Positions 1-64,000 of a DNA stretch of 64,000 bases are shown here, piece by piece. A model generated the notes under the pieces. It was given only the letters and a program-made list of their open reading frames with translations. It did no database searches and had not been told where the DNA came from. The stretch covers positions 343,733,846 through 343,797,845 of the forward strand of contig NC_066585.1 of assembly GCF_024323335.1 (NCBI RefSeq), in the 5' to 3' direction. Position 1 is the first letter of the stretch. Each line of letters opens with the position of its first letter. The stretch is from Lathyrus oleraceus. Taxonomy: Eukaryota > Streptophyta > Magnoliopsida > Fabales > Fabaceae. Made by a program: the position numbers and the translations under genes.

Positions 1-80
1 CAGCGGACTGGGTCAAGGGGCAGCGCCCTTGCGGGGTTGGAGGGGCAGCGCCCTTGCGGGGTTGGAGGGGCAGCGCCCCT
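1..80. repeat. GC-rich 25-bp tandem repeat in H leader
   Basis: About three copies of a 25-bp unit containing GGGGCAGCGCCC, which is itself an inverted repeat. It continues off the left edge. Confidence 0.8.
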
Positions 81-186
81 GTCCAAAATTTTAATGAACA
101 ATTCATTTGAAATGGACATTGTTTTTGCATCCACACAACTCTTGCGCAGGCACAAAACAGAAACCCCAAAATTTTGACTCTGGGAG

Positions 187-400
187 TGTGACGACCGTCA
201 CAGGCGTGTGACGACCGTCACAGGCAATGTGAGTGTGACGAGCGTCACAGGGTTGTTACGACCGTCACAGGTCAAAACAGAAATGCCTAAAATTCTGTGA
301 GTCTGTTACGACCGTCACAGGTCAATCTATGGGTCTGTTACGAACGTCACGCGTCTTGTTACGACCGTTACGCATCCAGTTTGTTACGCTTGTTATGCTC
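187..400. repeat. Cluster of short dyads in H leader
   Basis: TGTGAC-GACC-GTCACA occurs at 187-202 and 207-222, and TGTGAC-GAGC-GTCACA at 234-249; five or so decayed versions follow to 400 (GTTACGACCGTCAC and similar). Each intact copy is a 6-bp stem with a 4-base loop. Confidence 0.8.
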
Positions 401-585
401 GTCACACGAGCTTCACGCGGCCAATTAACAAACTTTGAAACAGTCAACACACGTGTTCCAAAAACCCTAAATTGGCAACTCCTTGACGGCACAACCCTTG
501 CGCCGTCACCAACCCTAATGCGCCAATTTCAGACCGTCAAACACACCTCGATTGTTGATTCAGTATGATTGATCAACAGGTCATT

Positions 586-810
586 GCTTCACCATACTAA
601 TGTCGGATTCCGAAGCAAATGACCATTGATCGCTCAAAGGAAAACAATCATTTAGTGTTCGAATGAATGAAATAGAAACAGTATATCACATATACTGTAC
701 TTTGCATTAGGATTACTTATATCATATATAAGTTGATCGGTCTCAATTGCGTAACCTATGGACGATCGATGTATCGCTGCTTCACCATACTAATGTCGGA
801 TTCCGAAGCA
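586..810. repeat. Pair of perfect 32-bp direct repeats
   Basis: The 32 bases at 586-617 recur identically at 779-810 (both begin GCTTCACCATAC and end TTCCGAAGCA). They lie in the H leader; no coding role is visible. Confidence 0.85.
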
Positions 811-945
811 TAGTCAACATCAATCATCCAACTCGTACACTCATGATGCCAAATTTAATTACCCGTTTAATTAATTGATTCATTCTGTCTTTTAATCATA
901 TTAATACAGAAATTAAACACCTATCCGAGTCATGGTTTCGTAAGT

Positions 946-958
946 GGCTCTGATACCA
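946..958 (-). other. Primer-binding site of H (initiator Met-tRNA)
   Basis: The minus strand reads TGGTATCAGAGCC directly after the LTR end with one spacer base. This is the usual copia PBS in plants and fixes both the element class and its orientation. Confidence 0.9.
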
Positions 959-959
959 C

Positions 960-2353
960 TGAAGGAGAATTGCGACCCAAAGCGCAGCGGAAATTAAAAA
1001 AATTTCTCCTTTAGAGATCCTTACGAATGGTCATGATCAGTGATAGAATATTTACCTCTTGTGACGACTGAAACCTTTGGTGCAAATCTCTTGTGACGAT
1101 CAAAACCTTTGATGCAGATCCACGAAGCGATCACGAACGTTGAACGATGACAACGTCTCTACTCAGTCCACACGAACGGGTTCCTTCAATCTCAGTGCTA
1201 GCTGGTACGAATGAAGGCTTTGAGTGAGAGAGAGAGAGATTGATAGAAAACGAGAATAATGCAACCGCAAATTTTTGCTTCTGCACAAGGGTTCTATTTA
1301 TAGAACCACTTGTGTGGGCTTCAAGCTAAAAAGCCCACTTAAGTGTATTTTGGCCCATATCTTATAATATGCCCAAAATCACTTAAGCCCATGGTACCTT
1401 ACCATATTTCGTATTCTACTCAAGTACACCGTACCTTACGATGTTCTATAATTCACTTAAGGGTACCGTACCTTACGATATTCCTTAGTTACTCTATCTC
1501 TCATCAATCCGTCCTTTGTGTGTGACCCTGTAGGTTTTCGCGGCGTTGGCAATTATATTAAATCATGTATTTAACATAATAAACAGTGAGCGGTATCTAG
1601 CAACACATCACTGCTACCCAAGACACGAAAATGTCATGTGATCTGACAATTCCTTCTGTGATAATAATTATGTGTATAATTACCCTTTTGCCCTTATGTC
1701 TATATTGAACACAAGGTATAGACCGTGTCATCCTTGTCCAGTTCAATATTGGGCCCATAGACATTTATCCTGTTACGCAGGATGGGCAAATTCCATCTAG
1801 GACACTCATGTCCCTCAGCATGCTTTGTGGAGTACCCATCAACTGTCTTTATGGTTATCCAGTTACGGACAACGTTTGATCAGCAATAAAGCACTCGACT
1901 CTACATCTAGGATCCATAGTGGTTTCAGGTCGAAGAGTGGAATACACTATTATCACCATGAGAATAACTTATGACACCTTGCATAACTTTCTATATAGTA
2001 TTCTCATAGCGGGTCAATCCGGTATAAATATTACTCCTAATATTCATACCTATGTTTAAGACTTGATAACTCTTTATCCATGATCCATGAGATGTGATCA
2101 TCAGTCTACAAACATAATAGTCTTAATGCTTTAATGTTATCCCACTTCACACTAAAGCTCGACTACGGATACTTTAAGAATAATGTCCTTATGTTTAATG
2201 TGTTCTCATGATTAAGTCACACTTAATACATTAAACGGACTATCTATTCCAGGGACTTTACTAAACAAACGTAATAAAGAAAAAGCCTTTTATTATTAAT
2301 AAATAATTCGATACAAGTACCAAAAGTATTGGCCTCTAGGGCTTACACCAACA
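960..2353 (-). repeat. 5' LTR of copia element H
   Basis: The ends are TG...CA on the minus strand. A TATA box (TATAAATA, 1302 to 1295) divides U3 from R. The region between 1330 and 2340 is AT-rich and noncoding. Boundary at 2353 could shift by 3 bases because the junction reads CAACAACAAC. Confidence 0.85.
1295..1302 (-). promoter_or_regulatory. TATA box of H LTR
   Basis: TATAAATA on the minus strand, about 340 bases before the LTR 3' end, in the position expected for the LTR promoter. Confidence 0.55.
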
Positions 2354-2915
2354 ACAACTTTGGCTAAACGTCACCTTCGAGGCAAGTCTTCCCAATAAGA
2401 GCCTTGTTAATGAAGAAGCTGAGGAAGTAAAAAATAAAAGGGTCGAAGGAATCCGCTTGGCTCAACTAACCCCAAGCGATGAAGGGAAAGCCCTTCGACC
2501 GACATTTATGAGCTATGTCATGATGTTTGTAAAACGTCATGAGTTCATGTCGAACATGGCCCCTTTCGTAGCCAGAAAATACGGTCCAGAATGGTTCACG
2601 AGGCCTCTCCCATCTCCCACCAAAAAACCAAGAAACAGAGTCCCTTTTGATCTGGGAAGCCTTTCTAACTCCAAAACTAATAACCCTTAGGTTAAATCCA
2701 TCGAAGAGTCAGGTCACCCTGATTGCTTATCAGCCTAATCTCGTGGCTCGACAATTTGGGATGATTCAGATTCTCCCAAAATGTCTTTACGATAGAAAAA
2801 ACACCCTCCTTCTCTATAACACAAATCACAATGAAACCACCACTCTCAAAAAAATAGGTCGATACACTGGCAGAACACACCTTACCCCAGTTAGCTTCGA
2901 GCCAAGATTCCTTTG
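2354..2915 (+). pseudogene. Element A antisense ORF, plant-mobile-domain part (5' piece)
   Basis: A reading frame from about 2400 to 2640 (contains SYVMMFVKRHEFMSNMAPF and KYGPEWF) continues after one frameshift near 2640 in another frame (RLNPSKSQVTLIAYQPN, ARQFGMIQILPK) up to FEPRFLC at 2915. These blocks resemble the aminotransferase-like plant mobile domain (PMD). Tat-lineage gypsy elements are known to carry an antisense ORF of this kind between integrase and the 3' LTR. The N-terminus is cut off by copia H at 2353. The ORF resumes in frame at 7794 after the solo LTR. It is broken, so it is a relic. Confidence 0.7.
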
Positions 2916-5900
2916 TGTAAGACCCTAATTTTGACCCTAAGATCCCTCATGGCATCAAATCATTGCTCATTGCATTGCCTCAAGGATCATAGCATGTTTG
3001 GCTCTTTAACCCTAGGGTTGGGACTTTGTGAGTGGTTTGAGACCACCAAGAATGCTTGTATTGTATATTATTGCTTTTCTTATTTTTGATTACTAATCAA
3101 AAGCACAAAAATATATCACTAACTCTTTTTGTTTTGAAGCTCAAGTGATCATGCACTCCACAATGCTCCTAGGAGGCTCCTAAGCTCAATGAAATGGCTA
3201 GATGAAGATAAAAGCAAGCATGACAATGATCCACAAAGTTACTAATCATCATATATGTCTCCCAAGTATCTCAATTTTCCAATTTGATCAGGATAACCCA
3301 AAGGGCTTGAGGATTGTTTCCCAAAGAAACCCTAATTCAACTGTGCTTTGACTGTGCCTTGCTCATGAAGCAACCTCAATCTATGATCAAATTTAATCAA
3401 GTGAAGTTCTTTCATTCATTATTTTATGCATATATGAGCCTATGTGAGGCTCCTCAATCATTCATTCATCAAGATTGGAAGTTTGACCTTGAAAAGTTGA
3501 CCAGTCAAGTCATCTGACTAAATTGAAGATCACTGAGATACAACTCTTGATGTGTTTGTCAAATGAAGATGACCCCAAGAGAAAAACTGTTCTTAAGAAC
3601 CATATGAACAACTTTCATGTTCATCAAAAATCCATTTGAAACTTTTAAGGTCATCATTCATTTCAAAACATTATAGGTCATTTTTACTGAAACCCTAATT
3701 TTGGGTCAACTACCCAAGGACATAACTTCCTTAATTTTTATGATTTTGAGATGAGACCAAATGCATTGGAAATCTTAAGATGTCTAATTCAAATTTTATT
3801 TTTGACAAAATTTAATAATCATAAAATAAATGCATGTGATAATACAAAATATTATAGGTCACTTTGGACCTAAGTCATTGAATTTGAAAAATTCCCAACT
3901 TCAAATGCCCATAACTTTCTCATAAAAAATCCAAATGATGCAAAATTTGAGTCTACATTGATCATCTTGAAAAGATATACAACTTTGATGTTGGAGGTTT
4001 TTCCATTTGAAGGTTTCATAATGGAAACAGAGGGGCTTGAAGAGGCTTGCTTTTGGTGAAAATTTTCAAAGGGTGACTTAGACATGTTTTGTGCCCAAAC
4101 TTTCACAGTCAGTTTTCATTAATTTCCAAATACCAAATGAATTTTTGCCCAACATGACTTTTGTTCCTTATTTCACGAGCTTTCCAACCATTACTCACAT
4201 TACTTTTTTGGACTTTCCATGTGTGAGTTTCGAAGAGCTTTCTCTTTATGTCCATTTTGGCATTTCATGATATAACTTGATGTGCAAGCTTGTGAAGATC
4301 ATTATGCACGTCCAATTCATTTCCAGTTGACCTTAGCATGGTGTATCACCCATCATTTGGCCTTACATGCGCCTGTACAGGCCCATGCAAGGAGAATTCA
4401 AATCCCACGCACACGAGGGAACCATGTCTTGCAACCCTCTTCAGCTATAAATAAGAGCTCAATCTCCTTCATTTCACAACCAAGTGGAGATCTGAATTGC
4501 TGCTAAATTGAAATCCCAACCCTCACTAAAGGAATTTTCAATTTTCTTTCTCTTTTTCAAGCTTGAAATTCAACATCATTAGTTGATTTTCAAAGCTCAA
4601 TTCCTTAACCTATCATCTCCATCACACTTCCAGAGCAAAAGCAGGTCAAGATCTTGGAGAATTCGTGGCATTTGAAGCTTCATTTCAGAGGTAGAACCTC
4701 AAACTTTTTTGATCTAGATCTTGCAATACAATGTGATTTTCTTTGGTTTGTGTGGTTTTCTGAAGTCCTCTCACTTGAGCCAGGCCAATGGTGGTCTTAA
4801 TTGTTCAAATCGTGTCATTCCAGTTGACACACCGTGATCTTCCATCTCACATTTCTCTCTAAATAGGAAGAGTGAGGATGATCCATGGTTACAGTGGTGA
4901 TGCACATCACCTGAGCTTCATTTTGATGTCCTTATTTTTTATTTTCATTACAATTTATTTTCCTGCGCGTGGTGGCCGGAAATGGTTGGATCACCGGAGA
5001 AGATGGTGGTTTCCACCACCATTCCCACGTGTTTGCTGTACAGCTCTTGGATCGTGCCTAAACGTTATAATCGTGGCCATCCATTGTGATTACTTGTTTT
5101 AATGCCATGTGTTGCGCGCTTGACTTGAGATCACTATGCATCCGCGCCTCTGAGCCTTTGATCCCTTGCCACGTCAATTAATGAAATGATCTGATGGCTG
5201 CGCATTTTTCTATTTTTCCTATTTTCTTTTAATTTCAGTTAATTATTTTAATTTTCAAAAATTCATAAATATTTTATTTGAAGTCACAAAAATATGAGAC
5301 CAATGCCAAAAAATTTCTTCAAAAATCTAGTTTCATATTTTGATTTTTAATTATTTTTGTGACTTCATTTAATATTTTTTGTGAATTATTTGGTTTTTAA
5401 TAGTTTTAATTCATTTTTAAATACTTTTTGATATTTGAAAAATCCAAAAATATTTTCCTAACACCTAGGGATCATGATAAATCAATGAAAAATAGTCTCA
5501 TCAATTTCTTATTTAATTTGAGATTTATTTGAGATTTTAATTCATATTATATTATTTTTCATTGTTTTTAATTGTTTTAAAATAGTTTCTGATTTAAAAA
5601 ATTGTTGAGAAAATTTGTCAAAGTTTGTTTGACCATGTTAGACCTATGAGAATTTAATTGGACTTGTTGAAGTTGATTTGAATTAAATTTGAGGTTTGAC
5701 CATATTTTGATTATTTTATTTTGCATTTATTTTTTATTCAAAAATTACCAAAAAATTATGTTTGACTTGTTGACTTGTAATCTTCATTTCTTTTCTGTTT
5801 GGCATTGATTAATGATGACTTGGTTCACATTTGATCAATTGAGTTTGATACTTGAATTCTTTTTTCATCCATTTCATATTCATCTCATTCTTTTCTTAAT

Positions 5901-7788
5901 TTGGCCAATGAGTTAATGTCTTATGGTTGGTCTTGACAAATGAGAGGTTTAACCTTCTTTGATCAAAACCAAACTCAACTTGATCCAAGATCAAGTGAGT
6001 TGTTTTGTGTCCAAGATAGGTTGCTTCTTGGTCAAGCAAAAAACCTGAAGTCCATACAAGGTCTCTCCCCTTTTGTTTTGGCATGGCAAGATTGTGGAGC
6101 TTGGCTTACTAGTCATGATCTCTAACTTGTGTTTATTTGCCTATAGTTTTATTGACCGGTCTCAGATAGGTGTGACTACTACATTAGTCCACTTACGATT
6201 GCTTAACATAGCGCTACATTGTCTTATGACAAACTAACATAACTTCACTAATCACTAACTTTAATTTGAGCATTTAATTTCTTGCCCTTTACTTTAATGC
6301 ACTTTATTTCTTGCTCATTTATTCATATTTCTTTTCATTTTGCTCACTTGAGCATATATTTTATGTTTATGTCATTTTTCTTTTGCTCATTTGAGCTCAA
6401 TATTGTATATAAATATATTGTTGTCTTGTGATTGTTTTGTTTTGTGTGAACCTAATGGAAAAAGGAGAAAGGACTTATAATTAGGACATACCCATGCTTA
6501 AAGGAGTTCAAGAGCAACTAGGCCTCATGCCTTTAGAATGCTAAACATGTTAAAGAGCAACTAGGCCTCATGCCTTTAGAATGCTAAATTTCAAAGTTGA
6601 CTCTAAAGGACTTCTTATCTAAACTTATTCTTTGTCCATTCCCCTTATTGTGTTGTGGAATTTTTGATGTTTGCTCTTGTGTGATAGGGATTCCATCTTG
6701 AGATAGTAAAGAGGACCATTGTTATCAATAGCCAAGTTAAGAGAGACAAGCCAAATGGAGATCCAAGGAGCTTGAATCTGAATTGTTTGATTGCTTGATT
6801 GTGTGCTAAGTCCAAAGGAAAGGAACATCTTGAATCATCTCTATGATTTCAAGAAAAGGAACTCTAAGGGTTTTTATCTTTGTCCTCTTATCTTTGCATG
6901 CTTTAGGACTAGCCCTTCTCTTCTTCTCTTTACTCTAACCCAAGCCAAAAATCTTTTCTTCAAACTTTGACTTTGTTTCAAACTAGAAACCTAGGCCTTA
7001 TGCCTTTGACTTTTCAAAATCTTTTCATCAATACTCATTGTGAATAAATCCTAATCCAAATTTGACTTCATTTTGTAAATAAACTTAACTTGTAAATATA
7101 ACTCATTTCAAGTTATTTTTGTGGTTCCAATGGCCACCTTATTAAAACCTTTTCATAAACATTAGTCATAGGTTTGAGTTATCATAGTGGTTGATGTAAA
7201 TCTCACCTCATCCTTAGTGATTGGATTATAAGTCTTCCATACTTATTATAGGGTTAACCCCTCACTAGTATGTTGAAGCTTTCCTCACATGGTGGATTGT
7301 TGGTTTAGGTTGAGTTTTCTCCCTTTGATAACAAAAGACCTTAAGGCTTTTGGTCAAATCAATTCACCAATCTTTGTAATTTTTACCCCGAACTACGAGG
7401 TTTTGATCTTACCTTTGTGATGGTACGTAGGCAATGGGTTCATCCATTCAAACAACCAATTTGTAAATATAATCTATTCTCTTCTCATCCCTCCAATCTT
7501 TTGCACATATTTTCACAAATACCAACCTATAACATATGTTTGCAAAAAGTGGTTCCCTTATAGTACTAAAGATGTTTTGGGTGCGTAAAACCTTCCCATT
7601 TCATAACCAACCCCCTTACCTAGATCTCTGACATTTTTATTAGTTTTTGATTTGACAAAACTTCTTACTTGGCTTTTGTTCGCTTTTTAGCCTTTCCTTT
7701 GGACAAATAAAAGTGCGGTGGCGACTCAAATTGTATGTTTACTTTTGGTTTAGTCAATAAACCTAAAGGTAACGAAAATCCCGCTACA
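2916..7788 (+). mobile_element. Solo LTR (4.87 kb) of an Ogre-like gypsy family
   Basis: The segment begins TGTAAGACCC and ends CCCGCTACA, and is flanked by the perfect duplication CTTTG (2911-2915 and 7789-7793). Joining the flanks restores the host reading frame (FEPRFLC followed by TPEFGKWW). There is no primer site, polypurine tract or coding sequence, so it is a solo LTR left by LTR-LTR recombination. Length and the shared ACTACG...TACGTAGGCA module at 7391-7433 link it to the Ogre LTRs further right. The whole 4.9 kb is AT-rich and noncoding; small open frames within it are not convincing. Confidence 0.9.
4446..4453 (+). promoter_or_regulatory. TATA box of solo LTR
   Basis: TATAAATA about 1.53 kb into the LTR, followed by a pyrimidine-rich stretch. 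Likely promoter of the former element. Confidence 0.5.
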
Positions 7789-7793
7789 CTTTG

Positions 7794-8210
7794 CACTCCA
7801 GAATTTGGGAAGTGGTGGTCACGATATTATGCTGAAGAGTTTTATGATGCTCCTTCGTTCACTCGGCACTTTAATAAAGCTTTCCTCTCTGTGCAGGAAA
7901 AAATTAAGAATGGTACTTACACACATATCAAAGAAATTCAGGCATTCCAAAACTACTTTGAAACTGCCTATAGGCCCGATGATCTTAGTCGAACCATCCG
8001 CGAGGCAGTTGTCACGTTGAAGAAAAAAATTCAAAGAAAATGGAGAACTTAAAAATCCCTTTGTAGGCTCCTCCTAAAAAACAGTACGAAACGACTTTCA
8101 AAATGTATCCTCTTAAATTTCCTCGACTGCCAAACGGTGATTTTGGAGTGGCCCTTGCCCCTCCATTCCCAGTCTGGTTCATCTGTGGGGATTCTATAAA
8201 AATCCTTCAA
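7794..8210 (+). pseudogene. Element A antisense ORF, PMD part (3' piece)
   Basis: After the solo LTR the frame continues CTPEFGKWWSRYYAEEF through HIKEIQAFQNYFE and YRPDDLSRTIREA, a block recognisable in PMD-like retrotransposon ORFs. Frameshifts at about 8028 (an A-run) and 8071 move the frame; the continuation reads APPKKQYETTF, PLKFPRLPNGDFG and FICGDSIKILQ, ending near 8210. Function in the element is unknown. Frameshifts show it is not maintained. Confidence 0.65.
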
Positions 8211-8410
8211 TAACAATCACAGAAAAAAGTCTAGCGGGTGGTTGCGACTAAGCATACTTTAGACAATTCCAAAGGGCATCTTCATATAGGGATCGAAGAT
8301 GTTCGAATTGAATCAAATATATATGAAGGTGTGGAGTGGGAGGTCTTCCGAATCACATATCTCTATTAGGATATTTACTCTTGACTCGTAATAACTGCTT
8401 TATTTTTACT

Positions 8411-8952
8411 TTTAGCTACCAGAGTTCCACCCAAAAAACCAACGACCAAGAAGTTGGTCGAAGCAAAGGCCGGGGGAAGTAGCATGACCATAAAGGTACA
8501 TCTTTACTTTGCCCATTACTTTTTGTTATGTATAATGGCATTACTAACAGAGAATTGTCGATATTTTTATTCAGGTCGCTCGAAAACCTCCCCCTACTCC
8601 TAAAAAAATCAAAACGAAAGAAGTTGGAGTCCCCATCGTGATAGAGTCGGACAAAGAAGACTTGTCTCCTATTCTAGATCTAACCCTCAGGAAAAGGAAG
8701 AAGCAACCAAAAATTACTGAAGCCTTAAGCCAGCCTCAGGCAAAATTTTCCAGAGTTGTAAAACGACATGCTGCTCTTACCATCCTGGAGCCTACTCCTG
8801 AAGAGCTATCGAAGATAGCAGCAACGCGGGTTGAAAGCCACAACTCTAGCCCTGGAGTCGAAGGGGAAAAGATAAAAGCATACACTACTTTGTTCTTTAG
8901 ATTGATTGTCTTCTATCACTTTGACTAATTTATCTCTTGATTTTGGCTTTCA
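8411..8952 (+). pseudogene. Element A antisense ORF, short middle exons and introns
   Basis: A short coding stretch (VPPKKPTTKKLVE) ends at AAAG followed by GTACATCTTT near 8495; an intron-like stretch ends TTTATTCAG at 8576, and coding resumes (RKPPPTPKKIKTK, rich in K, P, E). A second intron-like stretch ends GGCTTTCAG at 8952, but its 5' site would be AAAAG followed by AT instead of GT. Spliced antisense ORFs fit what is seen here; the damaged donor agrees with decay. Confidence 0.5.
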
Positions 8953-10285
8953 GGGTGGTGCAGGCGTTGCCACACAAACAACAGCCAAATCTCCTTATGT
9001 ACTAGTCCTTCTTAATAGTGTTGGTGAACCTACCTACCATCAAACATCTGCAAGGGGTTCATAGAAAATCTCAATGAGCGAAATTAACCAACCTATTATT
9101 GAGGAGCGTGAGACTTCGCCACCCAAAATCACCACCCAATACTCTCATACCAGTGGTTCTGATCATGAAAATGACTCGGGTAAAGAAACCCGAGCTGAAG
9201 TGATCAAAGATGCTATGGTGGTGGACGAAGAAGTCCATGCTAAAGATGACTCTGAAGGTGGCTTGTCTGATGTCAAAATTACAGACAATGCTGCTCTAAG
9301 AGGTAATGACGGCCAAGATGAGGAGATGAGGGAAGAAGAATAAGAAGATCGGCCACTATTCCATGATTGACCTGGTGGTGATGATGATGAGGACCTTGAG
9401 GAGGAGGATAACAATGGTGAGGGGAACAATGATGATAATGACGAGACAAATGAAGGATAACCTCAGGGCCCAACTACTGCTACTCCAACAGTTGATGTTA
9501 TTCCTGAAGGTATCAAAGCTTCGACAGGAACAACTGAGTGTCTCTCTTCAGAAGAACTAGTCGCTCTAAAACAAAGTCAACCTCTCGAGTATCTGAAGGC
9601 TATGTTGAGTAGAAGGGAGAGCTCGTATGAAAGAAGTCTTAGCACATCTACAACATCTGAGGATCAACCTTCGAGCAAACCTGTAGATGAGGCACTCATG
9701 AAAATCAAAGAAAAGATCTTCAAGGGTGATCTATTCCTACTCTTGTTGGTTGATCCTTCTTCCCCGTTATCCTTGAAAATTCTCCTTAACCAGGTTAATT
9801 TATTAGAAGCTTCTCCCGCGGTTTCCAATGTCATCTTGGAGTTGGGTACTATGATCGAACAAGTTATTATTGATCATAAGCTGTTACCCCAAATTACCAA
9901 GGAAATTGAGAAAAAAGTTGGTGCTGAAGCAACTGCTTGGGATGCGACTACTGAATCGACTAACAAAGTAATGGAATTGGAGCAGACCAAAGAGAAAAAC
10001 AAGGCGGAGATCGAAAGCCATGACCGTGACATTGGCTATTGGGAAGCACAAATAAAGGAACTAAAGACCAAGATCTCTGAAGCCAAAAAATGCAAAGGTG
10101 AGATTTTAAAGTTTGATGACACTTCCATGGCTAAGGAGCTAGATTTTGGTCTGGAGTTTGTCGAAAAGGCACGAAAACTAGAGGCAAAGCTCGCGACTCT
10201 TCCGTCACAAAGATCCCTATGTGAGAAACGTCTGGAGCTTCACAAGGCAAAATATCTCCATATGAAGACTCATCTCCCTTTTTAG
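8953..10285 (+). pseudogene. Element A antisense ORF, C-terminal acidic and coiled-coil part
   Basis: From 8953 an acidic, low-complexity stretch (9074-9343, many D/E, then a frameshifted repeat of GATGATGA type codons around 9370-9460) leads to an open frame of 227 codons at 9602-10285. The last part is rich in E, K, L and predicted by eye to be coiled coil (from about residue 105 to the end). No enzyme motif is seen. It belongs to the antisense ORF of A by position and orientation, not to a host gene. Confidence 0.55.
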
Positions 10286-10427
10286 CTTTAGTCTCTTTTG
10301 CGTTTATCTCCTCATGACTTTTGGTTTCAATTGTACTGATTATTATCCCTTTGGGCCTTTGTAATGAATTTAAGGCATGTTGGCAATATTTTTATTACCA
10401 TGTTGGCTTCGACCAATTCACATGCAA

Positions 10428-11681
10428 TTATTCGTTTATCATTTTTATCTCTTGGAGCGCTGGCTTATACTTTTTCAAATATTTTCCATTCACTCTTAAG
10501 ATTCTTTTATCTTTATTAAGCTCTTCAATCTCATAAGCACCATTAGATAATACTTGTAAAATTTGAAAATGACCTTCCCATTTGGGGGACCATTTCCCTA
10601 AGGCCCTATCCTTTCGATCCATTGGAAAGATCACTTTCCAAACCAAGTCCTCAGGTGAAAACATCTTGATTTTAACCTTCTTATTGTAAGATTTATCTAC
10701 TCTCTTCTTCTGCCTTTCCAATAATTCCAAGGCCTTGAGTCTCTCCTCATCTAGATCAACTAACTTATCTAACATCATGTTCCAATATGATTTTGATGGA
10801 ATTTCATGATGTCTCTGAATTCTTGTTGATTGAAGGTAAATCTTGACTAGTAAAACTGCATCATGACCAAAGGTCAGTCGAAATGGGGTCGAATTAGTGG
10901 CTTCCTTGGGGGAGGTTCGACACGCCCATAAAACCTGATCTAGAGTCTTTTTCCAATTTCTGGACCTCTTCCCCACATGTTTCTTAATCAAACTAATTAC
11001 CACCTTATTCGCTGCTTCGACCTGACCATTAGCCTGAGCATAATATGGTGTAGAAGTTAATAATTTGAAACCCATTTCCTTAGACAATTCTTGCATCTCT
11101 CGACCAGTAAATATTGATCCTTGATCTGTTGTGATGGTCTCTAGGATTCCAAATCTATAAATAATGTGTTTATGGATAAATTCAATCACATCTTCTTGGT
11201 CTACGTTTGGTAAGGGTACAACTTTGATCCATTTTGCAAAGTATTCAATGCCAACCAAAATATACCTCTGACTTTTAGGTGATGGTGGTCGAATTTCTCC
11301 AACTAAATCTAAAGCCCAACTTCTAAAAGGCCAAGGTTTGACTATAGAATGCAATTCGTTTGTAGAGACATGTTGTATGCCTGCATGTACCTGACACTCT
11401 TGGCATCCTTTGGCGAATTCAATGCAGTCTTTTAACATGGTAGGCCAGTGCATCCCTTGGCGAAATAATAACCATTTCATCTTATGGCCAACCTGGTGTG
11501 CCCCACATGCCCTACTATGGACAGTCGAAAGGGCTAGATATGCCTCTGATTCACTAAGACATTTGAGTAAAACTCCCTCAGGAGTCTTTTTGAATAATTC
11601 AATACCCCAAAAAACATAACTTAAAGCTCGAAACCTGGTTTTCCGTTCGGTAGACGTTGTCGGATTCTTTAAATACTCCAT
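10428..11681 (-). pseudogene. Element A integrase
   Basis: An open frame of 417 codons. The zinc-binding HHCC region is at residues 56-95 (HSRACGAHQVGH ... CQEC). The catalytic D-D-E residues are in ALDLVGEI, TTDQGSIF and GQVEAANK. The C-terminal part has FSPEDLVWK and KWSPKWEGHFQI, as in gypsy integrases. This is the best-kept part of A, yet the start is not natural: upstream codons in the same polyprotein are interrupted. Integrase would insert the element cDNA into chromosomes. Alone, without intact RT, it cannot move. Confidence 0.8.
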
Positions 11682-11693
11682 TGTTGGTTTTCT

Positions 11694-12500
11694 CTAATCC
11701 CCGTCTGTTAGGCTATCTACTGCAAATATTTCGAAGCTCTCTTTGTCGGTGTATCCCAACTTTATCGTTTCTAAGTTTGATGGGGATAATTTGGTCGACA
11801 CAACTCTTTCTCTGACTTCAATTACTTTTTGCAATTTCTCTTTTGAAATTTTATACACAGATGCAATTTGAGCCAAGTCGTTATCCACTTGATTTTCCAA
11901 TTGAGGTATGTCTTGAATACTAGTCATCTCGAATCATCTTAACAATCGATTGCCTATTATGAAGTACATGATGAGATTATCTTTAACACATTTGTACTCT
12001 TTTGTGATCTGTTTTATAACTAACTCTGAGTCACCCATTATCTCGACTCGAGTTACCCCTAATTCCAACAATATCTCAAGTTCGGCTATTAAAGCTTCAT
12101 ATTCAGCCTCATTGTTCGAGCAAAGGCCTTCCACTTTATACTTTAATTTTGTTGGAATTTTATTAGGAGAAATAATTAGAACTCATATGCCTGTCCCATC
12201 TTTGTGACTAGACCCATCGAAGTATAACTTCCAGGGTTCTAATTCTAGATAATGCAACATGTTTTCAATTATAGAGTGATTGACTATAAGTTCTGCTACC
12301 ATTTGTCCCTTAACAACTTTTAATGGCATGTAAGTTAGGGAATATTCAGTTAAAGCTAGTCCCCATTTTCCAATTCGATTGTGCAAAATTGGCTTAGACA
12401 ACATATGTTTAATAACATCAAAATGAGATGAAACATAAACATCAACGGGTTTTATATAATGCTTCAACTTCGCACAAGAAAAATATAAGCATAAACACAA
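11694..12500 (-). pseudogene. Element A RNase H region
   Basis: Pieces in different frames: 12500-12183 (PILHNRIGKWGLALTEYSL, YFDGSSHKDGTGI, with the first RNase H aspartate in YFDGSS), 12134-11934 ([16 protein letters not shown] and [11 protein letters not shown], holding the E and second D), and 11927-11694 linking to integrase. At least two frameshifts separate them. Confidence 0.7.
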
Positions 12501-12693
12501 TTTTTCAACTATGCTCTACCTAGTTTCTGCATCATTTAAAACCCTACAGAGGTAGTAAATGGCTCATTCGACACCATTATCATCCTCCTGAGCCAACATG
12601 CTCCCTAAAGTCTTGTTGGATGCATATATGTACAACCTCATACTCCTACTCCTGCAAGGCGGTATCAAAATTGGCGGATGACTCAGATATTTT

Positions 12694-13602
12694 TTAATTT
12701 TGTCGAAAGCTTGTTGCTGAGCTTGCCCCCATTGAAAGCCTTCCTTGTTGAGTCGAAGCAGGGGGTAAGAAGGCTTGCATTTTTCCGCTGAGGTTCAAGA
12801 TGAATCTCCTCAAGAAATTGATCTTGCCTAGCAGTGAATGCAATTCCTTCTTAGTTGATGGCAGGTTCGCTTCCATTATAGCCTTGGTCTTATTCTGGTT
12901 TATTTCGATTCCTTTTTTATGGACCACACAACCTAAGAAGTCTCCCGCATGCACATAAAAAGCACATTTGAGAGGGTTCATTTTCATACCATGTCTTCTC
13001 ATCCTTTCAAAAGACAGTCGAAGATGGTCAAATGGCTCTTCCTTGAAACAGACTTAACAACAATATCATCAATGTAAATTTGCATAAAAGTCTCTATGAA
13101 ATCATGGAAGATCGAATTCATTGCTCTTTGGTATGTTGCCCCAGCATTTTTTAGACCAAAAGGAATCACTACCCATCCGTAGGTGCCTAAGGCTCTAGGG
13201 CATCGAAACACTGTTTTTGGGACATCCTCTTCAACAATGAATATCTGATTTTATCCAGAATATCCATCAAGCATGCTGAGATACTCATGGCCCGTGGCAG
13301 AATCGACTAACATCTCCGCCACAGGCATTGAATATTCATCTTTTAGGGTTGCAGTATTTTATGTCTCTAAAATTTATGCAAACCCTCAAAGTACCATTTT
13401 TCTTAATGACAGGTACAATATTTGCCAACCATTTGACGTACCTGGCCGTACGGATGAATTTACAATGAAGAAGCCTTTTGACCTTCTCTTTGATTTTTAA
13501 GAGAATTTCAGGTGCAAATCGCCTTGGATTCTGCTTGATGGGCTTTTTCCTAGGCTTGATTGGCAACCTCATTTCAACCAGATCTATGCTCAAACCAGTC
13601 AT
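12694..13602 (-). pseudogene. Element A reverse transcriptase
   Basis: RT blocks lie in three frames: 13602-13336 (ANIVPVIKKNGTLRVCINF), 13211-12999 (PFGLKNAGATYQRAMN and the active-site IYIDDIVVKS) and 13002-12694 (RHGMKMNPLKCAF, GDFLGCVVH). The catalytic YIDD is kept, but two or more frameshifts and a gap around 13212-13335 make it non-functional. Confidence 0.8.
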
Positions 13603-14144
13603 CTCATCGTAATCCCACGCGAAACAGTCCTTAAACTCCTTCAGCAGTTGGATTACTTCAACTTTGAGTTAAGGGATAATATTGACGCCGATGTAAGTTG
13701 GCCTTTTTGTCAACCTCTTTCCTAAGTCAATTTCTTCAAGTGGATCTTGAGCTAGCATCTTGATATTTGTTGCCAGCGGATCCTTCTCAAATCCCAAAGG
13801 CTTGTCATCATAGATGGCGTCGAGCCTCTGGCCTTTATCTTCACCATGAACCTTACCAGGTGGTTCTGGATCAAAGTCCTTACCAGGACCTTTTTGGTGA
13901 AGTTCCTTGTTGGATTCGACAACCATGTGTTTGTCTTCAGCCTCTAAGGCCGTTTGCTGTTTGTTTTCGGCTATGTAAGCTGAAATTCTTTTTAGTGCTT
14001 TGAACTGAGTCATCATCATCGAATTCGCTTCCCCAACGTGTTGGGTCGACTCCTGATGTTTCTATGTACCCAACATCATATTCGCCCACCACCTCACGAT
14101 CCCATTGAAAACTATTGGTGGGTTGTAAATATAAAGAGCAGTAT
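13603..14144 (-). pseudogene. Element A protease-RT linker
   Basis: Minus-strand coding, best frame 14019-13669, lies upstream of RT and holds TRWGSEF-like and DPLEEIDLG blocks typical of the linker after gypsy protease. No DTG protease site is seen. It is cut at 14144 by the LTR of element B. Confidence 0.5.
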
Positions 14145-15064
14145 TGTTAGCTCATATTTTCGACGCCCATCATGAATTATCAAAATTTGAAAATATGCAC
14201 AGCTAGTTTCAACCAAGAAGTAGTATTCGACCATCTGGAGGTAAGTCGACTTGGCTAGTTGGATAAAGATCAAGCTTACATCTGAAACATCGGAGCAGTT
14301 CTTTAGAGAATTGGTTAAAAACGGTTTTCGGTCAAAGATTCAAAGTTTAAATAAAGGAGGGAATTTCACCTTCATCAGAAACCGTAAGAGCACACGTGGA
14401 GCAGGGTAAATGAATGCGCGCATGTAGGGCGCCACGTGTATCGACGTGATTGAAGAACCATCAAAGCGGTTATTTCAATCCAGTATAAATATAGGGTTTT
14501 AGTGTTAAAGAAGTGTGTGTCAAATTGTGTATAAAAATCTGCAAATTTACTAAGTATTCGTGTGAAGAAGAATTGTAAAACGCAGAATGTACGTTGTCTA
14601 CACCATTGTTAGTTATTTCAAAGCAATATAAATTTGTCTTTACTTTCTTTTCCAGAAACATACTTCCTTACTTCTTCCTTTCAAACACCTTACTTTTACT
14701 TTGTCATTTGCAATTTTAAGATCTTTTCGCTCTTTTCCCTACATTCAACATTTATTTTACGGTCTTAAGATTCCGGTACTCGCAACCTTTAATTTATCAC
14801 TTTAAATCCTTTATAATTCCTGTTGTTTACTTCATTTTTCTTTACTAGTTTTAAACTCCGATTTAAGATCTTTTTCGGTCAAGTCACCCTTTGTCCTTAG
14901 TTTTCTTCCAAACTCTGATCCGATGTTTAGTCTTGATTATTTGTTACTACCACATTTAAAAAACACTTAGCACATGTCCTAGGATCAATGTGATCGATCC
15001 TGCGAGCAACCAAATTTAGAAATTTGGAAGATCAACAGTTATTTACCAATTTTCGAGGTAAACA
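14145..15064 (+). repeat. 5' LTR of gypsy element B
   Basis: About 920 bp, beginning TGTTAGCTC and ending GAGGTAAACA just before the primer site. A TATA box is at 14484. The 3' end is well supported, the 5' end is not. Confidence 0.55.
14484..14491 (+). promoter_or_regulatory. TATA box of B LTR
   Basis: TATAAATA, 580 bases before the LTR end. Confidence 0.55.
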
Positions 15065-15066
15065 AA

Positions 15067-15085
15067 TCGGCACACCCAGTGGGAC
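15067..15085 (+). other. Primer-binding site of B
   Basis: TCGGCACACCCAGTGGGAC, two bases after the LTR end. The pattern GGCACRCCCAGTGGGAC is common in plant gypsy elements; I do not assign the tRNA. Confidence 0.6.
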
Positions 15086-15182
15086 CGGTGCTAACGTCAC
15101 GTATCGTGTGTAGTTTTGATTGCTAAGTTTTGTTTGGGAAAAGATTCATTGTATGCTTTTAAGAAGTGGTAAAATAGCCATA

Positions 15183-17379
15183 AATGACAAACGAAGAACA
15201 ACAAACAGGGAGAGAATCCCATACGAGGATGGTGAATATGAATCCGCCAGACACTCAAAATTCTCAAAATCCATCAACTAGCAACATAGCGCCCCTTCTT
15301 CTGTGATAGGGGCAAACACGGTCGCATCGCATGCGTCCGAAATGGTTCCGTCTATGGTGAGTTTGATGCCTACGCATTCGATTTCCCATTCTGAACCAAT
15401 TTTAACTTACATTGGGCCTAGGGGACCTCCTCACACTCCTTCACCAATTAGGGACATTCCAAACAGGTCGTTGGTACCCCCTGGTTTCTCAATATCATTT
15501 AGTGATCAAGAGCAGCCATATGGAATGCCAACTTCAGTGATGGCTAAACTACAGAACGTGGGTTCTACTTTTTCGGAACCGGCAATTAACATAAATTCAC
15601 CAGTGCAAGGGTTCAGGATAAACGTGGGTCGAACCAATCAATCGTTAGGTCTAAGACACCCAAAACAACTACCTACTCTTACTAATAATTATGCGGTGGC
15701 ATGGAGGCAACAGATGGACAAAAGCAATCATGAAATGGTCCAAATGTTAACTCAGACTTTAACCACTATGCTAAATCCTCTGATTCATAATACGACTCAG
15801 TCGAATCAACAAATGACAACTCAAGTGGCTCGAATGTCTGAGTTTCTTGGTATACCTCAGCACCAGCGTCCTCTTCCTAGGGATTGGGTAAGAGAGAATC
15901 AAGAGCCCACGTTTGAGGAAGACCTCACCGTTAACCAAATCCCATAAAACCAAGGGGGAGTAGTAGAACCCCCTAGGATTGAACCACATGTACCCAGGGA
16001 ACCAAGGGTGTTAATGGTAAATAGGAATCAAAATGCTGATGATATCATACGTCAAGTTTGATATGATGATGTGGCAGCAGATAATAACCTAGCAGCTATA
16101 GTCGAAAGAATAATGGTTTGAAATAGGGTAAATTTTGGCCTTAGAATACCAAACTATACATCGCCTTTAGCAAAGTATATCTTACAAGCGGAAGCACCCC
16201 TGAGGACCAAAATCCCCAAATTCACCAAGTTTGTTGGGGATACTACTGAGTCTACTATTGAACACGTGGCGAGATATTTAATCGAGTTTGGAAATATGTC
16301 AAATAACGAGAGCCTTCAGATGAATGTTTTTCCAAGTTCTCTTGCGAAGAATGCTTTCACATGGTTCACAACCTTGCCCCAAAATTCGATCCACACATGG
16401 AACTAACTGGAATGAATGTTCCATGTATAGTTCTACATGGGGCAAACGAAGATAAGTTTGAAAGAGTTGACTAGTGTCAGACAAAAATTCACTGAGCCAA
16501 TCGATGATTATCTGAACAGATTTTGACTACTCAAAGCCAGGTGTTTTACGCAAGTACCAGAGCATGAGTTGGTCGAAATGGCCGTTAGGGGTCTTGATTA
16601 TTCGATTAGAAATAAATTGGATACTCAAAACCTAAGGGATATGGCCCAGTTGGCTGACGTAGGTCGACATGTAAAACGTTTAAAGGAAGAAAAGGCTAGG
16701 ACGAACAAGGGTAAAAGGGTAGCTTATGTCGATTTCAGGAAAGATGAAGAAGGTTCATGTCACAAAGTTCCAGACTTCGACGACAATGAGATCGACCTTC
16801 CTGAATTGACACAAGGGCCACCATATGCATGCAAAGTTTTAGCTCCTTCGAACAGAAAGAACCCTGTTGAACCTGAAAAGAATGACAGGTTTCCTAAGAA
16901 AACATATATGTTGGACGTTACAAAATGTGACGAAATATTTGACTTACTAGTCAAAGATGGTCAGATGATAGTACCTCTGGGTGCTAAAGTACCCCTTTAT
17001 AACAAAGAAAGAAACTAGGGTTTTGTAAATACCATAGTTTTTGGGGTCATAAAACGTCTCAATGTTTTCTTTTCAGGGATCTTGTACAGAGTGCCATCCA
17101 GGAAGGAAGACTCAAGTTCGGTGACAGGACACAGAGCCAGATGAAAATCGACTCTAATCCTCTATAGATAGTCGAGGCTCATTATACTAAGCTAGAGGAG
17201 GTGAACCTCATTGAAGTCGCTGATGATTTCTGCATAACCTAAGTCACTGAAGGTTTCGTCAATAGGCATGTCATGGCTAGAGTTCATGAGTACTTCGAGC
17301 AAGCGCCTCTTGGCGATTTTTCCCAAAAGGATACGGAGGATGTCAACAAAGAAAAGGTTGAAGTCTCGGATGTCGAGGG
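15183..17379 (+). pseudogene. Element B gag
   Basis: Gag starts at 15183 (MTNEEQQTGRESHTRM), shifts frame at about 15303, and is open again to 15947. Capsid-type blocks follow in pieces (IPNYTSPLAKYILQ, KIPKFTKFVGDTTE, HVARYLIEFGNMS, NAFTWFTTLP at 16130-16410) with stops, then an open frame 16569-17018. A zinc-knuckle-like CKYHSFWGHKTSQCF follows at about 17025 after a +1 shift. Gag forms the cytoplasmic particle. Many stops and shifts mark it as dead. It ends at the Ogre C insertion. Confidence 0.7.
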
Positions 17380-17592
17380 TGTCGCAGCCTAAAAAATATA
17401 GAATGCGAAAAAAAAACCGACGAAAAAGAAATGACAGAAGAGTCGCCACCGTGCGTTATTTATCCCAAAGGAAGGAAAGGAAGTAAACCTAGAGAAAGGA
17501 AAGAAAAAGACAAGGTCTCGCAACCAAATCTTGGGTTCGGGAGTCGATTATGCGAAGGGAAGGTATTAGCACCCCTACGCATCCGTAGTACT

Positions 17593-17772
17593 CTACGGGA
17601 TCCACTCTTGTTGTTCTTTGGAGAGAACCGTGACGAAACTTAGAATCAGCCCGTAGTCCTTCCGGAATCCTTCTAGAGAATCGTGATCCATTGACTTCAT
17701 CAACTGTTGAATGGGCTCCAAACAAACCATAGGAAACTTGTAGGCGACGTGTCTCTTTCTGCCAATATCCAT
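17593..17772 (-). pseudogene. ORF1 N-terminal fragment inside LTR of C (59 codons)
   Basis: On the minus strand an ATG at 17772 opens a 59-codon frame, starting MDIGRKRHVAYKF and including GFRKDYGLILSFVTVLSK, ending at TAG 17593-17595. It matches residues 1-53 of Ogre ORF1 in E (start at 41416) and then runs out of homology into normal LTR sequence. It lies downstream of the LTR TATA box, so it would be transcribed. No function is claimed. Confidence 0.8.
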
Positions 17773-17982
17773 CTCAGGAGAACCAGAAAACCCCGACCGG
17801 AATCAAGAAGAAGATGTAAACCCCTAGTGGATGCAAGGTCCACTGCCCCTTGGTGTGAGGAAATGGAAAGAGAAGAGATGCTACTTTGTGCTTTGAGAAC
17901 TTGTGAAATGGAAAATGAGGAATGGATCTCTTGCTTGCCTTGCCTCATTTGAAAACAGCAGCCAACACTTTTCATATTAGGG

Positions 17983-17989
17983 TTTTATA
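17983..17989 (-). promoter_or_regulatory. TATA box of C LTR
   Basis: TATAAAA on the minus strand, about 600 bases before the LTR 3' end and upstream of the captured ORF1 piece. Confidence 0.5.
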
Positions 17990-19611
17990 AGCTTAAGTAT
18001 GTAGGGTTAGAGTGCTCTTAATGGGCTTGAAAGGCTTGGTTTGGTTCATGACAAAATGATGCAAAAAGTGGTGCAAAAGGTGAGGTGTATTAGAAGATCT
18101 AATTGTGGCAAAACTTAAGTGAGTTGACAATAAAAGTACATAAAGCAATGGCCAAATGAGGAAATGCAAGGGCTGGTTGGTTTATGCAGCAAGACATGGA
18201 AATAAGTCCAACAGGGTGACTTTAAGACTTTATATCTTGATGAATACATGTCCAAATGGCAAGGCAATGCAAACAGTAGAAAGAGGGCATGGAACTTAAC
18301 ATTTTTCATGTTGAACACAACTTGAAATGATGAGTGGAAAGAGGTGAAAATGGCCATAAAGTTCAGGTTCCATAGCTGCACAATGGTTGGGCCAGTTTGG
18401 CCTAAATGCTGTCAAAAATTCAGCCTATGATACCAACTTTAGATGAGTGTATCTTCCAAACTAATGATCTAAATCGGGTGGTTCCAAAAAGGTGTGAAAG
18501 AGGACATATCAAGGTAAAATTGTCATGAAGAAAGTATTTTCAAAAGATGCCTTGAAGTGCAAGAAATATGGCCCATAAGTCTTGACAAATCTTGCAGATT
18601 TTGTACTTAGAAAATTTTCTAAGTGTCCTAAAATAAAGTCTTACTTTGACCAAGCATAACTTTCTCAATTTTAATCTAAATGAAACAAACTTTATATCTC
18701 TAGAAAGCTTGGAACAAGAGGAACAACTTTAATGTTGGAGAAAGTTTCAAATGGAGCTTGAATATTGATGGAATATAGGCTTAAAGTGGGTGCAAAAACC
18801 ATAAAAACTTGCCCTAAATGGAAAGTCAACTATTTCCAAATTTGGTAACTTTTCCAACTCCTGATTAAATGATGAATCCATGATCCAACCTTGATCAAAT
18901 TTCACATGTAGGCTTCCTTAGGCATGAATTTTGAGATTCCACTTTCAAAATGTCGGGAGTTGACTTTTTTGGCCCCACAGTTGACTTTTCCCAATCTGTC
19001 TGATTTTCGATTCCATTGATCAATTGAAGCACCTCTGGCTCAAATAAAGAGCTGATTTTTTTGCATGTAGATCCTTGTGGACATGTGGAGGGCCATGGAA
19101 ATGAGTTTCACTCAAGGAATCAGAAATAAACCGATTTTATACCAAACCCTAGTTTTAGGGCAAAAATGACTAGGAACTGATTGCACTGATTGCCAATGGA
19201 TCTTTCTGTGATAATTGTGGATCTTCTTAGGCAAAGATGCCTCTATAATCATGACATGAATGAGCCCCTTCACTTCCAACCAAACCTTGCCTGTTGCAGG
19301 TAGCCATGAAACCCTGATTTCTGATTAAATCCATATGCACACTCTGAGAGCTCTGAATCTTCCACTAATGAACTGAGGACCATAATAGGACATATGGAAC
19401 CCCTTGAGACTTGTATAATTGTAGAATGAAGTTCAATTATCAGTCTTGCTCTGTGTGGGCTCCTTCTGGTAAGGAGTGACCAATCAAACCCTGATTTCCC
19501 TAGTCACTAATGCAGTATGCAACGAGTATGACCTAGTATGATGCTAATGAAATGTAAGACACAATTACATGCTTCCAAGAAAAAGTGAAGGGTAAATTTT
19601 GGGGTATTACA

Positions 19612-19624
19612 GCTTCCCCTATTC
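19612..19624 (-). other. Polypurine tract of Ogre C
   Basis: The minus strand reads GAATAGGGGAAGC directly before the 3' LTR, the expected site of plus-strand priming. It corresponds to 29763-29775 in E. Confidence 0.7.
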
Positions 19625-19868
19625 AATTAACTGGAGACCTGAAAGGAAGATAGCAACGACTTTCGTACTTTCGAGGTATCAAGGGATTGAATACAATAAA
19701 AACCCGGAAATTTACATTGAAGTGAAGTGAAGTAACAATGCTTGTCAGAATCGGCAAAGAGGTGGTCTTGAACAAGAATCTGTCTGGTACGGTGAGAATC
19801 GGGCTGAACACCAAAAAAGAATGGTAGTCTGAATACCAAAATAAATGGTCACAGAGAAATAACCATGG

Positions 19869-20489
19869 CCTGAATGCCGCTCATCACCCTGAATACTGGA
19901 AATGACTTCGATCTGAGCATCGGAAGATATGAGATTATTAACATCGGTCTGAACACCGGGAAACTGGCCTGAATGCTACTTCGGTCTGAATACCGGAAAA
20001 TTGGCCTGAATGCCACAAGTTGCATCGACCTGAACGTTGGAAACTTCTTTGATCTGAACATCGGAAAACTAGCCTGAATGCCACTTCGATCTGAATACCG
20101 GAAAACTGGCCTGAGCGCCACAAGTTACATCGACCTGAACGTCGGAAACTTCTTCGATCTGAACATCGGAAAGTTGGCCTGAATGCCATTTCGGTCTGAA
20201 TACCGGAAACTTGCCTGAATGCCACTTCGGTCTGAATACCGAAAACTTCTTCGATCTGAACATCGAAAAACTGGCCTGAATGCCACTTCGGTATGAATAC
20301 CGGAAACTGGCCTGAATGCCACAAGTTGCATCGACCTGAACGTCGGAAACTTCTTCGATCTGAAAATCGGAAAATTGGCCTGAATGCCACTTCGGTCTGA
20401 ATACCAGAAAAAATTGGCCTGAATGCCACTTCGGTCTGAATACCGGAAACTGGCCTGAATGCCACTTCGGTCTGAATACCGGAAAACTT
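19869..20489. repeat. Tandem hairpin array in the 3' UTR of Ogre C
   Basis: About 30 short dyads, each a 4-bp arm, a 6-base CTGAAY-type loop and the complementary arm, spaced every 17-19 bases; pairs form a 36-bp unit. Arms seen: CGGT/ACCG, CGAT/ATCG, CGAC/GTCG, TGGC/GCCA. Examples are 19943-19956, 20186-20199 and 20279-20292. The array is open in all three minus-strand frames (SGIQTEVAFRP-type repeats), which is a by-product of the repeat. Hypervariable tandem repeats in this position are known for Ogre elements and have been linked to satellite DNA in pea. Confidence 0.9.
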
Positions 20490-22111
20490 TCATGCATGTC
20501 AGCATCAGCAGAAATAAGGAAAATGATAATTGAGGCGGCACGTGGGCCAACGACCTATACTGGGGATAATAAGTCATGAACAACCTTCAGTCTCAGTACT
20601 GGGAACAAGCTTCTGGTTTATCACTTGGGATACCGAGAATGTTTTATGCTTCACATGCGTATGTTTGAATTTTTCAATGGCGTAATGCTCCATGAAAATG
20701 GAAATTCTACGCAATTTGGGAGGATGTAATGCAATATGATTCTACATGCAAGGGATGCGAAATGCTGGGGAGAATGTCAAGCCGAGGGAAGGAATTCTGC
20801 TGGGGGAAATGATCACAATCTTCTTGACCCAAGCACTACTGTTGGAGATACACAGCACCATGAACTTTGTGGGGAAATGACCGGCCATGCGATGTTCTAG
20901 CAATAAGAAAATACCGAGACTCTGACTGTGGAGAGAATGGCACTGAGAGCTTGTTGCTGAGGAAAGCGACAGCGGTTCTGGCAACCATAACCTGCGAGAG
21001 AGACGACTCAGCAGGGGAAGCAAACACCGATACTGTACCGAGATTCTGCTTCAAGGAAGGAGACCATGGGTCTGGCGTTGAGATTATCGATCTGGCATCG
21101 AACTCTGAGGAGCAGCCGCTTCCGCTGGGAAGATACAGTCTGGCACTGTCAACTCCGCTGGGGATACACAGTCTGACACTGTCAACTCCACTGGGGAGTG
21201 TATAATCTGAAGCACATGCTTAAGGCGGTACGGTAGTGAGAACCTGTTGGGGATTGAAGAATCCAATGCTTGGACCAGCTTTGCAGGGATAAGATACCAA
21301 ACTCCAACTGTTGGGGAAAAACAAACGTGATCGTCTGCTGGGAACCTTAAGGAGATGCCCCGAGTGTACTTGTTCTGAATTGACGATCCAAAGCGCTTAA
21401 AATTTACAGCAATTTTAAATGTTTATTGAGCATGTACTTGTAAAGCTCTTATGTTTCATGATGCAATGTTTATCGAAAATTCGGACGTCATTTTTGCAAA
21501 CAAAACAGTAAAATGAAAATGCACACATCGATATACTGAATAACATGATTTTATTGATTGAATGGCCTCTGAATAGGCATTTACATCAGGAAGCAATCCC
21601 TGGAAAGAGGCAATCGCACAAAAGATAAAAACGGAAATTAATCTAAAGGCAATGTGAAATGGATTTCTATCGGGTTCCAATTCTGCTATGACTCGCTCGT
21701 CTTCAAGACCCTCCAGATGATCAGCTTTCTGAAAAAGGTGATTGGACTGTTTCCTATTCTTCCAAAGTTTCTGGTTATCGACACGGGATGAGATTCAGAA
21801 CTACTCAGAACACAGTCATTCGCTTAATCCCTAACTTTTGCCTGGATCGCCCTTTCGGGTTTTCAATCCACCGGGATACCCATTTTTGCCTAAGTTGCCT
21901 TTTCAGGTTTTCAACTTACCGGGTGTACAATCTTTTCATTTTTAATCCCTAACTTTTTCCCGAACCTTTTCATTTTCTTGGTTCGTCGGGATACCCATTT
22001 TTTGCCTGGACTATTCATTTTATTGTCCAGCGGGTCTGTTTTATGCGAAGTATTTTTTAACTGCGTCTGAGTTCACAGGGGAAGTGAAGTCTTCACCATC
22101 CATAATATAGG
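20490..22111 (-). other. 3' UTR of Ogre C, remainder
   Basis: Noncoding, alignable with 30511-32110 of E. It holds more dyads of the same style (CAGT-CTGGC-ACTG at 21136-21148, CAGT-CTGAC-ACTG at 21169-21181, CGAT-CTGGC-ATCG near 21089) and a stretch near 21845-22050 with repeated phrases such as TTTCAATCCACCGGG. It is cut at 22111 by copia D. Confidence 0.75.
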
Positions 22112-22290
22112 TGTTTAATTGGCTGCATTGTATGGTAAAACACTAGTTGGATTCTAATGTCTTGACTGATGTCATGACATGCTGTGGAGGTGTTTGTTTG
22201 ACTGCATATCTAGTTGTACTCTGATGTCTCGGTTGATGTCATGACATACTTGAGTAGTATACTGCAGGATTAGCTAATACAGGATTTATT

Positions 22291-22850
22291 GAATGTCAAA
22301 CTGGATGTTATGACATTCATCCCTGTCAGTAGATACTGAGGAATAGAACAGTTGGTGTTCTGTTAGAACTCAGTATTTATTTTCAGTCTGGTTATCAAGG
22401 AAATACCAGACCTGGCATAAGGCCTACTGTCTGAATGTCAAACTGGATGTTATGACATTCATCATTGACAGCATATACTGAACAATAGGCAGAGTGGTTT
22501 TCTGCTACACTTCAGTATGTATCTCAGTCTGTTCTTCAGGAGGATAACAGACCTGACATAAGGCTAATTGTGTAAATGTCAAATTGGATGTCTTGACATT
22601 TATTAATATACGCTGACACTGAGGTATGGACAGATTGGTCCTGTACAATTCAGCAAATTTGTACAGTCTGTTTTCAGGAAAAACAGACTTAGCATATGAT
22701 CCTTGATTTGGATGTCAAACTGAATGTTGTGACATTCATTCCTGACAGCGTATGCTATATTGTAGGTTGTTTAGTTTTTCTGTTTCAGCATTTTTCTCAG
22801 GCTATTCTTCAGGGGTTTAACAACTGAGAGAAAATCCAGGAAACCAACAA
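22291..22850 (+). repeat. Four ~140-bp degenerate tandem repeats in D LTR
   Basis: Units start at about 22291, 22433, 22574 and 22710, each opening with a variant of ATGTCAAACTGGATG and carrying a near-palindrome related to ATGTCATGACAT. Perfect ATGTCATGACAT also occurs just upstream near 22175 and 22236. They lie in U3, upstream of the TATA box. Confidence 0.8.
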
Positions 22851-22972
22851 CCAAGCTACAATTAATGAACCTAACAAATAGCCTATTTGTTAGTAACCTA
22901 GATGTGGAATTTAGGGGAACTCGCGTGACCTTAATTTCAGGAAAATACAAGTACAAGGCCCAAGTGCTGCAA

Positions 22973-22979
22973 TATAAAA
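22973..22979 (+). promoter_or_regulatory. TATA box of D LTR
   Basis: TATAAAA about 600 bases before the LTR end; sequence just downstream would be the start of R. Confidence 0.65.
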
Positions 22980-23579
22980 GGATGGCAATCCTTCATTCAG
23001 AACTAGGGATTTTAGGCGTGAAGATTTAGTGTGTCCATCATACTTCACTGCTGTATTTTTGTGTGTCTTGTATTAGACGTATCTTGTAAGCCAAGCTATT
23101 ATCACGTAGATGATTGCATTGGTATAGGGTGTTCATTGAATTGTAAGTGTTGTGTCACTCTAAGCTTTTAAGCGTGAGTGCTGTGTATCTTGATTAATGC
23201 TGTTAAGCACAATCAAGAGTTGTTTAAAGTGTGACTTCATAATTGTCTTTACTATTGATTAAAGGTAGTAATCACTGAGGTGATTGAGGGGGAGTGAGTA
23301 GGAACTCTGATCTTAGTGTAAGATTGAAATAACATTGGGTAGGTATTAAGTGATAGGGTTAAACAGTTGGTTTAAGGTCTGAATTAATACTACTAATAGT
23401 GGATTTCCTCCCTGGCTTGATAGCCCCCAGACGTAGGTCATGTTGGACCGAACTGGGTAAACAATTACTTGAGTTATTTACTGCACTTACATTTTAAGTT
23501 CTGCATAATTCTTGTCTGCGCAGAATTGGATGTCATAACATCCCTTGTGACATCGGAAGTCTGTTAACTAGAATTTCAA

Positions 23580-23591
23580 TTGGCATCAGAG
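23580..23591 (+). other. Primer-binding site of D
   Basis: TGGCATCAGAGC, one base after the LTR end; it differs from the usual Met-tRNA site TGGTATCAGAGC by one base. Confidence 0.8.
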
Positions 23592-23648
23592 CAGGCACCC
23601 TGCCTGTTAATTTCTGGGTGAGATCTAGGGAAGTTACTTTCTAGTACC

Positions 23649-25109
23649 ATGGACAAGGAGTTAGGACACTCAAATAGACCACCCATGCTGAATGGTTCTA
23701 ACTATGATGACTGGAAGCCTCGTATGATAGCCTTCTTAAGGTCTCTAGATAGCAAAGTCTGGAGAGCTGTCAACAAAGGATGGGAACATCCAACGAAGAC
23801 AGGTAACGATGGAGTCAGTATGCAAATCCCTGAAGAAGAGTGGGACAAGGAGCAAGAGGCATTAGCCCTTGGAAATTCTAAGGCCTTGAATGCATTGTTC
23901 AATGGAATAAGTAAGAACATCTTCATACTAGTGCACCACTGTGAGTTGGCCAAGGAAGTGTGGGATACCCTCAAGGTAACTCATGAAGGTACCTCCAAGG
24001 TGAAGATGTCTAAACTTCAGATGCTGACCACCAAGTTTGAAAATCTGAGGATGAAAGAGGATGAGACTATTCATGACTTTCACATGAATATTCTTGAAAT
24101 TGCCAACACCTCTGGTGGCTTAGGTGAGAAAATGGCTGAAGAGAAACTTGTAAGAAAGATTCTCAGGTCTTTACCTAAGAGATTTGCAATGAAGGTCACT
24201 GCTATAGAAGAGGCTCAGGAGATCTGCAAGATGAAGGTGGATGAGCTCATTGGTTCTCTCCAAACCTTTGAAATGGGCTTGTGTGAGAATGTTGAAAAGA
24301 AGAACAAAAGCATAGCTTTTGTATCGAATACTGAAGAGGAGTCAGAAGCTGGATATACTGGAGGTGATGAAAGCATATCAGAAGCCATAGCCATGCTTGG
24401 GAGACAGTTCAACAAGTTCGTGAAGAAGATTGATCAAAGAGGTAGACCAAATGTCAAGAACATCCCGTCTGACATAAGGAAAATATCAACTTCTGAAGAA
24501 AAGTTCAACCAAGGCAAGGGAATCCAATGTCATAGATGTGAAGGTTATGGACACATTAGAGCTGAATGCCCTACTTACCTCAAGATGCAAAAGAAGGGGC
24601 TAGCTGTCACATGGTCTGAGGGAGATTCTGAGAGTGACTCTGAAGGAGAATCTGCTAAACATGTCACTGCACTAACGAGTGTTTGTGCCACTGATGATGA
24701 CTCAAGTGCAGATGAACTGACCTTTGATGAACTTGCTGCAGCATATAAGAAGCTATGTGTCACCAGTGCAGAAGTGCGTGTACAAGGAGAAAAGCAGAAG
24801 AAGCTTATCAAGGAGCTGGAGGATAAGAAACAAAAGCATCTGACAGTCATAGAGGGTCTAAATGGTGAGATAACCTTGCTGACCTCCAAGCTGGATCAAA
24901 TGACTAAATCCATGAGAATGTTGAATAAAGGAACTGACACCTTGGAAGAGATCCTAAAGGTGGGACAGAAGTCTGGAACCATGTCTGGTTTAGGCTTTGT
25001 GAAAAAATCCTCAGCTGAACTCAAACGCTCAAAGGCTAAAGTTCAAAAATTCAAGCGGAGGTCACACCCAATGTCTCAACATCAGGGAACCAGGATGAAT
25101 AATCATTAG
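23649..25109 (+). pseudogene. Copia D gag (486 codons, closed by an in-frame TAG)
   Basis: Gag of the SIRE lineage. It starts MDKELGHSNRPPMLNGSNY at the first ATG after the primer site. The zinc knuckle CHRCEGYGHIRAEC is at residues 295-308, followed by an acidic, coiled-coil-like tail. The frame ends at TAG 25107-25109, but the same frame continues without further stops into KRKFHKWRCHHCGRLGH and then protease. The stop is best read as a CAG to TAG change, since Gag-Pol of this lineage is usually one frame. Gag would assemble the particle in the cytoplasm. Confidence 0.85.
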
Positions 25110-27768
25110 AAGAGGAAATTCCATAAATGGAGATGTCACCATTGTGGTAGGCTTGGCCATATAAAAGCCTTCTGCTACAGGCTTCATGGTTACCCTAACC
25201 AAGCCCCTCATGTCAGACCTAAGCATAAGACATATAGGCACAATGTCCCCATCAAGAAGCGGCAATGGTATGCTAGGTTAGCTCACACAGCTCTAAGGGC
25301 ATCTACCAGAGAAGACTGGTACTTTGACAGTGGCTGCTCAAGACATATGACTGGTATGGAGAATTTATTGGTGGATATACAACCTCACTCTACCAGCTAT
25401 GTGACCTTTGGTGATGGTGCTAAAGGAAAAATAAAAGGTGTGGGTAAGCTGGACTGCTCTGGAGTTCTAGAACTGAATAATATGCTGTTAGTAAAAGGAC
25501 TAACGGCAAACCTCATCAGCATAAGTCAATTGTGTGATCAAGGGTTTTATGTTCAGTTTACTAAGGAGCTATGTGTTGTGACAAATGGAGACAACCAGGA
25601 AGTTATGAGAGGATCCAGATCCAAAGATAACTGTTATCTGTGGGAACCTAAAGTCTCAAACTTCTCCATAATCTGTTCCTCAGCCAAAGAAGAACAGGAG
25701 GTGAAGCTGTGGCATAGACGCCTTGGACATCTCCACTTACGGGGAATGAAGAAGATCATATCCAAGGAAGCAGTCAGAGGAATCCCAAAGCTGCTTATTG
25801 ATGAAGGAAGAGTCTGTGGGGAATGCCAGGTCGGCAAGCAAACCAAGATGTCACACCCTAAGTTGGGACATCCTACAACCTCCAAAACTCTGGAACTTCT
25901 GCACATGGACTTAATGGGACCTATGCAGGTTGAGAGTTTGGGTGGAAAGAAGTATGCCTATGTGGTTGTTGATGACCATTCTAGATACACTTGGATAAGC
26001 TTCATCAAAGAAAAGTCAAATGCATTTGATGTCTTCAAAGAACTGTGCATCAGACTTCAAAGGGAAAAGGACAGTTGTGTTGTCCGAATTAGGAGTGACC
26101 ATGGGACGGAGTTTAAGAATTCCAGGTTTGATGAGTTTTGCTCGTCTGAAGGGATAAGTCATGAGTTTTCCTCTCCTATAACTCCTCAGAAAAATGGGAT
26201 AGTTGAAAGGAAAAACAGAACTATTCAAGAATCTGCCAGGGCGATGATTCATGCAAAGAAGCTTCCTATGCACTTTTGGGCCGAAGCGATGAATACAACT
26301 TGCTATGTTCACAATAGAGTTACCTTGAGAAAAGGAACCTCCTCCACTCTGTATGAAATATGGAAAGGCAGAAAGCCCACTGTGAAGTACTTTCATATCT
26401 TTGGAAGTAAATGTTACATTCTCACAGATCATGAACAGAGAAGAAAAATGGATCCCAAAAGTGATGAAGGTGTATTCCTAGGATACTCAACTAACAGCAG
26501 AGCTTACAGAGTGTTCAACTACAGGACCAATGTCCTGATGGAATCCATAAATGTTATTGTGGATGATAAAGAGGAGGGAATCGATGTCATAGAGGATGTT
26601 GGAACATTCCTTGATACTTCAACAGACATATCAGTCAAGTCTGAAGAAGTACTGGAGACTCCTCCTGAATGTGAGGTAGATGTACCCACCAAAATGCCAT
26701 CTATCAGAATTCAGAAAGACCGCCCTAAGGATCTTATCATAGGGGATCCCAATAGTGGTGTGACTACCAGGTCAAGGGAAATTAGCTCAAACTCCTGTTT
26801 TGTATCCAAGGTTGAACCAAAAAATGTGAAAGAAGCCCTGACTGATAAATATTGGATCAATGCCATGCAAGATGAACTGGAGCAGTTTAAAAGGAATGAA
26901 GTATGGGAGCTAGTTCCACGACCTGAAGGGACTAACATCATTGGTACCAAGTGGATTTACAAGAACAAGTATGATGAGAAAGGAGTAATCACTAGGAATA
27001 AAGCAAGACTAGTGGCTCAAGGATATACTCAAGTTGAAGGGGTTGATTTTGATGAGACGTTTGCACCTGTTGCTAGACTTGAGTCAATCAGATTGCTGTT
27101 AGGTGTGGCCTGCATTCTGAAGTTAAAATTGTTCCAAATGGATGTAACGAGTGCATTTTTGAATGGCTACATAAATGAAGAAGTCTATATGGAACAACCT
27201 AAAGGGTTCTGTGATCCTAACCAACCTAAACATGTGTACAAGTTGAGGAAAGCCTTGTATGGGTTAAAGCAAGCACCTAGAGCTTGGTATGAAAGGTTGA
27301 CTGAATTTCTGACCTCTCATGGGTACAGAAAGGGTGGGATAGATAAGACCTTGTTTGTGAAGGACACAGATGGAAAAATCATGATTGCCCAAATTTATGT
27401 GGATGACATTGTCTTTGGTGGAATGTCAGAGCAAATGGTGAAACATTTTGTTCACCAGATGCAATCTGAGTTTGAAATGAGTCTAGTTGGGGAACTAACT
27501 TATTTTCTTGGAATGCAAGTTAACCAAATGGAGGATTCTATGTTTCTCTCCCAGAGCAAATATGCCAAAAACATAGTTAAGAAGTTTGGTATGGATAATG
27601 CTAGGCACAAAAGAACTCCTGGACCTACGCATTTAAAGTTAACCAAAGATGATGGAGGTCCCAGTGTTGATCAATGCTTGTATAGAAGCATGATAGGTAG
27701 TCTACTATATCTAACTGCAAGTAGACCTGATATTTCCTATGCAGTTGGAGTATGTGCTAGATACCAGG
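25110..27768 (+). pseudogene. Copia D protease, integrase and most of RT
   Basis: In frame with gag after the TAG. A second zinc-binding block CHHCGRLGHIKAFC is near 25140. Protease active site DSGCSRHMTG is at about 25326. Integrase has HRRLGHLHLRGM ... CGECQ and the D-D-E residues in HMDLMGPM, RSDHGTEF and NGIVERKN. RT has LFQMDVTSAFLNG, YGLKQAPRAWY and the intact YVDDIVFGG. The frame is cut at 27768 by Ogre E after VCARYQ. Confidence 0.9.
27764..27768 (+). other. Target duplication of Ogre E, left copy
   Basis: CCAGG; the second copy is at 54684-54688. It shows integrase-mediated insertion of E into D. Confidence 0.95.
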
Positions 27769-29334
27769 TGTCGCAACCTGAAAAATACAGTGCGCGAAAA
27801 AACAACCGGCGAAAGAAAATGACAGAAGAGTCGCCACCATGCGTTATTCATCCCAAAGGAGGGAAAGGAAACGCTCGAAGTAAACCTGAAAAAAGGAAAG
27901 AACAAGACGGGGTCTCGCAACCAAATCTTGGGTTCGGGAGTCGGTTATGCGAAGGGAAGGTATTAGCACCCCTACGCATCCGCAGTACTCTACGGGATCC
28001 ACTTTTGTGGTTCTTGTCTAAAGGGTGTGAGTTTACCTAATGTGTTTATTTACTAAAAAGGTTAAGAGAAATGACTCGCGCGGATGTCGCATCCACTGCA
28101 TACGTATCTCATCTGAATATGAGAATCAAAGTCTTCGTAGCTCGGCTGACCTATGGGTTGGGGGGATGTGTGCTCGCTAAGACATCGCGTCTTATGCCTA
28201 CGTATCTCATCTGGAATAAGAATCAGAGCAAGCCGTAGTTCGGCTAACTACGGGGTTATGGATTGCATTTCGGGGTGAACGACGTTACTACGCAATCTAC
28301 CGGATGCTCGACCTTTGGAAACTTACTCGCCTGTAGTAGAAGGAGTAAACGTGTTGCTTTGGGTTTTAGGGTTTGTTTGCGTTGTAGGAACGCGCATACA
28401 CAAAGGAAGTCCTAGGCGAAGGAACAGTGCTACCTTAATTGGCATGCAAACGGGAGACTATCCGAAGCCTCGTGTCCTATGGGGAAGCGATCACACCACA
28501 CAAAACATGTATCTTAAAGTAAAATGCCACCAAGGGGCTCAAACATTGCCTCCTATCGAGGTCTTCCAGCTAAGAAAGCGATAAAGTACGAGAAAGGGAA
28601 AAAATTACCACACGGATAAAGATCCGAAGTTACAGCAATTAAAGGATTAGCAACCCTGAGATCTCTCCAGCTAGACCATCAAAGAAAATCAGTCAATACG
28701 AGTAATCAGAATAAACCTCCGCATGGTATCCCTGCAAGAGTATGTGAGTCCTCACAAAAACTCAACAGAAAGGTTAGACAAACAAGATGAAATCCAGGGA
28801 AAACAATGCCATGGCAACACAAAGACAGATTAGAACAAAACAGAACAAAAAGGGCGAGTGCTGTCATATTCGCGACTGCATCGCCTAGCGAGGCGGCTAG
28901 CGAGCGCCTGCGGGTTTCGGGTTTCTCATTGATAATAGTCTGATGTTAAGGATTCCAGACCCTATGGCATTCATCTCAGAAACGAAATTATTAAACATTC
29001 AAAGCATTATTCACATATTCATACACAAATATAAACCCATGGGCAAAACCTGATGTTACCTCATACATTCATAGCATTCAAATTCAAGGCATAAAGTAAG
29101 AGGAACAAAGGCATACCTGATGAGAGAGGCCGATCAAACGGCGCGGCTGGATTTGCAAAGCTCTGTTAGGGTTTGCGTGAGGCAGAGGCAAAAGAGCGTG
29201 TGAATCGGAGTGAACTTCTCAGAGCTGCCTGAAGATTGCTGCAGAGTAGTTCCTAGGTCTCCTTCTCTCAAAATCTTTCTCCAGTGAATCTCCCAGTGTA
29301 ACTCCAAGTGTGTTTTCCTCTACTGAAACTTCGG

Positions 29335-29342
29335 TATTTATA
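29335..29342 (-). promoter_or_regulatory. TATA box of E 3' LTR
   Basis: TATAAATA on the minus strand; the same box is at 54256-54263 in the 5' LTR, where it would drive the element. Confidence 0.6.
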
Positions 29343-29420
29343 GACTGATTTCGTGGGTAGTGGGCTCAAATGAGGGCAACTCAAGCCCAAAATCTTTCTG
29401 ATATTTTCTGAAATGCGCGC

Positions 29421-29503
29421 CCTTCGCCTAGCGAAGGATCTGCTCGCCTAGCGAGCATGACAGTACTTCTCGCTAGGCGAAGCATCTGCTCGCCTAGCGA
29501 GCA
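29421..29503. repeat. CGC-CTA-GCG hairpins in U3 of E
   Basis: CCTTCGC-CTA-GCGAAGG at 29421-29437 and TGCTCGC-CTA-GCGAGCA at 29441-29457 and 29487-29503: three perfect 7-bp stems with the same loop. Repeated in the 5' LTR at 54342-54424. A weaker cluster is at 28881-28905 and 43440-43510. Confidence 0.85.
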
Positions 29504-29762
29504 TGACAGCTCAGCAGCAGATTCTTGTTTCTTCCAGCCTGGCGATTTGCACGGTGAATAGGCCCCATCTGGCCCTGTTGGTAGTACCTCAAGTCTTTTC
29601 CTTGTGTTGACTGATCGTCTAAGTAGAACCCACAAAGTGTCCTGGATGATGTCCGAGCTTCTTGGAGCTAATTCCGATTGACATGATGCAATGTGGTATG
29701 AAATGCTAAATGACCTAAAAAGTGAATGCATGAATGAGGAGGGCAAATTTTGGGGTGTTACA

Positions 29763-29775
29763 GCTGCCCCTATTC
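29763..29775 (-). other. Polypurine tract of Ogre E
   Basis: GAATAGGGGCAGC on the minus strand, adjoining the 3' LTR. Confidence 0.8.
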
Positions 29776-30017
29776 AATCAACTGGAGACCCGGAAAGAAG
29801 ATGGCAGTGGCTTTCGTACTTTCGAGGTATCAAGGGATTGAATACAATAAAAGCCCAAAAATTTGCACTGAAGTGAAGTGAAGTAACAATGCCTGTCAGA
29901 ATCGGCAAAGAGGTGGTCTTGAAAGAAGAATCCGTCTGGTACGGTGAAAGTCCGTCTGAATACCGACAAGGAATGTTAAACTGGATACCAAAATAAATGG
30001 TAACACAGAAATAACCA

Positions 30018-30511
30018 TGGCCTGAATGCCGCTCATCAGTCTGAATACTGGAAAGGACTTCGATCTGAACATCGGAAAACTGGCCTGAACGCCACTTCGG
30101 TCTGGATACCGGAAAACTGGCCTGAACGCCATAAGTTGCGTCGACCTGATCGTCGGAAACTTCTTCGATCTGAACATCGGAAAACTGGCCTGAACGCCAC
30201 TTCGGTCTGGATACCGGAACACTGGCCTGAACGCCACTTCGGTCTGGATACCGGAAAACTGGCCTGAACGCCATAAGTTGCGTCGACCTGATCGTCGGAA
30301 ACTTCTTCGATCTGAACATCGGAAAAACTGGCTTGAACGCCACTTCGGTCTGGATACCGGAACACTGGCCTGAACGCCACTTCGGTCTGGATACAAGAAA
30401 ACTGGCCTGAACGCCATAAGTTGCGTCGACCTGATCGTCGGAAACTTCTTCGATCTGAACATTGGAAAAACTGGCCTAAACGCCACTTCGGTCTGGATAC
30501 CGGAACACTTC
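30018..30511. repeat. Tandem hairpin array in the 3' UTR of Ogre E
   Basis: Same design as in C with a 37-bp basic unit and a ~148-bp higher-order unit. Dyads include CAGT-CTGAAT-ACTG (30037-30050), CGAT-CTGAAC-ATCG (30061-30074), TGGC-CTGAAC-GCCA (30081-30094), CGGT-CTGGAT-ACCG (30098-30111) and CGAC-CTGATC-GTCG (30142-30155). Almost every copy keeps perfect pairing although loops and arms vary. Long open frames on the minus strand (up to 231 codons) are repeat artefacts. Confidence 0.92.
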
Positions 30512-32062
30512 ATGCCCGTCAGCATCGGCAGAAATAAGGAATGATAATAGAGGCGGCGCATGGGCCAATGACACTTGCTGGGGATAACCAAGGTAAGTCA
30601 TGAACAATCTTCAGTCTGAGTACTGGAAACAACTTCTAGCTTATCACTTGGGATACCGAGAATGTTTTATGCTTACATGCGTGTGTTTGAACTTTTCAAT
30701 GGCGTAATGCTCCATGAAAATGGAAATGCTACGCGATTTGGGAGAATGCAATGCAATATGATTCTACATGCAGGGATGTGAAATGCTGGGTAGAATGCCA
30801 AGCTGAGGCAAGGGGATCTGCTGGGGAAATGATCACCATCTTCTGGACCCTGGCAAGGCTGCGGGAGATGCACAGCGCAAAGAATTATGTGGGGAAATGA
30901 CCCGCCACACGGTGTTCTGGCCATACCGAGACTCTGATCGGGGAGAGAATGGCATTGGAAGCCTGCTGCTGAGGAAAGCTACAATGGTTCTGACAACCAC
31001 GATCTGCGAGAGATGACTCAGCAGGGGAAGCAAACACCAATACGGTACCGAGGTTCTGCTTCAAGGAAAGAAACCATGGATCTGGCTTTGGGATTATCGA
31101 TCTGGCCTCGAACTCTAAGGAGCAGCCACTTCTGCTGGGAAGATACAGTCTGACACTGTCAACTCCGCTGGGGATATATAGTCTGCCACTGTCAACTCTA
31201 CTGGGGAGTGTATGTCCTGAAACAAACGCTTGGGGAAGTACAGTGGTGAGAACCTGCTGGGGATCGAAGAATCCAACACTCTGATCAGCTCTGCAGGGAT
31301 AGGACACCGGATTCGTCTGTTGGCGACTTCATTGGAGAAGATATTCACGATCATCTGCAGGGGATTTTAAGGAAATGCCCCAAGGGTATCTGTTCTGATT
31401 AGACGATCCAAAACACTTAAAATTTACAGCAATTTTAAATGTTTATTAAGAATGTACCTGTAAAGCCCTTATGTGTCATAATGCAATGTTTATCAAAAAT
31501 TCGGACGCCATTTTTGCAAACAAAACAGTAAAATGAAAATGAAAACAGAGATATACTGAATAACATGATTTTATTGATTGACTGACCTCTAAATAGGTAT
31601 TTACATCAGGAAGCAATCCCTGGAAAGAGGTAATCGCACAAAAGATAAAAACAGAAATTAATCTAATGGCAATGTGAAATGGATTTCTATTGGATTCCAA
31701 TTCTGCTATGACTTGCCCGTCTTCAAGATCCTCCAGATGATCAGCCTTCCGAAAAGGTGATTGGACTGTTTCCTACCTTTCGAAAATTTCCATTCATCGA
31801 CATGAGATGAGATTCAGAACTAACTCAGGACGCAGTCATTCGCTTAATCCCTAATTTTGCCTGGATCGCCCTTTTCGGGTTTTCAATCCACCGGGATACC
31901 CATTTTTGCCTAAGTTGCCCTTTCAGGTTTTCAACTTACCGGGTGTACAATCTTTTTATTTTTTAATCCCTAATTTTTGCCCGAACCTTTTCATTTTCTT
32001 GGTTCTTCGCGGGTTGCCCATTTTTGCCTGGACTATTCTTTTTACTGTCCAGCGGGTCTATT
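30512..32062 (-). other. 3' UTR of Ogre E, remainder
   Basis: Noncoding between the integrase stop and the array. It contains further dyads (CAGT-CTGAGT-ACTG near 30613) and, at 31855-32060, repeated phrases around CCACCGGGATACCC that also occur in C and, inverted, in G (63700-63870). Confidence 0.75.
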
Positions 32063-34504
32063 TTATGCGAAGTATTTTTTGACTGCGTCTGAGTTCACAT
32101 GGGAAGTGAAGCTTTCACCATCCATAGTTGCAAGCATTAAGGCCCCACCATCAAAAACCTTGGTGACAATATACGGTCCATCATAGTTAGGAGTCCACTT
32201 GCCCCTGTGATCTGTCTGAGGAGGAAGGATCCTTTTCAACACTAAATCTCCGACTTGGAAACAACGAGGACGCACTTTCTGATCAAAGGCTCTCTTCATC
32301 CAACTCTGATACAACTGCCCATGACAAATGGCTGCCATTCGCTTCTCTTCGATAAGACTCAACTCATTGAACCTTGTCCGAATCCATTCAGCTTCATCTA
32401 ACTTGACATCCAACAGGACTCTTAGAGAAGGAATCTCCACTTCGACAGGTAGGACTGCTTCCATACCATACACAAGGGAGTAAGGGGTTGCCCCGGTCGA
32501 TGTACGTACTGAAGTACGGTACCCATGCAAGGCGAAGGGTAGCATCTCATGCCAATCTCTGTACGTAACGACCATCTTCTGCACAATCCTCTTTATGTTC
32601 TTATTTGCCGCCTCAACAGCACCGTTCATCTTAGGGCGGTAAGGGGAAGAATTGTGATGCTGAATGTTGAAGTTCTGACACAACTCCTTCATCATTTTGT
32701 TGTTGAGATTAGAACCATTATCAGTAATGATTCTTTCGGGAATCCCATAGCGACAAATGATTTCTTTCTTGATGAAACGGGCAACCACATGCCTGGTGAC
32801 ACTTGCGAACGACGCTGCTTCGACCCACTTGGTGAAATAGTCGATGGCAACAAGGATGAAGCGATGCCCATTGGAAGCAGTCGGCTCAATTTTTCCAATC
32901 ATGTCAATGCCCCACATAGCAAACGGCCATGGCGAAGTCATCACATTCAGAGGATTTGGCGGCACATGCACCTTATCAGCATAAATCTGGCATTTATGAC
33001 ACTTCCGAGCATATTTGAAGCAATCTGATTCCATGGTCATCCAATAATAACCCGCTCTCAACAATTTCTTAGCCATTGCATGTCCGTCGGCATGAGTACC
33101 GAAGGAACCTTCATGAACTTCCTGCATTAACATGTCCGCCTCGTGTCTGTCCACGCATCTGAGCAAAACCATGTCGAAGTTCCTCTTATACAACACATTG
33201 TCTTTGTTCAAGAAGAAACTGCCTGCCAATCTTCTCAAAGTCTTTCTGTCGTTGTTGGATACCCCTGCAGGGTACTCTTGATTCTTTAGAAAGCACTTGA
33301 TATCGTGATACCAGGGCTTGTCGTCGACTACCAGTTCAGCAGCAAACACATATGCGGCCCTGTCAAGGCGCATCACATCGATCCTGGGAGCATGGTTCCA
33401 ATGAATTACCTTGATCATGGAGGATAGAGTAGCAAGTGCGTCGGCCAGCTGGTTCTCATCACGAGGTATATGATACAACTTTACTGTTGTGAAGAAAGTC
33501 AACAGTCTTCTCGTGTAGTCTCTGTAGGGGACCAGAGTGGGTTGGAGAGTATTCCAATCACCATTCACTTGATTGATCACCAGAGCTGAATCTCCGAAGA
33601 TGTTCAGAGTCTTGATTCTCAGATCAATGGCTTGCTCAATACCCAAAATACAGGCCTCGTACTCAGCTTCATTATTTGTGCACTCAAAAGTCAAACGAGC
33701 GGTGAAAGGTATGTGGGCACCTTTCGGAGTTGTAATGACAGCACCAATTCCACTTCCTCTGGCGTTGGCAGCCCCATCAAACAACAAAGTCCATTTTTCG
33801 TTTGGATCAGGTCCCTCCTCAACAACCGGCTCTTCACAATCTTTCATCTTGAGGAACATGATGTCTTCATCTGGAAAATCAAACTTCATCGGCTCATAAT
33901 CATCAATCGGCTGCTGAGCAAGATAGTCCGACAGAATACTCCCTTTGATGGCTTTCTGGGATGTATACTGGATATCGTACTCTGTCAGTACCATTTGCCA
34001 ACGAGCCACCCTTCCGATGAGAGCTGGCTTCTCGAATATGTATTTGACTGGATCCATCTTAGAAATCAACAAGGTAGTATGGTTCAACATATACTGCCTC
34101 AGTCGGCGAGCAGCCCAGGCCAAAGCACAGCAAGTTTTCTCAAGCTGCGAATATTTGATTTCACAGTCGGTAAACTTTTTGCTAAGGTAGTATATGGCAT
34201 GCTCTTTTCGACCAGACTCGTCATGCTGTCCCAATACACACCCCATCGAGTTCTCAGTCACTGACAGGTACATTATCAGAGGTTTCCCAGGAACTGGAGG
34301 TATAAGGATTGGAGGTTTCTGTAGATACTCTTTTATCTTCTCGAAAGCCCTTTGACAATCTTCATTCCACCTGATAGCCTGATCTTTCCTCAGCAATTTG
34401 AAAATTGGCTCACACGTGGTTGTTAGGTGAGAGATGAACCTTGCAATGTAGTTCAACCTCCCTAAGAAACTACGGACTTGCTTCTCTGTTCTTGGCTCAG
34501 GCAT
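32063..34504 (-). pseudogene. Ogre E RT C-terminus, RNase H and integrase
   Basis: An open frame of 813 codons continuing the pol frame after a TAG at 34505-34507. It opens with MPEPRTEKQVRSFLGRLNY (RT thumb/connection). RNase H has [26 protein letters not shown] and FGDSALVINQ, and DENQLADALA. Integrase has HEGSFGTHADGH ... CHKCQ, then D-D-E in GIDMIGKI, ITDNGSNLN and GAVEAANK. The end VNSDAVKKYFA matches the end of the decayed copy in G. It would cut RNA from the hybrid and insert the cDNA; as part of a broken polyprotein it is probably not made. Confidence 0.92.
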
Positions 34505-35537
34505 TTCCTATATCGCTTTTACTTTGTCGGGATCCACCTCAATCCCTTTTCCGCTAACAATAAAACCCAGCAATTTTCCCGATCTCACCCCGAAAGTGCA
34601 CTTGTTCGGATTAAGTCTCAGTTTGAATTTCCTCAAACGCTCAAACAGTTTCTGCAAATTCACCAAATGTTCTTCTTCTGTCTGAGATTTGGCAATCATA
34701 TTGTCCACATAAACCTCGATTTCATGATGAATCATATCATGGAACAGAGTCACCATAGCTCGTTGATATGTTGCTCCGGCATTTTTCAGACCAAACGGCA
34801 TCACCTTGTAGCAGAAGGTGCCCCATGGGGTTATGAAAGTTGTCTTTTCCATGTCCTCTGGTGCCATCTTGATTTGGTTATAGCCAGAAAAGCCATCCAT
34901 GAAGGAGAATACCGAGAACTGAGCTGTATTATCCACCAAAACGTCGATGTGAGGTAATGGGAAATCATCTTTAGGGCTAGCTCTGTTCAGATCCCGGTAG
35001 TCGACACACATCCGTACCTTTCCATCCTTCTTAGGTACTGGGACGATGTTTGCAACCCATGGCGGATAATTGGTGACTGCTAGAAACCCTGCATCCAACT
35101 GCTTTTGCACTTCTTCCTTTATCTTGACAGCCATCTCTGGTCTTGTTCTTCTGAGCTTCTGCTTGACCGGAGGACAACCTTCTTTGAGAGGCAAGCAGTG
35201 TACCACGATGTTTGTGTCCAGCCCGGGCATGTCCTGATAAGACCAGGCGAAGATGTCAACGTATTCTTGCAGCAATTCAATCAACCCCTTCTTCACATCA
35301 TCTCCCAAAGCAGCCCCTATCTTGATTTCTCTCTTGGCGTCCTCGGTGCCGAGATTAATCACTTCGGTAGGCTCTTGATACGGTTGAATAACCCTTTTCT
35401 CTTGTTTTAATAACCTGGTAAGCTCTTCAGGGAGTTCACAGTCTTCATCACCCTCTTCTTCAGCTTGAAAGATTGGATTTTCAAAGTCGAAACGAGCCGT
35501 AGCAAAACCGTTATCAATAGGATCCGGTGATGTGCAT
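34505..35537 (-). pseudogene. Ogre E reverse transcriptase (YVDN active site, TAG)
   Basis: The exon begins at 35537 after the intron and reads CTSPDPIDNGF, FENPIFQAEEEGDEDCELP, then NIVPVPKKDGKVRMCVDYRD, FMDGFSGYNQIKM, PFGLKNAGATYQRAM. The catalytic motif is YVDN instead of YVDD (GAC AAT), so a metal-binding aspartate is lost. The frame ends at TAG 34505-34507 (KAI*EMPEP), where relatives have Q; the frame is the same on both sides. Both changes are compatible with C-to-T on one strand. Confidence 0.92.
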
Positions 35538-35784
35538 CTGCATGAGTGATGGTATGTGCTTATGAGTGTGAACAAGAAGTGAAAACTAAACAAAACATTT
35601 CCATTTTTTTTATTTTGAAAAACTGCAAAAATAGAAAGACAGGGAACGAAATATTTGAATGCAAAAATACGTCCTTTATTTATGATAAAAATGCAAGTGT
35701 CGCATAGATGAGCCCTACAATGAGTCATTACGCCCTGGGCGGAACGTAAGACTTGGATATGCATGAATAAACAAAGAAAATTAC
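35538..35784 (-). other. Ogre intron between protease and RT (247 bp)
   Basis: On the minus strand it starts GTAATTTTC and ends CTCATGCAG. Removing it joins TLLEE to CTSPDP in frame (GAA GA plus A TGC), while unspliced RNA stops within two codons. A spliced intron in this place is a known Ogre trait. A 258-bp equivalent is in G at 62794-63051. Confidence 0.88.
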
Positions 35785-37541
35785 TCTTCAAGAAGAGTGA
35801 CTTGGATAATCTCTTCAGAAGACCAATTGTTGATGACTTCACCCGGGATCCTCGGACGCACCCAGTTGTCAATGTCACAATCACTATCCCCATCTTCTTC
35901 ATTGATTGCTGATACCTGGCCATACTGAACGATGCCAGCGCTGGAGAAAGTAATCGGCCCCTGATGAGTCTGAAGTGTTGAAGTTGTAGAAGTCAGAGCT
36001 GGCTGGTACCCAATCCCGGACTTATCTTCTTTCATTGGTAATTCCAACAGACGCCCCCAACCGGGAGCAACACCTGAATCCACCACGGCCCGTGCCTGCT
36101 TAAAGGATGAGATAGAGGCACCCGCCTTAACCTCTTCCACCGGAGCTGCATCCTTGACTTGAACTGACTCAAAGGCCTGACACAGAGTCTCATGAATTTC
36201 ACCTTCTACCTCTACATACTTGAATGTAGACAGGTTATTGACCAGGATGTCCTCCTCACCACAGACGGTGATAATTTGTCTGTTGACCGGAAACTTAATC
36301 TTCTGATGTAGAGTTGAAGAGACTGCCCCAGCATTATGGATCCAAGGACGACCCAGCAAGCAACTGTAGGAAGGACTGATATCCATCACGTAGAAGACAG
36401 TGTTGAAGGTTTGTGATCCAATCAGAATTGGCAATTCTACCTCTCCAAACACCGATCTCTTAGAACCATCGAAGGCTCTCACCATAAGATCTGAAGGTTT
36501 CAAGGCCAAACCCTCTACTTCTAACCTCGACAGGGCTCTCTTGGATAGCACATTGAGAGAGGAGCCTGTATCCACCAGAACATGCGATAGCACGGTGTCT
36601 CTGCATTCCATCGAGATGTGCAGAGCCTTGTTATGATTGCGTCCGGCTGGTGTCAAGTCAGAATCGGTAAAACCCAACCCGTTGCTTGCATGCACATTGG
36701 CGACGATCCCTTCTAGTTGGTTTACCGAGATTTCTTGAGGTACATATGCAGCATTAAGAACCTTCAGAAGTGCCTCCCTGTGTGCCTCCGAACACAACAG
36801 GAGTGAGAGAATGGATATCTTGGACGGAGTCTGAATCAGCTGATCGACTACCTTGTAGTCGCTTTTCTTTATGATTCTCAGAAGCTCGTCCACATCCTTT
36901 GCAAAAGTGGGCTCAGAACCATCCTGGGGTGCAGAGGTACCCTCATTCACGACTTGCTTGCCTTTGGTTTTCGCCACAGCATCAGCATTATCAGCTTGGG
37001 TAACCGGTGGTGAGAACAATCTATCACTCCTGGTGAATCGGCCGATTCCACCGACATTATCCACTGCGGGACCGTCAAGTTCAGGCCTCTGACCTTCTTC
37101 TACCTTCAGTGGCTGTTCCACCCTATGACCGTGCGTATACACGCTCCCCCCATAATGCCACGGAATGGCCCTTTCACTGGTGAAAGGTAAAGGACCAGGG
37201 GTTGTGATGGTCATAGTAGATCGTCGCACTGGTGGCACGGGTTGCGCTTCTGGCACACTGATCTGATTAGTTGGGTAGAAAATAGTGATAGTAGCAATAT
37301 CACAGTCGTACTCGGAAATCTCATTCATTGAAATGCAAGCATCCGAAACATCGGGATCAAGTTCAATTACATCAGGATCATCCACATTGGAAAAAATAAA
37401 TACATCATCATGGATTACAGAATCAGTAGGAACAACATCTGCGAATTCATCAGTATCATCTTCAAACCCTTCTTCCTCAACCCCTTCCACAAACTCTTGG
37501 ACAGACAAATCTTCAACCTGGAGGATACCCTTGTCGAGCAA
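35785..37541 (-). pseudogene. Ogre E protease region
   Basis: About 585 codons in the same frame as gag, separated from it by TAG at 37554-37556. An acidic N-terminal part (residues 12-90) is followed by a linker, then the aspartic protease with VLVDTGSSLNVLSK (DTG at residues 324-326) and YSCLLGRPWIHNAGA. It would cleave Gag-Pol in the particle. It ends at the intron donor. Confidence 0.9.
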
Positions 37542-37553
37542 GGCCTGGATACC

Positions 37554-39173
37554 CTATTGTAGCTTCAAACAACCTCCACTCTGAGTGGCACAATCCAAAC
37601 AACCCCTCCCACAACCGTGGAAAACATCGGCCTTCAGCAAGCATCCTTTGATATCCAACAATGGAGTCTTCAACTTCAACGCATCCTTAATGGACTTGGC
37701 TTTTCCTTTCAGCATATTAACGTTCGCACCACCATGCTGGGGCATGGGATTGTTAACGACATTCGGAGCCGGTGCAAGGTCGATGGCCTTTGAATCTATG
37801 AGGTCCTGAACTACGTGCTTAAAAGCTTTGCAGTTCTCAATATTGTGGCCAGGTGCCCCAGAGTGGAAGCTACACCTAGCGTTGGTGTCGTAACCCACCG
37901 GAAGTCTACCAACAGGAGGAGCCAGAGTGCGCAATTGCACAAGTTGTAGTTGTTGAAGACTAGAAAGCAACTGAGCGTACGACATTGGAAGGGTGTCGAA
38001 ACGCCGGTCCATCATCCTTTGCCTCTGTTGATAAGCGGGTCTGTTACCCGGTTGCTGCTGCTGTTGATACTGAGCTGGTTGACATTGTGGTTGTTGTTGT
38101 TGTAGTGGTGCTGCAGCTGGAATGGTCACAGCCGCAACATACGGTTGCTGATGATAATTCTGAAAGTTATTCCTCCGGTTATCCCTGTTCTGATAAGAAG
38201 ATATGGCATTTGCATCCCCTTCTCTCCTCTTTTGTCCCTGAATGAACGGCTTCTTCACCCCTGATGAGGATCCACCTCCACTCCGGCTCTTATAGGTCTT
38301 CAGGTAATTCTCCACCCTTTCTCCCGTAGAGACCACATCAGCAAAGTTGGAAGCATTGCAACCTACCAGACGCTCCAAGTAAGGTCCGGGCAGGGTGTTC
38401 ATGAACATGTTGGCCATTTCCTTTTCCAACATCGGAGGCTGAACACGGGAAGCTGTCTCCCTCCAGCGTTGAGCGTACTCCCCAAAGCACTCATTGCTTT
38501 TAAGAGACAGATTCTGAAGTTGAGTTCTGTCCGGAGCCATGTCTGCATTATACTGATATTGCTTCACAAAAGCCTCAGCCAAATCTCTCCAGCAGCGAAT
38601 ATGGGCTCTGTCTAGCCTCATATACCATTCCAGGGATGCCCCAGCTAGGCTGTCCTGGAAAAAGTACATAAGCAACTTCTCGTCATCAGAGTATGCAACC
38701 ATTTTACGGAAATAGGCTTGTACGTGAGTTTTGGGGCAAGAGCTGCCATTGTATTTGTCAAATATCGGGACCTTGAATTTCGGTGTCACTCTCACACCTG
38801 GGACCAGCCCCAAGTCAGCAACATCTACTCCCAGAGGATTCTGTCCTTCCACTGCTTTCAACCTCTCTTCCAATCTTCTAAACATGGGGTCCATGCCAAA
38901 GTCTTCCTGAAGCAAGGGGAACTGATCATCCTGACCATCCTGAATGGGTTGTTGATCTAGGTTGACATGCGGGATCGGGATAGTCCCCGGTCCATTGGGA
39001 CCATTAGCCTCTCCAGCTGGAGGATCAACCAACGTCTCCGGTTGAGTAATAGGGGGATCCCTCTGCACCAACAATCTAAGCTCCTGTTGTCCTTGAGCCA
39101 CCCCTTGAACCAAATCCATGAATTGATTCATGCGAATCTTCATCTCGGCGAGCTCTGCTTGTAGGCTCTCCAT
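37554..39173 (-). pseudogene. Ogre E gag (539 codons, ends at TAG)
   Basis: Starts MESLQAELAEMKIRMNQF (coiled coil). Capsid region at residues about 130-300 (PKFKVPIFDKYNG, YFFQDSLAGASLEWY, FVKQYQYN, MFMNTLPGPY). A Q-rich linker follows (about residues 350-390), and a C-terminal CSFHSGAPGHNIENCK finger. The TAG reads CTA CAA TAG GGT and the frame goes on into protease, so it is either a CAG-to-TAG mutation or, less likely, a readthrough stop. Gag builds the particle. Confidence 0.9.
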
Positions 39174-39566
39174 CGCTCTCTGTTGATTCCTTCGGGTATC
39201 GTATCGGTGAATGCCTGAGTCAGCTATCCTGCTAGTGGGACACCAAACAATATGAGAACACTGCAGCGGTACCTGTTATGCAAGATATGACAATGAATAT
39301 GTAAATGCAATGCCATGTTTATCAAATCCAAAAGGTATTCTACCCCCTTGATTCCAGTCTCACATCAGGCGAATAGTGCAAGAAGACTGAGTCATGGATA
39401 AACTTCTGAGATCAAGATGCAACAAAGGGAAACCAACATACAAATGAGTTCCAGGAAAGGGGCTTTATCCAAAAGTACATTAAAAGAGGATCCCCACAAC
39501 AAGCCTGTGGATTATCACTACGCAACAACAAAACAAAAAAGTAAAGGGAAGAACATAAACCAGGAA

Positions 39567-41416
39567 TCAGCCTCCTGTATACAACCCATAAGGACTGCTC
39601 CTCACTTCATCCAGTAATGCCACTGTGTCGGGATGATCTGGAGATTCTGTCAAATGCCGGATAAGCAGATTCCTCTTGTGAATGATCCCATCCAGTTCGT
39701 TGATGTGCTCTCTGTAGTAATTCCCATCATCTTCTCCGAATACCTCTTCAAGTCTGGATTTCTTCAAACCTGCCAACACCTTGAGTTCTTCAATCTGTCC
39801 TCGAGCCTCATTGAGTTGATCTGTGATGTAGCCATTAGTAGAACGGGCGCACAGAAGCTCATTGTTCTTCCCCTTCAGCAAAGTCGTCAATTTCTCTATC
39901 TGACCAGTCAGTTCGGCTACTGTCTCCTCCTCCTTTGCCTTTCGAGAAGTTGAAAATGCATCCCATTGCTCTTGCCACCCAGCTAATTTGCCATGAGCAT
40001 CCATTAACTGCTGCTTGACTCGCCTCAACTCAGAACTGGATGATCTCAAGGCTTCGTCTGTCTTCCTGAAGAAGTCCACCTCTACAGCAAATTTCCTCTC
40101 TGCTTCCTTTTGCACTCTGACGGCTTCCCCCTTCTGATATTCTACCTCCTGGAATTGATGCATACAGTCTTGCAACTTCTCACTTAACTCTGAGTTCTTG
40201 GTTTGAAGTCCCCCATGGCACTCTTCAACTTGTCGTACTCCTCTCGGCTCACCATTGTTGACTGCTCAGGAGTAGGTGGATACAAAGGTTCTTCAATAGG
40301 GAACGGCAGACCAAACTCTTCGACTCTTCCTTGAAGCCATTCTTCATACCGAGGGTAAGTTCTACAATCTCCTTTTCTGAGGACGGTTCTTCCTCTCTTG
40401 ATCACCTTGAGCCAAGCCTCAGCTGCCTTACGGGATACCGTCAAATCAGGCGAAGAATGGAAAAACAGAGATTCTTCCACATCCTTTTCCAAAGGCAGAG
40501 TTCTTAAAGCATATCCAAACTGTCTAACTGCTAGAGAAGGATTATAGTTGATTCCTCCTCTTCTTCCTACCAACGGAACATTTGGGAAGTTCCCACAACT
40601 ATGAATAATATCTTCCCGAAGCAAGCTCCGGTCGGACCACCAAGAAATATCTTCAGCTCTCAACCCCATCAATCTCTTCGACCAACTCAACGAGTCCTTG
40701 ACATCAACGAACACTCCTGATTTGGGTAGGTGAGAACTGAACCACTTATAAAACAAAGGCACACAATAATTCAACAATCCCCCTTTTCTATTCTTATTTC
40801 TGTGGTGCACTGAATGAAAGAAATCTCCTAGCAAGGTCGGTACTGGATTTCTCAACACGAAGAGGCGTATTGCGTCCATGTCCACAAATTTGGCAACATT
40901 AGGGAACAAGACAATCCCATACACACAAAGAGCCAACACAGCATTGAAACCCCTCTGGTTACCGTCTTCCAGCTTCTTCTTTGCTTCTCCCAGTAAGAAA
41001 CTCAGATGAAAACCACTAACTTCTCCCTTCTGACACATATTAGCCTTCCAGACTGGTTCCTCCAAATATGTGGCTGAAGCAACCATGCTGAGATCGGGCA
41101 GAAACTCAGAACTGTAGAACAATAACTGTGACCTGATAGGAACTCTGAGAAAACTAGCAATCTCCTCCAGAGTAGGGACCAAAATATAATCCGGGAAAGT
41201 GAAACATCTCAGTGGAGGGTCATAGAACTGTAGCAGTGTGAATAGAGCGTCATGTTGATCTTTGGAAAGAACCGTGACGAAACTTAGAATCAGACCGTAA
41301 TCCTTTCGGAATCCTTCTAGAGAACCAGGATCCATTAACTGCATCAACTGTTGGATGGGCTCCAGACAGACCACCGGAAACTTGTAGGCGACAAGTCTCT
41401 TTCTGCCAATATCCAT
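39567..41416 (-). pseudogene. Ogre E ORF1 (frameshifted)
   Basis: ORF1 of Ogre, function unknown, begins at MDIGRKRLVAYKF (41416). Part one (41416-40184) has the conserved globular region (LLQFYDPPLRCFTFPDY, GFHLSFLLGEAKKK, NPVPTLLGDFFHSVHHRN, SCGNFPNVPLVG). Losing one G from a G-run at 40210-40214 breaks the frame; part two (40175-39567, about 200 codons) is a long coiled coil. F carries an unbroken relative. An open stretch upstream to 41548 is not likely translated, since AAG just before 41469 looks like a splice acceptor. Confidence 0.85.
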
Positions 41417-41469
41417 CTTAAGAGAACCAGAAAAACTCCGACTGGAATCAAGAAGAAGATGTAAACCCC

Positions 41470-42308
41470 CTTGAAATGGATAAACATGTGTAAAATGATA
41501 TGAATGCAAATGATGTGATGATGCGAATGCAATGCAGTGGCATGTCAATCAGGATTGCTGTATCTGCTTGAACATCTGTCGGGTTGTACTGTCTGAAGAG
41601 AAACCCACTGAGGAATAAAATACAAAACCAAAACTCTTGCTCCAGAAAACCGGGTTGGTTGGAGGTTAAGGTTTCCTGAATTTAGCCCGCCCCTCACTAG
41701 TAGGTTCTAAGAACAGAAGTTCGTCAACTTCAGCCCTTCAGTCGCGAATAATACGTTTACCACTGAAGGTTTGGCATTATTACGGGATAAAAGACCTCCA
41801 CTGACTCCCCTCAACAGGACATCCTAAAGCAAGTTCCAAGTCTCGGGGTCCTCGGATTGATCAGCGAGAATGCGCCCACCAGAGCTAACATAATCACGTC
41901 TCGGAGGAGAGGCCTCGACTGAGTTCTCGGGAAATGGTCACCAGAGTCGACGATTTCTAGAGGAACATTATGCCGTTACGGAACATCCGTAGGACATAAT
42001 ATATCCAAAAGAAACCTTGTCTGGGTGTGGTTCTTCACGAACGACTTAACGTAGCAACATGCCACACAAGCCTCATGATCATCCACTCTAAAACCTGTGT
42101 GTACAATCAAGCCTGGGTAATGGGCTTATCTCTCGTAGAACATCCCATCCCAACAAACAAACAACAGCTCCAACAGGATACAGCAGATGAATGCAAGCAA
42201 GTAAGTAAATAAATGTACAAAAGCATGAACACCCAATAAACAAGAAATCACAAAAGCTAGGAGGGACTCGCTTAGGGAAGATGGACCAGCAAGAGGTCAA
42301 CTTCTATA
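41470..42308 (-). other. 5' leader of Ogre E
   Basis: Noncoding, 840 bases between primer site and ORF1. The last part (ACATGTTTATCCATTTCAAG before the ORF1 exon) resembles a 3' splice site and is echoed in F before its ORF1 (ACATGTTTATCCATATGCAG near 48110-48130). Confidence 0.65.
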
Positions 42309-42326
42309 TCCCCAGCAGAGTCGCCA
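42309..42326 (-). other. Primer-binding site of Ogre E
   Basis: TGGCGACTCTGCTGGGGA on the minus strand, two bases after the LTR. The same 18 bases occur in F (49085-49102, and inverted 44671-44688) and G (60669-60686). Ogre elements are reported to use an Arg tRNA; I could not verify the match here. Confidence 0.85.
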
Positions 42327-42328
42327 GC

Positions 42329-43756
42329 TGTCGCAACCTGAAAAATACAGTGCGCGAAAAAACAACCGGCGAAAGAAAATGACAGAAGAGTCGCCACCGT
42401 GCGTTATTCATCCCAAAGGAGGGAAAGGAAACACTCGAAGTAAACCTGAAAAAAGGAAAGAACAAGACGAGGTCTCGCAACCAAATCTTGGGTTCGGGAG
42501 TCGGTTATGCGAAGGGAAGGTATTAGCACCCCTACGCATCCGCAGTACTCTACGGGATCCACTTTTGTGGTTCTTGTCTAAAGGGTGTGAGTTTACCTAA
42601 TGTGTTTATTTACTAAAAAGGTTAAGAGAAATGACTCGCGCGGATGTCGCATCCACTGCATATGTATCTCATCTGAATATGAGAATCAGAGTCTTCGTAG
42701 CTCGGCTGACCTATGGGTTGGGGGGATGTGTGCTCGCTAAGACATCGCGTCTTATGCCTACGTATCTCATCTGGAATGAGAATCAGAACAAGCCGTAGTT
42801 CGGCTAACTACGGGGTTATGGATTTCATTTCGGGGTGAACGACGTTACTACGCAATCTACCGGATGCTCGACCTTTGGAGACTTACTCGCCTGTAGTAGA
42901 AGGAGTAAACGTGTTGCTTTGGGTTTTAGGGTTTGTTTGCGTTGTAGGAACGCGCATACACAACGGAAGTCCTAGGCGAAGGAACAGTGCTACCTTAATT
43001 GGCATGCAAACGGGAGACTATCCGAAGCCTCGTGTCCTATGGGGAAGCGATCACACCATACAAAACATGTATCTTAAAGTAAAATGCCACCAAGGGGCTC
43101 AAACATTGCCTCCTATCGAGGTCTTCCAGCTAAGAAAGCGATAAAGTACGAGAAAGGGAAAAAATTACCACACGGATAAAGATCCGAAGTTACAGCAATT
43201 AAAGGATTAGCAACCCTGAGATCTCTCCAGCTAGACCATCAAAGAAAATCAGTCAATACGAGTAATCAGAATAAACCTCCGCATGGTATCCCTGCAAGAG
43301 TATGTGAGTCCTCACAAAAACTCAACAGAAAGGTTAGACAAACAAGATGAAATCCAGGGAAAACAATGCCATGGCAACACAAAGACAGATTAGAATAAAA
43401 CAGAACAAAAAGGGCGAGTGCTGTCATATTCACGACTGCATCGCCTAGCGAAAGCTTAGCGAAGCTTCGCTGCGTGCTCGCCTAGCGAGGCGGCTAGCGA
43501 GCGCCTGCGGGTTTCGGGTTTCTCATTGATAATAGTCCGATGTTAAGGATTCCAGACCCTATGGCATTCATCTCAGAAACGAAATTATTAAACATTCAAA
43601 GCATTATTCACATATTCATACACAAATATAAACCCGTGGGCAAAACCTGATGTTACCTCATACATTCATAGCATTCAAATTCAAGGCATAAAGTAAGAGG
43701 AACAAAGGCATACCTGATGAGAGAGGCCGATCGAACGGCGCGGCTGGATTTGCAAA
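42329..43756 (-). repeat. 5' LTR of Ogre E, 3' portion
   Basis: Matches 27769-29159 of the 3' LTR except for scattered transitions and a 37-bp insertion near 43448-43485 made of CTAGCGA-type sequence. It is broken at 43756 by F; 10 bases present in the other LTR (29160-29169) are missing at the break. Confidence 0.93.
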
Positions 43757-44668
43757 TGTTTGCTTTATTTTGATTGTGCTCGCATGCTTTGCTTTTCCTG
43801 GTTAGGATTAGCTTGCAGCTTGTGCAAGATAGATAGAGAACTCAACCTAGGACCATTGTGGAATACATGATAACTATTAGGCTCCCTTCTAGTTGGTCAT
43901 TTCCCAGTCTCTGGTTAGGAGAAAGTTTCTCCCCTGTTAAGGGGAACTACGTTGCCCTGATCCTCATACCAGATGAGGTACGTAGGCAGGAGGTCGTACG
44001 AGATCTCTCCGGGCACCATTTTTTCTTTTTGTGTGTGTTTGCTTGACAGTTGCTAGGCTCGAGTGCCAGACTCCTTAGTAACTTGTTGTGTGTTATTCTT
44101 CTTGTGTGTAGGAGATGGATGTAAGCCCAGCGATTGGCATTCCGTATCCTCTTGTTGTGTGCTTGGAGTCCGATATAAGTCCATCAAGTGGCATTTGGTT
44201 TCCAGTGTGGGTTTGTTTGGTTCGGAGTCTGATGTAAGTCCAGCGATTGGCATTCGGTTTCCATGTTTGCCTGTTTGCGTGTGTTTTGTTTGGCGTGCGT
44301 GAGCCGAACTACGGTAGCTCTGATTCTCATTCCAGATGAGATACGTAGGCATATGATGCGATATCCTAGCGAGCCCTTTCTCCTCTTTTCCACCTGTGTT
44401 GTTTTCAGTGTGTGTGTGTGATGTTTGTTTTAGCAACCTTGTTCTATCTTCTGAGCGTGGATCCCGTCGAGTACGACGGATGCTTAGGGGTGCTAATACC
44501 TTCCCTTCGCATAACCGACTCCCGATCCCATCTCTCTTTGGTCACGAGACCATGTCTTTTCCAGGTTTACTTCGAGTGTTTCCTTTCCCTCTTTTGGGAT
44601 AAATAACGCACGGTGGCGGCTCTGTTTGTTTTGTTTTAGCCCGCCGGTTGTTTTTCACGGATGCGACA
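43757..44668 (+). repeat. Inverted partial LTR of F
   Basis: Reverse complement of 49105-50031 of the F LTR at high identity. It has the GATCCCGTCGAGTACGACGG block (44462 on), two copies of the two-stem module (43945-43985, 44305-44352) and ends GATGCGACA as a normal LTR end. It lacks the first four fifths of the LTR. Confidence 0.9.
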
Positions 44669-44670
44669 GC

Positions 44671-44688
44671 TGGCGACTCTGCTGGGGA
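44671..44688 (+). other. Inverted primer-binding site of F
   Basis: TGGCGACTCTGCTGGGGA. Homology to the normal leader stops right here; the next bases (TAATCACAAG) come from a site some 730 bases inside the leader, in the other orientation. Confidence 0.9.
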
Positions 44689-45227
44689 TAATCACAAGCC
44701 CCTCTGAACCAGCCCGGGGAATCCTGAAATAAACGGATCCCCACTAATAAATACCACGGACAGAACTCCGGCATCTCGGAAATAAATGTCCATAAATCTG
44801 ACTTATAAATAGGACTCTTATCAACGGAACCATTAGTCACCATCAAAGTCACCATCGGAACATGCATCTGTACGGATCACCCTCCCCTCACAGGTAAATT
44901 CTAATCAGGTCATCCTAAGGCGGATAATAGTCTCGACAATCAGGCAAAGATACTCAATGGGTTTGCCCTTTCGGGTGTGCCGTTGTAGCTCCCTTAAGAT
45001 CGTCTAAACCAAAGATCCGGGAAAGATCGGTCACCGAAGTCAATAGCTCAAAAGAGGTAACTAGACCAAAGTGGAGTACTCCACAATGGAAAAGCTCCCT
45101 CAGATGAACCTCGTCCAGCTTGTGGTATGTCACGTTGCAACAATATGCTGATAAAGCAAATGAGGAACGTGAGACCACACTAATCCTAGGTGTATACTCG
45201 GATTTATCCACGATTTTATCCACGACT
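44689..45227 (-). repeat. Second copy of the F leader segment
   Basis: Near identical to 48352-48866 and in the same orientation. It ends at GTATACTCGG, followed by filler with two copies of TTATCCACGA. Confidence 0.9.
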
Positions 45228-45276
45228 CCATTGTGGAGTACTCCACTTTGGTCTAGTTACCTCTTTTGAGCTATTG
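45041..45276. repeat. Perfect 49-bp inverted repeat at an F junction
   Basis: 45041-45089 and 45228-45276 are exact reverse complements, 138 bases apart. The right arm joins leader sequence directly to the end of the gag fragment. The arm begins CAATAGCTCAAAAGAGG. Confidence 0.92.
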
Positions 45277-45902
45277 ACATCCGACATCAGCGCAAAATTG
45301 ATGGCTTTAGAATCCACCAAATCTTGAACGACATGCTTAAAAGCTTTACACCCCTCAATGTGATGTCCGGGTGCCCCAGCATGGAACTCGCACCTGACAT
45401 TCTCATCATAACTTGCAAGCCTCTGCTCCGGTTTCCCTGGAACCAATGTCCTTGGCTGCACCAATCCGAGATCCATCAACCTTTTAAACAGAGAGGCATA
45501 AGTCACGGGCGGTTTATCGAAATGACGATCTGTCGTCCTTCTTCTCACTTGGCACCCAGCTTTCTGTGTTCTCGGTGGAGGTGACTGCCGCTGCTGTAGT
45601 ACAGATGAATTACCAGCAGGAATAGTTACCGCAGCAGTGTACGGGTGATAATGATCCTTACCCCTTTTGGCATGCACATCCCTTGATTCAACCTCCTTCT
45701 TGTGCTGACTACTGCCAGAGGGCTGCTTTACTCCAGACGACAGAGCATCTCCCTGGGTTTCCCCCATTCTCAGCCAGTTTTCAATCGTCTCCACCTTCTC
45801 GGCGATCGCTTTCTGCCCCTTGGCGAGCCCTCGTACAACATTGAACAACTCTCTCATCATCTCTTTCAATTCGAGAATGTCGGCGTTGGGGAGATTCGTC
45901 AT
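45216..45902 (-). pseudogene. F gag without capsid
   Basis: Starts MTNLPNADILELKEMMREL (45902), runs through a short coiled coil to GDALSSGVKQPSGSSQ, and then directly to the C-terminal part with CEFHAGAPGHHIEGCK. The capsid region of about 170 residues present in E is absent with the frame kept. The last 20 or so codons come from the 49-bp repeat and filler. The product could not form a capsid by itself. Confidence 0.8.
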
Positions 45903-46340
45903 TCCTGTGTCAATCAAACAGGTTAGAAACTGACACCTGCAAAACAGAAGACAAGTTATTATGATTATGCATGAATGCAATGTCTATCCACATGAGGAAC
46001 ACTTTGTCTCTCGATCCTGGTTTCATCGAGACAGATAATAATCCGGCAACATTATTCTGATATTCAACATTTGATTTCATCATACAGAGCAGGGATATGT
46101 GATTTAGCAAAATACCACCTGACCATGTGTGTGCTGTGTGAATGCATACGGGAAAGCAAATAAAGCTTGAAGATTGATCACTGAATGAAAACAATCATCA
46201 CATAGCAAAATGCACAATAAGTGCCATAGTCATACATCACAGTTGATACAAATCAAATACAATTCTCCAGAATCAAGAAGGAAATACAGGCAAATGAATT
46301 CCGTCAACAGGCCTGACGGTAATCCACACAAAAGAAAGGT

Positions 46341-48062
46341 CTAGCCTGACGAAGGTCCCACAGAAGGCCCTATATCATCAACCATCCTCGCAAACTCTGC
46401 GGCGAACCTGAGCTCGGTGTTCTCCTGCTGCAATCTCCCCACCTCCTTCTGGTGAATCTTCATCTGCCTGAAGTAATGATCTCTCTCAGCAATGTAGTGA
46501 TCTCTCTTGGCGATGATCTTCATGTTCTCTGCTTCCTTGGTCTTCAGCTTTGTCTCCCACTCAGCGATGAGGACTCTGACTCTATCTTCCCTCTGATCTC
46601 TCACGAGGATCTGCCTCCTCTTCTCATCTTCAATGACCTTCACAGCTCTGGCTAGCTTCTCCTTAGTGACGTCGTGCTCCTTTGTTGACGACGCTAGGGC
46701 TTGGCTGACCTTCCCATAGTAGGCAGTATCCATCTCAAAGCGCTTTGCTTCCAGGGCATGTCGCTTATCCTGATCTTCCATCCTTACTTTGATCTCTTGA
46801 TTAGCCATCTGAATACGAGCAACACTCATCTCCAATTCGGCTTTCTCTGCAAGCAACTGATCTCTGTCCCTCTTCATCTCGAGGAATTCTTCCATACTGA
46901 CAGAAGAACGCGGACCCTCAATCATAGGACACCAAGAATCACCTCCAGGAAACGGTAGATGTGTGATCTCTATCCTCTTCCGAAGCCAATCGTCAAATGG
47001 AGGAAAAGACCTGCTGTTGACCTTGCCAAAAGGAACCTTGCCCTTCCTCTGAATATTACGCCATGCCCCAGACACCTGCCTCAACTTGGTCTGATTACCC
47101 TCAGCTGGGAAGTAGAACGACTCCTGAATCTCACGCTCGAGAGGAGGAACCTCCATAGCAAACCCCATGTGTCTCCTAAGAAGCGTCGGGTTGTAATTAA
47201 TGCAACCTTGAACTCCTATAAGAGGCACATTGGGAAAACTCCCACAACTGTAGATGAAATCTCGTCCGGCCACACCATTGTGAGTCCAAGCTATATCAAT
47301 GGCTCGCAAACCCATCAACCTGACTGACCACTTGACCGTAGGATCAAGAGCGACAAAAGCACCTCGGGAAGGCAAATACCCCATAAACCACTTGTACAAC
47401 ATCTGGGCACAACACCTGATCAAACCCCCACGCCGCTTCTCGTTCCTGTTATGAACCGAATAATAGACATCTCCAATCAGAGTAGGAATGGGATTCCTCT
47501 GCACAAACAGCCTGATGGCATTAATATCCACGAAATTCTTCTGATTAGGGAACAAGATGGTCCCATAAATGCTCACAGCAATCAAGGCACAGACCGTCTT
47601 CCAATTACCCAAAGCAGCATGTTCCTTGGCCTTAGCCTCCAAGAAACTCAAATGAAAACCGGGTAACTTTCCTTTCTCTTTTAGACCCCCCTTTGTCACC
47701 TCCGGACTCAAATAAAGAGCACGAGAAATCTCCGCAATGTCAGGCTCCACCCTAATGGCACTGAAAGGAATCTGATCTCTGATCGGAATACCCAAGATGC
47801 TAGCATAGTCCTCCATCAAGGGCCCCAACAAGTAATCTGGAAACACGAAACACCTCAAACCAGGGTCATAGAACTGGAGAAAAGTATGAATGGCGCTCCT
47901 GTCACTGTCTGTGAGTCTGAAAACCAACTTCAGAATACCACCGTATGCCTCTCTGAACATCCCCACATGGTCGGGCGTAATCAATGCTATCATATCCTTC
48001 AGCACACTGATCTCTGGGTCAAAGAAGCAATAGACAACATCGTCCTTCAAACCGGTCCTCAT
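46341..48062 (-). CDS. F ORF1, intact Ogre ORF1 protein (573 codons from MRTGLKDD)
   Basis: Unbroken frame (open from 48275; the ATG at 48062 aligns with the ORF1 start of E). The N-terminal globular region shares LQFYDPGLRCFVFPDYLL, PGFHLSFLEAKAKEH, NPIPTLIGDVYYSVHNRN, CGSFPNVPLIG with E. From about residue 390 it is charged and coiled coil (EEFLEMKRDRDQLLAEKAEL onward). Function unknown; no enzyme motif seen. Notable as the only intact long Ogre frame in an element that lacks pol. Upstream ATGTTTATCCATATGCAG may be a splice acceptor. Confidence 0.8.
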   Translation of the reverse strand: MRTGLKDDVVYCFFDPEISVLKDMIALITPDHVGMFREAYGGILKLVFRLTDSDRSAIHTFLQFYDPGLRCFVFPDYLLGPLMEDYASILGIPIRDQIPFSAIRVEPDIAEISRALYLSPEVTKGGLKEKGKLPGFHLSFLEAKAKEHAALGNWKTVCALIAVSIYGTILFPNQKNFVDINAIRLFVQRNPIPTLIGDVYYSVHNRNEKRRGGLIRCCAQMLYKWFMGYLPSRGAFVALDPTVKWSVRLMGLRAIDIAWTHNGVAGRDFIYSCGSFPNVPLIGVQGCINYNPTLLRRHMGFAMEVPPLEREIQESFYFPAEGNQTKLRQVSGAWRNIQRKGKVPFGKVNSRSFPPFDDWLRKRIEITHLPFPGGDSWCPMIEGPRSSVSMEEFLEMKRDRDQLLAEKAELEMSVARIQMANQEIKVRMEDQDKRHALEAKRFEMDTAYYGKVSQALASSTKEHDVTKEKLARAVKVIEDEKRRQILVRDQREDRVRVLIAEWETKLKTKEAENMKIIAKRDHYIAERDHYFRQMKIHQKEVGRLQQENTELRFAAEFARMVDDIGPSVGPSSG

Positions 48063-49084
48063 GTCTGAGTAAAGAAGTCTCTCAACCAGGATCTCAATCA
48101 AAATGTCCCTGCATATGGATAAACATGTGTTAGATGCAGATAAATGCAAAATGCGATGATGCTGATGAATGAATGCAATGCATTGTGCCATCCTCCAAGT
48201 CATCTGAATAACCACTGTACTGAAGCCTTGATCTCTGAACTGATCACAACCATCTGAAGGAATATGTAACCACAAATCCGACTTGGGGTTCCGAAATAAA
48301 CGGAACGGAATGATACATCACCATCATCACCTGAGATCCACTGATCTGATAATCACAAGCCCCTCTGAACCAGCCCGGGGAATCCTGAAATAAACGGATC
48401 CCCACTAATAAATACCACGGACAGAACTCCGGCGTCTCGGAAATAAATGTCCATAAATCCGACTTATAAATAGAACTCTGATCAACGGAACCATTAGTCA
48501 CCATCAAAGTCACCATCTGAACATGCATCTGTACGGATCACCCTCCCCTCACAGGTAAATTCTAATCAGGTCATCCTAAGGCGGATAATAGTCTCGACAA
48601 TCGGGCAAAGATACTCAATGGGTTTCCCCTTTCGGGTGTGCCGTTGTAGCTCCCTTAAGATCGTCTAAACCAAAGATCCGGGAAAGATCGGTCACCGAAG
48701 TCAATAGCTCAAAAGAGGTAACTAGACCAAAGTGGAGTACTCCACAATGGAAAAGCTCCCTCAGATGAACCTCGTCCGGCTTGTGGTATGTCACGTTGCA
48801 ACAATATACTGATAAAGCAAATGAGGAACGTGAGACCACACTAATCCTAGGTGTATACTCGGGCCTGGGTTTTAGCCCCACTCAGAACACCCACCCCAAA
48901 ACAGAGGAACCATCTGTACAGAGGACAGCAGAATGATAGTATGATGCATGCAAATATTTATGCAAATATATATACAAAAGAATAATCAATGCAATAAATA
49001 GAGCAACAAGCAACCTAAACTATCCTAGAACGCTAGGAGAGACTCGCTTAGGGAAGATGGACCAGCAATAGGTCAACTTCTATG
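48063..49084 (-). other. 5' leader of F
   Basis: Noncoding between primer site and ORF1. The part at 48352-48866 is the one duplicated at 44689-45227. Confidence 0.75.
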
Positions 49085-49102
49085 TCCCCAGCAGAGTCGC
49101 CA
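49085..49102 (-). other. Primer-binding site of F
   Basis: TGGCGACTCTGCTGGGGA on the minus strand, two bases from the LTR end at 49105. Confidence 0.9.
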
Positions 49103-49104
49103 GC

Positions 49105-52100
49105 TGTCGCATCCGCGAAAAACAACCGGCGGGCTAAAACAAAACAAACAGAGCCGCCACCGTGCGTTATTTATCCCAAAAGAGGGAAAGGAAACGCTCG
49201 AAGTAAACCTGGAAAAGACATGGTCTCGTGACCAAAGAGAGATGGGATCGGGAGTCGGTTATGCGAAGGGAAGGTATTAGCACCCCTACGCATCCGTCGT
49301 ACTCGACGGGATCCACGCTCAGAAGATAGAACAAGGTTGCTAAAACAAACATCACACACACACACACACTGAAAACAACACAGGTGGAAAAGAGGGGAAA
49401 GGGCTCGCTAGGATATCGCATCCTATGCCTACGTATCTCATCTGGAATGAGAATCAGAGCTACCGTAGTTCGGCTCACGCAAGCCAAACAAAACACACGC
49501 AAACAGGCAAACATGGAAACCGAATGCCAATCGCTGGACTTACATCAGACTCCGAACCAAACAAACCCACACTGGAAACCAAATGCCACTTGATGGACTT
49601 ATATCGGACTCCAAGCACACAACAAGAGGATACGGAATGCCAATCGCTGGGCTTACATCCATCTCCTACACACAAGAAGAATAGCACACAACAAGTTACT
49701 AAGGAGTCTGGCACTCGAGCCTAACAACTGTCAAGCAAACACACACAAAAAGAAAAAAAGGTGCCCGGAGAGATCTCGTACGACCTCCTGCCTACGTACC
49801 TCATCTGGTATGAGGATCAGGGCAACATAGTTCCCCTTAACAGGGGAGAAACTTTCTCCTAACCAGAGACTGGGAAATGACCAACTAGAAGGGAGACTGA
49901 CTCGAGCCTAATAGTTATCATGTATTCCACAATGGTCCTAGGTTGAGTTTTCTATCTATCTTGCACAAGCTGCAAGCTAATCCTAACCAGGCAAAGCAAA
50001 GCATGCGAGCATAATCAAAACAAAGCAAACATACACAATTAGCACACACTATATACAGACAAAGGTGGGCTCATACAAGGGTTAGGCTGCAAAAGCAAGC
50101 CAACTGTATCGGGGTGATGTTAGCTCTTAACCCTAACATTGAGAGTTAGGGTGAAGCAAATGAAATAGGAGGTGAGGGGTGTGCCTCACAGATCTTATCC
50201 CTGGCCAGGGAGAGCTTTAGACAAATGAAGTGTGGGTTCATAAAGTGGGAACCCTTCTACACTTATGACTGACTCAACATGGATCTTGGGTTAATATCCA
50301 CAATGCATCAACACCAGTTGTGTGAGCAAAGGGATGACTCAACTGAATAGCAGGAGATGGATTGCACATCTCTTGTATATGCCAATTGCCTTAACAAAGG
50401 TCTTTTCCTGCTTGGGGACAAAGATAAACAATCACAAGCATTGCCTCTTAAGGAGGACTTCAGACAGGTGCCTGACCAAATAACAGGCCAGGTCGTCCAG
50501 ACTACATGAAGTTAGTGAGCTATACCTCAATTGGTTAAGCAACCAAGCAACAGCAAAAGCAAGTTCACAATGAACTATAGGAACTAATGTACCTGAAATC
50601 AATCTAACATAATCAGTACACAGCTCAAACAGTCAAACAGATAAGCTAATGGTCAACAGTCAACTGTACATAAACAGACAAACAAACAAAGCAATGCACA
50701 AAGGTGCAATCCTCAATGCCTAAGTACAAGTCTCAAAGCCTACAAAACAAGCTCAAGGTTAGTCATAAACAAGCAATGGACCAACTCCAATTGAGTGCAC
50801 ATCATCAAGTATAAGCAATTGTGCTCTTTGACCTGAAACAAAGCTCAAACATTAAGCACTAACCACTAGGACATGGCCTAGGGTCAAAATGGGAGCAATA
50901 AACCAAAACAGAACATGAAAATTATCAAAAATCAAGTTCAATCAAATAAGAAACAAATCCAAGTGGTCTCATAGCCATATCGTCAACCAATTTCATTTCA
51001 TAAGGCAAAGAGCACAAAGCATGCAATTTAGAACCTCATAGAACCAAACAGAATGATCCAATCCAAACTAACTCAAAAATAATTCAATAAATCCCAAGAA
51101 AAATCATGGCTAAACAGAACTCATTACATGATCAACACACCAAAATTCAAGTCATTTGGACAAGTGGAAGCATGTCAAATAAATTCCCTAAGGCAAGGTA
51201 AGGCAAAATAAGCTCATACAAGACATAAAATCATGCATCAACTTCAAGCAAGCCTAAAACAGAATCTACACATGATAAATGAATCAAACCAAAGCCATGG
51301 CAAACTTTAAAGTTCCTAGAATCACTCCACAAAATTTCAAGTCGATGTGATACATATCAAGAATTTCACAAAACATCTAAAATCAAGACTCACAAAAGAT
51401 CCACAATTGGTCAATCAGAAGAGAAAATCTCAAACCAATAGGAAATGCATCCAAAAATTCCACAAACACTCACAAGCAATCTTAACATCTAGAAGTATCA
51501 ACATGCAAAAATTCACATCAATTCAAGTTCATATAGCAAGGTAATGAAAATCCACAAGTTGGACAAGAAATGGTGTGACACACATTGTCACACCTAGATT
51601 GATCAGCTCATATCTCACAAACCAGAAATGATAAAATCACAAACTCAAAGCCAAAATGTCACTTAGGATCTCTAGTTTGTGCATGCAAAATTTCAAGAAT
51701 TTTGGATTAAGCATCATCATTTCACAACCAAAATAGCAAGCAAGGTGCAAGCAAATATAAGCATGAGCAAACCCTAGGCCACATAAAAATCCACACGTGC
51801 ACAATTTTTGTAAAAATCACCATAAAATAGTAGGGATCTTGATGAACACAATGGAAAAAATCTCACATTAATTGGACAAATAATCATGGAGTTATGGAAT
51901 TTGTAAGTGAGTGAAAAAATAAAAAAAAAGTGAAATGGCATGGTGAAATATGTATACATGAAGTGAAGAAAAATGCAAGGCAAATTGGTGAAGTGATCCA
52001 GCTGAGGATCGAACCGGCTCAAAGTTTAAATCTGCGCGCCACTTAATGAAACGCACCGTTTCATTAAGTGAGGTGGCCAAGCACTATTGGCTGCATGGGA

Positions 52101-54090
52101 GACAAACACAAGAAACATAAAAAACAGGCCAGGCGAAGATCTACACGATTCTGGAAACGATTTTCAAACATTCATCCATGTTCATCATAAACCCTAGGCT
52201 CAAGAACAATTGTGCTCAGAAATTTACAAAACCTATATCACTAGAATCCTCTTTCAGCGTACATTAACAATCTCAAATCAATTTGATCTAAATCTTCCTA
52301 GAACTCTTGGATCGTGCAAGATAAGTTTCACACATCAAAATGAAAATCAACATAACTTGTTCATTTCTCCATGGATTTCAATGGTTCAAATTGCAGATTA
52401 ACCTCCTAAGTAAGATCTATAAGATACATCAATCAATTTCAAGAATTAGCACATGCAAAATCTAACCTTCTATGATGTGCAGAAGTGAAATAGTGGATTT
52501 CAAGCTATGGCAAGCAAAAACAGAAGTTCTTCAACTCTCATATGCATGAATGAAGCAAGGTTTGGAAGCTAATCGCGCTTGATAAGTCCAGAAAATCAAA
52601 TTGCCATGGATGACCTTCACTTCAACAGTTCCAAATTGAGCTCGAATTCCTTGCAATCTTGTTTCTAATGACTTCAATTACGCACAGGGATGAAGGATTG
52701 ATCAAGACCTTGGCACGGTTTGTGAAGAAAAATGAAGAAAAGTTGAGAGAAGAAGTTGAAGAATTTTTGGATTTCTAGATCTAGATCTCAATTCTGTTAT
52801 CATTAGCAATGAAACAGTTATGATTTAGCTTTTATATGTGATGCTAATGATGTTGGTAATCATGTTTAGCCTAAGTGCAAGTAATTAGTGAAATGCAAGT
52901 TTTATGCTAAATTGGCCAATTCACCCTTCACATGTGATTCAATGTAACAGTGCAGGGTTTAGTTTCAATTCAGTTGGAAATGTTGTTTCTAAGCCAAGGC
53001 AAGTGGATCCAAGTGAATTCCATGCTTATTTTTCAAATTCACCATTTTCCCTCCAAATTCAAATTAAGTTCAAGTGAAAAATGCACTTTTTTTGTGATGC
53101 GTTTTAATGAAATGTGATGCATGAATTGGATAGAAGAGATCAAAAGAAAATTGCTCCAAAAAGAACCACATGATTTGGCCATTTGGTGCAAAAGTTATGC
53201 ACTTTTGAAATTCAACTTCCATGGACAATGATTTGATCATAACTTGCCAACCACAAATGAGAAACGCATGTTCGTGGACTTTTTGGAAAGGTGAGAGCAA
53301 GATCTTCAACTTTCATGTTGAACAAAATTTCATTTGAAGCATTTTTGGATATGTAATTTTAAGGAGAAGACCTTTCCATTTTTGGCAATTTTGAATTACA
53401 AGTCACTTTCTATTTTTGGAAAGTTTTCATCTGACTTTATTTTCTTCATTGTTGATGTTTGAAATGTCAAATGAAACTTGTTTGGACATGAATGAAGTGT
53501 CTCTAACCCTCTCCCACCTCCAAATCCATCAGTTGACCTTTGGTTGACTTTTGTTGACTGATAGATGAATGGGCTATGCATTGATGAACTTGAGCTTCAA
53601 ACTCCTGATGAAATGGCTCAAACATGAAACCCTAGCTTCCATAAGCTCAATGAAACCATAGGATGATCCCCATCTCATTGAAGACCTCATCTCCTTTGAC
53701 AAGCCCTGATTGGCACAATGCAGATGATTAGGGTTGACCAGAGGTCAAAACCCTAATCCCAAGGCATCTGATCAAGCACAATGAATCTCTTGGTGATGAT
53801 AAGACCATAATGATGATGATGTACCATTTCAACCAAGATGATGATCAATCTCCTTGAGGAACCATGAAACCCTAATCTGAAACACCAACCCTCATATGAT
53901 TAGTGATCAATCCATGAAACCCTCCAGCTTGAATCTTTTAACCTCTTTATCTTCTGATCAAGACCTAGGAGGATGACTTGCTCAATGTAGCCATATGATA
54001 TGCAAAGATGCAATGACTAATGACCTAAAAAATGCAATGCAATATGTTAAGCTAGTCCCAAGAGAGGAGGGCAAATTTTGAGGTGTTACA
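49105..54090 (-). repeat. 5' LTR of F (4,986 bp)
   Basis: On the minus strand it begins TGTAACACCTC and ends GATGCGACA. Likely TATA box TATAAAA at 52836-52830, followed downstream by pyrimidine-rich sequence; a TATATA is also at 50055-50050. A 14-bp stem hairpin is at 52040-52070. A short AC run is at 49353-49368. No genes: 50040-54060 is noncoding, A-rich on the plus strand, and related to the LTR of G. Confidence 0.9.
52040..52070. repeat. 14-bp stem hairpin in F LTR
   Basis: CACTTAATGAAACG, loop CAC, CGTTTCATTAAGTG: perfect arms. The counterpart in G is at 57350-57382. Confidence 0.95.
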
Positions 54091-54683
54091 GGTTTGCGTG
54101 AGGCAGAGGCAAAAGAGCGTGTGAATCGGAGTGAACTTCTTAGAGCTGCCTGAAGATTGCTGCAGAGTAGTTCCTAGGTCTCCTTCTCTCAAAATCTTTC
54201 TCCAGTGAATCTCCCAGTGTAACTCCAAGTGTGTTTTCCTCTACTGAAACTTCGGTATTTATAGACTGATTTCGTGGGTAGTGGGCTCAAATGAGGGCAA
54301 CTCAAGCCCAAAATCTTTCTGATATTTTCTGAAATGCGCGCCCTTCGCCTAGCGAAGGATCTGCTCGCCTAGCGAGCATGACAGTACTTCTCGCTAGGCG
54401 AAGCATCTGCTCGCCTAGCGAGCATGACAGCTCAGCAACAGATTCTTGTTTCTTCCAGCCTGGCGATTTGCACGGTGAATAGGCCCCATCTGGCCCTGTT
54501 GGTAGTACCTCAAGTCTTTTCCTTGTGTTGACTGATCGTCTAAGTAGAACCCACAAAGTGTCCTGGATGATGTCCGAGCTTCTTGGAGCTAATTCCGATT
54601 GACATGATGCAATGTGGTATGAAATGCTAAATGACCTAAAAAGTGAATGCATGAATGAGGAGGGCAAATTTTGGGGTGTTACA
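54091..54683 (-). repeat. 5' LTR of Ogre E, 5' portion
   Basis: Continues the E LTR after F, matching 29170-29762 with two substitutions noticed. It includes the TATA box (54256-54263) and the CTA-loop hairpins (54342-54424), and ends TGTTACA before the target duplication CCAGG at 54684-54688. Confidence 0.93.
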
Positions 54684-54688
54684 CCAGG

Positions 54689-55266
54689 CAGAACCCAAAG
54701 TGAGCCACTTGAATCAAGTCAAGAGGATTCTCAAGTATGTCAATGGGACTTGTGACTATGGTATGTTGTACTCTCATGGATCTGAGCCTATCCTATCTGG
54801 GTATTGTGATGCTGATTGGGCTGGGAGTGCTGATGACAGAAAAATCACATCAGGAGGATGTTTCTTCTTGGGAAACAATCTCATATCATGGTTCAGCAAG
54901 AAGCAGAACTGTGTATCTCTGTCCACTGCAGAGGCTGAATACATAGCGGCTGGAAGCAGTTGTTCCCAACTGGTGTGGATGAAACAGATGCTTACTGAGT
55001 ATAATGTCTCTCAAAATGTCATGACATTGTTCTGTGATAATCTCAGTGCCATCAATATTTCCAAGAATCCCATCCAACACAGCAGGACCAAACATATTGA
55101 CATTAGACATCACTTCATCAGAGATCTGGTGGAAGACAAAGTGATTACCTTGGAACATGTAGCCACTGAACTATAACTGGCTGACATATTTACAAAGGCT
55201 CCGGATGCTACTCAGTTTGAAAACCTAAGAGGCAAACTGGGAATATGCCTCTCTGAGGACTTATAG
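54689..55266 (+). pseudogene. Copia D RNase H (end of pol)
   Basis: Continues D pol after Ogre E: AEPKVSHLNQVKRILKY, SGYCDADWAGSADDRK (first catalytic D), LSTAEAEYIAAGSSC (E), LFCDNLSAINISKNP (D), HIDIRHHFIRDLV. A TAA at 55174-55176 replaces a CAA (VATEL*LADIFTKA); the frame goes on to the natural stop TAG at 55264. RNase H degrades the RNA strand during cDNA synthesis. Confidence 0.9.
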
Positions 55267-55556
55267 CAACCAATGATATTTGGGATGTATTGTTTAATAT
55301 CTCAACCGATTAAACAATTGAAAGTGTGCTATGACTGGACAACAGTTCACAGCTATGTTACTTACTGCAAGTATAGTAACAAGATGTTAAGGGGATATCC
55401 TAACATAGGTTGGCCTATGTGGCTGCTGGACTTCAAGAAAGTGTTCATGCAGGAGGGGTTCAAGATGTCAGACTCAAAGTCATGGCATCTGAAATGGGTG
55501 TAAAGCAAGAATGTGTAACTACTTGATCAAAGTTGTAAAGCAAGATTAAGAGGGGG
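55267..55556 (+). other. 3' UTR and polypurine tract of copia D
   Basis: 290 noncoding bases ending in AAGATTAAGAGGGGG (55542-55556). D's 3' LTR should follow with TGTTTAATTGG, but the next base starts the LTR of Ogre G. Confidence 0.8.
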
Positions 55557-57349
55557 TGTAGCACCTCAAATTTGCACCTATCATTGTACATACATTCTCA
55601 TATTAGGTCATAGCATATCATGGTCCACTGCATAGCATTGCATTGTCCCATTTGCCTCAAGTGCAAGCCAATCAAGAAATTAGGTCAAACTGATCAGGAG
55701 ATCAGTCAACCAAGCAAGCAAGTGTGTTTCTCAAGGAGGCAAGGCCCTAGGATTGGTCCAACATGTTCACATGACTTGGGGGTCCATTTGAAGTGTTTAG
55801 GTCAAAGATTGGAGGCTCAGAGGTCATCAGTCAATGCACAATCAGTCAGAAACCCTAGAAAGTCAAACTTGGTCAACTGTGGCTGATTTTATGGTTTTGA
55901 TGGATGGATTTGGTTTGAGAGAGCTTATTCATGTCCCAATAGGCCTCATATATCATGGCAAACAACATCATTGAAGAATTTGAAGCCAAACAGAAAATTT
56001 CCAAAAATAGAAACTGTACCTGTAATTTTAACTGCCAAAAATGGAAACTTCTTGATCCCAAACTTACATCATGATACAAGCTTCAAATGAATTTTTGCCC
56101 AACATGAAAGTTGAATATCTTGTTCTCCCATTTCCAAAAAGTCCAAGAACTCTCAATTCCCATGTATGGTTGTCAAGATATGATCAATTCATTTTCACAA
56201 AATCTTGAACTTCAAAAGGCCATATCTCTCAAACCATTTGGCCAAAATTGGTGAGGTTTTTTCCTACAAACCACATTTAACCTCCTCTTTCCAAAAATGT
56301 AAACTTCATGTGCCAAAACATTGCCAATCAAAATGGCACTTTTGAACCTAGCATGCTTAATTTCAAGTGAAGTGAAAATTTGAAGTTTTTAATTAAGCAA
56401 TTTCTGTCATAGTGGCCAATTGGGATTGATTTAGGACAGCATTTGTGACTTGCCCAAGGCCCAAAATCGTGCAGCATACTACCATACACCACCATTTGGT
56501 CAAAATTGGCAAATTAGCAAATTGCTCCATTAAACAAAAACATGATTAACATTCACTTAGCAAAGCCTAAACAGATGATATATACTCTTTTTCTGAGCAT
56601 TTGAGCAACCCTAGCTGCCTCCAAACTCAGAAATACACTGACTCTCTCAATTTCATTTCCTTGCCATTTCCAAAGTCTGTCAAGAAACTCAAAAGACCAC
56701 GAGCAAGCTTTGTTGATTCACCATCCAAACATCATTGTGAGCTCATTGCAACCTTATTTCACCACCTGTAATCACCAATTCGCAACTGTTTTCTCTAAGC
56801 ATCATCAATGGCAAAATTCGAATTAGCTTGTTTCAAGGGTTGCTGAGCAAAGAATCTTCATCCATTCACTTCTTGGGAACTTGCTGCGCAACTGTTTCAT
56901 CAGCAAGGGTCAAAACAACAACTGTTCCATCTTTGCTTCAAAATCAAGTAAAAACTCGAATCTCATTATTTGCTAAACTATGACATGATTCTTATAGATC
57001 TTTGTTTGCTGGTTTCATTGAGCTTTGAATCGTGTTAATTGGTTGCTTGAGTTGAGAGAAATCTAGCTTTTAAGTTATGCATCCAAACTTGTTTGTGCTT
57101 ATTTGTTTCTTTGTTAGTTCAAATTGGTGTTTATAGTTGTTATAATGTTGATGTACAAGGCAAGAGGAACACATTGATATGTTGTTTGTTGAGTTTGGTT
57201 GACAAAAATCTTGCTGGAAATTTGAATTGTTGAATGGTACAGTAAAACCCTAGGAAGCCATTGCCCAGAATCGCGTTCTGCTCGCGTTTAGTCTTGCTGT
57301 GCATGAAGTCACTGTGTCATCCGCCATGAGCCAATCGCATTGCAGCTTT

Positions 57350-57382
57350 CCCTTAAGTGAAACGCTGCGTTTCACTTAAGGG
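57350..57382. repeat. 15-bp stem hairpin in G LTR
   Basis: CCCTTAAGTGAAACG, loop CTG, CGTTTCACTTAAGGG; arms are perfect. Confidence 0.95.
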
Positions 57383-59405
57383 ACGGAATAATTACCGTTT
57401 TGCCATTCCAGCCTTTTTATTTTAATTAATTCATTTCTTTCTCAAATAATTATTTCATTTTGCTACCAAACTTTGAAAAATCATATCATCATCATCCTTG
57501 ATCCAAATTTCGTGGGAATTTTTGCATTATCTTCATCATGATCTCTACTTTTTTATCATATTTTTTCCAGAATTTTGTGATCAATGGATTTTAAATGGCA
57601 TTAGGGTTTTGTTCATGTGACCAATTTTTGTACATCTTGCCAAATCTTTTGTGAAATTGTGATGCATTATCCATTTGATCTGAAATTTTTTGTGCTCAAA
57701 CTAGACTCACTCATGATGTAAAGATCATGAATTTATCTTATGTGGTTTGAGAGTTGTGAATTTTTGAAGTAGGGTGTGACAATTTGTGTCACACCATTGA
57801 TGTGCAACTTGCTGATTTTTGTATCCATGCTTCTTGACCTCCAAATGAATTGATTTTTTGCATGAACCTACTCTTGTATGTCTAGTTTACATGTGAATTT
57901 TCTGGGAATTATTTGAGGCATTTCCTAATTGTTTGAGATTTTCTCCCCTGTTTGACCAAAATGTTGACTTATTGTGATACATGTTGCCATTTCATTTGGG
58001 AAATTCTCATACTTTATTGGATGATCATGAAATTTTACATGTGCATACTAGACATCCTCATCTTTGCCATGGTTTTAGTCCCATTCATTTATCATACAAC
58101 CTCTCTGATTTATGATTTTTCTAAATTGATGCATGTTTGGTTGACTTCCTTGAGCATGTTCAAAACTACTTTGACTTTCTGATTTTCATTGGCTGCCTTC
58201 CACTTGTACAAATGCAATGAAATTTGACATGCTTACCATGCTATGTGTTAGGATTGGTCTTGATTTATTTGATAATTTTTGGAAATGTTTGAGTTGACTT
58301 TTGATACAAGTCATTCTGTTGACTTCTTTGAGCTCTCCCTTGCCATGCTTTGACTTCTTTTGCTTGTGAATTGATGATGATGCATGATATGAACATGAAC
58401 CCAATTGAGATTGCTTCTTATATGTTTGAATTTGGTTTTGATTGGGCATTTCTTGCTGTTTTGACTTTTTCATTCTCTTTTGACCCTAGGCTTGCCCTAG
58501 TGGTCCTGGTACTCACTTTTGAGCTTATGTTTTCAGGTTGAACACCAAATGACCAATGAGATCAATTTCTTTTGATTAAGCTTGCTCGAATAGCATTGTT
58601 TAACTTTGTTTGTTTTGTAGGTGGCTTGACCCATATGATTTGAGTCTTGTGCTTTGCACATTTGATTATCTGATTTGACTGTTGATTCCTATTTCCTTTG
58701 TTTTAACTTGTGAACTGTGTACTGATCTGTTTGACCATTTCAGGTACCATTAGTTGCTTAAGTTCTTTGAACTTGCTTTGCTTTGCTATTTAGCAACTTG
58801 CTTGAGGTATAATTTCTTTTTCTTCATGTAGTCTGGAAGACCTGGCCTGTTACTTGGCCAGGCAACTGTCTGAAGTCCTCCTTAAGAGGCAATGCTTGTG
58901 TATGTTTAATTTGTCCTTGTACATAGTCAAAGACCTCCTAAGTGAAGAGGCAATTGGCAGAACCAAGGGATAAGCAACCTATCCCCTGCTATTCAGTGTG
59001 TCTTCTGTTTTGCTCACACCACTGTGTTGACGCATTACAGATACAAACCCAAGATCTTGTACAACTGTACAGTTGAGTCAGTATCAAATGTGTAGAAGGG
59101 TTCCCACTTTCTGAACCCACACATTCTTGTCAAATGCTCTCCCTGGCCAGGGATAAGAGCAATGAGGCACACCCCTCATCTCCTTTCATCTGCTTCACCT
59201 TAGCCCCTCAATGGCAAGGTTAAGAGCAACATTCACCCCATTTCCAGAGGTTTGTTTGTTGAGGTTGATATGACCCCTCGACTAAAACCTAACCCTTGTG
59301 TGAGCCCCTTGTGTGTATATAGTGTGTGCTACCTGTGCTTGTATGTTTGTTTGACTTGCTTCCTGTGCAAGTTAGGTTTAGTTTAGACTAATCCTTGTTT
59401 GCTTT

Positions 59406-59735
59406 CGCCCTCGTTGCGACCCTTTCTCTCGCCCTCGTTGCGATCGAGCCTTTTCCTTTCTCTCGCCCTCGTTGCGATCGAGCCTTTTCCTTTCTCTCGC
59501 CCTCGTTGCGATCGAGACTTTCCCTTTCTCTTGCCCTAGTTGCAATCGAGACCTTTGTCCCTCCGTGGCCGAACTACGGCAACTCTGATTCTCATGTCCA
59601 GATGAGATACGTAGGCACGAGATGCGATGTCTTGTCGAGTTTGACTAACAACTAACACTAATTCTTTTCTCTCGCCCTCGTTGCGATTGAGACCTCCCCT
59701 TTCTCTTGCCCTAGTTGCAATCGAGACCCTTGATT
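59406..59735 (+). repeat. 34-bp tandem repeats in G LTR
   Basis: Units with CGCCCTCGTTGCGATCGAG and a TTTTCCTTTCTCT spacer start at about 59406, 59430, 59464, 59498 and 59532; two further copies are at 59672-59733 beyond a module copy. The last copies carry C-to-T changes (CCCTAGTTGCAATCGAG). Confidence 0.85.
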
Positions 59736-60464
59736 CCTGTGCAAGTTAGGTTAGGTGTGGCTTGCTTCATGTGCAAGTCATGTTTAGGATAGGCTTGCTT
59801 CCTGTGCAAGTTAGCTAGAAACCTTAACTTAGGGACGACTTTGCATGATAACATCTAGGCTCGAGTCGTAGTCTCCCTAGTTGTGTCTCCCTCTGTTATC
59901 TGGTTAGGCTAGATCCTTTTTCCCTGCGTAGGGGAACTACGTCGCCCTGATCCTCATACCAGATGAGGTACATAGGCAGGAGATGAGCTGATCTCTCCGG
60001 GCGCCTTTTTCCTTTTTCAACCCTTTGTGTCTTAACCACCCTTGCGTGTGTTTTGGTTTGGATGCTGATGTAAGCCCAGTGATTGGCATTCAGGCTCCAT
60101 GTTTGCCTTCTTGCGTGTGTTTGTTGGTTCGGATGCTGATGTAAGTCCAGTGATTGGCATTCGGGCTCCACGTTTGCCTTTGTCTGTTTGTTTGTGTGCG
60201 TGTCAGCCGAGCTACGAATGCTCTGATTCTTCTCTCGTCCGAGAAGATACGTATGCATAGGATGCGATATCCTAGCGAGCATGTGTCGTCTCCCCATTCC
60301 GAACTACTTCGACTCTGATGTCTATGCCTGATAGACTAAGTAGGCCCAGGATGCGACATCCTGCCGAGTCAGTTTCAGTCAGTTTCTTTTGTCTCTTTCA
60401 GCCAGTGTGTGTGAGTGTGAGCAGCGTTTTAGCAACCATTTTTCCTTCCTTTTGTGCGTGGATC

Positions 60465-60480
60465 CCGTCGAGTACGACGG
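60465..60480 (+). promoter_or_regulatory. Conserved U5 hairpin of G
   Basis: CCGTCG-AGTA-CGACGG, a perfect 6-bp stem, in a block conserved in all Ogre LTR ends here (C 17583-17598, E 27980-27995, F 49294-49309, inverted F 44464-44479). The role is inferred only from conservation. Confidence 0.7.
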
Positions 60481-60668
60481 ATGCGTAGGGGTGCTAATAC
60501 CTTCCCTTCGCATAACCGACTCCCGAACCCATTCTCTTTGGTCGCGAGACCATGTTCTTTCCTAGGTTTACTTCGAGCGTTTCCTTTCCCTCTTTTGGGA
60601 TAAATAACGCATGGTGGCGGCTCTGTTGTTTCTTCTTTTCCCGCCGGTTTTTCGCGTAATGCGACAGC

Positions 60669-60686
60669 TGGCGACTCTGCTGGGGA
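60669..60686 (+). other. Primer-binding site of Ogre G
   Basis: TGGCGACTCTGCTGGGGA, two bases after the LTR. Confidence 0.9.
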
Positions 60687-61814
60687 TCAAGAGAAGTTGA
60701 CCTGTGCTGGTCCATCTTCCCTGAGCGAGTCTCTCCTAGCGCTCTCTAGGATTAGGGTTTTGGTTGCTTTGTGTTGTGTGTATTTATTGCTTTCATTATT
60801 TGTTCATTTCATTTATTGATTGCATTGATTGTGTGCATTAATGTTTGCATTCATATTCATTATTCATTCTGCCTGGCTGGTCGTCTGTTTTTTCTGTATG
60901 GGGTGGGAGTCAGTCGAGGTAAAAGGTCCAATACCCAGACCATGAGTGAAATCTAGGATGATTAGGAATAAAGTGATTCATGGGAAGCGGGTGGTATTGC
61001 GCCACTTAGCGGAACATTGATATCACGAGCAGTTCAGACCCTGGTGGGGTATCGTCGTTACATACTTCGGGTGTGTACATGATGGTATTCTGCGAAAGGT
61101 TATTTATGCTGCGTTTCTCTCAGCTTTACCCTGACCTAGACTACACCTGTGAGTGGGGAAGGGTTGATCATTTTTACAGGTACAGTTGGTGACTCCCGGT
61201 ACAGATGGTGACTGTGAATTATGGACATTTATTTCTGGGACGCCGGAGTTCTGTCCGTGGTTTATCAGCGGGTTCCGTTTATTTCGGATCCCCGGGTTGA
61301 ATTTGAGAGTACCTGTTCAGAGGAGCTGGCTGTCATCCGTTCAGTGGATGTTCCTGTGATGATAGTGATGTAATCTCCAGTTCCGTTTATTGCGGAACTC
61401 CACAAGTCGGATTTATGGTGACTCGGTTCTCCAGATTTGGGTTCAGATGTCAGTTGATCAGATTGACTTTGGGTTTCAGATGTTTGTGATCAGAGTTCAA
61501 GCCGAAGCTTTGACCCTGTGCCTTGAGACGCACAGCCTGACCCGTCATGTTCACATCATTTGCATCATAGCATATTTATTTTCAAAAAAATAATAATGCA
61601 TGAAAATAAAAAAAGTTAACTCGCATACTCATATCCTTTCTCAGGATCATTCATGATAAAATAGCATCCGCATCATACGCATATCATGCACATACCATCC
61701 TTGCATTGCAGACATGTTTGGGGACGAGACTTCTCACTCCGGTTCCTGTGTTGAGGCAGGATAGCTGATCAAAGACCACACCGCTACTCAACGAGGCTCA
61801 ACCATCAACGCAAC
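60687..61814 (+). other. 5' leader of Ogre G
   Basis: Noncoding, 1.13 kb. The part at 61130-61430 is homologous, inverted relative to the window, to the F leader (48300-48560). ORF1 is absent: gag follows directly. Confidence 0.75.
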
Positions 61815-62633
61815 ATGGATCAAGTACAAGCCGAGTTGGCTGAGATGAGGGCAAACATGGCCCAGTTCATGAACATGATGCAAGGGGTTGTTCAGGGGCA
61901 AGAGGAGCTGCGTGCCTTAGCCCAGAGACTGGAAGCCATGATTCCACCAGTCCACCGTGCTCCACCAGTGGGTGTACCCGTTCATGAGAATGCTGCGGTC
62001 ATTGTTCTTGTTGATGATTGTGCCGTGAGTGACGAATTGAAGGGGATCAGAATCAGTAAACAACCTCTTGCTGCAGAGACTGTTAATGTCAGAGCAACCT
62101 GCGCTCCGGTTCGCCATCCTGGCTCTTCAAGTTCTTCCGGTTCTAAGAAGCCATCCTCTGGGGCACCCAAAAGGGGAGAAAGTGAAACAAATGCTGTGCA
62201 CCGTCGGAGGAGTGCAAACAGAGGACAGAACCGTCAGGCTGCTGCTGTGACTATTCCAGCAACTCAACCCCAACAACAGAGAAGACCCACTCAGCAATAT
62301 CAGCATCAACAACATCGTCCTCAGCAGCAGGCTTCCCAGCAAGCCAGTACGAGTAATGAGAGGAAGAAGATCATTTTTGATCCAATCCCCACGTCCTATG
62401 CCGAACTGTATCCCTCTCTGTTAGAGCGGAACTTGATCACTCCCAGAGACCCGCCGCCCATACCAGTCAACCCTCGGTGGTGGTATAGGCCTGAACAGCA
62501 TTGTGTGTATCATTCGGGTGCTCCTGGTCATGATGTGGATAGTTGTTTCCAGCTGAAGATGAAGGTTCAAGACCTTGTGAGGTCAGGTATTCTGATCTTG
62601 GAGGATTTAGGTCCCCGTGTTAATCAAGCTTGA
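61815..62633 (+). CDS. G gag without capsid (272 codons)
   Basis: Open frame MDQVQAELAEMRANMAQF ... to GPRVNQA. It has the N-terminal coiled coil (residues 1-40), a Q-rich linker with AAAVTIPATQ (about 145-185), PTSYAELYPSLLER and the finger CVYHSGAPGHDVDSCF (about 233-248). Compared with E gag the whole capsid region is missing while the frame is kept. It could be translated, but alone could not form particles. Confidence 0.7.
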   Translation: MDQVQAELAEMRANMAQFMNMMQGVVQGQEELRALAQRLEAMIPPVHRAPPVGVPVHENAAVIVLVDDCAVSDELKGIRISKQPLAAETVNVRATCAPVRHPGSSSSSGSKKPSSGAPKRGESETNAVHRRRSANRGQNRQAAAVTIPATQPQQQRRPTQQYQHQQHRPQQQASQQASTSNERKKIIFDPIPTSYAELYPSLLERNLITPRDPPPIPVNPRWWYRPEQHCVYHSGAPGHDVDSCFQLKMKVQDLVRSGILILEDLGPRVNQA

Positions 62634-62793
62634 AGATAACAAGTCCTGGGCTGGCGCCGACTTTTTCTTCAGAAGGGTTGTTCAGAAAACAGAAGCTGCT
62701 GATGCAAGAGATACTGACAGTTGCCATCCCCGGTGGGATCTATCACAATTGGGTCACTGTGGGCTTTCCTACAGTTGTTCATAAGTCAGAGTA
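62634..62793 (+). pseudogene. Protease-region scrap of G
   Basis: About 160 bases between gag stop and intron, with a 30-codon stretch (QEILTVAIPGGIYHNWVTV) where E has the whole protease. No DTG site. Confidence 0.45.
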
Positions 62794-63051
62794 GTAATCA
62801 CTTTGTTTAAAAACCCTTCTCCCATGCCCAAAAGGAGAAGTGATGACATTGTTGGCAACATTTTGTGCAATGATATTTTCATTCAAATAAATTCATGTTT
62901 GAACATTTGTTTTCCCTTTTCGTTTTTTTTGCATGAAATTGGTGATCACAAAAAACCCTAAAAAACAAGAATAAAAGCAATCTTTTCATCTGCATAACGA
63001 TTGTCTTGTTTGATTTTCAAAGAGCTTTTCATATCAAAATCTTTATGCAGG
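62794..63051 (+). other. Ogre intron retained in G (258 bp)
   Basis: Starts GTAATCACTTTG and ends CTTTATGCAG, in the same place as the E intron (247 bp). It is T-rich before the acceptor. Confidence 0.7.
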
Positions 63052-63232
63052 TTGTTTCTCAAACCCATTAAACATAATGATCGGACGTCATCTCCCAATT
63101 TTGAATTCCCTGTATTCAAAGCGGAAGAAGATGATGTTGAAGGGATTCCTGACGGTATTTCCCGACTTCTTGAGCAAGAAAAGAAGATCACTCAGCTGCA
63201 TCTCGAGAATCAGCATAACAGCCAACTGGGGC
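63052..63232 (+). pseudogene. Start of RT exon in G
   Basis: Reads SPNFEFPVFKAEEDD and GIPDGISRLLEQEKK, matching the exon start in E (FENPIFQAEEEGDED, ELTRLLKQEKR). Homology ends just before the A-rich tract. Confidence 0.75.
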
Positions 63233-63357
63233 ATAACAAAAAAAAAAGAAAAAAAAAGAAAAAAAAAACAAACAATAAAACAAAAAAAAGAAGGAAAAGA
63301 GGGTGCAAAATCAAAAGAAATCAAAAGCAAAATCAAAAGAAAACAAAAGAAAAATAG
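63233..63357 (+). repeat. A-rich low-complexity tract at deletion junction in G
   Basis: About 125 bases, mostly A with scattered G and C, sitting exactly where RT, RNase H and most of integrase are missing. Confidence 0.85.
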
Positions 63358-63375
63358 CACCCTCAAAGTCCCAAG

Positions 63376-63682
63376 TTGACTGATGCTGAATTCGATCAAG
63401 AAGAAGAGATCAACTGCCATGTGTCATGGTCAGTTATATCAGCAGAGAGTGATGAAAGCATTCGACAAGAAGGTCAAGTCTCGAGTTCTGAGAAAAGGAC
63501 CGTGTGCTCAAGAAAGTTTTGTCTTTCGTGCCCGATTCCAGGGGCAAGTGAACCCCCAAGCTATGAATGTCCATATGTTGTCAAGAGAGCCTCTTCAGGC
63601 AGTGTTCTGACACTTACAACAATGGATAGAAGTTCACTCGTCCTGTGAATTCCCGATGCAGTCAAGAAATACTTCGCCTAAA
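63376..63682 (+). pseudogene. End of integrase in G
   Basis: MCHGQLYQQRVMKAFDKKVKSRVL matches ICHGQLYQSWMKRAFDQKVRPRCF of E; after frameshifts YVVKRASSGSVLTLTTMD and DAVKKYFA close the match at 63682. Catalytic core absent. Confidence 0.75.
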
Positions 63683-64000
63683 ACAAAAAAGCAGAATAGC
63701 TCGCTGAGTCGAACACCCCAAAGGGCGACTTAGGCAAAAAGGAGCGTCTCGGTGGATTGAAAACCCGAAAGGGCGATCCAGGCAAAAGTTAGAGACATTG
63801 AAAAAAAAGAGAATGTGCATCCCGCTAGATTGAACACCTCACACTGGGGCAATCTAGGCAAAAATTAGGGATTTGGCAAGTAACTGCATCTCGACAAGAC
63901 TGTGCTCTATATCTGTCATCCGTCAGGGATTCTCGATTCGTCGTCGACTGAAGCTTTGAATACATCGAAAATTCAGAATGGTAGAGGAAAGGTCATTATG
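63683..64000 (+). other. 3' UTR of Ogre G, beginning
   Basis: Noncoding; shares with E and C the phrases GGTGGATTGAAAACCCG and GGGCGATCCAGGCAAAA, here in plus orientation. The hairpin array, polypurine tract and 3' LTR would lie beyond the window. Confidence 0.75.

Follow-up and report, generated by a model that had tools for sequence, protein, structure and literature searches.

The window, a stretch of 64,000 nucleotides of Lathyrus oleraceus DNA that was analysed as a whole, carries LTR sequences referred to here as A, E, F and G. Element E encodes Retrotrans_gag, RVT_1, RT_RNaseH, RVT_3 (a second RNaseH) and rve domains, that is, gag together with the Ty3 order of RT, RNaseH, second RNaseH and integrase, and we take its lineage to be that of the Tat/Ogre LTR retrotransposons. 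Element F carries a DUF7745 open reading frame. The 5′ LTR of E is apparently interrupted, as the counterpart of positions 29164-29762 of the 3′ LTR resumes at 54084-54683, and a 10.3-kb block (43756-54084) with two inverted F LTR ends is seemingly nested in it. A Ty1/copia element is located on the forward strand at 23622-28037 (Retrotran_gag_2, RVT_2 and rve), and its frame runs up to the 3′ LTR of E.

These LTRs contain a module of about 70 nt, present in the window in 13 copies, seven on the forward and six on the reverse strand (Table 1). The copies in G, E, F and at about 7.4 kb that had been named from the sequence alone were recovered within a base or two, the inner hairpins of G being re-measured at 59590-59607, 59952-59968, 60228-60247 and 60320-60336. 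The sequence-only reading had described two stems, an outer one (here P1) and an inner hairpin (here P3); both are real, but the description was incomplete, since P4 and P2 had been missed and the module is predicted to be a four-helix pseudoknot with the strand order P1a-P2a-P3-P1b-P4-P2b. P4 is a third hairpin immediately 3′ of TACGTAGGCA, as for instance TAGGATG-CGA-TATCCTA in G3. P2 is formed by the bases just before TGAT and the strand directly after P4, usually behind a two-base joint (NC) whose C directly precedes P2b. Because P2 crosses P1, the whole module would be a pseudoknot. P1 has 5 bp, starts with C and is nearly invariant and palindromic (TACGTA), and the loop of P3 shows no conservation. 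The near-invariant unpaired bases are UGAU before P3, UA after P3, GCA after P1 and the C before P2b (77 of 81 copies); the base preceding AACTACG, just 5′ of P1, is G in 79 of 81. The arms of P2 differ among the window copies (Table 1). The copy-by-copy parse picked P2 and P4 for maximal pairing and is therefore descriptive, the tests being the alignment statistics given below. Within the window TACGTAGGCA occurs with at most one mismatch at 13 sites, against 1.14 expected, a number reached by none of 100 shuffles; these 13 sites and the 13 module copies are different sets. Repeats resembling CTCGCCCTCGTTGCGATCGAGAC are placed before and between the G modules (59400-59730) and are also found in loci L043, L061 and L067.

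Table 1. Module copies and associated sites in the window, with the positions and arm sequences of the helices
Feature	Positions	Strand	Context	Helices
A	7391..7454	+	different LTR family	P2 7400-7403/7450-7453 (GTTT/AAAC); P3 7410-7413/7422-7425 (TACC/GGTA); P4 AATGGG/TCCATT
E1	28073..28142	-	3′ LTR of element E	P2 GACTT/GAGTC; inner hairpin 28107-28124
E2	28171..28240	-	3′ LTR of element E	P2 TGCTC/GAGCA
E1'	42633..42702	-	5′ LTR of element E	P2 GACTC/GAGTC
E2'	42731..42800	-	5′ LTR of element E	P2 TGTTC/GAGCA; inner hairpin 42765-42781
F1	43945..44015	+		P2 TGCCC/GGGCA; inner hairpin 43962-43978
F2	44307..44375	+		P2 GCTC/GAGC; P4 with mismatch; inner hairpin 44325-44341
F2'	49402..49470	-	inverted second copy of F LTR end	
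F1'	49762..49832	-	inverted second copy of F LTR end	
G1	59572..59641	+		P1 59574-59578/59610-59614; P2 59581-59585/59637-59641 (AACTC/GAGTT); P3 59590-59595/59602-59607; P4 59618-59623/59629-59634
G2	59935..60003	+		P1 59937-59941/59971-59975 (1 mismatch); P2 59943-59947/59999-60003 (CGCCC/GGGCG); P3 59952-59957/59963-59968; P4 59979-59984/59991-59996
G3	60210..60282	+		P1 60212-60216/60250-60254 (1 mismatch); P2 60218-60223/60277-60282 (ATGCTC/GAGCAT); P3 60228-60234/60241-60247; P4 60258-60263/60269-60274
G4	60302..60370	+		P1 60304-60308/60339-60343 (CTACT/AGTAG); P2 60311-60315/60366-60370 (GACTC/GAGTC); P3 60320-60325/60331-60336; P4 60347-60352/60358-60363
TGGCGACTC, PBS-like site	60669..60677	+	LTR end of G	
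TATAAATA, likely core promoter	29335..29342	-	3′ LTR of E, 1102 nt upstream of E2	
TATATAAATA, possible core promoter	6406..6415	+	983-985 nt upstream of A	

G-U cells outnumber C-A cells among the aligned copies (88 versus 29), which points to the sense strand as the RNA. The sequence TGGCGACTC, which we read as a primer-binding site (PBS) of tRNA-Arg type, is located downstream of the module, on its strand and within 1.6 kb, in 47 of 75 distinct rows, and in antisense within the same distance in 4 of 75. Counted per LTR end, the PBS-like site was found for 27 and not found for 14, and in those 27 the last module precedes it by 305-403 nt; the distances for L071 (308 nt) and G (367 nt), whose rows were merged in the distinct set, derive from other coordinates. 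At 7.4 kb the PBS-like site follows the copy at 7391 after 327 nt, so that the label of solo LTR formerly attached to this copy cannot be given. On the 5′ side, five E-type LTRs (L033 twice, L054, L071 and E of the window) have a TATAWAWR motif 838-1102 nt ahead of their first module, and two A-type loci (the window and L072) have one 983-997 nt ahead of it; these are a minority of the loci, most others having none within 1.5 kb or one elsewhere. From the positions of TATA box and PBS we infer that the modules are transcribed, about 1 kb downstream of the TATA box and in the leader just before the PBS. On the simplest reading, the 5′ leader would measure about 1.3 kb and carry the modules in its 3′ portion.

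The alignments were built from 99 places, reduced to 75 distinct rows by removing those in which under 85 bases were left and those whose first 80 bases were the same as in another row, from which 27 representatives with less than 90% identity were aligned with MAFFT without structure. On this alignment alone RNAalifold found P1, P3 and P4 (17 pairs, 13 of them with changes on both sides); hence both stems noticed by eye, together with P4, are recovered unaided from dissimilar copies. When P2 was added, 91.7% of 589 cells were paired, versus 73.5% after shuffling and 31-45% (maximum 44.9%) with the arms slid. A covariance model built without P2 was then used to align 84 copies, 81 of them distinct, from which L029 and L030, repeats of L022 and L027, were left out. 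In the 81 copies the four helices are paired in 94.4% of 1764 cells, versus 76.0% after shuffling, with 373 double-change cells versus 112.5, and none of 500 shuffles reaches either value. P2 alone, absent from the model, is paired in 92.8% of 400 cells and shows 91 double-change cells versus 27.6 in the shuffles; of 80 distinct copies, 74 retain its four-pair core and six have it broken, and its arms form seven different Watson-Crick pairs. The claim of selection on RNA folding, first made from the matched base changes in both arms, is upheld by these data, as the paired percentage, the double-change cells and the covariation score all lie above the 500 column shuffles, for the whole structure as well as for P2 alone.

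Other measures are less discriminating. The number of pairs with a double change in the whole structure was matched by 1 of 500 shuffles with 27 copies and by 12 of 500 with 81, and for P2 alone by 243 and 401 of 500, respectively; the number of pair types in P2 alone was matched by 423 (27 copies) and 226 (81 copies) of 500. When P2 arms of different copies were cross-paired, 1928 of 4870 combinations still paired, G-U being allowed. Single-sequence folding energies are unremarkable (z of −0.11 for G1, −1.73 for G3, −2.02 for G4 and −2.65 for L027), and the antisense strands of the same four fold about equally (−0.01, −2.53, −1.77 and −2.77). The nested minimum free energy fold, which cannot show both helices, forms P2 and not P1 in G3, G4 and L027, three of the four sense folds.

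Because shuffles ignore kinship, a tree-based test of our own was built, R-scape-like but not R-scape itself: a FastTree tree, Fitch substitutions, random re-placement of the substitutions of each branch over the columns, and an APC-corrected G statistic. It comprised 80 of the 81 rows (one was truncated) and 77 of 102 columns (the others being more than half gaps), and the tree rests on these 77 columns. Of the 2775 column pairs, 6 had E below 0.05 against 1000 nulls, and all six are structural, as are the five significant pairs of a run with 200 nulls; the ten best covarying pairs of the 2775 are all structural as well, the first non-structural one being at rank 11. In the two-set form, 10 of the 22 proposed pairs pass: two of five in P2, four of six in P3, four of six in P4 and none of five in P1. 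A covariation test against phylogenetic background, of the kind that the earlier reading had called for, came out in favour of the fold, with no P1 pair passing. By parsimony, both sides of a pair changed in 51 cases; one-sided changes preserved the pair in 60 and broke it in 45. The copies share ancestry, yet the covariation of P2, P3 and P4 exceeds the tree-based null, and P4 and P2, the helices added here, carry much of the evidence.

The outer-stem pairing proposed earlier stands in part. The double change of G4 (CTACTT/AAGTAG) is genuine and also present in L043, L046 and L058, which together with G4 look like one subfamily; but 4 of the 13 window copies have at least one P1 mismatch (CATAG in G2, CGTAT in G3 and E1, CATAT in E1'), and P1 is statistically the weakest helix. 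Its sole pair with double changes (G-C 71, A-T 4, T-A 3, G-T 2, A-C 1) shows four double-change branch events and a two-set E of 0.107, so that P1 alone is not significant. The rank-11 pair, columns 2 and 51, lies outside the proposed structure and links the base before P1a with the last base of P1b: AACTACG goes with CGTAGGC, and the partner of AGCTACG is often CGTATGC; this may reflect a register shift at the base of P1. In P2, the aligned sample contains 18 copies with matched ACTC/GAGT and one with ACTC/GAGC. For the P2 column pair 12-93, genome-wide counts are 65,700 for GCTC...CGAGC, 769 for GCTC...CGAGT (G-U) and 1,273 for ACTC...CGAGC (A-C mismatch), figures drawn from families of related repeats in which the events are not independent. 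Taken together, pairing and covariation indicate that the module is almost certainly a four-helix pseudoknot under selection on its RNA fold.

A strict pattern of P1, TGAT and P1b has 86,323 and 85,658 exact matches on the two strands of the 3.795-Gb assembly (171,981 in all), and the same pattern read backwards, as control, has 0 and 2. In a sample of 200 kb, taken as twenty 10-kb pieces from fixed round coordinates, the covariance model found 32 copies, spread over 10 of the pieces and partly belonging to its training set; the extrapolation is about 6 × 10^5 copies per genome if the sample is representative. The modules are arranged in tandem, one to five per LTR end, with helix sequences that differ between copies. 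Seven loci came from scanning genome records of bacteria and archaea; two were kept and five (best 20.5 bits) set aside. L022 (NZ_QPKJ02000028.1) lies in a Solirubrobacter scaffold and has a flank that resembles by eye the LTR end of G, and L027 (JAFUBK010000065.1) is a contig, chimeric in appearance, of a roe-deer gut metagenome-assembled genome; both would be plant LTR sequence contaminating bacterial records. These two copies from outside the genome, in plant-like DNA, keep P2 (GGACTT/AAGTCC and GGCCTT/AAGGCC). They are part of the training set, and their model scores therefore prove nothing; they were accepted on P2, P3 and, for L027 only, P4, that of L022 being unconvincing. The 21 and 11 loci from IMG/VR scans were all dropped, none exceeding 17.5 bits, versus at least 41.5 for full-length copies of the window and genome sample.

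That the module has no name, as first remarked, agrees with the absence of a family for it in Rfam (window and four loci) and among the literature matches listed. In Rfam 15, the window had no match at the gathering threshold and the G modules had none at E up to 5; for L022 and L027 there was none to the module and none to HDV models at E up to 1. On L022, L027, L026 and L023 the hits were confined to two weak ones, which lie in L022 outside the module: one to MIR529 (23.1 bits, cut-off 75), which was discarded, and one to wcaG (28.5 bits, cut-off 42) at 3168-3245, in the plant-like LTR end over TGGCGACTC. In full-text literature, mostly outside subscription journals and not covering older Ogre papers, no description of the module was found among the matches listed, and the titles matched by the module strings as text query were, among those listed, unrelated. 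In the accessible parts of the papers concerned, PMC10578108 on enod40 and transposable elements deals with other stem-loops, PMC3601003 states that plant Metaviridae LTRs could not be modelled, and PMC11963269 on Retand lacks the terms 'hairpin', 'secondary structure' and 'RNA structure'. A primer match in PMC2077865 was to actin.

Ogre-type elements make up much of the large legume genomes, and the ways in which plant Ty3 elements select, protect and translate their RNA are, to our knowledge, little understood. We propose that this compact pseudoknot of about 70 nt, kept by selection, probably serves Ogre/Tat-type LTR retrotransposons as a cis-acting RNA element on the U5 side, within the 5′ leader of their genomic RNA. 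As a rigid handle, it could let Gag or the reverse-transcription complex recognise the RNA of its own element, in the manner of a packaging or dimer signal, and tandem copies would add binding sites. This role, the likeliest of those considered though short of probable, is a guess, suggested by the location of the module in the inferred leader, its tandem arrangement and its presence also in F with its DUF7745 frame. The Ty1 leader has a pseudoknot near the PBS. The module shares with it and with retroviral packaging signals, in the accessible accounts, the nature of a leader RNA structure near the PBS; it differs from them in structure, and we know of no such signal that is built of tandem, independent modules of about 70 nt. 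Retrozymes, likewise a structured RNA motif inside plant LTRs, are described in the sources at hand as hammerheads of non-autonomous elements, and the hammerhead had no Rfam match in the window or the G modules.

Several other explanations were weighed against a packaging handle. A nearly invariant, palindromic P1 and copies related by descent might mean that a protein binds the DNA palindrome TACGTA, or that old repeats were passed on neutrally, with no RNA function at all; this we disfavour as very improbable, given the covariation of P2, P3 and P4 above the tree-based null, the excess of G-U over C-A cells and the seven Watson-Crick arm pairs of P2. Nested folds with P2 and without P1 suggest that the two helices may alternate, and with compensated changes in both they might form a switch by which the RNA toggles between translation and packaging; the joints, short and nearly constant in length, fit one joint pseudoknot instead, and we give the switch little credence. 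Tandem pseudoknots might also help ribosomes to cope with the leader of about 1.3 kb, whose length is estimated from the PBS and TATA positions, through internal entry or shunting. With the module 305-403 nt before the PBS-like site and, as far as seen, no adjoining start codon, such translation control is unlikely.

The two remaining explanations come from known RNA folds. The strand order of the module is that of the HDV ribozyme, whose active-site joint between P4 and P2b consists of a catalytic C plus spacer. The crossing of P1 and P2 is shared with HDV-like ribozymes (HDV, CPEB3, R2 and the 5′ ends of L1Tc), several of which occur on the 5′ side of retroelements, as the module occurs in a retroelement. 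A self-cleaving ribozyme would process the leader or release element RNA from read-through transcripts, and the near-invariant C before P2b, the HDV-like order, the fold itself being covered in PMC4908430, and the precedents in non-LTR retrotransposons, as reported in the accessible part of the literature, argue for it. According to the portion of PMC4908430 at hand, however, P1 of the HDV-like fold has 6-7 bp and is cleaved at its first base, whereas P1 of the module has 5 bp, starts with C and follows a conserved base, needless for a 5′ cleavage site; P3 is flanked by the UGAU and UA joints and has an unconserved loop, and the usual two-nucleotide joint (NC) takes the place of the long joint before P2b. 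Among the HDV hallmarks examined only the strand order is found; the P1 length and the P4-P2b joint differ, and no Rfam ribozyme, HDV models included, matched in the window, the G modules, L022 or L027; self-cleavage thus appears improbable. In xrRNA_D of plant viruses, the partner of the 3′ pseudoknot strand is the P2 hairpin loop. Like the module, xrRNA_D is small and pseudoknotted, belongs to a plant host and has conserved bases before the 3′ pseudoknot strand. An exoribonuclease-resistant pseudoknot would stop 5′-3′ decay of decapped RNA and protect the PBS and the coding part, with tandem copies as back-ups, and the compact fold, the tandem copies and the conserved bases just 5′ of P1 would suit it, xrRNA_D depending likewise on its pseudoknot in the accessible part of PMC6299227. 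The arrangement differs, since xrRNA_D is described there as P1, P2 and pseudoknot, whereas the 5′ pseudoknot strand of the module is in the P1-P3 junction, and Rfam gave no match in the window, the G modules, L022 or L027; we regard this block as a rather doubtful candidate.

The broadest reading, for and against which the grounds appear evenly balanced, would be that of an undescribed class of double-pseudoknot RNA with hundreds of thousands of copies per genome, its modules often in tandem in the leaders of several plant LTR families. Since it combines the HDV topology with a different core, it might represent a novel kind of ribozyme or a hitherto unknown fold that blocks exonucleases, and, whichever it is, the RNA of the element would need it as a handle. 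A foldable, mutable element of 70 nt near the PBS would make RNA selection, protection and translation in plant Ty3 elements testable, and one strict pattern, with 171,981 places against 2 in the reversed control, offers a handle for annotation. For the study of RNA structure, an RNA that joins HDV topology to another core would be of interest independently of what it does.

A second conserved hairpin is observed about 185-250 nt downstream of the last module; its loop resembles TGCCTAACACCTT, its stem is GGG/CCC, and its outer arms vary in sequence but remain complementary (ATGCG/CGCAT, ACG/CGT and CGAGGTGGG/CCCACTTCG). A loose regular expression for it matches 29 of 84 rows, though in several of these it hits something else. 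Its sites are at 60480-60514 (by eye) and 7570-7610 in the window, at 3068-3116 in L022, and in L043, L051 and L063.
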